A DNA stretch of 64,000 nucleotides, from NCBI RefSeq assembly GCF_032854445.1, contig NC_088298.1, positions 17,133,976 to 17,197,975 of the forward strand, written 5' to 3'. A program made the translations under genes and the position numbers. The notes beneath the pieces were generated by a model. It ran no database searches. It saw only the letters and a list, made by a program, of their open reading frames with translations, and had not been told where the DNA came from. Shown here piece by piece: positions 1 through 64,000 of the stretch. The DNA is from Liolophura sinensis. Its lineage: Eukaryota; Mollusca; Polyplacophora; Chitonida; Chitonidae. How positions within the stretch are numbered: position 1 is the first letter of the stretch; each line of letters opens with the position of its first letter.

Positions 1-196
1 GCGGTCACTGTGAGTTCATGACCAGCTCATGCTGGCTTGCTCTCCGGCTGTAAGTGGGAAGGTTTGCCAGCAACCTGCTGATGGTCGTGGGTTTCCACCT
101 TGCTCTGTCTGGTTTCATAATACTGGCCGCCATCGTATAAATGAAATATGCTTGAGTATGGCGTAAAACACCAGTCATATAAATAAATAAATGCAT
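1..196 (+). mobile_element. tRNA-headed SINE (family A), cut by the window edge
   Basis: Begins inside the B-box region (tgtgagttcatgacc), runs through the body (gccagcaacctgctgatggt) and ends in ataaataaataaatg. It is one of about 27 copies in the window; the + strand is defined as tRNA head first, A-rich tail last. Confidence 0.85.
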
Positions 197-429
197 TTAT
201 TCCAATGGTGTTTCATGATTTGCCTGAGACTATTTCACTGGCACGGTGCATATTGATGTAGGTGTTAGCTGGACATGGGGAAAAAGAGTATTCAAATAGG
301 CCCAGGACATCTGCCCAGTACATGTACATGGCAGAGTGTAAGATTTTGATCACTCAATATCATTTTGAGGATATGGTCACCTGCTAGAAGAACCACTCTG
401 CTATTGATGGCCTTAAGCCCATCTTAAAC

Positions 430-582
430 TTAATGTGGGGAAGGTCTGTCAGTAACCTGCGGATGGCCGTGGATTTGCTCTTGGCTCTACTCGCTTCCCT
501 CCCACCATATTGCTGGCTGCCGTTGAATAAGTAAAATCTTGAGTACAGCTTCGATCAGTAATCAAATAAATAAATAAACTCG
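430..582 (+). mobile_element. Family A SINE, 5'-truncated
   Basis: Only the body and tail are present: gggaaggtctgtcagtaacc to the aataaataaataaac tail. It lies in the intron just upstream of the SLC15 exon at 621. Confidence 0.8.
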
Positions 583-620
583 AAGTTGCACTAAGCTTTT
601 CTCGCTCTTATTCATTTCAG

Positions 621-728
621 GCTCCTCCGTCAATGAAATCCGTGCTACAAGCTGCCTGGCTTATGACCGTTGCCGTGGGTAACTTGATTGTGTTGATCAT
701 AGCAGAAGTTCAGTTGATACCAAACCAG
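621..728 (+). CDS. SLC15A: SLC15 oligopeptide transporter, penultimate exon
   Basis: This exon encodes APPSMKSVLQAAWLMTVAVG and continues to LIPNQ. It matches the conserved segment of SLC15A1/SLC15A2 (PEPT1/PEPT2) just before the last transmembrane helices. The family imports di- and tripeptides with protons across the plasma membrane (established knowledge). The acceptor ttcatttcag lies directly upstream and the donor CAG|gttagc follows. The exon is 36 codons in phase 0 and holds one hydrophobic helix (LMTVAVGNLIVLIIAEV). Earlier exons lie left of the window. Whether this is the A1 or A2 type, or an invertebrate co-orthologue of both, cannot be decided from the C-terminus. Confidence 0.85.
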
Positions 729-967
729 GTTAGCATGCATGTTCTACTTTTTTTTCAATTTCTAGGATTCCTGGAAGAAACCTTGCTCTGTATATCTGGT
801 GCTGTACGTGCACTGTAATTTGCATATGTTTTATGCAAATTAAGAAGCACTGGGACATTTGAATCAACTGCTTGGATCAGTGGAACCAAAAGTTTGGCAA
901 AGGATGAGAGTTGCCACTCCCTCATGTACATGTACATGTACTAGATTTACTTTTTAAAACAAGGGTG

Positions 968-1172
968 TTCATGGCGGAGTGGTTTGCGTGCTAGCATAGC
1001 ACAGTGACGCTGGAACCTCTCATCAATGCAGTCTACCAGCAACCTTTAGATGGTCATGGCTTTCCCTCGGTCTCTGCCTGTTTTCCTCCCACCATAACAC
1101 TGGATGCTGCTGCATAAGTAAAATATATCAACGTACTGAATAAAACACTAATTGAATAAACAAGTAAATTTA
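968..1172 (+). mobile_element. Family A SINE, diverged full-length copy
   Basis: Head-like ggcggagtggtttgcgtgct, then body and an AAT-rich tail, all diverged. It lies in the SLC15 last intron. Confidence 0.75.
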
Positions 1173-1243
1173 CTTGTGAAAGTCAGATCAGGTAGCCGCT
1201 TCCTATACTGACTTTGATAGCTAATACATCTCAAAGAGGCTAT

Positions 1244-1508
1244 CAGCTGGCTAGCGCGCTAGCGCAGCGTATTGGCCCAGGACCCTCTCGCCAATGTGGA
1301 TGCTGTGAGTTCAAGTTCAGCTCATGCTGGCTTCCAGGAAGGGTCTGCCAGCAACCTGGTGGTGGATTCCCCCGGGCTGTGTCCGGTTTCCTCGCACCAT
1401 AATAATGCTGGCTGCCATCATATAATTGAGTAATATTCTAATACATATTAAAATATTAATAAATATTCTAGGGTACGGCATAAAACACCAATCAAATAAA
1501 TAAATAAA
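1244..1508 (+). mobile_element. Family A SINE with 13-bp target-site duplication
   Basis: Flanked by perfect direct repeats tcaaagaggctat at 1231-1243 and 1509-1521. This proves insertion by target-primed retrotransposition and fixes both ends. The head starts at the A box (cagctggctagcgcgctagc). It lies in the SLC15 last intron. Confidence 0.92.
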
Positions 1509-1944
1509 TCAAAGAGGCTATACTAGAGACAGAAAATCCATATGAATGAAGTCACCAATGAAATCAAGTTTTCTCTGTTTACCAAAAATATCTCAAATTA
1601 CTGCCCTTCAGTAATAAATATCAGACTTGTACTATTTAGAGTGTTAAAAAAAAAAAATTCTAAAGTTTGAAAAAGTTTATAAATGCAACCAGCTTTTAAA
1701 ATTTTAGAGGTTTTTATTATTACCGATTTTGAACTGTTACATGTGCACCGATGAAGCAGATTTTGTCAAAGGTAATGATTTTGACTATACTAAAATGCTA
1801 GCAAATTTGGTTGGATTTTCAGTGATTAGATTTTTGGCAATATACGGAATGGTTCTGACTTTTATAGATTGTTTGTGAATATATCATACTAATTATTCTA
1901 ATGTGTGTCATGATCACTTAATTCTTGTTTTGTTATGTTTGTAG

Positions 1945-2121
1945 TCTGCAGAGTTCTTCCTCTTTGCTGCTCTCATGGGATTGGATGTCATCATCTTTGC
2001 TGTCATGGCAATCTTCTACAAATACACCAATCATGTGGATCCTAGTACAATGGAGTTTAGTGACACAACCGGATTGGTTAACAATGACCAATCGGATGAG
2101 TCCTCACTTAAAGACAAGTAA
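1945..2121 (+). CDS. SLC15A: SLC15 oligopeptide transporter, last exon
   Basis: The acceptor tttgtag precedes an in-phase reading of 58 codons and a TAA stop. It starts SAEFFLFAALMGLDVIIFAV, the final transmembrane helix of PEPT-type carriers, followed by the basic/aromatic edge MAIFYKYTNH. A short polar tail rich in D, S and N ends in LKDK and is presumably cytoplasmic. The intron from the previous exon (729-1944) holds two SINE copies and no coding signal. Phase 0 at both sides of the junction supports the model. Confidence 0.85.
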   Translation, partial: SAEFFLFAALMGLDVIIFAVMAIFYKYTNHVDPSTMEFSDTTGLVNNDQSDESSLKDK

Positions 2122-4090
2122 ATTTTCTTCAGGATGAGTAAGGAGGGCATTGAAACATTGAATGTTTTATTTGGACATTTAAAAATTTTTTACACAAGTA
2201 ACTTTTATTCATTTCTTTGAATTATTTGTTTCTTGAAATTACTTATGTACCGATATACATATATATATAAGTGATGTTTCACTTATTTCTTCTGTTTTCT
2301 GCCAGTACATGGATAAATTTGTATATATGTTGATGTCACTTAAAAATGTTCCAAGTTTGTTCGCCGAACCTTTTCCTGGACTTAAGATTTTATTCTTTTC
2401 CTGGACTTAAGATTTTATTTATCCTTGTTAATATTTAAAACCCTAGCTTTGACGGGTGTTTTTCATTCAATCTTCAGTTGCCCATGTGATATGCATCATC
2501 TGTAGTGATATGTTTGAATAAGACTTTTAAGTTTATCTTGAATTCCATCAAAGTGTCCAGTAACAATGAGCATTAATCATATAATGCGTTGTTAAAATGA
2601 TTTAAATTTTATGATCCATGACTACAAGTAAGTTTCTCATTTTGCCTGACTCTGAGAGGCCTGGTTGTTTCAGAAAAGAGTTTGAGGTTTGTTTGAAATG
2701 TAGGATGACTACAATGCCAGTGTTAATGTTTTATGACTTTTATGTGCCTCTGAAAATATGCTTTTTGGAGTGATGATGTGAGATGATGTGCTAGGTTCAA
2801 GCTGTAAAGCATAAAAAGTTAAAAAAAAAATTCAACTATGTTCAGTTCGCAAATGCTACTTATATGATGTTTCAAGTGTCTATTTTCACATTTGTGTGTG
2901 TAGATTTTGAGCTACTTGTAGATTTTGAGCTACAAGTAGATTTTGAGCTACTTGTAGATTTTGAGCTACAAGTAGATTTTGAGCTACATGTACATGAACA
3001 CATACATGTATCTACTCTGTATACTTTTTTTTCATCCTGTTAAGTCTTGTTAACAGAAATAAGTCATAAAAAGAAGAAATGTAGAGTTTAAAAAAAAAAT
3101 AGAAGTGTGCTACCTATTATGTACACCTACTATTAGTTACATGGTTACTCAGGGATGGGACACGCAAATATATGGTTTCAATAATACTCATATTGGGCAA
3201 GCCGTCAGCGGAATTTATTCTGCAAAGACCCATCAGTTCAGTGCAGAAGACCGATATATAGATGAATCGCTTCAACGATGTGACCATTGTTGGAGCTCAA
3301 CAAAGGGAGATAACCTACTCAGCAGACACGTTTGTCCAATGAAAGGCCGACTATTTTGTCAGATGCGGGATGAATGGTAATACATGTATATACTGTAACA
3401 TGTTGACCATGTGCGTCATGTAATTAGTGAGATATACATGTATGTGATAGTTAAATGAAAAGTAGACCGATATCACAAAAAGAAAAAACTTTCCACTGTT
3501 GTTAGCAAACAAATGTACACAATATTATAGTGATAGTTGATAATAATAAAACACGTATATGTTATAAAATGTATATATTATACGTCTTTAAGATAAAGAG
3601 CTTACACGTAGGCCTACATTGTATCTTCAAATATATTACTTACGCGTACATATTTTGTATTTATTGTATATAAGAGGAGTATTTCAATTTCTCATTTTCA
3701 CCTTGTAACTTATATTCCTGTAAAAAAAAAAGTTATTAATGTAATTCGATATTTTCTTTTGTCAAGAAATATATTTTTGCATGTTCTATTTTTAATACTT
3801 GCTGTTTTTCGTATATTTTCCTGTCATGTATAGCGTACTGCATCGAGATTCCCGCATTGCTTAAATTAGGTATTAATCCATGCCTTCACATATAAGTCGG
3901 ATGCATTGAAAGTACCAGCGTGTGATGGAATTTAATTGCTCGAGTAACTGTGTATATTATACATGTATTATTGTATATACCAGTACCTGTAATTATGATA
4001 ATACATACCTGTATATTTTTCTCTGTTAAAGTAAATGTACATATGCATGTCATCATACTGTTTATACACAAGAGCAATGCATTTTTGCAT
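2122..4090 (+). other. 3' flank / possible 3' UTR of the SLC15 gene
   Basis: AT-rich non-coding sequence follows the transporter stop codon. A duplicated 24-bp-scale segment sits at about 2371-2418 and an 18-bp tandem repeat at 2901-2990. AATAAA occurs at 3545-3550 and again far downstream at 6507-6512; either could be a poly(A) signal, but neither can be assigned by eye. The 91-codon open frame near 3105-3380 has no recognisable features and is probably chance. Confidence 0.35.
2901..2990. repeat. 18-bp tandem repeat with alternating palindromic ends
   Basis: Five units of tagattttgagctacNNG follow one another. The ends alternate between CTACTTG and CTACAAG, so CTACTTGTAG and CTACAAGTAG, which are reverse complements, alternate along the array. 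The block could form small hairpins in the transporter 3' flank. Confidence 0.8.
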
Positions 4091-4361
4091 ACAGTGGCTC
4101 AGTTGGTTAGCGGCTAGTGCAGTGTAATGACCCTGGAGCCTCTCACCAAAGCTGCTGCTGCGAGTTCAAGACCAGCTCATGCTGGATTCCTCTTCCGGCC
4201 GTATGTGGGAAGGTCTGCCATCAACCTGCGGATCGTCGTGGGTTTCCCCCTGGGCTCTGCCCAGTTTCCTCCTACAGTAATGCTGGCCTTCGGTGTATAA
4301 GTGAAATATTCTTGAGTACAGCGTATAACACCAATCAAATAAATAAATAAATAAATAAATT
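4091..4361 (+). mobile_element. Family A SINE, full length
   Basis: Head tggctcagttggttagcggc, B-box-like gagttcaagacc, body, and a seven-unit aaat tail. Near-duplicate flanks (tttttgcata before, tttttacata after) look like a target-site duplication with one mismatch. Confidence 0.88.
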
Positions 4362-4523
4362 TTTACATAGGTACTTTTGGATTTGATATTCATGATGCAT
4401 ATGTCCGTGCATTTTCAGAAGTCTATTAACTGGCCATTAATTGACCAACAATTGTGAAATCATCCACTAGATCATGTCAACAGAGGGATTTCTAAATTAT
4501 TTAATTTCTAAATAATTGACTGC

Positions 4524-5405
4524 TCGGAACCTCTACGGTTGAGTGGGTATAAGCATGCTAGTGCACCACAGTTAATGGCCCAGGAGAATCTCACCGTGTG
4601 CGGATGGTCATTAGCATGCTAGTGCAGCACAATTAATGGTCCAGGAGAATCTCACCGTGTGCGGATGGTCATTAACATGCTAGTGCAGCACAATTAATGG
4701 CCCAGGAGAATCTCACCGTGTGCGGATGGTCATTAGCATGCTAGTGCAGCACAATTAATGGCCCGGGAGAATCTCACCGTGTGCGGATGGTCATTAACAT
4801 GCTAGTGCACCACAATTAATGACCCAGGAGAATCTCACCGTGTGCAGATGGTCATTAGCATGCTAGTGCAGCACAATTAATGGCCTGGGAGAATCTCACG
4901 GCATGCGGATGGTCATTAGCATGCTAGTGCACCACAGTTAATGACCCAGGAGAATCTCACCGTGTGCAGATGGTCATTAGCATGCTAGTGCAGCACAATT
5001 AATGGCCCAGGAGAATCTCACCATGTGCAGATGGTCATTAGCATGCTAGTGCAGCACAATTAATGGCCCAGGTGAATCTCACCGTGTGCAGATGGTCATT
5101 AGCATGCTAGTGCAGCACAATTAATGGCCCAGGAGAATCTCACCGTGTGCAGATGGTCATTAGCATGCTAGTGCACCACAATTAATGGCCCGGGAGAATC
5201 TCACCATGGTCACCATGAGGAGAATTCCAGTTTATGCTGGCTTCCTCTCCAGTCGTACTGGAGAAGGTCTGCCTGCAGCAACCAGTGGATGGTCATTGGT
5301 TCCATCGGGCTCTGCCCAGTTTCCCCCCACCATAATGCTGGCCACCGTGATATAAGGGAAAAATCTTACAGATTAAAACACCAATGAAGTAAATAAATAA
5401 ATAAA
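4524..5405 (+). mobile_element. Family A SINE expanded internally by a 61-bp tandem array
   Basis: The element starts with a diverged tRNA head (cctctacggttgagtgggta) and ends with a normal body and aataaataaataaat tail. The segment after the A box is tandemly amplified about eleven times between roughly 4550 and 5205. The result is a SINE more than three times its usual length. Confidence 0.85.
4550..5205. repeat. 61-bp minisatellite derived from a SINE tRNA head
   Basis: About eleven units begin at tagcatgctagtgcagcaca and run through gagaatctcaccgtgtgcgg. Each unit aligns with the family A region from the A box to just before the B box. Units differ by a few point changes (accac/agcac, cggatg/cagatg). 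Confidence 0.9.
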
Positions 5406-5406
5406 T

Positions 5407-5602
5407 CACACCAATGTGAGTGCTATGAGTTCAAGTCAATCTCATCCTGGTTTCCTCTCCAAGCAGATGTGTATATGGGAAAATAAGGTATGGCATCAAC
5501 CTGCGGTTGGTCATGCCTCACTCAGTAATGGTGGCCACGGTTGTGTAATTAAAGAAATATTCTTGAGGGTAGCATGAAAACCAAATCATATAAATAAATA
5601 AA
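5407..5602 (+). mobile_element. Family A SINE, 5'-truncated, adjacent to the expanded copy
   Basis: Starts at the B-box region (accaatgtgagtgctatgag) immediately after the tail of the previous copy and ends in ataaataaataaatc. Confidence 0.8.
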
Positions 5603-6068
5603 TCAAAAAAAATTCACAGGTACTGTTGCATTGCCATCCAACAGAGGCTTCTTTCCACAACTCTTATTACGTTCATGATCATGCTATGTGCATTGCAATG
5701 TTCAAGCAAAGTTTCCTGTTTATTACCCATGATTCATCTGCCCTTTTTCGTCACGTTTGCACCAGGCCAAGAAAAAGTCAGCACAAATCGTAAGAGGATA
5801 CGAGGCAAACACTGTTGACATGATGGTCAGTTAACCAGCTTTTAGGAAAAGTAAATGTTTTACCTTTTTAAGTTGTAAATATATGTTTCACATTTTGTCT
5901 ATATATGTTTTACATTTTTGTATATGTTGTATACATACATGTAGCGCAAATATACTTCTGATTTGCTGTTCTTTTTCTGAATGTGCCAACTACATGTACC
6001 GGTACGATATACCTATACTTTGTCTGACGTATAGATCTAGATGTAGGTGTCACGAAAGACTACACTAT

Positions 6069-6274
6069 TTCTTCTCATTTTTGGGACACCAGATGTGATC
6101 ATTTTAGCCAATGTATGTAGCTGGAGGACGAATATTTGGTTCCTTCTTTCTCACATGGTTATAGATTATGTACTGAACAACATACTCCTGTCTTTACTTT
6201 TCCTAAAGGCTGATAAAAGAGATGTAATGTTGTACTTTCAACGCTACTAATATCTGTCCCAAAAATTACAAGAA
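6069..6274. mobile_element. MITE-like element, ttcttctca type
   Basis: Ends are inverted: ttcttctcatttttgggaca on the left, and on the right tgtcccaaaaattacaagaa, whose reverse complement matches. The interior matches the element at 58643-58851, including cacatggttatag, gaacaacatactc, cttttcc and ggctg. No transposase frame is present. Confidence 0.7.
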
Positions 6275-6983
6275 TTAGGGTATGTCGTGGAATTTTTCTT
6301 TTTTTTTGCTAGAATTGCTAAACTATCATAAATGTAACTTTGTGCTTAGAGTTATTTGTATGTGCACTTCAATGAAACCTTAGCTTGCCTGTTTGCTGAA
6401 AAATAACCCAATGTGATGAATGTCATCCAACATGATTTCATTTAAATGTATATCATTGTTTTAATATTTTGTCTAAGTTCTATCTTACTCGTCCTATTTA
6501 CTTCATAATAAAGACATTATTTTGGCCTGTTTCAATCAGATATAAGCCACGATGGCACTTTTGTAATCATACTTTATTTCTTTATAGTACGGATAATTTT
6601 GTTCTCAAATATTACAGATACGTAGTTCTTTAAAACTTATTAAATTCCATCACCGTCATATGGCTTCAACATTGCATATAAATGTGGTGTTAGATTATAG
6701 ATTTTTCACTATTTAATAAAATTAATGATTTATGGTCTATAAATGATTAATTTTATTAAATACCCCAAAATCCAAAATTCAGCTTAAGTTATAATTATAT
6801 GTACTACTTAAATCGATAAATCGGATTGGCCAGACTCCAACATAGTTGATTATGTTTACAATTTAATGTGTACCTGTGGTGATATCATGTGTGCAAGTAA
6901 TATGTAAACCATGCGTGTAAACAGTGAAGTGTGCATTTATGGTGCGCCTCCCGCCAAATTTGGTGAAAGATCTATGTATAATT
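6275..6983. other. Intergenic, no gene seen
   Basis: AT-rich sequence with an AATAAA at 6507-6512. No coding frame, RNA gene or repeat family member was recognised. Confidence 0.5.
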
Positions 6984-7180
6984 CCCTAATTCCTCAACCT
7001 TTTCCCATATGAAAGAGCAACTTTCAGTGTAATTTGTGCACATTATTAATATGACTTTGGAGGCAAAACTACATTTGTGGGATAAGCCAATTTTAGGGCT
7101 TCACAAAAACTATAATTTTGTCAGTCTACACCCAATTACCTTCAGAATATGCATGCGAAAAGGTTGAAGAATTAAGAATT
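6984..7180. mobile_element. MITE-like element, ctaattcttcaaccttttc type
   Basis: The left end ctaattcctcaaccttttc and right end gaaaaggttgaagaattaag are inverted repeats. Interior landmarks shared with other copies are gaaagagcaactttcagt, ccaattttagggcttcac and the gcatgcg run before the right end. Confidence 0.75.
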
Positions 7181-7454
7181 ACAGCAACATATTTTTCTCA
7201 CTGGTCACATTGAGTATGTGTTATTTTATAAAAACCATCTTTTATTAATTAAAATGACTATTAAATGCAACTTTACATGTAAGCACTTTTTGTGTTAGTT
7301 ATATCCTTGCTAAACACATTTCGTTGTACGAGTATCTTCTTCAGTATTAATTGTTAGTGCAATAAACTTGTGACAATCCAATATATTTATGGATGTACAG
7401 GTAACCTCATTTTTCAACTGTTTCAGTCACCACCGCAACCAATGTTTTGATTGA

Positions 7455-7793
7455 TTGAGTGAGTAAGTGAGCAAGTGCTTGGGCTTTAAACGTCGTACTT
7501 AACAATTTTTCAGTCATATGACGACGAAGGAATCCTTAGAGTGCATGTGATGTGCTTCCTTGTTTGCAGGACGGATTTCCACCGCTCTTTTATCTAGAGC
7601 TACCTTACTGAGACGACTTAACGAAGGCAAGTAAGCCACCCTGCCAGAGCCATTATACTAATACGGGTCAGCCAGTAGTTGCACTATCCCCTTCATGCTG
7701 AAAGCCAAGCGAGGAAGGTACAACTTCCTCTTTTAAGGTCTTAGGTGTGACTCAGCCCAGGATTGACCCTGGATCTACCGCTTCCGAAGCATG
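7455..7793 (-). mobile_element. Second SINE family (family B), left arm of a foldback pair
   Basis: Carries family B landmarks: gagtgagtaagtgagcaagt, aacaatttttcagtcatatg, acgacgaaggaatccttag, and the 3' portion ending near ctaccgcttccgaag. In better copies this portion leads to a tRNA-like head on the complementary strand. Confidence 0.82.
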
Positions 7794-8023
7794 AAGGGGA
7801 TTGGGCAACTACTGGTTGACTCCTATCAGCATAATGGCTCGGGTGTGCTGTTTACTTGCCTTCGGTAAAGCGTCTCAGTGAAGCAGCACTAGATACAAGA
7901 GCTGTGGAAATCCATCGTGCAACAAGGAGGAACATTTCATGCATTCTAAGGATTCCTTTGTCGTAATATGACTGAAAAATTTTTAAGTACGACGTTAAAC
8001 CCCAATCACTCACTCACTAAAGT
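7790..8023 (+). mobile_element. Family B SINE, right arm in opposite orientation
   Basis: Reverse complement of the left neighbour: catgaaggggattgggcaac through gactgaaaaatttttaagta to ccccaatcactcactcact. It lacks the tRNA-like head. With the left arm it makes an inverted repeat of about 240-bp arms. Confidence 0.82.
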
Positions 8024-8489
8024 TCTGAAACCAATTCAGGATGCCTAATTCTGAACATGTCGACAGCCTGTAGGTAAAAAATACCTAAAAAAAAAAGGTT
8101 AAATACCTGTGAATCTGGGACAAAATTATACAGATTGACTGACACCTTGGTGTTTCTCCAAGGTACTTGAGATATCCAATATGGCAGACATATATTTGCA
8201 TAATGGTGCATGGTGGAAAAATTACTACAGCCTTTTGCAAATATAATTGTACCTTACATGTAATTACTGGCAACCTTTTCCACTTGGGACGACACAAAGC
8301 AAACTTGAGGTTTTGTCATGTCCTCTGGAAGGATATATCCGAACTTCATCTGAAGTGATCCCAATGAGCACTGCTGATTGCTTTTTGACACAAATTAACA
8401 TACATAATTGAAAGCTGAGGCAGGGGAATTTTAATATCATGAATGGGATTGAACCATTATCATGCTCTTAAGATACTTTCGCTTCAGTT

Positions 8490-8746
8490 TTTATTTATTT
8501 ATTTAATTATTTTTTTGATTTATTTATTTGATGGTGTGTGTGTACGCCATACTCAAGAGTAATCAAAATTTCACCTATGTGGGACAAAACTAGGCAGGAC
8601 CCAGGGGAAGGCCCATGACCATCCACAGGTTGCTGGCAGAGCTTTGCATGTACAGCCGGAGAGGGAACTAGTATGAGCTGAACTCACAGCGATTGCACTG
8701 GTGAGAGGCTCCTGGGTCATAGCGCCCTTGCTACAGAGGCCCCCCC
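8490..8746 (-). mobile_element. Family A SINE, reverse orientation
   Basis: Begins with tttatttattt (tail complement), runs through the body and ends with gctacagaggcccccc, the complement of the tRNA-like head start. Diverged by several small indels. Confidence 0.8.
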
Positions 8747-8825
8747 ACTTCAGTTTATATTATTCATTTACTTACATGTATTTCAGTGATGTCCATTCTG
8801 CTTCATACTTAACAATTTAAGTGAA

Positions 8826-8895
8826 TTATTTGTCTGTTGTTTAACGCCATACTCCAGTAAGTGAAAAGAATTTTTCACTTACGGGATGGCAGCCA
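8826..8895 (-). mobile_element. Family A SINE fragment
   Basis: Contains ttgtttaacgccatactcca and the gggatggcagcc segment of the body, reverse orientation. The rest of the element is missing or unrecognisable. Confidence 0.5.
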
Positions 8896-9045
8896 GGGGT
8901 ACGTTCCATTTCCTCTCTGCTGTCCTCTGGACAAAGATAGTTACCACTGACATGCCGTTCCATTGGCAACTGGAGGAGACCAATGGAGCCAGTACTGCCG
9001 CCGATGAGTTGGTGGAGTTGGTGACATGTCGTAGCGTCCAAACAT

Positions 9046-9224
9046 GGCCTCAGTGGCCGAGGGGGGTAGCACGTCAGAGCAACGCAGTGACCTAGAAGCC
9101 TCCCACCAATGCAGCTGCTGTGAGTGAAGTCCAGCTCATGCTGGCTTCCTCTCACCACAATGCTAGCCAGATGTTGTACATTTTTGAGTACAGCATAAAA
9201 CATCGATCAAGTAAATAAATAAAT
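9046..9224 (+). mobile_element. Family A SINE with internal deletion
   Basis: The head cctcagtggccgaggggggt is retained and the tail aagtaaataaataaatc is present. The central body from the proline-like gccg region to ctcaccacaatgc is deleted. Confidence 0.75.
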
Positions 9225-9646
9225 CACACAACCAAAACATTTATCTCAACGTTATGTTTAGTACAGCCTTAGGCCCTGGCCTATATACAACTACTTGTCA
9301 ACATTTGTTTTTTTCAAAGAGAACAGCACATTGTACATTCAAGTAGAATTATGAAAACTAGGGCTTTTATTATTAATATCACAGATTAAGGAATATACAG
9401 TAATAAATCGTAACTAAAATTAATGTACAAGTAGTTAGGAGAATTCAACTCTCTCAGGCTTATAGCAGTTTGACAGCCATGACACAGAGAAAGAATCACA
9501 ACAGTCAATTGCAGTCAAACTGGATGAGAGTTTGAAAGTGGTACAATGTTAATAGCTAAATTTATCACACATAGGGCATATCTGTATGGTACAGAAAATC
9601 TGAATTTCTCAAATTCTAGCGTTCACTGTTAAACATAAATGTACTA

Positions 9647-9824
9647 CTGTAATTCTTCAACATTTTTCGGTGTAGATTAACTGTTAGCATTATACTTCCT
9701 GTGAAGTCCTAAAATTGGTCAATTCCACCATTGCAGTTTTGTCTCCAAAATCAAAATTAAAACTGTGCATAAATTGTACTGAAAGTTGCTCATTCATTTG
9801 TGAAAAGGTTGAGCAATTAGGGTA
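9647..9824. mobile_element. MITE-like element, ctaattcttcaaccttttc type
   Basis: Left end ctgtaattcttcaacatttt, right end gaaaaggttgagcaattagg. Interior landmarks ttttgtctccaaaatcaaa and gtgcataaattgtactgaaa are shared with the copies at 11483 and 22019. Confidence 0.75.
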
Positions 9825-11482
9825 AGTATTAATTTAGTTGACATCCAAGCTGTGCGCTTTTAAAACTTGCTATCGTGAAATCTGTTTAACAAATGAAAAG
9901 AATCATATAAAATCTTCACAAAAAAACAAAAGGAAACAACCACTGATTAATTGTCCACAGACTGACCAAAATTTAACGTTGTCAAACATTCATTAAAAAC
10001 TATTAAATAGTCACTTATTAAACATGTTGTCACAAAATCTTCATCTTCATTCCAATTTTAAGGTACATGTATTTCAGTAAAACTTAAATTAAATCCCAAT
10101 TGCTTACTAGTGATTGTACTAATGGCAGTGTAAAGGTTAAGATATATCTGCAGGAAATGTTTCTCATTTACTTGGTGTTTTATTTATTTATTATTAATTT
10201 GAATGTTTTTGTTTATACATAGTCCTTTAAACAAGAATAAGACTAGTCCTGTACGCATTTCACCTTCAGTTTGGCATTAAGTGACACATTTTCCTTAATT
10301 TTGATTGAATCATCCACCTTACAGGGTGATATGTAAGATTTATTTTGGTGTTTGATTACTTTCTCATCAGAAAGAGAAACGTATCATTTAAGGTTTTGCA
10401 CATGCTTCTGTGTATTTCTACACGCATATACCAAACTTTAGGTGGAATACAATATAGGTATTGGGATTTTTTTTGGAGAAACCAACAGTTTATAAAGCAT
10501 TGCACCTTAAACTTTGGGACAATAAATCCTGACTAAAACCAGAAATAAAGCCATAAAACCATCCCTTGTATATTTCCAACAAGTAAAATAAATAAAAATT
10601 ATTTTCAATTTTACATATCAAATGGACAATTAATTAATTAAAATGATCGATTGTTTTTGTAATGTCTTCCCCCAAAATATACCCCCGACATGAAATGTTT
10701 CCTTCACAATCGTGACAATAAAAATGGCTTGGCATTATTGAAAAGTATGGCTTACTCAGTTTTCTATGACACAACATACAGAAGTAACACATACAGTTAA
10801 AAGTAAAAGAAAGTTAAAACCTGAAGTAAGCTTCATCATGCAGACAATCAAAAACTATGTGTAAAAATACTATCATTTATTTTTTCAGATTTTCTTTTTT
10901 TTTACAATTGTCTAGGAATTCAAATATTTGAATACTATGGTGGGCTTTATGTGCCATACTGATGTTATTTAGGAACCCTGATTTTTTCCCGATGTTCACC
11001 AGAAGGAAAGAATTTCTGGGGATCATAATGTTTTACTCATAGGCCCAAAAAGTTATTTCACATTCAGTGTTGTGATTAGAGTTGGAAAAACTTTCTCTGG
11101 CACCTACAGTCTGAGAGTATGGGCCATAAAGCCTGCCTTAGAATTCAAATGTTTGAACACTCTTTTTTTCACACAAATCTACAAAAAATAAATGAGACTA
11201 CAGTTATGCATAGTTTTAAATGCTCTATTTAGTGATGCCTACTTCAATTTTTGGAGGTCTTTACCTTTAAACCATCTACAAATGGTTGTCATGCTGAAAA
11301 GCTACCTTGTGATCATCCGAGTATAACCCACCTCATACTTCTGAAGTCCAAAAAAACTACTTCGTAATTGATAAACATGAAATAATACAAGTATGTACTC
11401 TACATGTTCTGAACATATCCATTACCAGGATTGTACACTAAGTCTAATGTGTAAAAAAAAAACATATGAGGAAAATTATATA
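9825..11482. other. Intergenic, no gene seen
   Basis: AT-rich sequence downstream of the nucleotidase gene (which reads leftward). Part may be its 3' UTR. No coding frame or RNA gene could be supported. Confidence 0.4.
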
Positions 11483-11694
11483 CTTTAATTCTTCAACTTT
11501 TTCGCACATTTACAAGCTGTTTATTCGAGTGTATTCTGAACTCATTTTTCTGTGTGAACTAATACTTTGTTTGAATCCCTGAAATTGGCCGATTCAACCA
11601 AAATAGTTTTGTCTCCAAAATCAAATTATAAATGTGCATAAACTGCACTGAAAGTTGCTCTTTCATATGCGACAAGGTTGAGGAATTAGGGTAA
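11483..11694. mobile_element. MITE-like element, ctaattcttcaaccttttc type
   Basis: Left end ctttaattcttcaacttttt and right end gacaaggttgaggaattagg are inverted. Interior shares ccctgaaattggccgattc and tttcatatgcg with other copies. Confidence 0.78.
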
Positions 11695-12855
11695 TTATGG
11701 TAAGTTTCAAAATTCAAAAAGGTATTAGTACAACTGGCTACATATTGAAGCGTGTCTAAGTCGCTCCAAGAGGTGTCTCTGTAACGTTGCTTTCTCTGTA
11801 TAGTGTAAATGTAGTTCCGACTGTAAAGCAAAGAGGTAGTTCACAAGCAATGAAGAATGCTTGAATTATGTCTTTACAAAGTTTGAAATCAACTTGGTTA
11901 GGCATGAGATGATCCTCAATGCGCATGCGCAAAGCACCCATATAACCAGTACCCTGCATATTGTATAATATGGCTGACCCAAAACACCCTCCTTACTGCC
12001 AGTATGTCGCTCTCTACATTCACTTTACATCACTGCCACCACTAGCAAATTTTCAACAGAAGTCTTGAACAACTCCAAGGTCACTGGGGGTTGGGGTCAG
12101 GAGGTGATGTCAGAAACACACAAAAACTGTCTGGACCTTTGATTCTAATAATACTTTATGCACATGCACTCCGGTTATCTGAATCATGTGCAATATATTT
12201 CTAACCAACATCTGAAACGATATTATTGATGAATGCCTTAACAAACCTACGTGCATCTCACAGACTCAAACCCTTGTCTAGTGATGTTAACTTAACAATA
12301 CATCCCATATGTCAGCAATCTTAAAGAAAAATATGTATTGGGTAAAAATTAAACACTGTACTTAATTTTTTAAAAATTCCCTTCTACAAGTCAAAAAAAA
12401 AAAAAATGCACAGTACATATAATCCTTGTAACCATCTTACTTTGAATGACAAATTGACCAAATAAAAAAAGACAGCAATAACCTATCCCTCCCTCCACCA
12501 AAGCACCCCATCACCCCCCCCCCCCCCCCACCTCACTGAAGGACAACTTTTTGCAATGTAGATATGATGTATTTAAAGTTATGGGCACTTTAAAAACTCT
12601 CCATCCATTTTATGATTTAGGCAGCATTTCTATCTGTATTTTGTACAGTCTCTGTTTTATACTCATTCCATAAAGAATAAACACCTAAAAATGTACATAC
12701 AACACAGAACAAAAGCAGTGAAACATAAAGGAAAAGGTGTCATTACCATGAGCTGACTGAAACTGTATCTAGTGTACCTTCACAGTTTAACTGTCAATAA
12801 AACTAGCTCTGTATGAAGTTAACTGTTAATCTGCAATTCCTATCATCAGTAGGAA
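11695..12855. other. Intergenic or 3' UTR sequence with simple runs
   Basis: Contains a poly(A) run near 12398 and a poly(C) run near 12515. No coding signal was seen; it lies on the 3' side of the nucleotidase gene. Confidence 0.4.
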
Positions 12856-13116
12856 TTCATGGGATATGTTTGGCTGAGGGGGTTAGAACACAAGCATGGG
12901 ACAGTGACCCACCCACCAATGCGATCATTGGGTGTCTAGTGCAGCTTATGCTGGCTTTCTCTCAGGCCATACGTGGGAAGGCCTTCCAGCAACCTGCAGA
13001 TGGTTGTAGGTTTTTCCACAGACTCTGCCCGGTTTCCTCCCACCAAACACTGGCTGCCGTTAAAAAAAGTGAAATATTCTTGAGTACGGCGTAAAACACT
13101 AATCAAAGAAATAAAC
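12856..13116 (+). mobile_element. Family A SINE, diverged full-length copy
   Basis: Head tttggctgagggggttagaa, body with ggccttccagcaacctgcag, and end gtaaaacactaatcaaagaa. The tail is reduced. Confidence 0.8.
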
Positions 13117-13448
13117 TGATGTATATATATATAAGTATACATTTTACAGACCGACTTGCAATTGTATACAGCCTAACAAATATATTCAGAATTTAGATTT
13201 ATCCATCTGATATGATGACCAACAATATACTGTAAATATTGTCCATGATACAAAAAACCATGGCATGAAGATCGAGTCTTAGCCTTTGAATTAAAAGCAT
13301 CAAAATGCTTTTAATTCTGTTCAAGAAAATTTAAAAAAAAAAATATTCATGAAGGTAGTTTCCAATACAGTTTCCAGTGGCAGTGTTTATAACTACTTTT
13401 TCCTTTAGCAGTGTTTCGCTTATTTAACAACTATAGGCTAATCACTGA

Positions 13449-13562
13449 TCACACTCTCTTGTTTTGAATTTTTCTGTAAATTGCATTAGGGATATCCAAG
13501 GATTCATCCTGGACAATGACAATGTCAAACTTGGACTTGTACAGCTGAAGTGATTCCTCCAC
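13449..13562 (-). CDS. NT5C3B: NT5C3 last exon
   Basis: 37 codons plus [40 protein letters not shown]. The SYDIVLVQDESL-like segment is characteristic of the family C-terminus. Acceptor gtttttacag. Confidence 0.94.
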   Translation of the reverse strand: MEESLQLYKSKFDIVIVQDESLDIPNAIYRKIQNKRV

Positions 13563-16500
13563 CTGTAAAAACAGAAAATAAATAACACATCTGTACCACA
13601 TAAAAATACATACAGTATTACATTGACGAGTTAGTGAGTGAGTGAGTGCTTGGGGTTTAACGTCGTACTCAACAATTTTTCAATCATATGACGATGAAGG
13701 AATCCTTAGGGTGCATGTACGTGTAATGTGCCTCCTTGTCGCAGGACGGATTTCCACCGCTGTTTTATTTAGTGCTGCTTCACTGAGACGACTTACTGAA
13801 GGCAAGTAAGCCGCCCCGCCCGAGCCATTATACTGATATAGGTCAACCAGTCATTGCACTATCCCCTTCATACTGAACGCCAAGCGAGGAAGTTACAACT
13901 TCCTCTTTTAAAGTCTTAGGTGTGACTCAATCAAGGATTGATCCTGGATCTACCAGTCCCGAAGCGGACGCTCTACCAACTGTGCTATCCGGGCCGGTAT
14001 ATTACATTGATGAAGATTTTTCACGAGAAACTATGTGCCCCTAAAACCACTGAGAATCTCATTTGTGCAATGGCCCCTATACGATCACGTCTCCTGATAG
14101 ATCAATGAATTTTCAATCGGTCAATCAATGTATTCTACACATGGCAAGTGTGTCCAACATGTTACCAAGAATGGTTATAAGAATTCAGACAGCACAGTCG
14201 TATTTCTCAAAGCAGTTGTTTCCAATATTATCCGGACATGACAAACCGATATGCACGTACATCCAGGTCTTGAGGATGTGTCTGCAAATCTCCTACCTTG
14301 AAAATGAGGAAACCTACTTTGACCACAGCTATAACCACAGCGTTACAGATTTAGGACACCCATTTTGACAATAGGCTAGCTACTAGCTGCCTTATATCTT
14401 ATGACTTAGGAAACAGGTTTTGAGAAGGGGCTAGCCACAGCCTTATACCTTTTGATATAGGAAACCTATTTTGAAAAGATGCTAGCTACTAGCTCCCTTA
14501 TATCTTATGACTTAGGAAACCGGTTTTGAGAATAGACTAGCCACAACCTTATACCTTATGATTTAGGAAACCTACTTCGACAATACGCTAGCTACTATCT
14601 CCCTTATATATTATGACTTAGGAAACCTGTTTTGAGGAATAGGATAGCCACAGCCTTATACCTTATGATTTAGGAAACCTACTTTGACAATACGCTAGCT
14701 ACTAGCTCCCTTATATATTATGACTTAGGAAACCTGTTTTGAGGAATAGGCTAGCCACAGCCTTATACCATATGATTTAGGACAATTATTTTCACAATAC
14801 GCTAGCTACTAGCTGCCTTATATCTTATGACTTAGGAAACAGGTTTTGAGGAATATGGCTAGCCACAGCCTTATACCTTATGATTTAGGAAACCTACTTT
14901 GACAATACGCTAGCTACTAGCTCCCTTATATATTATGACTTAGGAAACTGGTTTTGAGAAGAGGAAAGCCACAGCCTTATACCTTATGATTTAGGAAACC
15001 TACTTTGACAATACGCTAACTACTAGCTCCCTTATATCTTATGACTTAGGAAACAGGTTTTGAGGAATAGGCTAGCCACAGCCTTATACCTTATGATTTA
15101 GGAAACCTACTTCGACAATACGCTAGCTACTATCTCCCTTATATATTATGACTTAGGAAACCTGTTTTGAGGAATAGGATAGCCACAGCCTTATACCATA
15201 TGATTTAGGAAACCTACTTTGACAATACGCTAGCTACTAGCTCCCTTATATATTATGACTTAGGAAACTGGTTTTGAGGAATAGGCTAGCCACAGCCTTA
15301 TACCATATGATTTAGGACAATTATTTTCACAATACGCTAGCTACTAGCTGCCTTATATCTTATGACTTAGGAAACAGGTTTTGAGGAATATGGCTAGCCA
15401 CAGCCTTATACCTTATGATTTAGGAAACCTACTTTGACAATACGCTAGCTACTAGCTCCCTTATATATTATGACTTAGGAAACTGGTTTTGAGAAGAGGA
15501 TAGCCACAGCCTTATACCTTATGATTTAGGAAACCTACTTTGACAATACGCTAACTACTAGCTCCCTTATATCTTATGACTTAGGAAACAGGTTTTGAGG
15601 AATAGGCTAGCCACAGCCTTATACCTTATGATTTAGGAAACCTACTTCGACAATACGCTAGCTACTATCTCCCTTATATATTATGACTTAGGAAACCTGT
15701 TTTGAGGAATAGGATAGCCACAGCCTTATACCTTATGATTTAGGAAACCTACTTTGACAATACGCTAGCTACTAGCTCCCTTATATATTATGACTTAGGA
15801 AACTGGTTTTGAGGAATAGGCTAGCCACAGCCTTATACCATATGATTTAGGACAATTATTTTCACAATACGCTAGCTACTAGCTGCCTTATATCTTATGA
15901 CTTAGGAAACAGGTTTTGAGGAATATGGCTAGCCACAGCCTTATACCTTATGATTTAGGAAACCTACTTTGACAATACGCTAGCTACTAGCTCCCTTATA
16001 TATTATGACTTAGGAAACTGGTTTTGAGAAGAGGATAGCCACAGCCTTATACCTTATGATTTAGGAAACCTACTTCGACAATACGCTAACTACTAGCTCC
16101 CTTATATCTTATGACTTAGGAAACAGGTTTTGAGAAGAGGTTAGCCACAGCCTTATACCTTATGATTTAAAAAAAAAAAAAAGTATTTTCAACTTATTTT
16201 TATAATCTAGAGGATGAATGGTGAGTACTTTCTTTTGATGACATGGACACTTAAATCTTTAGAAATGAGTGAGCAAGATTTATGTTTCTTTCCTAACATA
16301 ATACTTCTGAGTCAAAATTAGGAAAGACAGCATCTCGGTATTTGCCTTAATTGTTTGCATAGTCATGCAAAGTTCGTTTACCTTGTGATTTAGGAAGCCT
16401 ATTTTGAGAATGTGCTTGGCATCAGTGGCGCCCTCAGCCATTCGCAGGTCGCCAATCGAATCCCCCAAGAGTATGACATTCTCGCGGTGACGCAGACGAC

Positions 16501-19500
16501 TGAAGTAATCTGATTTGTGGATGGCTGACTCGTTCTTATTAAATGTGTGGATGAGGTCTCCTTTCCAGCCAATCAGTACGCCCTGGAAAATAATTAGGTT
16601 AAGCTTAGACTATATAGAATCATTTCAAATATCTATATTTAAGCCATCACAAATAAAAGGGAAAAAATTAATTTTAACTAGAAACAAGCAAACTCAAAGA
16701 ATGCAATACTGCATATATCGAGCTGTTGATGGACTTGATTGGACAATACATAAAAGGAACCTTCATTTCAAATTTTAGACAATATTTGGAGCTGTTACTG
16801 ACCAGAAACCAGTGAGAAGGACAAATTTGGAATTTATTGAGTGTGCAAAATTTACCCATGGATTGGGAGGGTTTTCTAACTTGATCTGAGTTTTCAGACA
16901 ATAAAATATTTTTTGGTAAAATCAGACTGTCACAATATTTAGTGCTTTTGATATTGCAAGGCAAACTGCTCAAGAATGTCAGATGTACAGAGTAGCAAGG
17001 CAGACCAAAATTAACCCTAACATTCCATAGAGGTGTGGTGTAATTAAGATATGGATAATTGGCCATGAAAATTCAAGATGAATTCTTGAAATATGAATTC
17101 ACAGGAAGATACGATTGATATCTATCTATTTATTTGTACTCAAGAATGCTCACTTGTATGAGATTAAGATTTTAATACTCAATATTCAAAGACACTTCAG
17201 TAGGGAGAAACTGCATACCACTGTGTTCATGTGTTTCACTTTACACAATGGCAGTGAGGTTAAAGAGTGGAACTAGAAACCATACACAACCTGGAGAAGT
17301 GAAACATCCTGTGCAAGGATGATTGACGTCTTACTCAGAACATTATGTTAACATTATTAATGTTCGATTTTATATTGTACTGAAAAAGACGTCATTTCTA
17401 CAGTGTTCGACAACCTAAGTTGGCTACCTCACAAAGCTTTGACTTACAGCCGCTGCATTAAACACAAGAGGCAGATTTGATCTCGTACCTGTTATGCCTG
17501 ATTGGCCATGAACATAGGTCCAGGGCATTCACAGTGAACCAGTTTCATATTAAACTGTCTAAGCCAGAGAGTGCCCGGCAGTACCGCAGATGGTTTAACT
17601 CACCTCTTCATCGAACTCCATGTAATTTGACACGATTTTCATATTGCTGTACAAATGGGCCTGCTGTCGGATAATTTCCTCGATCAGATCCCCAAGTCCT
17701 GCAGAAAATATCAACAGCGGCACTTCTTGTTTGTGGAGCTGTTCAAAAAACCAGTCACAGCCTTCCCTGAAAATACAGATGGAATAAACATGTCAAGCCC
17801 ATGTACATAATGTGCGTTATTTGTTCATAAGTGTCAAACCTCAACTAAAACATGAAATGAGTTTTGCAAATGCCAGTGTTTCAATTACTAGAAAAAAAAG
17901 GGAAGTTATTGATGTCCTGCACTGCTTTTTGCATTGACTACATATACTTTATTTAAATTGTAATTTCAGGGTTCGAACATGTTAATGGTTTCAAATTTCC
18001 AGGTATTTCTTTATACAAAATTTAATAAAACAAATTTATCCAAGAGAAAGTGTACAACATGTACAGTTCCATATTGTAGAAGGTCTTGGTTGAATCGGTT
18101 CTGTAGCCTGGCCCTCAATAGATTAGCCCACAGTACACTTGGCAAGCCAGCTGTTCTCAGTTTCAGGGGTTTTCTTGGCTCAATCTCAAAAACACCTTTT
18201 TTCAGGTGCAGGAAAAGTTACTTTCAATTTCCAGGCTTTTCAATGTTTTCAAAGCCCTGTACAAACTTGGTAAGTTTATTAAAGATCTAATACTACATCT
18301 TGTTTAGCATCCAAGTTTATTAAAGATCTAATGCTACATCTTGTTTAGCATCCCACATCTCATTCTGCTATAATACACCTTATTCTGCATTGGACATATC
18401 ATTCTGCTATAATACATCTTATTCTGCATTGGACATCTCATTCTGCTATAATACACCTTATTCTGCACAGGACATCTCATTCTGCTATAATACACCTTAT
18501 TCTGCATTGGACATATCATTCTGCTATAATACATCTTATTCTGCATTGGACATCTCATTCTGCTATAATACACCTTATTCTGCACAGGACATCTCATTCT
18601 GTTATAATACACCTTATTCTGCATTGGGCATCTCACTCTGCTATAACACACCTTATTCTGCACAGGACATCTCACTCTGCTATAATACACCTTATTCTGC
18701 ATTGGGCATCTCATTCTGCTATAATACACCTTATTCTGCATTGGACATCTCATTCTGCTATAATACACCTTATTCTGCATTGGACATCTCATTCTGCTAT
18801 AATACACCTTATTCTGCACAGGACATCTCATTCTGCTATAATACACCTTATTCTGCATTGGGCATCTCATTCTGCTATAATACACCTTATTCTGCATTGG
18901 ACATCTCATTCTGCTATAACACACCTTATTCTGCATTGGACATCTTATGCTGCTATAATACACCTTATTCTGCATTGGACATCTTATGCTGCTATAATAC
19001 ACCTTATTCTGAATTGGACATCTCATTCTGCTATAATACACCTTATTCTGCATTGGACATCTCATTCTGCTATAATACACCTTATTCTGCATTGGACATC
19101 TCATTCTGCTATAATACACCTTATTCTGCATTGGACATCTCATTCTGCTATAACACACCTTATTCTGCATTGGACATCTTATGCTGCTATAATACACCTT
19201 ATTCTGCATTGGACATCTCATTCTGCTATAATACACCTTATTCTGCATTGGGCATCTCATTCTGCTATAATACACCTTATTCTGCATTGGACATCTCATT
19301 CTGCTATAACACACCTTATTCTGCATTGGACATCTTATGCTGCTATAATACACCTTATTCTGCACTGGACATCTCATTCTGCTATAATACACCTTATTCT
19401 GCATTGGGCATCTCATTCTGCTATAATACACCTTATTCTGCATTGGACATATCATTCTGCTATAATACACCTTATTCTGCACAGGACATCTCATTCTGTT

Positions 19501-22500
19501 ATAATACACCTTATTCTGCATTGGACATCTCATTCTGCTATAATACACCTTATTCTGCATTGGACATCTCATTCTGCTATAATACACCTTATTCTGCACA
19601 GGACATCTCATTCTGCTATAATACACCTTATTCTGCATTGGGCATCTCATTCTGCTATAATACACCTTATTCTGCATTGGACATATCATTCTGCTATAAT
19701 ACACCTTATTCTGCACAGGACATCTCATTCTGCTATAATACACCTTATTCTGCACTGGACATCTCATTCTGCTATAATACACCTTATTCTGCATTGGGCA
19801 TCTCATTCTGCTATAATACACCTTATTCTGCATTGGACATATCATTCTGCTATAATACACCTTATTCTGCACAGGACATCTCATTCTGTTATAATACACC
19901 TTATTCTGCATTGGACATCTCATTCTGCTATAATACACCTTATTCTGCATTGGACATCTCATTCTGCTATAATACACCTTATTCTGCACAGGACATCTCA
20001 TTCTGCTATAATACACCTTATTCTGCATTGGACATCTCATTCTGCTATAATACACCTTATTCTGAATTGGACATCTCATTCTGCTATAATACACCTTATT
20101 CTGCATTGGACATCTCATTCTGCTATAATACACCTTATTCTGCACTGGACATCTTATGCTGCTATAATACACCTTATTCTGCACAGGACATCTCATTCTG
20201 TTATAATACACCTTATTCTGCATTGGACATATCATTCTGCTATAATACAGCTCATTCTGAATTGGACATCTCATTCTGCTATAATACAGCTCATTCTGAA
20301 TTGGACATCTCATTCTGCTATAACACACCTTATTCTGCATTGGGCATCTCATTCTGCTATAATACATCTTATTCTGCATTGGACATCTCATTCTGCTATA
20401 ATACAGCCCATTCTGAATTGGACATCTCATTCTGCAATAATACACCTTATTCTGCACTGGACATCTCATTCTGCTATAATACACCTTATTCTGCATTGGA
20501 CATCTCATTCTGCTAAAATACACCTTATTCTGCATTGGACATCTCATTCTGCTATAATACACCTTATTCTGCACAGGACATCTCATTCTGTTATAATACA
20601 CCTTATTCTGCATTGGACATCTCATTCTGCTATAATACACCTTATTCTGCATTGGACATCTCATTCTGCTATAACACACCTTATTCTGCACAGGACATCT
20701 CATTCTGTTATAATACACCTTATTCTGCATTGGACATATCATTCTGCTATAATACACCTTATTCTGCACTGGACATCTTATGCTGCTATAATACACCTTA
20801 TTCTGCATTGGACATCTCATTCTGCTATAATACACCTTATTCTGCACAGGACATCTCATTCTGCTATAATACACCTTATTCTGCATTGGACATCTCATGC
20901 TGCTATAATACACCTTATTCTGCATTGGGCATCTCATTCTGCTAAAACACACCTTATTCTGCATTGGACATCTCATTCTGCTATAATACACCTTATTCTG
21001 CATTGGACATCTCATTCTGCTATAATACACCTTATTCTGCATTGGGCATCTCATGCTGCTATAATACACCTTATTCTGCACAGGACATCTCATTCTGTTA
21101 TAATACACCTTATTCTGCATTGGACATATCATTCTGCTATAATACACCTTATTCTGCACTGGACATCTTATGCTGCTATAATACACCTTATTCTGCATTG
21201 GACATCTCATTCTGCTATAATACACCTTATTCTGCATTGGGCATCTCATTCTGCTAAAACACACCTTATTCTGCATTGGACATCTCATTCTGCTATAATA
21301 CAGCTTATTCTGCATTGGACATCTCATTCTGCTATAATACACCTTATTCTGCATTGGACATCTCATTTAGAATTCAGCATATTTCTTAGCACCTAGCATT
21401 TAGGACTAGGATATTATTTAGCACCTAACATTTTGTTTGAATAATATTAATATATTATTACTAGTATTATCCGCTTTTTTGCATTTATATTCTTGAGTAC
21501 AGCACAAAACACCAATCAAATAGATAAATAAATAAATACATATTTGGCAATGAACATCTGATTTTACACTATTTAGTATCTGAACCACAATTTTAGCATC
21601 TAACATCAGTATGTACAGGTGCAATTTAGCAAACACATCCAATTTCCATTTACAGTTATTTCTGTAAAAGCCTTTAATTGTAGCAGTAGCCTGACGAGCC
21701 TAATGGACGGAGGATCAAAATAGCTCTCCATTAAGCTGATGGGCAACATAAATCAACCAGAAAAGATATGTTTCATGCTCAAGGCATCCAGTGGCCATAG
21801 CCCTGCAAGTATTTGTACACATATCTATATAGCTGTAACCATGGTAAATGTAAAGATACATGTACATGTACAGTATATGCATGTACATGCACAGTATATA
21901 CGTCTATATGCACAGTATATACGTCTATATGCACAGTATATTCATGTATATTGTACATGCTTACCGCTGGATCAATATACATTCACATGAATTAGTGGCT
22001 ATAAAATTACATAAAAATACTGTAATTCTTCAACCTTTTCCAATGGCCGCAAGGTATTTATTCAAGCATATTCTGAAGGCATTATTCTGCGCAGACTGAT
22101 AAAATTATACTTTTGGTGAAGCCCTCAAATTGGTCAAGCCAAGCTATGTGTTGTCTCCAAAATCATATTAAAAATGTGCATAAATTGCACTGAAAGTTGC
22201 TCTTTCATATGCAAATGGTTGAGGAATTTGGGTAATCAGCATTTTTTCAGGTATGTAATCATGTACCAGTCCAACCCAAATACAGCTTCGTAATTTTACA
22301 TAAAAAAAACTACACAAACCATAAATAAAATATATCCACCAATTTAACTTAGATGTATACATTAAGTTAGTGTACAATCTGGATATGTATTTGATTTTTT
22401 AAAAATTTATTTATATGATTGATGTTTTATGCCGTACTCAAGAATATTTTCCTATACAACGGCAGCCAGCATTATGGTGGTAAGAAACCAGGCGGAACCC

Positions 22501-25500
22501 AGAGGAAACCCACACATGTATATTTTTTGACAAAGGTCATTTTGTCTGGTAAAAAATCAGAGGTCCATAAAAAGATGAGATATATTCTGCTGTGTAACTG
22601 ATTCTAGCATGAATTTCATTGCTGCCAACATCTGCATTTCACTTGCTATGCAGATAAGCAACATGTAAATGTATGCGGTCTAGTACCAGTCATGTTTTGA
22701 AGTTTTATTAATTTTATTTGACTGTCATTTTACGCTGACTCATGAGCATTTCACACATACTGAAATAAATGTACATGCACTTTCATTTCCTTTGTAGAAA
22801 TGCAAAATGCAATGATTAACTTGCCCCTTTTAGATTGGCCATGGTATGATCTGATTACTTGGAACTTTTGGCCACATGCAAGACTGTATCACTTTGCACA
22901 TGATTGTCGTCAGATTCACAAGACACGAGTGAAAGTGGTAAAACTGTCACCAAACTGTGGCTGTCAGATTACCTTTTGCACCCATGGAGCAAGGTCATTG
23001 GTTATGGAAGGTCACTGAAATGGCTGTAAGCACCCTCAATCAAAATCACTCAAATGGCTGTAAGTGCCATCATGTAAGATCACTGAAATGGCTGTAAGTG
23101 CCATCATGCAATATCACTCAAATGGCTGTAAGTGCCATCATGCAAGATCACTCAAATGGCTGTAAGCGCCCTCAATCAAGATCACTCAAATGGCTGCAAG
23201 TGCAATCATGTAAGTTCACTGAAATGGCTGTAAGTACCATGATGCAAGATCACTGAAATGGCTGTGAGTGCCATCATGCAAGATCACTGAAATGGCTGTA
23301 AGTACCATCATGCAAAATCACTGAAATGGCTGTAAGTGAAATTACACAAGATCACTAAAATGGCTGTGGATTTAATGACTGGCGACCTATGATTTTCCTC
23401 ACTTAGCTCACAGGCTTTCCCCATGCTCACTAAGGCACACTACATTGGCAATTACTGCTTGAGTATTTCATAACCAACCCAGTAGTAAAGAACAGAAAAC
23501 ACTTGAGAATGAATACCTCAATTTGGCTTTGGAATCTCGGACCATTTCTTCTAGCTTGTGTTTGGTAACATTGCTCTGTATCAACAACTCATGGCCCAAA
23601 GTCCACCTGAAAGTCAAAAACAGATAACATTCATACCCTTTGATGACACAGAATAAATTGTATAATACACCACTTGGACTATAAAGGTACTTATATTGCA
23701 TTTCTGTATGAAAGTAAGCACACAACATATGTGTAAATTTACCACTTGGACCATATCAGCTGTGCACCCAAACTAACTCAACTGCATTAAAGCTACATGT
23801 AACAAGTACACTTCACAAAAATAGGTTAAGTTTAGTTTTTATGACATATTCACAGACTAAAAAGGTTCCATGCAGAGTGCATGATTCTGAATTGCATTTC
23901 ATAAAACTTCTTCATGCTCAGAACTTTCATGGGGTGTCAGAAACTTTTTATCTACATAAGACCCTCAGAGTTTCAATGTTGTCTGGCTTTTCCTTATAGA
24001 AACAACATATATATTCTTCAGCATGGCATACATACGCATGTACATATAAATTAGTCCCCTACATCTTGGTCAAATAATTCAGAGAAAAGTCTAGGCTTCT
24101 AATTGGTCAATCTGCCTTGGATAAGTTACCACATCTGCTGAACGCAGGCTCCCATGTTGGATATTTTTTCTGTATACGTCTATGTATGGAGTCAGGGACG
24201 AACATGCCGGCCTATAGCAATGCTTGTCGACAATGTACGCGACTTTCCTTGCCTTAATTTTCAAAAGAATTCTAATGATTCAGCAGATAGTAACAACAAC
24301 ATGTGGAAAAACCAACTTCTTGTAACATTCTTTCGAGACAATGAAATTGCATATCCTTGTAAACTGAAACCTGAAGGACTACCTAGCAGTTCACATAAGG
24401 CTAGTATTTTTTCTCAACCAAATCAATGTTCCAAGACATGCCCTGTGCTCTTCTCATCACGTGATTCTTGCATGCGTGCGTGCGTGCTTGGGGTTTAACG
24501 TCGTACTAAACAATTTTTCAGTCAGATGATGACAAAGGAATCCTTAAGAGTGCATGTAATATGCCTCCTTGTTGCAGGATGAATTTTCACTGCTCTCTTA
24601 TCTAGTGCTGGTTCACCGAGATGCCTTACTGAAGGCAAGAAAGCCGCCCTGCCTGAGACATTATACTGATACGGGTGACCCAGTCGTTGCACTATCCCCC
24701 TCATGCTGATGAAGTGAGGAAGTTACAACTTCCCCTTTTAAAGTCTTAGGTGTGACTTGACCCAGGATTGATCCTGAATCTACTGCTCCCGAAGCAGACT
24801 CTCTGCCAACTGTGCTATCGGTGCTACTAGGTGATTCTTGATGCTGGTATCGACTGCACAGTGGCAAGGCGCCCGTGAAAAAAAAAGAAATAAATAAACA
24901 ACAGGTTGGGGTTGGCTGAAGTCTTGGTATTAATTCAAGAAGACTTGTCTGTAAGCTACTCAAGGTGATACACTCCTTATGCCAGCCTGTTGGGTGGGTA
25001 TCGGCCTGATATTTCGTCTCAAAGATTAATATTTCCTCGCGTTTCATGAAAATAATAATCTTCTCAATGAAACATCAGGCTGTACACCCATTCAACACAC
25101 TGATATAACTTATAGTACCTTTTTCTTTGAACTTACAAGTAAACATATACATTTACATGGATAGCTCTCATGCAGTTACAGTTGCAGGTATATGTGTTTT
25201 GTAACCATTAGTCATACATGTGGCACAACTCACAGTTTTGGGAATGTGGACCCAGAAACTTCAACATTAGCCTTTAATAAACTGAACTGTTATATTTTCT
25301 CACCATTCCACCATATATGGATATTTTTCTTCCACTGTCATATTTGGATCTGTTTCTATGGCAAAATACTTCTTTCTGTATTTTACAGCCTGGGAAATTA
25401 AATTCAATTCAAACAATTCATTAAAATTAATACAGTACTCACCATGATGGTAATGCCATTGACAATTTCATTCTTTCAGCAAAAAAATATAATTTTTCAA

Positions 25501-28500
25501 TTTTTTCTTTTATTTGAGTGTTATTAAAATGTTAAACTCAAGATTTATTCACTTCTATCAGTTTATAGCTGGAAGAGACCACAGTGCATGCAGAAAACCA
25601 TACATCCACCTTTGGCTAGTTACTCATGAACTCCCTGACATGTGACATATACATGTACTTCATGTAAGACCAAACCATTGAGTATTATACTAAATCATCC
25701 AATTATTTCCTTAATACTGTCTAGCAAATCAAAACATGTACTCATGAACTCTCTAAGGCCTGACATATACTTCGTATTAGTGGAAGGCAGGTGCTCTCCA
25801 CTAACCTTCATGCAAGACCACACAAAAGAACACAACCACTTACTACTTTTTTTTTGATTGGTGTTTTATGCCGTACTCAAGAATATTTCACTTATACGAC
25901 GGCGGCCAGCATTATGGTGGGTGGAAACCGGGCACAGCCCGGGGGAAACCCACGACCATCCGCAGGTTGTTGGCAGACCTTCCCACTTACGGCCCTTACT
26001 ACTTAAATACGCTCTGGGAATTTGAAACCAAAGCATGTACTCACCTTTTCCCTAAAAAACTCTGGTAATAATGGACTTTCATCCAGGATGTCTGAAACGC
26101 ACAGAAGAAAGAACATCAACAACATTTTATGTAGTCTATAGACATGTACTTACTGAAACTGATTGGTTGATTCACTAAAAGAATATTTCAGTTGTTCCAC
26201 AATAGATAGTTTTACAGGCAGAGGAAACCGCTTGAGAACTCAAGAGTATTTCACACTTGGCTTTTTTGCACGTATATGTACAATACCATAAAAATGCAAA
26301 AGTGGTCAGAGGGGTGTCAATCCGTCATTGGCATCAAGCAAAGTAGTTAAATCAGTTTGTGCATTATCTACATGCAATGGTGTGATACTGGCTTTACATA
26401 AAATCAGAATACAAATCCACTGTTTTTCTTTTTTTTTTTTTTTTTTTGGGGGGGGGGGGAAGATGAGGGGTGGAAGGTGGGGTGTTAATGAATTTGACAG
26501 AAAATATTCCAATGGTCGTCTAATTACAAACAGCTAATTTTTGTCTTATTTCCACACTTGAGAATTTCTCACTTTTACAAAGGACAGCCAGGTTGAAGTG
26601 TCTGGAGAAAACCACCAGCCTTTGGCAACTTACTGGTGATCTCTCCCACAGGTAACATACATGTCATAACAAACTGTCTTCAGGTTGCAGCTAACTGCAT
26701 GTAAAAGAGCACACAAGAAAACATGTGCTATCGACCACATCTTGCCACCTTGGCCTCTAGAGCAATGAAAACAGGACGATCATGAAAATTCTCTCTTGAA
26801 GAATGGAACCCAAGTCATATGTGACATTGTGACCCATAACTTGTGTGACTGAATTGTCAGCACCATAATCCCCTCGCTCAGAACCCACGTGGTACGTGAC
26901 ATTGTGACCCATACCTTGTGTGACTGAATTGTAAGCACCATAATCCCCTGGCTTGTGTCTTAAATATCAAACTATTGTACCTACTTATATCAAAATATAC
27001 GTACCAACCAACAGTGAAGACAAAGCACTTCTGCTCACATAAATATAGGAACAGTGGATCAATACAGGCAAAGTACTTACTATGACACGTATCACAGCGA
27101 ACTCCTTTGTGGATAAATTTGGACAGAGTCATATCGAAGTCTGCAATAACCTGGATGAGGGAATTTAGGAAGGATTTTAGTTTTGACAATTATACAAATA
27201 AAAAGTGTGCACCTTAATCACCAAAAGGAAGAAAACGACAACAAATTCAATTACAGCACACTGGTTCAAACCACAGTGGATGGGTTGGATGTTAGTACAT
27301 GCAGATGTATACTGCACCTAGGCAGGGTGTCAGTATACTGCGCCTAGGCAGGGTGTCAGTATATTGCATCTAGGCAGGGTGTCAGTATATTGCATCTAGG
27401 CAGGGTGTCAGTATACTGTGTCTAGGCAGGGTGTCAGTATACTGAGTCTAGGCAGGGTGTCAGTATATTGCATCTAGGCAGGGTGTCAGTATACTGTGTC
27501 TAGGCAGGGTGTCATGTACATGTACATGTGTTAGTGAACATACTGTACATGTATATGTGGAAGTGAACATACTGTACATGTACATGTGGAAGTGAACATA
27601 TTGTACATGTGGAAGTGAGCATACTGTACATGTACATGTGTTAGTGAACATACTGTACATGTACATGTGGAAGTGAACATACTGTACATGTACATGTGGA
27701 AGTGAACATATTGTACATGTGGAAGTGAGCATACTGTACATGTACATGTGGAAGTGAACATACTGTACATGTACATGTGGAAGTGAACACAGTGTACACG
27801 TGGAAGTGAACATATTGTAAATGTACATGTATGTGGAAGTGAACATACTGTACATGCGGAGCACATAAGAATGTATGTGCAGAAACTTGGGATCTTGATG
27901 GAAGTTCTCCATGGTAATTTCTTTAAAATCCTTATCTTTTTTGCTAGCCAGAGTGAAAAAAAAACAAGAATTCCCTGCTGACTAACCCTATTTTTGTGTA
28001 GTTTTGGCTTACCCTCAACAAAAAAATTGTAGGCCTGACCTTTATACTTGTATGTGTTCCAACTATATAAATAAGAAAAAGACTTGCATGTCAGCTACTG
28101 CAGATACTAGTACGTGTATATTATAGAAAACGTACATAAAAATACTTGTATACAGTACCACTGTGACCTTGAGCTACTTATAATATCTCTGCTCACGACC
28201 AGGTAGGTAATTTAACCCATTTCACCATGTACATGTACATACATGCATGTAAATGTCCACTTTTCCTTTCACTTTACCGTAGAAACGTCAGGTCATTTAA
28301 CATTTTTTACTAGGATTGATCTAAATAACACAACTGGTGTGAATATTTATAAATAAAAACCGAACTAATCAGTTAATCATTAGATGTCCGTAAGTATTAT
28401 TATGCAATCAGACAACTGCAATTTTTATACTAAGTCTAGGCAGGGTGTCAGTATACTGTGTCTAGGCAGTGTGTCAGTATACTGTGTCTAGGCAGGGTGT

Positions 28501-31500
28501 CAGTATACTGTGTCTAGGCAGGGTGTCAGTATATTCCATCTAGGCAGGGTGTCAGTATACTAAGTCTAGGCAGGGTGTCAGTATATTGTGTCTAGGCAGG
28601 GTGTCAGTATACTGTGTCTAAACAGGGTGTCAGTATACTGTGTCTAGGCAGGGTGTCAGTATAATGTGTCTAGGCAGGGTGTCAGTATACTGTGTCTAGG
28701 CAGGGTGTCAGTATACTGTGTCTAGGCAGGGTGTCAGTATACTGAGTCCAGGCAGGGTGTCAGTATAATGTGTCTAGGCAGGGTGTAAGTATACTGAGTC
28801 TAGGCAGGGTGTCAGTATACTGTGTCTAGGCAGGGTGTCAGTATACTGTGTCTAGGCAGGGTGTCAGTATACTAAGTCTAGGCAGGGTGTCAGTATAATG
28901 TGTCTAGGCGGGGTGTCAGTATACTGTGACTGGGTGGGGCTTCAGTATAATGTGACTGGATGGGGTGTCTGTACATTGGCTGGCTGCAATGTCAGCACAC
29001 TACGGCGGGGTGGGGTGTCAGTATACTATGGCTGGGTGGGGTGTCAGTACACTATGGCTGGGTGGGGTGAGAGTACACTATGTGTGCACCGAGACAACAC
29101 TGCTTTAGTACATGTAAACAAACCAATCTCTGAGACATCAGAGATTGTAACTTCTAACTTGTAACTTCAAATCTGAATCAGCTTACTTATTCTACTTTGA
29201 AGTTACAAGTTACAAATTGAACTTTTAACTTCTAATTAAAGATCTCCATTTCCCTGTATGTAGTAGACCAGTAAGAGTGTACCTGTAATCTATCAGGCCC
29301 TCCTTCCATCAACTCCTTCAGCATCTCTGTCACTTTTATTTCATCTCTGATATGAATATTGTTCTGCCGTAATTCATCTATCTGAAACACATACAGATAT
29401 AAAAAATAAAACCAAAGTGCAACTTGATTTGCATATTCAGAAATTTGTAAACTTGCCGAGTATTTGTAGCCATAAGGCTTCTAACATACTGTACATGTGT
29501 TAGTGAACATAGTGTACATGTACATGTGGAAGTGAAAATACTGTACATGTATATGTGGAAGTGAACATATTGTACATGTACATGTGGAAGTGAACATACT
29601 GTACATGTACATGTGGAAGTGAACATACTGTACATGTACATGTGAAAATGAACATATTGTACATGTACTTGTGGAAGTGAACATACTGCACATGTACATG
29701 TGGAGGTGAACATACTGTACATGTACATGTGGAAGTGAACATACTGTACATGTACATGTGGAAGTGAACATATTGTACATGTACATGTGGAAGTGAACAT
29801 ATTGTACATGTACATGTGGAAGTGAACATACTGTACATGTACATGTGGAAGTGAACATACTGTACATGTACATGTGTTAGTGAACATACTGTACATGTAC
29901 ATTTGGAAGTGAACATACTGTACATGTACATGTGGAAGTGAACATATTGTACATGTGGAAGTGAGCATACTGTACATGTACATGTGGAAGTGAACATACT
30001 GTACATGTACATGTGGAAGTGAACACAGTGTACACGTGGAAGTGAACATATTGTAAATGTACATGTATGTGGAAGTGAACATACTGTACATGCGGAGCAC
30101 ATAAGAATGTATGTGCAGAAACTTGGGATCTTGATGGAAGTTCTCCATGGTAATTTCTTTAAAATCCTTATCTTTTTTGCTAGCCAGAGTGAAAAAAAAA
30201 CAAGAATTCCCTGCTGACTAACCCTATTTTCGTGTAGTTTTGGCTTACCCTCAACAAAAAATTGTAGGCCTGACCTTTATACTTGTATGTGTTCCAACTA
30301 TGTAAAATAAGAAAAAGACTTGCATGTCAGCTACTGCAGTACGTGTATATTATAGAAAACATACATAAAAATACTTGTATACAGTACCACTGTGACCTTG
30401 ATCCACTTATAATATCTCTGCTCACGACCAGGTAGGTAATTTAACCCATTTCACCATGTACATGTACATACATGCATGTAAATGTCCACTTTTCCTTTCA
30501 CTTTACCGTAGAAACGTCAGGTCATTTAACATTTTTTACTAGGATTGATCTAATAACACAACTGGTATGAATATTTATATATAAAAACTGAACTAATCAG
30601 TCAATCATTAGATGTCCGTAAGTATTATTATGCAATCAGACAACCGCAATTTTCTTAAAGAATCAAGGTGATTATTTGCTTGCACATATCAATTTATTTT
30701 TTTTTATTTATTTATTTTATTTGTGTTTTTGAATACGCCGTACTTAATATTCTCACTTACACAACAACGGCCAGTATTACGATGGCCGGCAACCTGGCGG
30801 GAAACCCATGGCTCTCCGCAAGTTGCTGGCAGACCCACATACATGTATGGCCATAAAGGCCAGCAAGAGTTGGACTGCAATGGTGAGAGGGTCATTGAGC
30901 CGTGATGGCACACTGACCACTCTCAGATCCCTGTGCATGTAATTATAAAGTAATTTTATTAAAATTTCATTTATTACATGACATGTCAATCCTGAAACTT
31001 GGATCAGTAGTTTTGTTTTGTAGCTCAATTTAAGAACTAGAGCTCAGGCATGTGTGTGAGGAGATAAGACATGCATAAGGTGAACACAAGTGATTGACAG
31101 GTGTGGTGATCACAGTGTAAACTGAATCACATGTTCAGTGTGGGCCAAACTCTAGTCAGGCAGGTGTGTAACACTAGTCAGGTTGACATCAGCAAAATTA
31201 AACTACTATAGTACCTGTACAATGTACCCAGCCCCAGCATCATGAAGCGCTCTCACAGACTTATTAAAGTGAGACTTTCTCATCCCTTTAAAATTGTTAT
31301 TTCTAACGTAATAAAGACGCAAATATTTCTTGATAACGTAAATTCTGGTTAACATATGGTACACCAAATTTCAGCTAAAATAATGAAAAGGAATGTACGA
31401 AATTTAATGATTAAAAGATTGACTTAAGCCTAATGTGGTTCTTGATCCTGGGACCAGTACTCATGTATACTTGTGTATTTGATTTATTTATTGGATTGGT

Positions 31501-34500
31501 GTTTTATGTCGTACTCAGGAATACTTCCCTTATACGACAACGGCCAGCATTATGGTAGGTGGAGTTCGGGCGAAACCCATGACCATCCACAGGTTGCTGT
31601 CAGTCCTTCCCATGTACAGCCGGAGAGGAAACCAGCATGAGCTGGACTTGAACTCACGGCAGTTGTGTATGCATATGTATGCTTGGGTTTTTACCACATA
31701 CTTATCAAATTTTCAGTTATATGACAACGAGGGGTCATTATCTCAAAATGAAGTGCCAGCGGCTAGCACTGTATTTAGAAATTAGGTGAATCACAGTTCA
31801 AGTACATGTACCTTTGCTAACCAGTGAAAAAAAGGAGATTTGGTAGCAAGGCTAAGAGCAAAGGAGCTTGCCTGTAGGAGACACAAGAATGCAAAACTTC
31901 AGCTCAGTGTATGAAGTACTTAAAAACATTTACCATTTAACATGAATGGATCCTAATGCACATCAGACTATATGTACCATGCTGTATACATTTGAATTCA
32001 GGAGTAGCACTCCTCGTGTAAAGGCGCCTACATGACCAAGTGAAGCTTGATTTGACTTGGATGTTTTACTGATAATATTTCGGTTATACAATGGTGGACT
32101 GATGTGCATGCAGAGTGTTGAAGATCTAATAATTCGTCTTCTTTCATTAGAACATGTACACAGTGGTGGGTTGAAAACAACTCTCAGGATTCCTGCATGC
32201 GACACTGTTAACATGCATGTGTTGTTCATCTGTGTATAAAAGGTTAAAATAATGGGAGGCGCTGCAACATTGGGAACTGTGTCCAGGCTTGTACATGTCC
32301 ACAAAAACTCAATTACCAACAGATAATAGCTAGCAGCCAGTTTAAGACTCTCAGCCAAAAAGAAGCATGTACCTGCACAGGTGTCAATACAGGTGAGACA
32401 AAAGTAACCAAAGACATGCACTATGTACCCAACATAACGTTACACACCTACATGTACATCGTGTGCAGTGACTTGGTCAGTCTAAGAAAAAAACATTTGT
32501 ATTTGTATAGTTAAAAAGTTAAATAAACAGCTGACATGACCTTGTACAGGTATGTTTGTTTATAAAGCAGGTAACATGTGTAAGAACAGAACATGCACTT
32601 GAAGACATGTCCCGGCCATTTGCACTAAATTATCTGTACACATGACAAATACAATACATGTTCATATGTATGTACAGGTACATGTGTGTACAGGTACATT
32701 TGTGTACAGGCATATGTGTGTACAGGTACATGTATGTACAAGTACACGTGTGTACAGGTACATGTATATACAGGTACATCTATGTACAGGTACATGTGTA
32801 TACAGTTATATGTATGTACAAGTATACGTGTGTACAGGTACAGGTATATGCATGCACAGGTGTATATATGTACAGTTACACATGTGTAAAGGTATATGTA
32901 TGCACAGGTACACGTGTGTAAAGGTACACGTGTGTGCAGGTACACGTATGCACAGGTACACGTGTGTGGGCAAGTGTGTGGGCTTGTACATCTATGTACA
33001 GGTACATGTGTGTAAAGGTACATGTATGTACAGGTACACATGTGTACAGGTACATCTATGTACAGGTACACATGTGTACAGGTATATCCTACTTGAATTT
33101 CTTCAACCTTCTTTCAAGTTTAAAGGATATATGAAAAGTTTTGGTTTTATTTCTTAATGTGCAGATTATAATGTGTAATAACACATAACAGTACAAACAA
33201 ATTTTTCAACTTTCACTTTGGCGAGTAAAAATGGCTTCAAAGAACAGTTTTCTTAAGACCTCAATTTGGAAAATAAGTAGCTTGCAGCAGTAACCTCAAA
33301 GATGATTCCTGTTTAAAAAGAATTGTGCAGGGGACAGACCGAATGGGTCTGGACAAATTGGGGCGGGGTGTGTGCGTGAACTGACCAAAATGGGGTGGGT
33401 GTAGGGGCGCGGAGGGGGTGCTAAGCTGGCCTGAAGATGCCAAGCAGTATCTATGTACATGTCACCTTGCCCACACTGTAGTGACACGGTTCACCGGGCC
33501 CAGGGCACTTTGGAGGTGTTCCCTGAGTTCCGAGCAAGATCAAGGAAAATGTAATTTCAGAAAAAATCTGACCTTTGAAGGGAAATATGCATAAAATAGA
33601 GGGGTAATTAACAGGTATAAAAATACCCCATAAAACGAAATTTTTTTCACAAATATTCCGGTGCATAATTTTCTTCATTTGGTATACAAACGTAATCTTT
33701 GTTTAATAGTTCCTTTGTATGTATAGTTTCAGAGCAACCTTGAAGGCAATTTATCCACTTGAAAAAAAATACACTGCAGATTTTTCTGTATCCAATCAAA
33801 TTCTTATCTATTATTTTAGAATACCCGAAACTTGACCCGAAATATTCGACTGAAATGTTAGCCACCGTGACTAACACAAAACTGTCACCAGATGTGTACT
33901 TCAGGATTACTTGCTGGAGAAAATGTTAGGTCTGGAAGGTAGACAATGAACATCAGAGCCTGCAGATGATGACACCACGCTAAAGAACACAGAAGTTACA
34001 ATGGCGAGTTTGTAACAACACAACCACGACATAAAATAGTTTAATCAAACATGTTTTTCTGACAGAAATTTTTCATTTAAGCCGGGTTCTCTGCACACTG
34101 TTAAGATAACCATGCTAGACACATGGTCTCCATGGTGCTCCAGGTCAGTCAATGTCCTGCTGAGCAGAAAGCAGATGTAATTTCAGATTAAATTCTCCCC
34201 AGGAAGGAAATGAGCAAGTCTATTGATACTGGCGGGAGGATTACTCGACTGGTCGATGTTTTTGTGCCATTACAGTAGCCTAAATCATTACCATGTACCT
34301 GTAGTCTTTAATATATCATTTTAACCCTGCAAATAGTTTAGGTACATTGCACACGTACGAGTCTGATGTTCTCCACAAAGCAATTACTTCAGCTATTCTT
34401 CTAGGTAAATACTGAATATTTGATGTCATTCATGAATATGTAGCTGAATATTTGATTTCATTCATGAATATGTAGATGGTTTTTTTTTTTGGCCAAAAAT

Positions 34501-35927
34501 CTGTGGTGTAGCCTCTTTTTAATATTTTCATCCTGGCAATACATGTAAGTTATCATGTAGGTTAAAATCAGTGCTCTGACAAAAATCACACTTTTGACAG
34601 AGAAATGCCAAACAAAAACAGGGTATCAAGTACTCGAGAGGACCAGGGGCTTGTTTCACAAAGATTACACAGCTCTGCGTGCACGTACATGTAGTTACCA
34701 TGGCAACATAATACCCACAGTACTTGTTGCCATGGAAGTTGGGTGCTTGCAGCACTGCGCACGCTTTGTTAAACAGGCACCTCACCCGCTTTCACCAAAT
34801 TTTGCAAAACTGATATCTCTACCCTCTTTCTTGACAACCTCATATTTCTGGATCAGATATTCATGAATGTTGGAATAAAACAGCAAGAATTATGAAAAAT
34901 TTATACAGGTAAGTAAATGTATTTGTGAAGCCTCTTTGTGAAAATGCATTGTAATTGGCCCAGGCTCAGATAAATGCCCCTTTGAAGATATAAATATTCT
35001 TTATTAAAATGGAAGTATGCAATGACAGTGCATGAATATTCATAGCGGGAATGCAAAGACAGTGCATGAATATTCATAGCCAGACTAAGTATATACACGC
35101 ACAACCAGCAAGGTTTTTGTGAAATCCTGTATAAATACAGGCACATGTATCTGATCGGATTAAAATGGGCTCTGAGAATTAGCGCTCTTTTAGAGGTTGA
35201 AAGGGGTTTTATAAGAACAGTCAATGTAGATGTATTTCAACTCATGTATGCACTCAGAAATCAATGCAAATTAATTTTAGAGAAATTTAAATACAACTAC
35301 TGCATCTTTCAAATGACCTAAAATTTCATTCATTTGACCATTAATAAGCCATTCTGCCTCAGTTTATTAAGAGTTCTACTGATCTTATCAATAGAAAGGT
35401 GTTTTGAAGTTTGTTTGGAGACAAGAATGATGTCTTACTGGGAAAAAAAATGTCAGTTTCAGCACCAGAAATACATGCACATGTGATTTATTTATTTATT
35501 TATCTGATTGGTGTTTTACGCCGTACTCAAGAATATTTCACTTATACGACAGCAGCCAGCATTATGGTGGGTGGAAACCGGGCACAGCCCGGGGGAAACC
35601 CATGACCTTTCGCAGGTTGCTGCCAGGCCTTCCCACGTACATCAAGAGAGGAAGCCAGTATGAGTTGGACTTGAACTCACAGCGACCGCATTGGTGAGAG
35701 ACTGCTGGGTCATCACGCTGCTCTAGCGTGCTAACCAACTGAGCCACGGAGGCCCCCACATGTGATATAATTTAAACATATACATGTATTTGCCTCTAAA
35801 AACATGACATTTTCATGTTTATTGGTCAAACACAGTATTGTCCCGAATTTTTTTTTTTGTTTAATTTATTCATTCCATAGTTAATGTACACATAAGTGTG
35901 AAAGAAATTGAGACTTACCAAATCCAT
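13449..35927 (-). CDS. NT5C3B: Cytosolic 5'-nucleotidase III (NT5C3B-like), nine coding exons
   Basis: The gene is joined from nine exons on the complementary strand: 35927-35919, 29381-29283, 27150-27081, 26091-26045, 25389-25304, 23606-23517, 17766-17604, 16582-16382 and 13562-13449. Together they give 879 nt, 292 residues plus stop, with every intron GT-AG and every phase consistent. The length matches vertebrate NT5C3 (about 290-300). Haloacid-dehalogenase motifs are all present: [12 protein letters not shown] (nucleophile D40, acid D42), IFSAGLGD (S155) and [12 protein letters not shown] (D229, D233). The enzyme dephosphorylates nucleoside monophosphates in the cytosol. The pair W104-W105 (VEWW) matches the IIIB type, which prefers 7-methyl-GMP from cap turnover, rather than the WY of IIIA; that assignment is inference. 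The start ATG is chosen because it opens the frame MDLIDELRQN, aligning with the family N-terminus. Confidence 0.93.
13627..13999 (-). mobile_element. Family B SINE with 11-bp target-site duplication
   Basis: Flanked by tattacattga at 13616-13626 and 14000-14010. On the complementary strand it opens with a tRNA-like head (ccggcccggatagcacagtt, then ggtagagcgtccgc) and ends in the tcactcactcact-rich 3' end. It lies in the last NT5C3 intron, about 65 bp from the final exon. Confidence 0.9.
14296..16170. repeat. 107-bp higher-order minisatellite resembling an NT5C3 exon edge
   Basis: About seventeen units of roughly 107 bp, each made of two related half-units of about 53 bp. Half-unit 1 contains accttatgatttaggaaacc then tactttgacaatacgctagc. 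Half-unit 2 contains tatcttatgacttaggaaac then ggttttgaggaataggctag. The first half-unit aligns with the exon 8 end and donor at 16380-16420 (accttgtgatttaggaagcc, tattttgagaatgtgctt), differing at about six of the first 36 positions. It ends in a poly(A)-like run at 16169. Confidence 0.92.
16382..16582 (-). CDS. NT5C3B: NT5C3 exon 8, catalytic motif IV
   Basis: 67 codons, phase 0 at both ends: [20 protein letters not shown] through [20 protein letters not shown] to [17 protein letters not shown] binds Mg2+ through its aspartates in this family. Acceptor ttttccag, donor CACAAG|gtaaac. The last 40 or so bases of this exon plus its donor recur as the 107-bp array at 14296-16170. Confidence 0.95.
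16583..17603. other. NT5C3 intron 7, no other feature
   Basis: Short AT-rich intron between exons 8 and 7. The open frames of 87 and 130 codons show no family features and overlap each other on opposite strands, so they are taken as chance. Confidence 0.6.
17604..17766 (-). CDS. NT5C3B: NT5C3 exon 7, catalytic motif II
   Basis: 54 codons including [27 protein letters not shown] (motif II serine in FSAG) and [12 protein letters not shown]. Acceptor gtattttcag, donor GAAGAG|gtgagt. Confidence 0.95.
18345..21366. repeat. 39-bp minisatellite, about 77 copies, open on both strands
   Basis: Unit contains ggacatctcattctgctata and ends acaccttattctgcatt. The period of 39 is a multiple of three and the unit has no stop in one frame of each strand. 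A 1010-codon frame therefore runs along the complementary strand (13-residue unit [13 protein letters not shown]) and a 708-codon frame along the + strand (unit [13 protein letters not shown]). It lies wholly in an NT5C3 intron, with no splice context or non-repeat domain, so it is annotated as a repeat and not as a gene. Variants (cacagg/cattgg, tcattc/tatgct) recur in register and suggest higher-order blocks. Confidence 0.95.
21488..21540 (+). mobile_element. Family A SINE tail fragment
   Basis: Only the 3' end is left: cttgagtacagcacaaaaca, ccaatcaaatag, and a short aaat tail. Confidence 0.7.
21868..21960. repeat. 21-bp ATGCAC/TATACGTC tandem repeat
   Basis: Four units like cagtatatacgtctatatgc, with flanking catgtacatg palindromes. 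The short open frames on both strands here are repeat artefacts. Confidence 0.75.
22019..22234. mobile_element. MITE-like element, ctaattcttcaaccttttc type
   Basis: Left end actgtaattcttcaaccttt, right end ggttgaggaatttgggta. The interior holds ttattcaagcatattctgaa, ttttgtctccaaaatca-like sequence and ttgcactgaaagttgctctt, as in other copies. Confidence 0.78.
22403..22515 (-). mobile_element. Family A SINE, truncated, reverse orientation
   Basis: Tail complement aatttatttatatgattgat, then gccgtactcaagaatatttt, and body up to gaggaaacccacac. The head half is missing. Confidence 0.8.
23010..23356. repeat. 34-bp tandem repeat near NT5C3 exon 6
   Basis: About ten units built on atcactgaaatggctgtaag followed by tgccatcatgcaag. 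On the gene strand each unit carries cacttacagccatttcag, so acceptor-like acag and ttcag recur, but without a polypyrimidine tract. Confidence 0.88.
23517..23606 (-). CDS. NT5C3B: NT5C3 exon 6
   Basis: Completes W104, then [20 protein letters not shown] and MVRDSKAKL, ending inside the codon for R134. Acceptor gactttcag, donor TTGAG|gtattc. A 34-bp tandem array lies about 160 bp beyond its donor. Confidence 0.92.
24481..24828 (-). mobile_element. Family B SINE, reverse orientation
   Basis: Runs from gcttggggtttaacgtcgta through aacaatttttcagtcagatg to ctgccaactgtgctatcggt, the complement of a tRNA-like head. It lies in an NT5C3 intron. Confidence 0.85.
25304..25389 (-). CDS. NT5C3B: NT5C3 exon 5
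   Basis: Reads [20 protein letters not shown] then EKYPYMVE and the first two bases of W104. The YFAIETDP and EKYPYMVEW segments are diagnostic of NT5C3. Donor AATG|gtgaga. Confidence 0.93.
25848..25997 (-). mobile_element. Family A SINE, truncated in the head half
   Basis: Closely matches the consensus from the tail side (gattggtgttttatgccgta) through accgggcacagcccggggga to cttcccacttacggccc, where it stops. The tail is a T run. Confidence 0.85.
26045..26091 (-). CDS. NT5C3B: NT5C3 exon 4
   Basis: Only 47 nt. It completes N60 and reads [15 protein letters not shown]. Acceptor gcgtttcag, donor AAAAG|gtgagt. Recognised by phase and by similarity to the NILDNSK-like segment of the family. 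Confidence 0.9.
26092..27080. other. NT5C3 intron 3 with simple runs
   Basis: Includes a T(17)G(9)-like run at about 26428-26459 and a diverged 90-bp duplication at about 26810-26955 (cataacttgtgtgactgaat / catac-cttgtgtgactgaat). No gene was seen. Confidence 0.6.
27081..27150 (-). CDS. NT5C3B: NT5C3 exon 3, catalytic motif I
   Basis: Encodes [20 protein letters not shown] and TCH. The two aspartates of DFDMT are the phosphate-transfer nucleophile and its acid/base partner. Phase 0 to phase 1; acceptor ctcatccag, donor CATA|gtaagt. Confidence 0.95.
27310..27515. repeat. 26-bp tandem repeat, first block
   Basis: About eight units of tctaggcagggtgtcagtat plus a short actgtg/attgca end. Same unit as the array at 28434-28930. 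Confidence 0.9.
27520..27860. repeat. 29-bp CATGTACATG tandem repeat, first block
   Basis: About twelve units of gtggaagtgaacatactgta followed by catgtacat. Open frames of 111-150 codons across it are periodic artefacts rich in CTMYMYS-like residues. Confidence 0.88.
27861..28430. repeat. Duplicated unique segment, copy 1
   Basis: About 570 bp, from gcggagcacataagaatgta to gcaatcagacaactgcaatt. It matches 30090-30660 almost base for base, with small indels (for example an extra a in the aaaaaat run and agatactagt present only in one copy). Confidence 0.88.
28434..28930. repeat. 26-bp tandem repeat, second block
   Basis: About nineteen units of tctaggcagggtgtcagtat. It decays after 28930 into ctgggtggggtgtcagtac-like units up to about 29070, shortly before NT5C3 exon 2. 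Confidence 0.9.
29283..29381 (-). CDS. NT5C3B: NT5C3 exon 2, N-terminal helices
   Basis: 33 codons, phase 0 at both ends. Reads from [20 protein letters not shown] to GGPDRLQ, the cap-like N-terminal region before the catalytic DxD motif. Acceptor gtgtttcag and donor CAG|gtacac. The flanking introns hold duplicated repeat blocks on both sides. Confidence 0.9.
29485..30090. repeat. 29-bp CATGTACATG tandem repeat, second block
   Basis: About twenty-one units of the same kind as 27520-27860. The distal end (tgtacacgtggaagtgaaca, then gtaaatgtacatgtatgtgg) is identical in both blocks, so this end was part of the duplicated unit. Confidence 0.88.
30091..30660. repeat. Duplicated unique segment, copy 2
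   Basis: Partner of 27861-28430. High identity implies a recent duplication. It begins in NT5C3 intron 1, upstream of exon 2 on the gene strand, whereas copy 1 is downstream of exon 2. Confidence 0.88.
30697..30910 (-). mobile_element. Family A SINE, reverse, diverged
   Basis: Starts with T-rich tail complement and gaatacgccgtacttaatat, runs through gttgctggcagacccacata, and ends near ggtcattgagccgtgatggc. It lies in NT5C3 intron 1. Confidence 0.75.
31481..31668 (-). mobile_element. Family A SINE, reverse, head-truncated
   Basis: Matches from gatttatttattggattggt through caggttgctgtcagtccttc to ggacttgaactcacggcagt, then joins a short family B fragment. Confidence 0.82.
31672..31750 (-). 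mobile_element. Family B SINE fragment
   Basis: Contains tgcttgggtttttaccacat, acttatcaaattttcagtta and tatgacaacgagg, the 3' end of family B. It directly abuts the family A copy, so one may have inserted in the other. Confidence 0.6.
32670..33090. repeat. 16-bp GTACAGGTACATGTGT tandem repeat
   Basis: About twenty-six units of gtacaggtacatgtgt and variants (gtat, ctat, cacgtg). The unit is close to its own reverse complement around GTACATGTAC, so the array can fold. All open frames across it on both strands are periodic artefacts ([11 protein letters not shown]-like). Confidence 0.9.
33091..35480. other. NT5C3 intron 1, no gene seen
   Basis: AT-rich intronic DNA. A duplicated stretch at about 34410-34480 repeats ctgaatatttgatNtcattc and atgaatatgtag. 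Another duplicate at about 35022-35090 repeats aNtgcaaNgacagtgcatga and atattcatag. No coding or RNA gene signal could be supported. Confidence 0.5.
35488..35756 (-). mobile_element. Family A SINE, full length, near consensus
   Basis: Flanked by cacatgtgat at 35478-35487 and 35757-35766. Complementary-strand head gggcctccgtggctcagttg, then gttagcacgctagagcag; B-box region tgtgagttcaagtcc; body; four-unit aaat tail. Its sharp ends and near-consensus sequence suggest a young insertion. It lies about 160 bp from the NT5C3 start exon. Confidence 0.95.
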
Positions 35928-35965
35928 GGCACCTGAGTGTGTTAGCTTAACCAGGTTTGTCTTTC
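35919..35965 (-). CDS. NT5C3B: NT5C3 exon with start codon
   Basis: Bounded by acceptor aatttacag and donor TTTG|gtaagt. The ATG at 35927-35925 starts MDL and then joins exon 2 in phase 0. The rest of the exon is 5' UTR. The frame upstream of this ATG is open within the exon, so an upstream start on an unseen exon cannot be excluded. Confidence 0.75.
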
Positions 35966-36204
35966 CTGTAAATTTCTATTAGCTCAGAAGATTGGGGGAA
36001 TGTGTCTCACCCGGGTCGATAACAATCTGGAACATATACAGTATACATAAATCAACTTTGCACATTTTAAGTATAAGAACACATACATGCAAACACACAT
36101 GCAATAGTGTCAGGTAATTGGTCTAAAGTCAGTTTCCACTAAGTATAGTTTTACACACTCCTCTGGTCCTACATGATAAAAGATTTTCAGTCCTCACGTA
36201 CCCT

Positions 36205-36432
36205 ACCGTGCCTACATGTACAGGTACACCTACCAGATTTCTAGTCCTCTCACACCCTACTGTGCATACATGTACAGGTACACCTACCAGATTTTTAGTC
36301 CTCTTGCACCCTACTGTGCATACATGTACAGGTACACCTACCAGATTTTTAGTCCTCTTGCACCCTACCGTGCATACATGTACAGGTACACCTACCAGAT
36401 TTTTGGTCCTCACCACCCTACTGTGCCTACAT
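36205..36432. repeat. 54-bp tandem repeat
   Basis: About four and a half units running catacatgtacaggtacacc, taccagatttttagtcctct, tgcaccctactgtg. The open frames of 139-152 codons over it are artefacts of the multiple-of-three period. Confidence 0.9.
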
Positions 36433-36439
36433 GTAACTT

Positions 36440-39400
36440 GTACATGTAGGTATGAAACTGCATGTAGACATGTTCCTGTATGTACATGTACATGTATGAG
36501 TGTACATGTCAGTGTGCAGGTTTGTAGCTGTCCATCCTGTACAAGCACAGGTATACAGTATCTATACCTGCAGGCATTTCAACTTAAAAACACTACATTG
36601 GTGACAGATGTTTTTCCTTTTTTTTTTGGAAAAATTTTTGATTTCATGCAAAATAGTGAAAATTAGTGTTTAAAGGACACATAAATTTACATGTTACTCT
36701 GCATGCAATCGTACACATACACGCAAACAGTGATTTAGAGGACATTTTACGTCACACTGTGACATTCACTTAAGTACTGCTCTAAAGTTGTTGTCTCCAG
36801 TACAGGAGCGTTTACACCATGCATGTCAGCCTAACATCACTAATGCCATGAACAGTTTTTACTGCGTGACGTCACCAGTCAAAAACACGCCGACTACAGG
36901 AGCGCACAGGTAAAAATTCTGTACCTGTATTCTTCTTTTGGGGCGACCTGGGTTATAATAAATCGAGGGAAAGATCTTACAGGCTATACAGTTAATACTT
37001 AAATGTACGGTATATGTGAGTGTCCTTTTTAGAGCTTTTAGAAATCGTGACAACGTTCTCTTTTAAATGAGTCACTACTTCTGACACAGTCTACAAAATA
37101 CTCTTTATGATATTTCGTAATGTTGGACATGATCCATTTTATTCTTTGTATGTACAAGTTTTAATTCAACAGTAAACCTCAATGCACATAGGAGCTCCAG
37201 ACCAAACTCTCTCATCTCAACCAGACTGTTCCGTAGGGTTGTACTGTACATGTAATTGCTTGTGTACATGTACATGGGTACGAAATAAAGATAGGACTGA
37301 ACTGGATTAGTTCAATAATAAAATGGTATTGTCATCAGCGACCTGAACACTGAATGGAGGGCATTAAGTCGGTCCTGCATTACCATAAAGTTCTTTGTCA
37401 CCTGACAGAAAATAGGCATAAAATATATCTACATGGATGCTATTACAACACAAAACACGTCCTAAAAATGAAATCTTCTCTTTTTCATTTTATAGGCATA
37501 ACTTTTTCATTATTCTTAAATAAAATATAATCTTCATTTTTCGCAAGGTACATGTACTTTTCATATATCCTTTAATGTTCATGTACGTCAAATATTCATG
37601 TATAACAAAAGATTTTATTCATGTTCTATCCTACACCCACTTCCTTCATCAGTACAGCCAATCCCTACGTATACAATATACAATATAAACCTCATGGTGA
37701 GAAATCACTACATACAATGAAACTATTATAATGTAAGGCTACTAAAAGAGTATGCCCAGGAAATATTATGAAAATACAAGTATGTTCCTCCCTACTTCTT
37801 TCACAGTGGGCTCAACATGAAAACCATGTACTGAGCAACCTATATCACATGTACTTGTTCACATCCACATCATGATGTGTTATTTTGTTCTTCCTGCTTC
37901 ACCATAAAGTGTACATATATGTACTTCTTTTTATGTGTGCAGTAAAGCCTTGTAGATGATCACTGTACACATATACAGAACTCAAATTTGATAACTGAAG
38001 GACTGACCAGTGCAAATCAAATTCAGGGGTCAAAAAAGTTCAGTCATTTATCCATTTTTTTAAAAGCTCAAAATAAAACTGAAGACAACAAATGGATTCC
38101 AGGTCATCACAAAGATGACTTCATCAACTTAAAAAAGTGGCACTTCACCATCACAGAAAGAAAGGTTAACTTTGGCCTTACCACAGTTTCAAATTTATGA
38201 GGGCTTGGATGTTATCCTGGGCACATGCTGTTGCTGTTGAACGAAGGTAGTTTTGCCCAGTCATTAAAGACTGGTGATACAGTAAGACCAGAATTTGAAA
38301 TCAGGCCGTCCAACTTTTCCCTATCTCCTCAATGTTAATTTCTGTCATAATAGGGCCTCTCAAAGACACTGAGACACGCAGCTGGCTAAATACCTATGGT
38401 GCCATGTGCAAACTATGTCATATGTCATATTATACAAGATTAGCCTCCATTCCAACTGAAACCAGCCACACTGGGATATTGCTCTGAATTGGACAGGATC
38501 TGCCCAATGTTTGCAGCTTTCACTCTAAAGCGCCCCATCCATCAACACATACATTTAAAACAGGACAGCTGCAGTACTGTCTAAGGGCAACTGCACGCTG
38601 CTTAAAACAAAGATGGACGACAGTTTCTACTGCTTCTTTAATTTAGTATTAATTAACATTGTTCCTCACAAAAAAACTGGGCAGTCTGCAGCAGCCTTCT
38701 AAAAAGACTTATACCCATCCCCATAGGGCTACAGCCACCCATCATGCCTATGAATTAAATATTAATACACACTTTGTCATGAAACCCTTGTCATATAATG
38801 TCATTACAGACCTCTAAGGGTGGCTTATATATACTGAAACGCAGGGACTACTGGCCACCCTTAGCCCCAGAGTTATATGGACCCGATTCTGGTATAATGC
38901 TTACAAAGAGCTACCCTCTCATTTAATTCTGATGTATTCGCCTTGAATATATTCGTCCTGAAATACACATATACATGTAGCTTGGCAATGCTGAAAGCCA
39001 AAATATTTACGCACATTTTGCCATTCTCCTGTAAATCTAAGCCGAAGTCAAAAATGGTCTAGTATTTAGCCGGTCGACACGCGCTGCCATGTTTTCAAAA
39101 TCAACCAGGCAAGCATGCGCGTCAAGCAACAACCCGATTTATTAGGTCACGATGTCAACAAGGGATGAGAGTGTAAGTCTCAACTGTGAATTATCTTGAA
39201 TATACCGGCCTTGAAAGCTACAGAATGTGGCAAAATCGGCAGAGGAACAGAGAATGTCTTGGTGAATATAATTCATTGGGGTTTTGTGATTGAAAGATCA
39301 CAGCCGAGATCCTTGGCTAGGTCCCTGGGGATCAGGTCAAAATGTCCTCTAGGAAGAAAGCCCTCTACCTAAAAATATCAAGTCCACAACAGATCGCCGT

Positions 39401-40166
39401 ATTCATTTCTCTATACAACAACAATCATATTTAAATGCAATCAGTTTACAAAGTCCAGAAATAATTTAAAAATCTGTATTTTACAATAGCAACATTTACA
39501 GGGTTTTCATTTAGAATTGGAGAAAGAGGACAGAGTTCAAAAGTAGGCCACTGAATTGAAAGTAATGATGCCATAATTTCTATTGATTTAAATAGTAAGA
39601 ATATTCAAAGTAGGCGACTACGGGGATGGCAGTAGACAGCTGTCTGCAGCCTGCTACTTGCCCCCTTTGAACACCCTGCATTTATGGGCCATATATATAT
39701 ATAAAACAGATATAGAATCCATACAGAAAGATCACAGGCATTCACAGAAGCCCATGCCTCCAGATTAAACATGCATTATATATATAGGGCGTTTAGGTAG
39801 ATGGCAATCTGGCGGGAGGGCGTTCTGACCGCAATTCCGTCCCTGTATTCCTACAAATACATGAGCAGACTAAAATAAAGCCATTTCCTCTAGGATTCAA
39901 AATTTAAAGATTTGCACTAACGGAATGAAAGGAAACAAAATGTAGAATCTACATGTGGGCTTATTCTATTCCAGCTGTAACAGTTATCGATTTGTTCTGT
40001 TCAACCGACTACGTCCAACGGTGGCAAACCATATTCAACTATCACTGGCAGACACCCATTTATTGGATGACTACTCATATGTATGACCGTAAAGCCGCAT
40101 AAAAATACTTAGCAAAATATGTGTACATCAAGAAACTCCGGCTCGCATCGCGTAAACTATACTTAC
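36440..40166. other. First NT5C3 intron, upstream part
   Basis: Non-repetitive intronic DNA with no supported gene on either strand. One short phrase, ATG at 39152 followed by tcaacaagggatgagagt and gtaagt, resembles a tiny first exon on the + strand, but nothing downstream joins to it in phase. Confidence 0.45.
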
Positions 40167-40225
40167 ATGCACTCGAGGACGGCAACAGCGGTCTTGTCAT
40201 TTGACATTCATGGTCTGTGTTTATA
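40167..40225 (-). other. NT5C3B: Probable 5' non-coding exon of NT5C3 with upstream ORF
   Basis: The complementary strand reads an ATG at 40207-40205 followed by SNDKTAVAVLEC and a strong donor TGCAT|gtaagt. If spliced to the acceptor at 35965, this frame continues MKDKPG and stops, out of frame with the main ATG. It would thus be a 19-codon upstream ORF. The exon's upstream limit is not determined. An alternative is that another exon between them restores the frame. Confidence 0.45.
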
Positions 40226-40812
40226 AACGGAAATAGAACCTTGAAAGGTCAAAGTTCATAGCGCATTAATTTGTGGAATCTTTTACATTGTGATTTACAC
40301 AACTGAAACGTGTTTATGCTATACAGTTTTCTACCAGTCTTTTTTTTTATACCATACATTTTTAATTATGTGGATTTCAAAATATTAGCGTGTGTTCTTT
40401 TGGAATTCTCCTCGCGTATTGTTGTTGCTATTTTGTCTACCAGTCGGAAGCCGCAGTCGTATTTGTAGGGGTGTTGTTTGGTCCACCAAGGCTCCAGATT
40501 TGAAACTTGCTGTAACTTGTCATTTCTAGAGGTGTGAAATTTGCGAGCTTATCGAAGGACATGCAAAAGTGACTATTGTTCTACGTAAGGACTGTAATTT
40601 TAACACATGTCCTTAATCCATTGTGCATGGACATGATTTAACGCGACGGGATCGGACAAATCGAGCATGGGACCATTTAGCTTGTTGCTGTTGTTGTTGT
40701 TGTTTTATTATTATACAAATGCAGATTTAACTGCTTGCACTTCGTCAGTTAAAATCTTTCATTTAAAATTTTAACCGCTAACCTGTGCAAGAATCATCTC
40801 CATAAGAGAACA
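40226..40812. promoter_or_regulatory. Divergent promoter region between NT5C3 (-) and CCDC14 (+)
   Basis: About 600 bp separates the first exons of two genes pointing away from each other. The stretch has more CG dinucleotides than its surroundings (gcgcgt-, ctcgcg-, acgcgacgggatcgg-type runs) and no clear TATA box, which suits a housekeeping bidirectional promoter. It contains a short gttgttgtt run at about 40685-40702. The transcription starts are not determined. Confidence 0.5.
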
Positions 40813-40820
40813 ATGATACG
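40813..40820 (+). CDS. CCDC14: CCDC14 exon 1, start codon micro-coding segment
   Basis: Only ATG ATA CG is coding before the donor gtaagc. With the first base of the next exon it gives MIRHDGGLKKRSR, in phase with everything downstream. The 5' UTR lies to the left. The donor is strong and the join is the only in-phase start I found. Confidence 0.65.
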
Positions 40821-43800
40821 GTAAGCTTTCAACATAATTGTGACTTAGTCCAGTTGGTTGCCAACTTGCCATGTGCTTGCATTGTAAATGTGTAAACTCA
40901 GACATCAGTATACAGTTTTATTGACATCTTTCCAAAAGAGCATGGAGAATGTTCCAAACTCCTATTTCTTTGTGCACATGACTTTATAAATAAGACACTT
41001 TTCCGTCGCTTAATGTTAACTACATGTACTTAAGGTAACTTTAAATAAAGACAAGGGATTGATTTAGTTTACGTTTTTATGCAAATGTCAGATACTTTCT
41101 ACAACTGCTCAGATGGATACTGAACAATGTTACATATGTATCATCCACGAAAAGGGCCACCCCCTTCCTATCCTTACACACACACACCTTATGGTGCTCC
41201 ATGTCAAGCAAAAATATGGAGCTTGTCAAGCAAAAACATTTCCTAAACATAATTTGCCTACTTTTCTGTTGTGGATCACAGAGAACAAAATATACCCTAC
41301 TGGCTCATTTGAAAAATGAATGAATGCTTTGTGTTTAACATCGCTCTTAGCAGTTTTTCAGCCACGACGAACAGTCATGAGGTGTGTGTACATTTACTGT
41401 GTCTTCTTGTGGTAGAGCAAGTCCATGCCGCCAAAGCGCTGTCGCCATTGAAATATCATGCCAATGACACCAGACATGACAACCCACCCACCCATTATAT
41501 AGTCACCAAGCCAATTGGTACTGTTTCCTTGCTCTAACCTCTCAGTGCTGAGCACCAAATGAGGCAGCAACAAGTACCATTTTCACAATCTTTGGTATGA
41601 CCTGACCCGGGTTTGATCTTGGGTCTCTTGACTTTGAGGCTCTAAACATTAAGCCACCAAAGTGGTCTCACCTGAAGCGGTCCCTGTCCACCATGTTGTC
41701 AAGAATCAATTTCCGCTCAAGGTATCATGCACCAACAGCAAAAGCAAGAAGGTGTGGGTCTACTATCATACGGAATTTCAGTTGTGAAGTTGACAATATT
41801 TTGAAAAACTGTGGTATGTTCATTTGAGGTCTTGGGGATATTTTGCTTTTGGTGAGCCATAGCTTTGATATGGGGAATATATTATTAGGGAGTGTATTTC
41901 TGCTTGGCGTGGTGACACCCTGGTTAAAGTGAAAGACAGCACCTGACTAATGTTTATGTCGACTGAAAAACTACCATTCAAAGTATTTTAAACCAGCGCA
42001 AAGTATTTTTGTAGATTTTTTTCAACCCAGTAAAAGTTTAAGTCTTGTTAGTTTTAAACTTCATCTTGATACAGCTTAAACGCGTCTCCATTATCAACAG
42101 CAAGGTGACGTTACATTTACTCTAGCTCTGTAATGTCGAAGCTATTTTCCATATTATAGTGAAAACAGTAGTCTAGGGCAAATAAAAGTTGTGGATTTGA
42201 ATGATGAAGGTGATAAATAGCAATAAATAGCTTTATTGGAAATTGGACATATTGGAAGAATATTTCTCCCAGTGCTTGAACTATTGATACAGCAGACCTA
42301 CTGTATCATTTACAAGAAACCCTGTTTAAATAGCCTAGCTGTATTTCCCTTTCCAGGTTCTTCCTGGTTCAGGTCGTAGCCTACGTAGGGGTTGTGGTAG
42401 TGATTTTGACCCCTATTAAAAATTTACAAAAAAAAAAAAAAAAAAAAAATTACAATAGGATTGTTGTACAACTAGATTCATGCTCAATTCTGAAACAAAT
42501 TAAAATAAATCCAAGCACCACTGGGGCTGATCTTGGCATTCAGCTGTCACTGAATTTTATGATTCAGTTTTGTGGTGGTGGCTTCTAAGATGAGAGCAGT
42601 GCTGACCTAATTATTGTGAAAATCAGAGAAAGCACCTCGGCTTGAACACGGTGTTTCAAGAATTTTACTGTACTTTATGATAGAAAACAGAAAAAAAACT
42701 TCCCTGGTATGCAAAAAAGACAAACTAGCAGAATTTAAATTCTTCAGTTCTCTTAAACATAGAGAGAAAAAGTATATCACAAGATTTTATTTATTTATTT
42801 ATTTATTTGATTGGTGTTTTACGCCGTACTCAAGAATATTTCACTTATACGACGGCAGTCAGCATCATGGTGGGTGGAAACCGGGCAGAGCCCGGGGGAA
42901 ACCCACAACCATCCACAGGTTGCTGGCAGACCTTCCCACTTACGGCCAGAGAGGAAGACAGCATGAGCTGGACTTAAACTCACAGCGAGAGATTTAATTA
43001 ATTTAAACATTGTCCAGTGAGATGCCGTCTTCTGATTCCACAAATCTTTGATATCTCTGATAAATTTTTCACCGACTCTGATATTTGTTATTTAGAAACT
43101 GCTGATTAAACGATGAAAAGAAAGACCTAAAATGCATTTGTATAATTTGAACCACGTGTTGAAGTTGGCCTAGAGTCTTATGGGGAGATGAAACAGATCT
43201 GTCCCACAACACAGTGCCCTCTAGGCTATACGTAACTAAATCATTGTAAATCTCAAAATGATGTCTTATGCAGTAGATCTGTGTTATATGTATCTTCATG
43301 AAGTGAATAGATAAATGCTACCTCACAGCATAGACTGCGCAATCTGATAGCGATGTCTTTGATTGAATAAAATTCTCAAGATGTCTGCCTTGATTTACGC
43401 CAGCCATTTGTGAGATGTTGACATTTTGTTTTACATGTTATTCGGTTAGAATAGTAAAATATGATACTTTTTAGAAAGTTTGAGAATCCTGCTTTCGACT
43501 GAAATATGTTTTAGCCAGGTGCTGCCTTTGTCCTTTAAACTGATGGGTGCAGGTCTACTTTGAGCTTTGAAGGTACATGCGTTCACCTATTACCCACTAG
43601 TAAACTTCCAAACATACATACTTGCATACATATATACGCACCGGAGTAGTTGCAGGTAATCTGATTTATGCTTTGAAAATGAAAACTTGTCACACTCTGT
43701 CTGACATTGTATAGAATTTGCTGAAGACCACATGCCTTCCACAAATGTGACATTCGTCATACATGTATGTCACACATGGGAAAGTTTGCCAGTTATTCAC

Positions 43801-46800
43801 CTGAAGGCAGTGGTTTACTCTGGACATGCTGGACACTCAGGTCCCCCCCCCCCCACCTCCCCCACTCATTAAACTGGCTAGCATGATTTAACTAAACTAT
43901 TCTGGGGGTTGAAAATGGAGTTAAACAACAATCAAGTAAATAAGTATATAAATAAACGAATTATGAAATTCTCCTTCTGTTTTTTTAAGCTTTCCAGTAT
44001 GGGTGATCCCAGTTGACGTATCTTCCATATGAAGACGTGTGATAACCTGGTGGTAAATGTGCTGGCTCAAGACCAGGTGTTGAAGACATCAAGCCCTTGA
44101 TAAAGATGCCTCCGAAAGCCAAGAAAACTCTCATCACAACAATACCATGCTCTCGCTTTAAGTCAAAGGTATGGCTCAAATTTAGACGTACTCTACATTG
44201 TAAGAATTTTATGTTCAAAGCATAAATTCAGCTGGTTAGCATGCTACTGCAGCGTAATGACCCAGAAGCCTCTCACCAATGTGGTCGCTGTGAGTTCAAG
44301 TCCAGCTCATGCTGGCTTCCTCTCTGGCCGTAAATGGGAAAGCCTGCAGCAACCTGCGGATGGTTGTGGGTTTCCCCAGGCTCTGCCCGGTTTCCTCCCA
44401 CCATAATGCTGAACGGCGTTGTATAAGTGAAATACTTACAGCATAAAGCACCAATCAATGTGACATCTGATTACCACAAACATGACTCTTAACATGTACA
44501 TTAGACCTACAGTGTTGATCTTCTTGACAAAGGGGATAAAATTTTTTAAGACGTTTTAGCCAAATTCTTTACTTCACTGCCTTAGTCCCCTTTTATAGTG
44601 TAAAGCGTATGTAATAGTACCTACTGTAAATCTTCAACCTTTTCCACAACTAAACACTTTTTCCTGAGGAATTTATGCATACAATTGTTAGGAAAATGAG
44701 GCTAAAAATGACCTGTTTGTGTCATTAAAGATGCAAACTGTGCTCTGACCAATGTGGTCACTGTGAGCTCAAGTCCAGCTCATGCTGGCTACCTCTCTGA
44801 ATGTACGTGGGAAGGTCTGGCAACAACATGCAGATGGTCGTGGGTTTTCTCCCCACCATAATGCTGGCCACTGTTGTATAAGTGAAATATTCTTGAGTAG
44901 GACATAAAACACCACTCAAATAAATAAATAAATAAATCCTAAAACTGTGCAAATTATTTCTCTGCACCCCATAGCTCTCTCAAAATGTTGAAAAATATTG
45001 GTTGCAGAGGTGGTTGAAAAGGTTGAAGAATTAGGGTACATGGTAGGGGGCCTCCCTGGCTCAGTTGGTTAGCGCAGTGTAATGACCCAGGAGCCTCTCA
45101 CCAATGCAGTTGCTGTGAGTTCAAGTCCAACTCATGCTGGCTTCCTTTCCGGTCATACGTGGGAAGATCCCTCAGCAACCTGCGGATGGTCGTGGGTTTC
45201 CCTTTTGCTCTGCCCGGTTTCCACCCACCATAATGCTGGCTGTCGTCGTATAAGTGAAATATTCTTGAGTACAGCGTCAAACACCAATCAAATAAATAAA
45301 TAAATAAATCTTTATTTTGTCAGAGTAAAGCTGCTTCAAAGAGTAAAACAGGCCCAGGTAGATCTGCCAGTGGAGTACAAATACCCAGGACTGGAAGGTC
45401 AGCTGGTTTTTTTTGTTTTTTTTTGGGGGGGGGGGGATATTTTTTGCTCCCATTTTATTTTTTTCATGCATACATGTACGTAGAGATGTGGATCATTCTA
45501 CACAGATAATGTTATGATAATACCTTTTGGCTTTATTATTTAGGCTAACTGCATGTACATTGCTTAGGGCTCAGGTGGATAAAGACGGAGCTCACTGCAA
45601 CTACCTGTTTTAGGCCCTTTGATTATGCCAATGAGGTTGCGTGTTCAAATCCAGCTCTTGCCATTTTGGTTGTATCTTTAAGTTGAGAGGTTGGTTAGGT
45701 ACATTGCAAACGTTGACAGCTTCTTTCAGGCACTTCAGTTTCCTTCGTTGATAATCCTGACTGCCATTGTAGAAGTAAAAAATTATTGAGTACATTGTAA
45801 ACACCAGTGAAAACAATATTTAAATACATCCTGTGGGTGCGGGTATGTTGGAGGTGTGCATTTGGAAGGATTAAATACAAAAGGCCTGGAATTGTGATTT
45901 TGACATGTACTTTTCCATTGGTTTTCTGTTCTTGTTCGTTGTTTTTTTTTTTTTTTTTTGTTAATGAGTTGTAAATTCTGTAATCTCAATTACATCTAAT
46001 TAATTATCAGATCTAAATAATTTTCCAGTAATAAACCTGCGGATGGTTTCCCCAGGGATCTGACCAGTTTCCTCCATCCACAATGCTGGCCACGATCATA
46101 TACAATATAAATGAAATATTGAAATGAAAACACCAATCAGATAAACAAATTACATTATCCAATGATAATCATATCATTTTAATCTTAACCAGCCATGATG
46201 GTGGCCTCAAGAAGCGGAGTCGTCCCCCTGTTTCCAAACCCCGTGCTGGATACACTCTTTACTCTAGCGATTCTGAGGAGCGGATTGGAGAGGTTGATAA
46301 GGGACTTAATCGATGTGCAAGTATCGTCAAGCAGATGTTGGAGGTTCGTAAAGGTGAGCTCTCAGTCTTTTACATTTACTTGCTTAATAGAAAATATTTT
46401 TTCGCCAATATGCAACTTTCTCTTTGTCACCTGTAATATAAAGCTGAAGGGCCTTCTTTTGTCATAGCCCGAGTAGCCCGAGGCGGGGTTTTGAGTTTTA
46501 CATTTTTGTCATCAAACATGAAAGCATGGTGAAAGTCCAGCTGTATCGTGTTACTTGTCAAAATGTTACACAGCTTTTGCTGATATTAATATACGGATCA
46601 CCTTTCTCGCCTTCAAGAACTTAAAGTTCACAAGGTCAGCACCTCCGTTTACTCCATCGTTCGTCCATTCGCAAAAATATCTTTTTGTGAAATTTTTCAG
46701 GCGTCCATTTTCTAGGAAATGCAATCGAAAAAAACGTGTAGTTATCTGACATTTCTGACAGGTGACATGGTACTGTATGACTTTTTCTACCTTCAGCAGT

Positions 46801-49800
46801 AAAAGAGTTTGACCTTGAAACTCTCTTATCAGTTAAATTTAATGGGTCCTTTGTCAAACACTAGTCAGCTTTTCCCCTCTAACTCATAGTTTGGAGCACC
46901 CGGGTTCACCCCACCGAGTGGGATATGATAAATAACATGGAGCTGAATGGGTGAATTGCTGAGATTTGCCTATGCCTGAAGTATAAAGTGGCACAGGACA
47001 TTGAAACTATCATATCTGAAGACTAGATTCATGCTGATTACTTTTCCTGAAAGAATTTTTTAACTAAAGGCTATATTTTTCATTCTTTGTGCTAAAGTTT
47101 AAATTCAATGTCTATCTCACCTGGGGTGAGTTGGGTCTGTTTTCACCTCCAGTACTCTTGTCATGTGACTAAAGAGTGTACTGATGATTGGCTCACATCA
47201 GCTATGACATCATCAAAAAACTATAATGAATTGTATTTTGAAGGTGTGGGTAAAGTGCCAAAAGGAGACCTGAAGATGGTGGCGCCCCCCAGCAGCAAGC
47301 CTCGTCAAGCAGTCACAAGGGAGATTATTCATCCCGCTGCCAACCCCACCCACAGCCCTAAGCAATTGAATCAAGTCCCTGTTGTTATTCCCACTGCTGA
47401 CATGGATGGTAAGCCACTGGATTAATAAATGCCTTTCAACAAGTGCTTCCTCTCTGGCCGTACATGGGAAAGTTTGTCAGTGGATGGTCGTGAATTTCCC
47501 CTGAGTTTAGCCTGATTTATTCCTAATGCCGGCCGCAGTTGTATAAGTGAAATACAAGTCAAATAAGTGCTTCCTAACTTGTAATCAGAACAGAAGTGAT
47601 GTATAGTCATGCACATTTTGGTGTTTGTCTCTGTTTTGCCAAAGACAGAGGATTTTGTGTGATGAAGTTTGAATAAAATAAATATTTGTTATGAATAATA
47701 TCTTAATATCTTCATATTTTAATATTCAACATTCTATTCATTATATATTTTGGAGCCTCTGTGGCACAGTTGGTTAGCGCGCTAGCGCAGCGTAATGACC
47801 CAGGAGCCTCTCACCAGTCACTGTGAGTTCAAGTTGAGCTCGTGCTGGCTTCCTCTCAGGCCACATGTGGGAAGGTCTTCCAGCAACCTGTGGATGGTCA
47901 TGGGTTTCATCCGGGCTCTGCTCGGTTTCATCCCACCATAATGCTGGCTGCCATCATATAAATGGAATATTCTTGAGTAAGGCGTAAAACACCAATCAAA
48001 TAAATACATAAATTATATATTACAAGGGCAGAACTGTAGACAAGGGCAGACTTATGTATGGAATAACTAAGGTTTGGGACATCTTGTATGTGTATGACAT
48101 TGTCTTGGTGTTTTATTATATCATCTCAGATTGAAGTGTCATGAAATAAGATTTTTCTTTTTTTCGACATCGCACATGTGATGGAAGTACCAAAAATCTC
48201 CATAAAGTACACTGTATGTGAAAGAACACATTTATCAGGAAATAAAATCAAGATATTTCATCTTTATATAAATAATAAATAAATTTTTATATGATAGTAG
48301 AATTTATTGTAAAATTAATACCCAACTGCTGTTAAGGTGGTTGAAATTTTAATTTAGTTATAAGTTTCTGATTTGGTACTAATTCACATGGTTGTATCTA
48401 CATGTGGCCGTTCATGCGTGTTCAAGAGATGGAGACAAACTCTAAAGCATCACTTTTGCCGTAGCCAATCCATTCTTGAGCTAAGGAGGCTGTGTGTTCA
48501 AATCGAGCTCTAGCTAGATCGGATGCACCTTTTAAATTTAGTCAGGAAGTCTAGTCAGGTACCAGTACAGGTGCCTGATATTAGAAGATGCATGGTTTAA
48601 TCCAAGTACTCTTGTTTCCTTACAGTACAATACTGATAATAATTAAGACCTCCTTACTATAAATTGACCGTTATTTGATAAAAGTTGTAAAACAGTCAAT
48701 CAAGTTAATGTGTATTTACCAGCAAACACTGGTATCAGTTAAATGTGTGATGAAATCTTGAATGTAGCATAAAAAATAAAGTCAAATTAGAAAGTCCAGA
48801 AAAGCTTGGACTGTTGGTATAGAAATTGTTGATGTGTGATAATAATCTAATAGTTAATAATAATTAAGTCGAGGCTCCATCACATACAAATAAAAGGTGA
48901 ATTTCAGTATTATTATTATTATTATATTATTATTATTATTATTATTATTGATTCCAGGTGCAACTATGAGTCTCAAACAGTGTATATTCAATAGTTGGAG
49001 TACACTGTGTGTACAGCTAACATTTTGCGTATGTAATCCTTTTCTTTTGCGTTCTTTTGTCTTTCATTTGCAGAATCTGTTCCACAGAAGAGAGGCCCGT
49101 CTACGCAACAGCCACAGAAGATGATGGTGCAACCACGGTTTAACAAACGGTTAGCGACTTCAACACCAGATCCAGATAAGATGGAACCAGAGGATACGGG
49201 AGCTTTGAATGGTTACATTCAGAAAACTGCTACTTCGGATCACTCAAGAAACAACACTCAAGGTATTCCAACAGTAAAATCTACGGGCACAAATCAGGGA
49301 GGTTTACTTCAGCAACTTCTGGATCATGATCCGAGGCAAGATCGTAGTCAATCTGCAGGAGGGTCTGTGGATCGTCAGGTTGTTATTGGTGTGCCGCAAG
49401 GAGCTGGCCTTCAACCACTACAGTTTAAAGAAAATTTAAATCCTATGGATCAGAGGTCTGGGTGTACTACAGGATCAGCACAACAGTACTTACAACCCAG
49501 GATTTCTCCAAGATTGATTCAGAATGGCCGGAATACTGCACAGTATCAGTGTCAGGCAGAGTTATCCGAGCAGCAGACTGGCTCAGGGTCTGGTGTGCAT
49601 TGGCAAACCTGTGTAAGTCAGGAGGTGAAGGGTGGACCTGTATGTTTAAATGAGGTGAGTCCAGTCCCTCAGACTTATGCGAGAACGTCCGACATACAGC
49701 CAGGGATGGAAAATTTTCTGGACGAAAGCGAATATCAGCAATTGCCAAGTCCACAATCTGTTTTCCAGTCATACAAAGGAATTTCCTCAAGAATGCCAGA

Positions 49801-51811
49801 TGTGCCTGAACGGCTGAGACAAAGTGAGGGCTTCTTTCCTGTTGTCACTGAAGAGTCAGAATTTCAAAAGGAAACAAATTCTGCCTCAAGTAAGAGGCAA
49901 GTGCATCCAAGGGAGTTAAGTGAGTCAAGTGATCTCCAACCCACTCCCAAATCAGTGAGCAGAAATTCAACCAATGGAGTTTCACAAGACGGGTTACACG
50001 ATTGGAGGTTTGCTAGAATTGATTCATCCAAGGTTTCTTCCTCTGGTTGTTCATTGGCTGTTGCACAACCAATCAACAGCAGACAGCTTGAGTACAGTGA
50101 CTACAAATATTTTCACCCAAATCAGTTCCAGATGGAAACACAGGGTCCATGTTTTACAGGTGGAGTTGGTTTTGAAAAGCCTGTCCGGGAGTCCGGCTTT
50201 CACGATAGTCCAGGACACGCTGCTGCCAACTCACCTGCCCAGTTTTTTGAGAATTCCAGTTTACCTGTTGTGTCTCGAAATGGAAATATGAATGATATGT
50301 TAGAAAATCAGACTTATACCCTGCCAAGACAAGACAACTTTTTGGCCCAAGGCAGAGAAAGTGGAAGGGAGAGAGGAAGCCAAAATACAAACTATGATGG
50401 TCATAATGAACAGATGTATTATGGTCCTCCATTGGCCCACAGTGCCGTGAACAGAAATGTGGCCCAAAGTTCCTTGAGCACAAATGTGGCCCAAAGTCCC
50501 ATGAACACAAATATGGCCCAAAGTCCCATGAACACAAACATGGCCCAAAGCACCATGAACACAAATATGGTCCATAGTGTCATGAACACAAATATGGCCC
50601 AAAGTCCCATGAACACAAACATGGCCCATGTGGGCCAAAGGGCTGTAACCACAGATCTTGCCCAAAATCAAAATGGTGAAAGCTATGTCCAGGTGAAATC
50701 GGTTGTCTGTGACAACAGAGGCTTTCCCGGAAACCAAGCATTTAACAACGGGCCACCTTCCAGACATGCTGTTGTCGATAACGGTGAGTGCAACGCTGGT
50801 CATGTCTCTTGTTTAGAAAAGAAAGTGCATCTTCATGTATTCTGTCTGTTCAGTAATGATAATATTTGGTCATTATTCATTCGTTATCAAGAGCTTAAGA
50901 TAAAGAAGATAAGCTTAGACCGTCACAAAAATGACTTTGAATCATGCAAATATTCATAATTTCAGTCATACATGTAAAATTGAAATGATTTATAAATGTA
51001 CTTTAACCACTCCAGTAGAATCTAGTGCATTAACATATTTTTAGAGGTGCTCTAGGTTTTTGCCTAGGTCTTCACAATGAAGAGCTCAAAATATGAAACA
51101 TCACTGACCTCATCACACAAGTTGTTGGTTTCATCACAGCCTAAAAAAGGCAATTTTTGAGGTTTTGTTGCCTTCATTGCTACATGTATACAGGTACTAA
51201 TGGTAAGATTCTGTCTGTAAGCATAAGCTGGATTTGAACCCACAACCTTGTGAGTGAAAGGTTACACTGCACATGTAATGGCCTGAGCTGTGCATGCGAT
51301 TTGAGCTTCCAGATCAGCCTTTCTTTTCTGGCTCTTCCGCTAAATGCTCAGAAGAGGAAAAAGAGCTCCCTTTTCTCTTATGTGAGTGTTAATGAAGACG
51401 CACCTCCACTTCGACATATGAAAACTTGTAATCGTCTGCCAAAGTATTTTGTTTGTAGGGTGTATTTATTGGCTAACACAGATTTCATTGGGTTACTTTC
51501 ACTCAGTTAAAGTCAGAAAACCATTGTTTCTTGACAGCATAGAACTGATAGATTGTAGTGGTCAGTCGTGGGGAGAGTATGGTTTCAGGTGCACATGATT
51601 TCTTGATCAAGGAACAAATTAATGCGACACAGATGTTGTCAGTGTTTGAATGTTAGTAACACCCAATTTTTGCGTGTTCAGGAAGGCCTATAGGTAGTGC
51701 GTCTGCCCCACCCCCGGAAAGGCTACCATTAGGGAGTGTGGATGTGAACATACGTGCGGAGATGGACCGTGCGTTACAGCCTCTGATAGCTGAGAACAGC
51801 CAGCTTAGAAG
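40813..51811 (+). CDS. CCDC14: CCDC14-like centriolar satellite protein, 5' five exons (incomplete)
   Basis: Exons 40813-40820, 46193-46353, 47244-47408, 49074-50783 and 51682-51811 join in phase to 724 residues, open at the 3' end. Two landmarks match vertebrate CCDC14. Near the N-terminus, PRAGYTLYSSDSEERIGEV then DKGLNRCASIVKQML corresponds to the GYSIHSDSE / GLDGCASLLRDIL region. In the last exon, IRAEMDRALQPLIAENSQLR corresponds to the LAMQPLRSENAQLRRQL region that opens the coiled coil. Between them lies a long low-complexity Q/S/N-rich exon. The vertebrate protein acts at centriolar satellites and limits centriole duplication (established). The coiled-coil C-terminal exons were not found further right in this window. 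Confidence 0.8.
41308..41672 (-). mobile_element. Family C SINE (diverged relative of family B)
   Basis: Runs gaatgaatgctttgtgttta, acatcgctcttagcagtttt, through gtgtcttcttgtggtagagc and tttccttgctctaacctctc to aagccaccaaagtggtc. It shares its whole length with 51930-52278. It lies in CCDC14 intron 1. Confidence 0.75.
42424..42450 (+). repeat. Poly(A) run
   Basis: An uninterrupted run of about 24 adenines in CCDC14 intron 1, with no retrogene sequence recognised upstream. Confidence 0.9.
42788..42992 (-). mobile_element. Family A SINE, reverse, head lost
   Basis: Near-consensus: six-unit attt tail complement, gattggtgttttacgccgta, gaccttcccacttacggcca, ending at ggacttaaactcacagcgag. The tRNA head is missing. 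Confidence 0.9.
42993..44225. other. CCDC14 intron 1, middle part
   Basis: Intronic DNA with a poly(C) run at about 43841 and a short SINE-tail-like stretch near 43930-43965. No exon in phase with CCDC14 was seen. Confidence 0.5.
44226..44460 (+). mobile_element. Family A SINE, tail lost
   Basis: cagctggttagcatgctact head, full body, and aaagcaccaatcaatg end without the aaat tail. Confidence 0.85.
44632..45038. mobile_element. MITE-like element (variant) interrupted by a SINE
   Basis: Left end ctactgtaaatcttcaacct, right end gaaaaggttgaagaattagg, inverted. With the SINE removed, the inside matches the reverse of 56695-56866 (tgtgtcattaaagatgcaa, aactgtgcaaNttatttctc, caattgtNNgNataaattcc). 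Confidence 0.8.
44744..44941 (+). mobile_element. Family A SINE inserted in the MITE, 9-bp target-site duplication
   Basis: Flanked by aaactgtgc at 44735-44743 and 44942-44950. The element is 5'-truncated (starts tctgaccaatgtggtcactg) and ends in aataaataaataaatcct. Confidence 0.9.
45046..45310 (+). mobile_element. Family A SINE, full length
   Basis: Head gggggcctccctggctcagt, tggttagcgcagtgtaatga, B-box ttgctgtgagttcaagtcc, body near consensus, tail of four to five aaat units. Confidence 0.93.
45555..45830 (+). mobile_element. Another tRNA-derived SINE (family D), diverged
   Basis: Has a B-box-like tgcgtgttcaaatccagctc after a head-like ctcaggtggataaagacgga. The 3' half (ccattgtagaagtaaaaaat, tattgagtacattgtaaaca) resembles the family A tail region. 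A similar head with gtgtgttcaaatcgagctct appears at about 48470-48510. Confidence 0.55.
46025..46152 (+). mobile_element. Family A SINE fragment next to CCDC14 exon 2
   Basis: Body fragment aataaacctgcggatggttt, ccccagggatctgaccagtt, ending aacaccaatcagataaacaa, about 40 bp before the exon acceptor. Confidence 0.75.
46193..46353 (+). CDS. CCDC14: CCDC14 exon 2
   Basis: Acceptor cttaaccag, donor GTAAAG|gtgagc. Reads HDGGLKKRSRPPVSKPRAGY, TLYSSDSEERIGEVDKGLNR, CASIVKQMLEVRK. The ATG-initiated frame in another register here is spurious. Confidence 0.85.
47244..47408 (+). CDS. CCDC14: CCDC14 exon 3
   Basis: Acceptor gtattttgaag, donor GATG|gtaagc. Joins as K-GVGKVPKGDLKMVAPPSSK, PRQAVTREIIHPAANPTHSP, KQLNQVPVVIPTADMD. 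Proline-rich, with no recognised domain. Confidence 0.8.
47452..47564 (+). mobile_element. Family A SINE, short, 11-bp target-site duplication
   Basis: Flanked by aagtgcttcct at 47441-47451 and 47565-47575. Only the distal body is present and it lacks the long tail. It lies about 30 bp after CCDC14 exon 3. Confidence 0.85.
47750..48011 (+). mobile_element. Family A SINE, full length, 10-bp target-site duplication
   Basis: Flanked by attatatatt at 47740-47749 and 48012-48021. Head ggagcctctgtggcacagtt, then ggttagcgcgctagcgcagc. Confidence 0.93.
48400..48560 (+). mobile_element. Family D SINE-like fragment
   Basis: tgagctaaggaggctgtgtg followed by ttcaaatcgagctctagc resembles a tRNA B-box context and the element at 45555. 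Strongly diverged. Confidence 0.4.
48906..48950 (+). repeat. ATT microsatellite
   Basis: About fourteen TTA/ATT triplets with one interruption, in the intron before CCDC14 exon 4. Confidence 0.95.
49074..50783 (+). CDS. CCDC14: CCDC14 exon 4, long Q/S/N-rich exon
   Basis: 1710 nt after acceptor cattt-gcag, up to donor AACG|gtgagt. Starts ESVPQKRGPSTQQPQKMMVQ and is open throughout. Composition is disordered and polar. Near the end a nine-residue tandem motif AQSPMNTNM repeats about seven times (50440-50632). Reading through the donor would add a short unrelated tail and a stop at 50957-50959. Confidence 0.85.
50440..50632 (+). repeat. CCDC14: 27-bp coding repeat in CCDC14 exon 4
   Basis: About seven units of gcccaaagtcccatgaacac plus aaatatg. 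They encode AQSPMNTNM with variants AQSSLSTNV, AQSTMNTNM and VHSVMNTNM. Because the period is a multiple of three the frame is kept and the copy number can vary. Confidence 0.9.
51682..51811 (+). CDS. CCDC14: CCDC14 exon 5, start of coiled coil
   Basis: Acceptor gtgttcag, donor AGAAG|gtgagt. Reads RPIGSASAPPPERLPLGSVD, VNIRAEMDRALQPLIAENSQ and LR. The QPL-x-ENxQLRR signature is the best diagnostic of the family in this gene. The next exon must complete an AG| codon and is not seen. Confidence 0.85.
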
Positions 51812-51929
51812 GTGAGTGAATTTGTTACAGGCATTTTCGAAAGCTGCGCCATCGGCCAAATTGTTATTCTCACTGTGCATATAGCCAATTGGCACCTGAC
51901 CAGTTTACCTGCTTAGCAGCAGCTCTTTA

Positions 51930-52278
51930 GAATGAATGAATGGTCGGATTTTCACATCATACTTAACAATTTTTCAGTCATATGACGACAGATAGTTATT
52001 AGGTGTGGGCATATACTTGTATACTGCGCCGTCTTGTGGCTGGGCGAGTCCATGTCACCAGAGTGCTGCTGCCACTGAAGTATCATGGCAAAGACACCAA
52101 ATATGACACACCACCCAGTCACATTATACTGACAGCTGGCCATCCAGTTTCCTTGCTCTAATCTCTCAGTGCAGCAACCTTTACCATTTCTAAAGTATTT
52201 GGCATGACCTGATGCATGTTTGATCCTAGAACTCCTTAACTCGAGGTGGAAGCCCATTGGCCACCAAAGGGGTTCTCC
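51930..52278 (-). mobile_element. Family C SINE (diverged relative of family B)
   Basis: Partner of 41308-41672; shares aacaatttttcagtcatatg with family B and tttccttgctctaatctctc with its partner. It ends at ggccaccaaaggggttct. It lies directly after CCDC14 exon 5. Confidence 0.75.
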
Positions 52279-52391
52279 TCTTTAGAAAACTTAGCCGGTA
52301 AGCTAGGGAATCCCACAGTGAATCAATGAGTAAGAATATATGACAGTTTCAAAAGAGGAGTTGTAAGTTCGAAACTCTTTTATTGCTAATG

Positions 52392-53275
52392 GATGTAAGA
52401 AGAGGTACACTACCATGTGACCTATCATAAAATGGCTAACGGGAGAAGAAGAGCTACACTACCACGTGACCTATCATAAAATGGCTAACGGGAGAAGAAG
52501 ACCTACACTACCACGTGACCTGTCATAAAATGGCTAACGGGAGAAGAAGAGCTGCACTACCACGTGACCTATCATAAAATGGCTAATGGGAGAAGAAGAC
52601 CTACACTACCACATGACCTATCATAAAATGGCTAATGGGAGAAGAAGACCTACAATACCACGTGACCTATCATAAAATGGCTAACGGGAGAAGAAGAGCT
52701 GCACTACCACGTGACCTATCATAAAATGGCTAATGGGAGAAGAAGACCTACACTACCACGTGATCTATCATAAAATGGCTAATGGGAGAAGAAGACCTAC
52801 ACTACCACGTGACCTATCATAAAATGGCTAACAGGAGAAGAAGAGCTACACTACCACATGACCTATCATAAAATGGCTAACGGGAGAAGAAGATCTACGC
52901 TACCACATGACCTATCATAAAATGGCTAACAGGAGAAGAAGAGCTACACTACCATGTGACCTATCATAAAATGGCTAACAGGAGAAGAAGAGCTACACTA
53001 CCATGTGACCTATCATAAAATGGCTAACAGGAGAAGAAGACCTACACTACCATGTGACCTATCATAAAATGGCTAACAGGAGAAGAAGAGCTACACTACG
53101 GCGTGACCTATCATAAAATGGCTAACAGGAGAAGAAGAGCTACACTACCACGTGACCTATCATAAAATGGCTAACAGGAGAAGAAGAGCTACACTACCAT
53201 GTGACCTATCATAAAATGGCTAACAGGAGAAGAAGAGCTACACTACCGTGTGACCTATCATAAAATGGCTAACGG
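52392..53275. repeat. 49-bp minisatellite, about 18 copies, E-box in each unit
   Basis: Unit: ctacactaccacgtgaccta, tcataaaatggctaacggga, gaagaagag. Of eighteen units, eight carry CACGTG and eight carry CATGTG or CACATG. It sits in the CCDC14 intron after exon 5. Confidence 0.93.
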
Positions 53276-53389
53276 GAACATGAATGATGTGTTAGAAAAT
53301 TCTAGTCTCTTATTATCTATATTCTTGTCCATTTTGAATATGCAGCTGGCTATCTATGTAGGTCTCAAAAACTCCATATTAGCCCTCCT

Positions 53390-53590
53390 TGTAATTGTTG
53401 GCCTTAATTTGGATGCATCCGAAATCTAAAGGCACATTTTTGCTCATTTTGAGGTTAATACATTGCTTGTTATTACTTTATTTACCAAGTTTGGGAGGTG
53501 CAGTGGATATCTTTCCTTGTTACATCTACATTCAGTGCGGTGAAAGGTGTGCGGCCTTTCGACATGTTCAAGTGGCTAATTTGGGCGATA
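53390..53590 (+). repeat. Unnamed interspersed repeat, copy 1
   Basis: attgttggccttaatttgga, tgcatccgaaatctaaaggc, through tttccttgttacatctacat and cgacatgttcaagtggct. It matches 55828-56096. The 129-codon open frame across it is not supported by the second copy. Confidence 0.75.
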
Positions 53591-53784
53591 TTGTCTTTAC
53601 GGCGAGGCAGATGGTTGAGAAATTAATGTTGATTTACATTTTTGGCAAGTCACCTGATGTAGTGGGACAATTATTACCTTTAGCGACAAAAGAGTTCAGA
53701 CTTAAAACTCACTTACTGCATTTGCCTACAGCATGCATTTTAATACAAAACAAGTGCTTCTTAGAATACATATTCTTTAATTAA

Positions 53785-54000
53785 TGCTCTCACAAATGCA
53801 GTTGCTGTGAGGTCAAGTCCAGGTCAAGCTGGCTTCCTCTCCGGTCTTGAGTGGGAAGGTCTGGCTGCAACCAGTGAATGGTCATGGGTTTCCACGGGGC
53901 TCTGCCCGGTTTTCTCCCACCATAATGCTGGCCGCCGTTGTACGAGTGAAATAATCTTAAGTATGGCATAAAACAACAATCAAATAAATAAATAAATAAA
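53785..54000 (+). mobile_element. Family A SINE, head-truncated, 11-bp target-site duplication
   Basis: Flanked by tctttaattaa at 53774-53784 and 54001-54011. Starts at the B-box region tgctctcacaaatgcagttg and ends with a four-unit aaat tail. Confidence 0.92.
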
Positions 54001-54309
54001 TCTTTAATTAAAGGTGGATTGAATAAGAGAGAACAATGTTAAAATATCTAAACAAGTCTTTATGTAACACAACTCTGGAATTTCCACTGAACATGGACAT
54101 CACAGCCTGAAGCTTTTGTCAAAGTGTTCAGTCATATACATGTATGGAGAAACTGTTTATCTAAAATTTATCTTTAGCAAATTCACAACTATGCGTCAGA
54201 AAACATTCAGATACATATACATGTATATGCAAACTGCAGTCAGACATACATGTACAGGTATTTCATTTTTACCCATTACACAAAATTTACCCAAAGAGTA
54301 ATGGTTATC

Positions 54310-54435
54310 TGTCTAGGTGTTTGGTGCAGTACATTGTTACAAATATGCCTGTCGTAAACAGAAGCGCTTTAAAGGTGTTTGGTGCAGAACATTGTTACAA
54401 ATATGCCTGTCGGAAACATTTACAGGCCTTTTAAA
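54310..54435. repeat. 62-bp tandem duplication
   Basis: aggtgtttggtgcagtacat and tgttacaaatatgcctgtcg occur twice in direct order with small differences. Confidence 0.8.
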
Positions 54436-54639
54436 TATTTATAGAAAAACAATGGGATTTGAGATGGCAACACTGAATCTGTGATAAAAGCAGATAAACA
54501 TTACCTTAAACTGAAGTTTAGAGGGTGACATACATGCAGGTAAATGTAAATCTCCTACAGTGTTCACTCCTGGTCAGAATTTAAATAAATAAATCAAATT
54601 AAAATAAATAAACTCATTCATTGTTACTCAGCATTGGTC

Positions 54640-54990
54640 TGGCAGGATTATGACTCTCTTTGACTGCATTTTTTTTCGCTTCACTGGGAAGGGATGGATC
54701 ATTTTATCTCAACTTTGATACGCTTCACTTTGAAGTGATGAATCCTTTGACTCCACTTTGATATATACTTCATTGGGCGTGGGTGGGCCCTTTGACTCCA
54801 CTTTGATCCGCTTCACTGGGAAAGAAAGAATCCTCTGACTCCACTTTGATATGCTTCATTGGGCGTGGGTGGGTCCTTGGACTCTGCTTTGATCCGCTTC
54901 ACTGGCAGGAGATGAATCCTTTGACCCGACTTTGAAATGCCTCATTGGGTATGGCTGGGTCCTTTTACTTTAACTTGCTTCGCTTCGCTC
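54640..54990. repeat. 82-bp minisatellite resembling the terminal coding exon
   Basis: On the complementary strand units run gtgaagcggatcaaagcaga, gtccaaggacccacccacgc, ccaatgaagcatatcaaagt, ggagtcagaggattctttcc. The first 17 bases equal the coding sequence for VKRIKA in the adjacent exon (55020-55040). Four to five degraded units follow directly after the stop codon, so the array is probably 3' UTR. Confidence 0.88.
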
Positions 54991-54992
54991 TA

Positions 54993-55094
54993 TTACTCCT
55001 GTGGCTCAGCTTTGATCCGCTTCACTGATACCGGATAAGGCGAGGGACACGTAGACATTTCTGTGTCCTCTATCATGGTTTCCCAAAACTCCGT
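54993..55094 (-). CDS. Coiled-coil protein, last exon
   Basis: Acceptor cctcttccag, then TEFWETMIEDTEMSTCPSPY, PVSVKRIKAEPQE and TAA TAG. Short, acidic-then-basic tail with a KRIKAE motif. Confidence 0.8.
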   Translation of the reverse strand, partial: TEFWETMIEDTEMSTCPSPYPVSVKRIKAEPQE

Positions 55095-58000
55095 CTGGAA
55101 GAGGAAATGATGTGTTCACAGCAATAAATGCTTTGTACCTGTATACATGTATGTATATTTGCACTATAGTATTAGCACAAAGTGCATACTGGGATGCCTG
55201 TACATTGTATATTAAACAAACATGTAAGTACATGTGTAGTTAGTATTACGCATCTCGTTACACGCATTACTTTGCCTTGTTAGTTTAACGTACCATGTAA
55301 ACCCTAAATGCTCCAGAGCCAATTGTTGAGAAGTGTATTAAGAGCGTCTACATCCGAAATTAAAATTCGTGAAATCAGCCCTCGTCAAATTACCATTTGA
55401 TTTGTGCATGTATTAAAATCGGACAGGTATTAATATACCTGTTATTAATAAATACCTGTTAAGGGGCCACTTGGCTCCTTCATGCAAAAATGAGCCTCCT
55501 CCCAGATTAATACTGGCCGATGTAGTATAAGTAAAATCTCATAAACCCAATCAAATAAGGAAATTAAGTAAAATGAGCCAGCAGTGGCCCTCTTAGCATT
55601 TAAACCTATTTAAAATTTTCGCCTTTCTCTACACCTTTGAATAACAGGCTATCAGTCCAAGGTTACAGGTCAGAAAACTTTCTGATCTATTGCTACACCT
55701 ACAGTGAACTGCCCACTTCTTTCAAAAACTGATGTTTTCAAAAACATTATGAACATGTCTGATATGGGACTCAGTTCTGTACTCTGGGACTTTAACTATA
55801 AATTTATAATTTGGACACATCCTGTGTCGTAATTGTTGGCCTTAATTTGGATGCATCGGAAATCTAAAGGCAGATTTTTGCTCATTTTTAGATTAATACG
55901 TTGTTTGGTATTACTTTATTGACTTTATTGGCCTTAATTTGGATGCATCGGAAATCTAAAGGCAGATTTTTGCTCATTTTTAGATTAATACGTTGTTTGG
56001 TATTACTTTATTGACTAAATTTGGGCGGCAACGGATATCTTTCCTTGTTTCATCTACATTCAGTGCGGTGAAAAGTGTCCGACATGTTCAAGTGGCTGAG
56101 TACTCAAGAATATTTCACTTATACGACGGCGGCCAGCATTATGGTGGGTGGAAACCGGGCAGAGCCTGGGGGAAACCCACGACCATCCGCAGGTTGCTGA
56201 CAGACCTTCTCACGTACGGCCGGAGAGGAAGCCAGCATGAGCTGGACTTGAACTCACAGCGACTGCATTGGTGAGAGACTCCTGGGTCATTACGCTGCGC
56301 TAGCGCTTTAACCGACTGAGCCACGGAGGCCCCAATTGGGCAAGAATGTAGATAAGTAAACCATTATTTTTTTATTATTGATACTGTAGACAATGTTTTA
56401 AATACTTCTTTAACTTTTTTGCATGTTTGCAAGATGTTTATTCAGGCATATTCTGATGGCATTAGCCTGTTTAGACTGATACATTTATGGTTTTTACAAA
56501 GCCCTGAAACTGGCCAATCTGACCATTGTAGTTTTGTCTTCAAAAATCAAATTGAAAAAAAGCTGCATAAATCACCCTGAAAGATGCTAGTTTATATGCG
56601 GAAAGGTTGAGGAATTAATATGTTGTGTCATTGGATGAATTCAGTAAAACACATATAGTACAAGTAACTCCCTTCAACTGCCTTTGCAACCAATATTTTG
56701 AAACAATCTGAAAGAACTGTAGGGTGTGGAGAAATAAGTTGCACAGTTTTATGAAGCTTGCATCTTTAATGACACAAACAAATCATTTTTAATGTCATTT
56801 CCGTAATAATTGTATACGTAAATTCCACTAAAAAAAGTGCTTGAAAAGGTTGAAGATTAACAGTACCCTGACCATTAAATTCAGTTTACATAAATGTAAT
56901 ACTCATGTAATATTTACCGTTGCTGAATTAACTGTGCAATCAATATCCCCGAGTTGATTCATCTGTGTGCCATCTGCATCATGTGACTTGTTGCCACGTT
57001 GACTCGGCTCTGATGCGTCTGTAGCTCTTTCCTTGTTAACATGGTTACCATCCACCTTCTTAGCGCTATGAATCCGCACGCTGAATGGAAGGATTGCTTC
57101 CTGTTCAAGAGATTTGCGTTTTCTGGATTTTTGGAGGTTGCTGTGTTCTGCCTTCAAGCGCTGCAGTTCGATTTCCTTTTCCCTTGCCTCAAGAAGCGCG
57201 GATTTAAAGGCAAGCTCTGCTTCGCAGATGCGTAGCTGTGCATTTTTCTGCACTTTGAGCATTTCAATCTCCTTGTCCTTCGCCGCGAGTTCCAGAGACT
57301 TGAGGCGCAACTCGTCGGCATGAATTTTCTTCTGCTGTGCCAGAGATTCCACGCTACCCCCCTGATGGACCTCTTGGTAACTCAGCACACATAACTGTTG
57401 TTGTAGTCTGTTGATTTGAGCCTTGTTATCTTCTGTCTCTGTCTCTGAAAGTTTTACCCTTTTACTGAGCTCCAAGTTTTTCTGTTGCTGTTTTGACAGC
57501 ATAATTTTCAGCTTGCATATCACTGAGCGTTCAGCAGCTAGTTTTTTGGTCAATTCTCGTGCCCGACTTTCATTGGCATTAGCTCGTTTTTCAGCCTCAA
57601 GCCATTTTTTCTCAATAACCTTGACCTTTGACACCAAGTCCTCAACTTGTCCACTGAGTTGTGATGATGTATCTCTATTTTTTGGCTGCAATGCAGACAT
57701 GCAGTGCAATTAATAATCACTTAAATGTATCATATTTAATATGTACAACATGTGCTGTGAAATAGTGTTTCCATATACATCTTCCATATCTGCATCATAC
57801 ATGAACGTGTAAATGTCTAGTTCATATTGCTGACTCTAAACAAAATCTTTATATCCAGCTGACTCAGTAAACAAAATCATGCTGTCCAGCTGACTCTCTA
57901 AACAAAATCATGCTGTCCAGCTGACACGGTAAACAAAATCATGCTATCCAGCTGACTGTAAACAAAATTACACTGTCCAATTGACGCTGTAAAAACAAAA

Positions 58001-61000
58001 CTTATGTCTAGTTGACCCTGCCAACAAAATAGTCATGTCCATTTGACTCTGTAAATAAAATCATGCTGTCCAGCTGACTCAGTAAACAAAATCATGCTGT
58101 CCAGCTGACTCTCTAAACAAAATCATGCTGTCCAGCTGACTCAGTAAACAAAATCATGCTATCCAGCTGACTGTAAACAAAATTACACTGTCCAGTTGAC
58201 GCTGTAAAAACAAAACTTATGTCTAGTTGACACTGCCAACAAAATAGTCATGTCAAAAAAATCATACTGTCTGACTCTGTGAACAAAATCATACTGTCCA
58301 GCTGACGGTGTAAACAAGATCATACTGTCCAGTTGACAGTGTAAAAACAAAACTTATATCTAGTTGACACTGCCAACAAAATAGTCATGTCCACTTGACT
58401 CTGTAAACAAAATTATTGTCACCAATTGACTCACTAAATGAACATTATTGTCTCTAGTTGACTGTGGTTTACTTGGCATGAATTTACACAGGTTGCTGGA
58501 GCGTGTTTTTGCTAGTCCTCATGTCCATTTGAGAACGTGTACAAATTTAGCAACATGTAAGTGACATCTTGCAAAAGGATTCTGTTTGTTTATAGCAATA
58601 AATAGCCAGCTAAATGTAAACATTGATTTTAATTTTATTTATTTCTTCTCATTTTTGGGACAACTTGGTCTGCTCATTTAATCCAGTATATATGTAATTC
58701 TTAAAGGAATATCGAGTTTCTTTTTTTTTCTCACATGGTTAGACCCTCTAATGAACAACATACTCATATCTTTACTTTTCCAGAAGGCTGGTAAAGAAAT
58801 GTAATTTTCTAGTTTCAACACTGCTTATATCTGTCCCAAATTTGAGAAGAATTAGCACAGATGTGTTTGATGTGCTACTACAAGACAGTACATTCATGTA
58901 ATCATATATGCAGGATATTACAGTGAAGACTAGTGTCACCACAGGGATGTACATCGTAGGTGTACACAAGCCATCAGGATTATCATAGTGTTGTATGCTT
59001 TTGAGTGTCACGCAGGGATTAGTGTCCAGATTTACCTACTGGTCCTAATTACAAAGATTATAAGCTGTTTAAAGAGCATATTACTGAGAGGGCTTCTGAG
59101 AAATGTAATAATGACTTCAAATTCACTGAAAACAGTAGATATACTGCCCTAGCCAATCTGCCGCCGGCTGCCCGGTACAGCGGTGCAGGTGACATCCCAG
59201 ATGGCGAACCCAGGTCTAGCTGTAAATTCATACCTATATTCGATGACAGTGACCAATACGTTATTTTCCGATCAGTCTATGCCTTTATGGGGGCATATAA
59301 TTGCATACAAGATACAGTGTAAATACATGTATGATGTGAACGTTGGAGATTTAGTATAGATCTGTCATTTTTCAGTTCAGTAAATAGTATTTTATAACTA
59401 ATGTGTGCAGAAGCCATTGTGGAAATACAGCTGTATTCTTCTCGTCAGTTTCAGCTGTAAAAACAACGAGAGCAGATACGGCTGTTTTGGGTGGGTACAA
59501 AATCCTTCTGTCATATGCAGTAAGTCCACGCCTTCTTGGGAGGCCAAATCGTCTGGAAACTTGAAAACACTCCAGGGTTCTTTGACCCTCTGTCTTTACA
59601 ATCATATGCGGAACGGCAAACCATTTCGTGGGGAAATACGATTTGCTTATTGTCATTCTTGTAGCTTTTTTAACACTGAACTAGATGGTGAACCACTGAC
59701 AGCTGGTAATGGTTGGATTTGCATGATATAATTCGGCAGAGGGTACCGAGTTTTGGCAGAAAAAATGCGTAAAAGCAGCTTCGTCATTTAGTGATTTTAA
59801 TGAAATGTTAATCAGATTAATGCTCCTTTTCCAATATTTTTTTTTTACACTCAACTTATTAATATATACAGGAGTAGCTAATTAGGAGTAATCATGTGAT
59901 CATGAAAGTGTTGCAAATTTACATTCTTAACAAGTGACTCAGCCAGCAGCCCTACAGTCAGGTACGTGTACCTGTACAGCTATAGTTGACTTACATTGGC
60001 CAGTGGTTTGTCTACCACTGCCTCTTCTTCTGTGTCTGAGGGGCAGGTGACATCATCAAGGTCACGCGAGACAACAGAACTGTTAATGTCAACAGAAAAG
60101 TGAAAGATAAACATAATGAGATACTCAGTACAGTTACTCATAATGAGGTGGTAACCTACATTTCTGTTACTGTCAAACACTAAAGTGAGACATCAACCTA
60201 CAGTGCTGTTACAGTCACACATTATAGTGAGACTTCAACCCACAGTGCTGTTACTGTCAAACATTATAGTGAGACATCAACCCACAGTGCTGTTACTGTT
60301 AAACACTATAGTGAGACATCAGCCCACAGTGCTGTTACTGTCAAGCATTATAGTGAGACATCAACCCACAGTGCTGTTACAGTCACACATTATAGTGAGA
60401 CTTCAACCCACAGTGCTCTTACTGTCAAACATTATAGTGAGACATCAACCCACAGTGCTGTTACTGTTAAACACTATAGTGAGACATCAGCCCACAGTGC
60501 TGTTACTGTCAAGCATTATGGTGAGACATCAACCCACAGTGCTGTTACTGTCAAACATTATACTGAGACATCAACCCACAGTGCTGTTACTTTCAAATAT
60601 AATACTGAGACATTAACCCACAGTGCGTTACTGTCAAACATAATACTGAGACATTAACCCACAGTACGTTACTGTCAAACATAATACTGAGACATTAACC
60701 CACAGTGCTGTTACTTTCAAACATAATACTGAGACATTAACCCACAGTGCGTTACTGTCAAACATAATACTGAGACATTAACCCACAGTGCTGTTACAGT
60801 CAAACATAATACTGACACATTAACCCACAGTGTGTTACTGTCAAACATAATACTGAGACATTAACCCACAGTGCTGTTACAGTCAAACATAATACTGAGA
60901 CATTAACCCACAGTGCAGTTACTGTCAAACATAATACTGAGACATTAACCCACAGTATGTTACAGTCAAACATAATCCTGAGTCATTAACCCACAGTGCT

Positions 61001-63002
61001 GTTACTGTCAAACATAATACTGAGACATTAACCCACAGTGCTGTTGCTGTCAAACATAATACTGAGACATTAACCCACAGTGCGTTACTGTTAAACATAA
61101 TACTGAGACATTAACCCACAGTGCTGTTACTGTCAAACATAATACTGAGACATTAACCCACAGTGCATTACTGTCAAACATAATACTGAGACATTAACCC
61201 ACAGTGCTGTTACTGTCAAACATAATACTGAGACATTAACCCACACTGGTGGTGTAGAAGTGATCTATCTGCATCATACATGTCCTTAAGCTGTTTTCCC
61301 TCAATGTATGAGTGAGAGAGATAAAACAGTGAGGGCCGGCAGCATGGTTGTGACACTTCATACGTGTACATGGAAGTTGGAGACTGTGAGTGACATGTAG
61401 ATATCATTACATCATAAGTGGCATACAGCCATGATTCTCCGGCCGTATGTGGAATGGTCTTGCAGCAACCTGCGGATGGTCATCCCCCCACCCCCCCCAC
61501 CCCTCCCCCGGGCTCTGCTCGGTTTCCTCCCACCATAATGCTGGCCGCCGGCGTATAAGTGAAATATTCTCTAGTACAACGTAAAACACCAATCAAATAA
61601 ATTAATAAATAAATACCGCCATTACTCACAAGCATGTAAAGGTGGAGAAAACATAAAATGACACTAAGTTCAGATGAAAGAGTTTGAAGAGTTAGTCGTA
61701 CACGTCACCTGTAGTATTTTTTCTTTTTAATAAGCAAAAGGCATATACGAAAATGTTTTAGGGTATTTTGGATCATTTCTTGGTATATAATATCTTTGTA
61801 ATGTTCCAAATGAAGATGTAACAAATGTTGAATATTATTTATATTTGTGTTATAAATTTGACTTTTCAGCGAAGAGATGTGTTGAGCTTGAGTTTTAATC
61901 ATTTTCATATTTTTAATTTTTTGTATAGAGAAAAAAGAAAAAAAAGGAAAATACTATTAAAAACAACATTTGCCAACAACTTTTCGTGCTCTTTCATTCA
62001 ATATTTGCATCATTTTTATGCTTTCTTCTCCTTTAATCCAGCTCCCACTGCTGTCATTCTTGACAATAGCCCAGTAAAAAACACTCAGATAATTAAATCG
62101 CTCTTATTTCACGTACCTCTGATTTGGTCTGATGTCTTCTTTGCATAAGTCAAGAAAGTCCTGCCAGCTTATTTTTGATTGGTTAATTTGCTTGAGAAGC
62201 TCAACTCTTCTCGGGAGAGGCACTGAGTTGATGATTTTGAACTGTGTTTGCTTCAGGGTGTCCTTCACTTGACCATTGATCTCTTTCCTCCTCCAAAGAT
62301 TGAAGAGTTTGTCAACTTCTTTCCAGACCTCTCTTGGGCATCTTGCCGTTTTCATGTCATGCTTGTAGCAGTCGTTAAGTTTACGTGTGTCCTGGAGAAA
62401 TAGACAGCGAAAATGTGATAGTCAAAAAGTGAATTAATCTGACCAGTCAGAACAGTCAGTCAGTCAGTCAGTCATTGGATCACACTCTTGTTATTCATAT
62501 TATCATTTAATGGTCTCTGATGTTCCTGGTTTTTGTGTGAACATTTAAATATTATTGAAATAAATTTTAAAATAAATATCAGAGCAGTTATAGAAATTAC
62601 CAAAGCATCTAAGCCAATCAAACGCGAAATGGCCTCTTTCCACTGTCTAAGTTGATATGGAGCAAGCTCGGGGGTTTCTGATGTCTGAGGAATTTTGGCG
62701 ATTTCATAGAGCTTGGACCGAAAAAGACGGACACAGTTTTCGAACGGAGGTCGTTTCAGATGAAAGTGTACTCCTGAGTTAATGGTGTCTGTTTCGCCTG
62801 AATCCATGGTAACAAAGGCTGATGGAAACAGGCCAGTGGGTGTGACCACCACAGATGTTGTCTGCAAATCTTCCCGTTTCTGCCCTATGTCAGGCGAGGT
62901 TTGCTTGGGGATGATGGTTGTTTTCTTTTCCTCACTCCCAGCCCTGGGCGAGTCTAGGCATATGATTAAGGGCCCATAGGATTGATTCCTGCCCTTCTCC
63001 AT
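54993..63002 (-). CDS. Uncharacterised coiled-coil protein, 543 residues, five coding exons
   Basis: Coding exons are 63002-62601, 62391-62117, 60079-59995, 57685-56918 and 55094-54993. They give 1632 nt in continuous phase with GT-AG introns. The start ATG has a strong context (gccATGg) and an in-frame TAG upstream in the same exon. The N-terminal half (about 85-225) is helical and charged (FENCVRLFRSKLYEIAK, YQLRQWKEAISRLIGL, REVWKEVDKLFNLWRRKEIN). A D/E-rich linker follows (about 226-254). Residues about 260-450 form a long coiled coil (QVEDLVSKVKVIEKKWLEAE). Then come basic KSRKRKSLE, a possible nuclear signal, and the end VSVKRIKAEPQE, where IKAE fits the SUMO consensus. I do not recognise the family. 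Its strand opposes CCDC14, which would have to extend across it or end elsewhere. Confidence 0.8.
55455..55568 (+). mobile_element. Very diverged family A SINE fragment
   Basis: ggggccacttggctccttca, gagcctcctcccagattaat and a final aacccaatcaaataagg preserve the order of landmarks with most of the body deleted. Confidence 0.5.
55828..56096 (+). repeat. Unnamed interspersed repeat, copy 2, with internal duplication
   Basis: Same sequence as 53390-53590, but the first roughly 92 bp (ttggccttaatttggatgca to ggtattactttattgact) are present twice in tandem. It ends exactly where the next SINE begins (caagtggctgag). Confidence 0.8.
56097..56333 (-). mobile_element. Family A SINE, reverse, tail lost
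   Basis: Near-consensus from gagtactcaagaatatttca to the head complement accgactgagccacggaggc. The A-rich tail side is missing where it meets the unnamed repeat. Confidence 0.92.
56397..56612. mobile_element. MITE-like element, ctaattcttcaaccttttc type
   Basis: Left end tttaaatacttctttaactt, right end ggaaaggttgaggaattaat. Interior ttattcaggcatattctgat and ccctgaaactggccaatctg match copies at 11483 and 22019. Confidence 0.78.
56695..56866. mobile_element. MITE-like element, variant form, uninterrupted
   Basis: Opposite-orientation partner of 44632-45038: ggagaaataagttgcacagt, tttatgaagcttgcatcttt, aatgacacaaacaaatcatt, and right end gaaaaggttgaagattaaca. Provides the empty site for the SINE insertion there. 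Confidence 0.75.
56918..57685 (-). CDS. Coiled-coil protein, main coiled-coil exon
   Basis: 256 codons, phase 0 at both ends; acceptor tgcattgcag, donor CAACG|gtaaat. Reads PKNRDTSSQLSGQVEDLVSK onward with heptad-like L/K/E/Q spacing, then SRKRKSLEQEA and a polar tail DADGTQMNQLGDIDCTVNSA. The ATG-starting frame that extends upstream into MHCMSALQ uses intron sequence. Confidence 0.85.
57840..58450. repeat. 31-bp degenerate tandem repeat
   Basis: About nineteen units built on aaacaaaatcatgctgtcca followed by gctgactcNgt, with variants (tatgtctagttgacNctgcc). A block of about 280 bp repeats as a higher-order unit (57870-58050 versus 58085-58250). It lies upstream of the coiled-coil exon on the gene strand. 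Confidence 0.85.
58643..58851. mobile_element. MITE-like element, ttcttctca type
   Basis: Ends ttcttctcatttttgggaca and tgtcccaaatttgagaagaa are inverted repeats with 17 of 20 positions matching. Interior equals 6069-6274 in order. Confidence 0.75.
59023..59322 (+). pseudogene. Unassigned 99-codon open frame without start; possible exon or gene relic
   Basis: From just after a TAG to TAA at 59320-59322, the + strand reads CPDLPTGPNYKDYKLFKEHI through AARYSGAGDIPDGEPRSSCK to FIPIFDDSDQYVIFRSVYAF. It has balanced, protein-like composition and locally higher GC than its flanks. It has no initiating ATG near its start and no strong splice acceptor in phase. I recognise no family. Options are a relic of another gene, a fragment of a mobile element, or chance. 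Confidence 0.3.
59995..60079 (-). CDS. Coiled-coil protein, small acidic exon
   Basis: 28 codons plus one base completing S: SVVSRDLDDVTCPSDTEEEA and VVDKPLAN. Acceptor gacattaacag, donor GCCAAT|gtaagt. Acidic, serine-containing linker, possibly a phosphorylation region. Confidence 0.78.
60140..61248. repeat. 42/41-bp minisatellite next to a splice acceptor
   Basis: About twenty-six units of gagacatcaacccacagtgc, tgttactgtcaaacattata, gt. The distal units lose a base (gagacattaacccacagtgc, gttactgtcaaacataatac, t). The 143-codon frame over the first part is an artefact. Degraded units can be followed leftward to the acceptor of the exon at 59995-60079. Confidence 0.92.
61432..61612 (+). mobile_element. 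Family A SINE, head-truncated
   Basis: Starts ttctccggccgtatgtggaa, contains an expanded C run in place of the ggtttccccc segment (61484-61510), and ends with aaattaataaataaatac. Confidence 0.85.
61613..62116. other. Intron of the coiled-coil gene
   Basis: AT-rich intron between coding exons 2 and 3; no other feature seen. The 107-codon open frame here shows no protein-like features. Confidence 0.6.
62117..62391 (-). CDS. Coiled-coil protein, exon 2
   Basis: Acceptor tttctccag, donor CAGAG|gtacgt. Reads DTRKLNDCYKHDMKTARCPR, EVWKEVDKLFNLWRRKEING, QVKDTLKQTQFKIINSVPLP, RRVELLKQINQSKISWQDFL. Helical and basic; W and L spacing suggests a folded helical domain shared with the end of exon 1. Confidence 0.85.
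62601..63002 (-). CDS. Coiled-coil protein, first coding exon
   Basis: 134 codons from MEKGRNQSYGPLIICLDSPR to EAISRLIGLDAL, donor CTTTG|gtaatt. The first 80 residues are polar and S/T/P-rich; the last 50 are helical. The exon extends as 5' UTR to 63104, after the acceptor ttgttgcag. An in-frame TAG upstream and the gccATGg context fix the start. Confidence 0.85.
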
Positions 63003-63104
63003 GGCTATAGCCGAATTCTTACACCTTTCTGAGATTGTGATTTTTCGACCAGTGAAGATGTCTCTTGCTTTATGAGATGACTAGGAGATACATCTGGTCA
63101 GGCA

Positions 63105-64000
63105 CTGCAACAAATAAAACCATGCTAAAATTTAATTCAAGTTTTACATTAGAAATTGAGAATTTTCAGCTGATCATTTTCAGAAATTTCCAATGTGTCT
63201 AACCTTTGACCAAAACTAATTGTCTTACCAATGGAGGTCAGCCAGTAGAAGAAGTGTCAGCTAATTTGATGGAAAAGATTCTCCTCTATGGTGTTTCACG
63301 TACATTGGTCAGCTTAATGAGTGGACAAAACCACTGACCTCTGGCAAGTAAACGACACTGACACTATATAACGACATATATGAGTACTATATTACAAGGA
63401 GTACCCCATTCTAGAGCCTCATCCTACCCTTAGCAGTCACATTCCCCCCATAGGGAATTTCTCAAAGGCAAGACTACAAAGAAAAGCACAAATGATTGTA
63501 CATATAAAGCAAAAATGCTTTGAAGAAAACAGCACATTGTATTGTGACAATGCATATTTAAGGGTCAAGCCAAAAGACACATGCGATGTCTATGAATACC
63601 ACCCTCTTGAGCCTCATCTCCACTGATCAGCAGACATTTCCCAACAGGGAAATTCTCAAGGCTCAAGCCAGCTAAACACAGAGACTCCCTTTAATAGTTC
63701 GTTGGGTGTGTTACATATACAGCCTCAGTGTTTAACTAGATGTACATGTGTGTACAGTGTGGGCTTACTGGTTAATGTATGTGTATTGAAACAGCCTGCA
63801 GATCATGTTACAGCGCAACATTACACAGTCTACACTTTACATACATGTTGTAGTATGTACTACATTATCAGGTGGGGACACATTGGACATAATACATGTA
63901 TACAAAAAGATCGCAGAGCAGACTAAATCAGTACAGGTGAAGATATCATTGTAGACCTGATGCAAGTTTTATATATTTGTGAACTCACATACACTTAATA
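63105..64000. other. 5' flank or first intron of the coiled-coil gene
   Basis: Because the exon at 63104 begins with a splice acceptor, at least one non-coding exon should lie further right, beyond or inside this stretch. A diverged direct duplication is visible at 63405-63500 versus 63600-63680 (gagcctcatc, ttctcaaggc). No gene was recognised. Confidence 0.4.

Follow-up and report, generated by a model that had tools for sequence, protein, structure and literature searches.

An intronic minisatellite probably derived from the donor edge of a 5'-nucleotidase exon in Liolophura sinensis

Background

Minisatellites consist of head-to-tail units of roughly 10-100 bp, repeated in arrays of hundreds to thousands of bases, and usually leave no trace of the source of their first unit. 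An array on the minus strand at 14296-16170 of a 64,000-bp window (the whole stretch of DNA analysed) of Liolophura sinensis raises the question of whether its unit was copied from the end of the exon beside it, together with the splice donor, and whether the copied donors bear on the splicing of the gene. The first-pass annotation of this stretch had read the array as a copied exon-intron boundary that supplies decoy donors. The reading favoured here, to which a probability of roughly 0.8 is attached, is that a local copy of the exon edge was doubled and amplified, and that the result is now an intronic minisatellite free of selected function.

The host gene and its intron

The array is hosted by a minus-strand gene of the cytosolic 5'-nucleotidase III-like (UMPH-1) kind. 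In this gene, the penultimate recognised coding exon (16382..16583, minus strand) matches PF05822 (E 3.7e-25 over 16382-16582) and cytosolic 5'-nucleotidase 3 in the PDB (E 1.8e-22), while a further UMPH-1 exon is found at 17607-17768 (minus strand; PF05822, E 5.1e-20). The next and last recognised coding exon, the acceptor of which was read from the sequence, occupies 13452..13562 (minus strand; PF05822, E 5.5e-06). Solved relatives of the penultimate exon include cytosolic 5'-nucleotidase III chains (best E 1.8e-22) and 7-methylguanosine phosphate-specific 5'-nucleotidases, and each of the four UMPH-1 matches that a search of the assembly (609 Mb in 632 contigs) listed is an exon of this one gene. 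The intron that hosts the array extends over 13563-16381 (2.8 kb), of which the array occupies about two-thirds.

In gene orientation the penultimate exon ends in ...CTTCCTAAATCACAAG/GTAAAC, with the boundary (marked here and below by a slash) at 16382/16381, and the real donor GT, in the context AAG/GTAAAC, was located at 16380..16381 (minus strand) on the basis of the sequence and of donor scoring. The exon end reads HILKIGFLN, against HILKIGYLN in solved nucleotidases, and aligns with these up to the last residue of the exon; the exon is thus taken to be the source and the array to be the derived sequence. When the exon is read on into the intron its open frame (16280-16609) meets a stop within the spacer that separates the donor from the array. 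This spacer (16171..16381, minus strand) ends, in gene orientation, in a poly-T run (poly-A on the plus strand), and a query of 199 of its bases (16183-16381) matches only this place in the assembly.

Two other features were observed in the introns of this gene. In the same intron, the stretch at 13630-14000 has a tRNA-like string at its end and resembles a mollusc SINE; ARAGORN identified no tRNA genes in 13000-17000, and no known RNA genes reached the gathering score in 13400-16700. Between other exons of the gene, a 3-kb array of 39-bp units, a multiple of three, occupies 18355-21367, and is open for more than 1000 codons on each strand but likely non-coding.

Anatomy and growth of the array

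Tandem Repeats Finder delimited a repeat of period 107 at 14348-16169 (17.1 copies, score 3008), bearing out the earlier description of a tandem array of two half-units in a nucleotidase intron, and by eye the array extends from 14296, with degenerate copies at either end. With 107-bp units in 17 copies, arranged head to tail over 1.9 kb, it is a minisatellite by the usual definition. Half-unit pattern counts and lag identity resolve each unit into an A and a B half-unit, and the units into 535-bp higher-order blocks. A and B alternate, with steps of 55 and 51-53 bp through most of the array, and linkers of 14-16 bp separate their cores. A slightly broader pattern recovers 34 half-unit cores (17 A and 17 B), beyond which there is a truncated copy at the proximal edge and a partial copy at the distal edge. 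On the same strand, some 211 bp separate the real donor from the start of the array, which follows the poly-T run; this agrees well with the approximately 200 bp given previously.

At a lag of 535 bp, equivalent to five 107-bp units, identity is 0.85 across the whole array, and within 14591-15599 it rises to 99.4 % (6 mismatches listed). The most diverged copies include the outermost distal ones. Growth by 535-bp blocks, which are about 99 % alike, looks recent, and the combination of divergent edges and homogeneous blocks, the usual signature of exchange between misaligned copies, points to a recent spread of five-unit blocks. An unusual secondary structure was considered as a driver of expansion and rejected, with z values of -0.45 (DNA) and -0.35 (RNA) obtained on folding two units.

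Likeness of the repeat unit to the exon edge

The segment that can be recognised in the array by alignment is the exon-donor edge at 16379..16417 (minus strand), consisting of the last 36 exonic nucleotides and the GTA of the donor. With the array excluded, the window was divided into 300-base tiles and the doubled unit was aligned to each; tiles containing the exon edge scored 26 and all others at most 15 (mean 8.8, s.d. 1.6, the exon tiles counted in). Across 5000 dinucleotide shuffles of the 403-bp edge region the mean score was 9.3 and the maximum 18, giving a Gumbel p of about 8e-8 for the observed 26, and the pairwise alignment therefore upholds the proposal that the unit matches the exon edge better than random. 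When 60 shuffled units were aligned to the window, again with the array left out, their best scores averaged 15.4, with a maximum of 21.

Over the 39 positions of the edge, consensus A is identical to the exon at 32 and consensus B at 28, one extra C found in many B copies having been dropped to hold the alignment columns in register. At the exonic positions alone consensus A is identical at 29/36, close to the 30 of 36 reported for the first half-unit in the first-pass annotation. Single copies range from 25 to 32 identical positions for A and from 25 to 30 for B. For one A copy, identity per ten-base block is 6, 9, 9 and 8 in the segment, falls to 4, 5, 4, 3 and 0 into the intron, and does not exceed 4 before the segment. 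Past the GTA, the match into the intron (14/30 for one A copy and 6/30 for one B copy) is too weak to show continuation, and the demonstrable likeness is the last 36 exon bases and GTA, no more.

The A and B consensus sequences agree at 30/39 sites, and the exon concurs with them at 26 of these 30. The four differences that A and B share relative to the exon fall at three third codon positions, all silent in the exon frame, and one first position; the chance of three silent third positions is about 11 % by hand arithmetic and is supportive only. At the nine sites where A and B differ, the exon has the A base at six, the B base at two and neither at one. The exon frame can still be read in the A copies, as GFLNHK in 11/17 and as GFLNHM in one more. 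In the phylogeny of half-units that had been suggested as a check, A and B copies form separate groups (about 54 bases, rooted by choice on the exon edge, no support values read). The two half-units would thus share an ancestor nearer to the exon than either is today.

Uniqueness of the unit and comparison with control arrays

The assembly search skips very common words and its counts are lower bounds. Within this scope, all 17 matches listed for the unit are inside the array, and the 127-base query containing the exon edge, like the spacer query, has a single match. For the distal flank one more match, a partial one, was listed on contig C6 (81 % over about 98 bases). Within the reach of this search, the unit is no dispersed repeat.

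Fifteen array units, picked from 46 Tandem Repeats Finder rows, served as a control set and were tested against the rest of the window, and also against six recognised exons, each extended by 30 bases at both ends. For the unit of the 14296-16170 array the score is 26 on its own exon and does not exceed 10 on the remaining five. None of the other fourteen units scores above 16 on the six exons, a value reached by two of them. The 75-bp unit of 26806-26953 does so at 17671-17698, inside a nucleotidase exon (7/2000 shuffled units reach 16), and the 27-bp unit of 50433-50628 at 23584-23611, across the acceptor edge of a nucleotidase exon 27 kb away (3/2000 shuffled units). Window-wide, the best of 12 shuffles is likewise 16 for each of these units, and their exon likeness is probably due to chance. 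They nevertheless temper the claim that the array at 14296-16170 stands alone, and exon-like scores are not confined to it.

Against the rest of the window, two control units exceed 26 outside their own arrays, namely those of 27307-27514 (66) and 27515-27856 (85), both with sister arrays in the window. Next come scores of 22, 21, 20 and 20. The score of 22 belongs to the 49-bp array at 52397-53277, the unit of which matches 46752-46797, with an acceptor-like string. The flank and unit of this array match two places on contig C6, and it thus probably grew from a dispersed element. Two further features of the window were noted. The 27-bp repeats at 50433-50628 are contained in a 640-codon open frame at 49037-50959 (plus strand), perhaps a coding exon. 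Two kinds of minisatellite, with units of 26 and 29 bp, follow each other at 27307-27856 and again, in unchanged order, at 28426-30092, which points to a larger tandem duplication.

Fate of the copied donor sites

Donor-like sites were scored with a donor table and by U1 duplex energy. The real donor, AAG/GTAAAC, scores 3.70 and -6.8 kcal/mol by these two measures. The first half-unit had been described as keeping the donor GT and the second as having lost it, and the first statement holds with one exception among the A copies, the second throughout the array. Among the 17 A copies, twelve carry AAG/GTATAA, four ATG/GTATAA and one is without the GT, while the truncated proximal copy raises the count of AAG/GTATAA to 13 and that of donor-register GTs to 17 in total. 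The B copies retain the GT in 0/17 cases, with eight reading AAGATATAA and nine AATATATAA. The repeat unit does resemble a 5' splice site, as in the human 6-16 minisatellite discussed below, although its 17 donor-register GTs are weak and its B half-units lack the GT throughout. The 13 AAG/GTATAA sites score 0.98 and -5.7 kcal/mol each and the four ATG/GTATAA sites -1.12 and -4.2 kcal/mol each, and all 17 thus fall below the real donor by both scores. The number of potential decoys put forward in the first-pass annotation, about 17, is therefore correct.

It is improbable that the array serves as a set of functional decoys, whether by competition with the real donor or by titration of U1 snRNP. 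This account can draw on the position of the 17 donor-register GTs, and of a stronger site at 14296, downstream of the real donor, and on the higher density of GT sites in the array than in the window at scores of at least 0 (14.3 vs 9.0 per kb) and at least 2 (5.3 vs 2.7 per kb). However, nine of the ten array sites scoring at least 2 are AAA/GTAGGT, which lies within the copied exon part and not in the copied donor, and sites at or above the score of the real donor are rarer in the array (0.53 vs 0.98 per kb). Of the 4094 GTs on the minus strand of the window, 9.2 % score at least as high as AAG/GTATAA and 20 % at least as high as ATG/GTATAA, compared to 1.5 % for the real donor. Furthermore, a single pre-mRNA with seventeen weak sites would probably not titrate a snRNP as abundant as U1. 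Considering the weakness of the A sites, the loss of the GT from every B copy and the predominance of AAA/GTAGGT among the higher-scoring sites, the donor-like sites are better interpreted as relics than as a selected decoy set, and the earlier suggestion of U1 titration or mis-splicing is not borne out.

The exception in strength is the partial copy at the distal edge (14294..14332, minus strand), which is identical to the exon edge at 25/39 positions and carries AAG/GTAGGA with its G at 14296. With scores of 4.55 and -9.2 kcal/mol, matched or exceeded by 0.7 % of the minus-strand GTs in the window, this site surpasses the real donor by both measures and is the strongest donor-like site of the intron. 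It represents the one plausible cryptic donor, the use of which would give a truncated product on account of the stop within the spacer, and could at most result in rare cryptic splicing.

A beneficial role, in which U1 bound at weak downstream sites aids exon definition or guards the intron against premature polyadenylation, is very unlikely. Donor-like sites are present in the array, a published study deals with how U1 suppresses polyadenylation (PMC3826338), and, in the part of the account consulted, U1 binding downstream of the donor aided exon definition in PAH intron 11 (PMC5933811); the PAH variants that matter there are however at +17 and +20, whereas the array begins about 211 bp away. 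A more elaborate version would have the exon edge and its donor seed a self-expanding array, with the number of weakly U1-pairing copies and the 14296 site tuning exon definition or the level of a truncated transcript. Array length would then act as a heritable dial for the nucleotidase gene, a notion that must be considered highly speculative.

Origin of the array

The claim that an exon-intron boundary was copied into a tandem array is well supported by the alignment, by the uniqueness of the sequences involved and by the agreement between A, B and the exon, and an origin by copying of the exon-donor edge into the intron, followed by amplification, can be proposed from these sequence comparisons. 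Neither the array nor the exon edge matched any locus but this one in the assembly search, and a local copy is therefore the preferred interpretation. The course of events may be envisaged as follows. About 39 bp, comprising the last 36 coding bases and the GTA of the donor, would have been copied into the next intron, approximately 211 bp downstream. The copy would then have doubled, and the two copies diverged into A, with the GT kept, and B, with the GT lost. The 107-bp dimer was presumably amplified by replication slippage or unequal exchange, for which the repeat pattern is in evidence and the process conjectural, and later growth would have proceeded in 535-bp blocks of five units. The weakness of the donor sites suggests that the array is now spliced out with the intron and has no selected function.

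Points that tell against the copy model include the 14-16 bp linkers, which have no demonstrated source, and the unexplained distance of 211 bp between donor and array. A tandem duplication that took in both the edge and the 211-bp spacer and left the array to grow between the two spacer copies was considered and rejected, since the distal flank does not align with the spacer clearly better than shuffled sequence does. Four gap settings were compared with 1000 shuffles each, and in the most favourable the observed local score was reached by 87/1000 shuffles and by 233/940 real stretches of the window; the idea had originated in an apparent long alignment obtained with loose gap costs. Nor could the distance be attributed to a dispersed element inserted after the donor, as the spacer matches one place only.

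There is little to suggest that the array is instead the remnant of a tandem duplication of the whole exon, of which the donor edge alone was amplified. The downstream position of the array on the same strand, with the donor edge kept in frame, would accord with such an event, as would the alignment of the exon with 13563-14290 (score 13, reached by 37/1000 shuffles). The score of 8 against the spacer is however reached by 951/1000 shuffles, and no more than 36 exonic bases can be recognised in the array. Alignment to the spacer and to 13563-14290 thus disclosed no whole exon copy in the neighbouring intron, as would be expected of a tandem or mutually exclusive exon. That an AT-rich repeat unit should resemble the exon edge by chance, despite the shortness of the match (39 bp), the many arrays in the window and the two control units that reach 16 on one of six exons, is scarcely credible given the Gumbel p for the 403-bp region, an exon-edge score that is outlying window-wide and the ceiling of 16 among the other fourteen units.

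Significance and comparison with known systems

Probably the array is neutral, and as a minisatellite it is unusual in the clarity of its origin. Because its presumed source survives as a conserved exon, the array reveals its origin, the direction of copying and, in part, the order of the steps, and the disappearance of donor signals can be traced from copy to copy. Whether arrays of weak donor copies are harmful to splicing can likewise be put to a natural test at this locus, the expectation being that they are not.

The nearest published case, judging from the accessible part of the report, is the minisatellite of the human interferon-induced gene 6-16 (IFI6/G1P3), the downstream units of which are said to be used as donors, yielding three mRNAs (Turri, Cuin and Porter 1995; PMC4526556). 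Both arrays consist of repeat units within a gene and comprise several donor or donor-like sites. The array described here, however, lies about 211 bp inside the intron and incorporates a recognisable coding stretch of the adjoining exon, and its donors are predicted while those of 6-16 are reported as used. Duplication of an exon-intron boundary has also given rise to a second donor in OCT1, where, according to the portion of the article available, alternative splicing affects 38-52 % of minigene transcripts and 0.3-0.6 % of those in liver (PMC8137991). A single copy at the junction is involved there, as opposed to many distant and diverged copies here, and the disparity between minigene and liver, with less than 1 % in the latter, indicates that donor use is not predictable from sequence alone. 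In the potato RdRp gene, as far as the consulted text describes it, a duplicated segment likewise crosses a splice boundary, and tandem duplication across the intron-exon boundary resulted in the gain of an intron (PMC4974935), whereas the copies in the nucleotidase gene are wholly within an existing one.

From the parts of the 6-16 and OCT1 accounts considered, neither is an array seeded by the coding edge of an exon. No intronic minisatellite derived from an adjacent exon edge was found among the papers listed by a literature search that covered titles and the beginnings of abstracts, with subscription papers mostly outside its scope, and that does not establish absence in print. Ordinary intronic minisatellites with higher-order structure show tandem units, diverged copies at the edges and homogeneous blocks in the middle. 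The nucleotidase array shares all of these features, but differs in that coding sequence outside it can still be recognised as the presumed single-copy progenitor.
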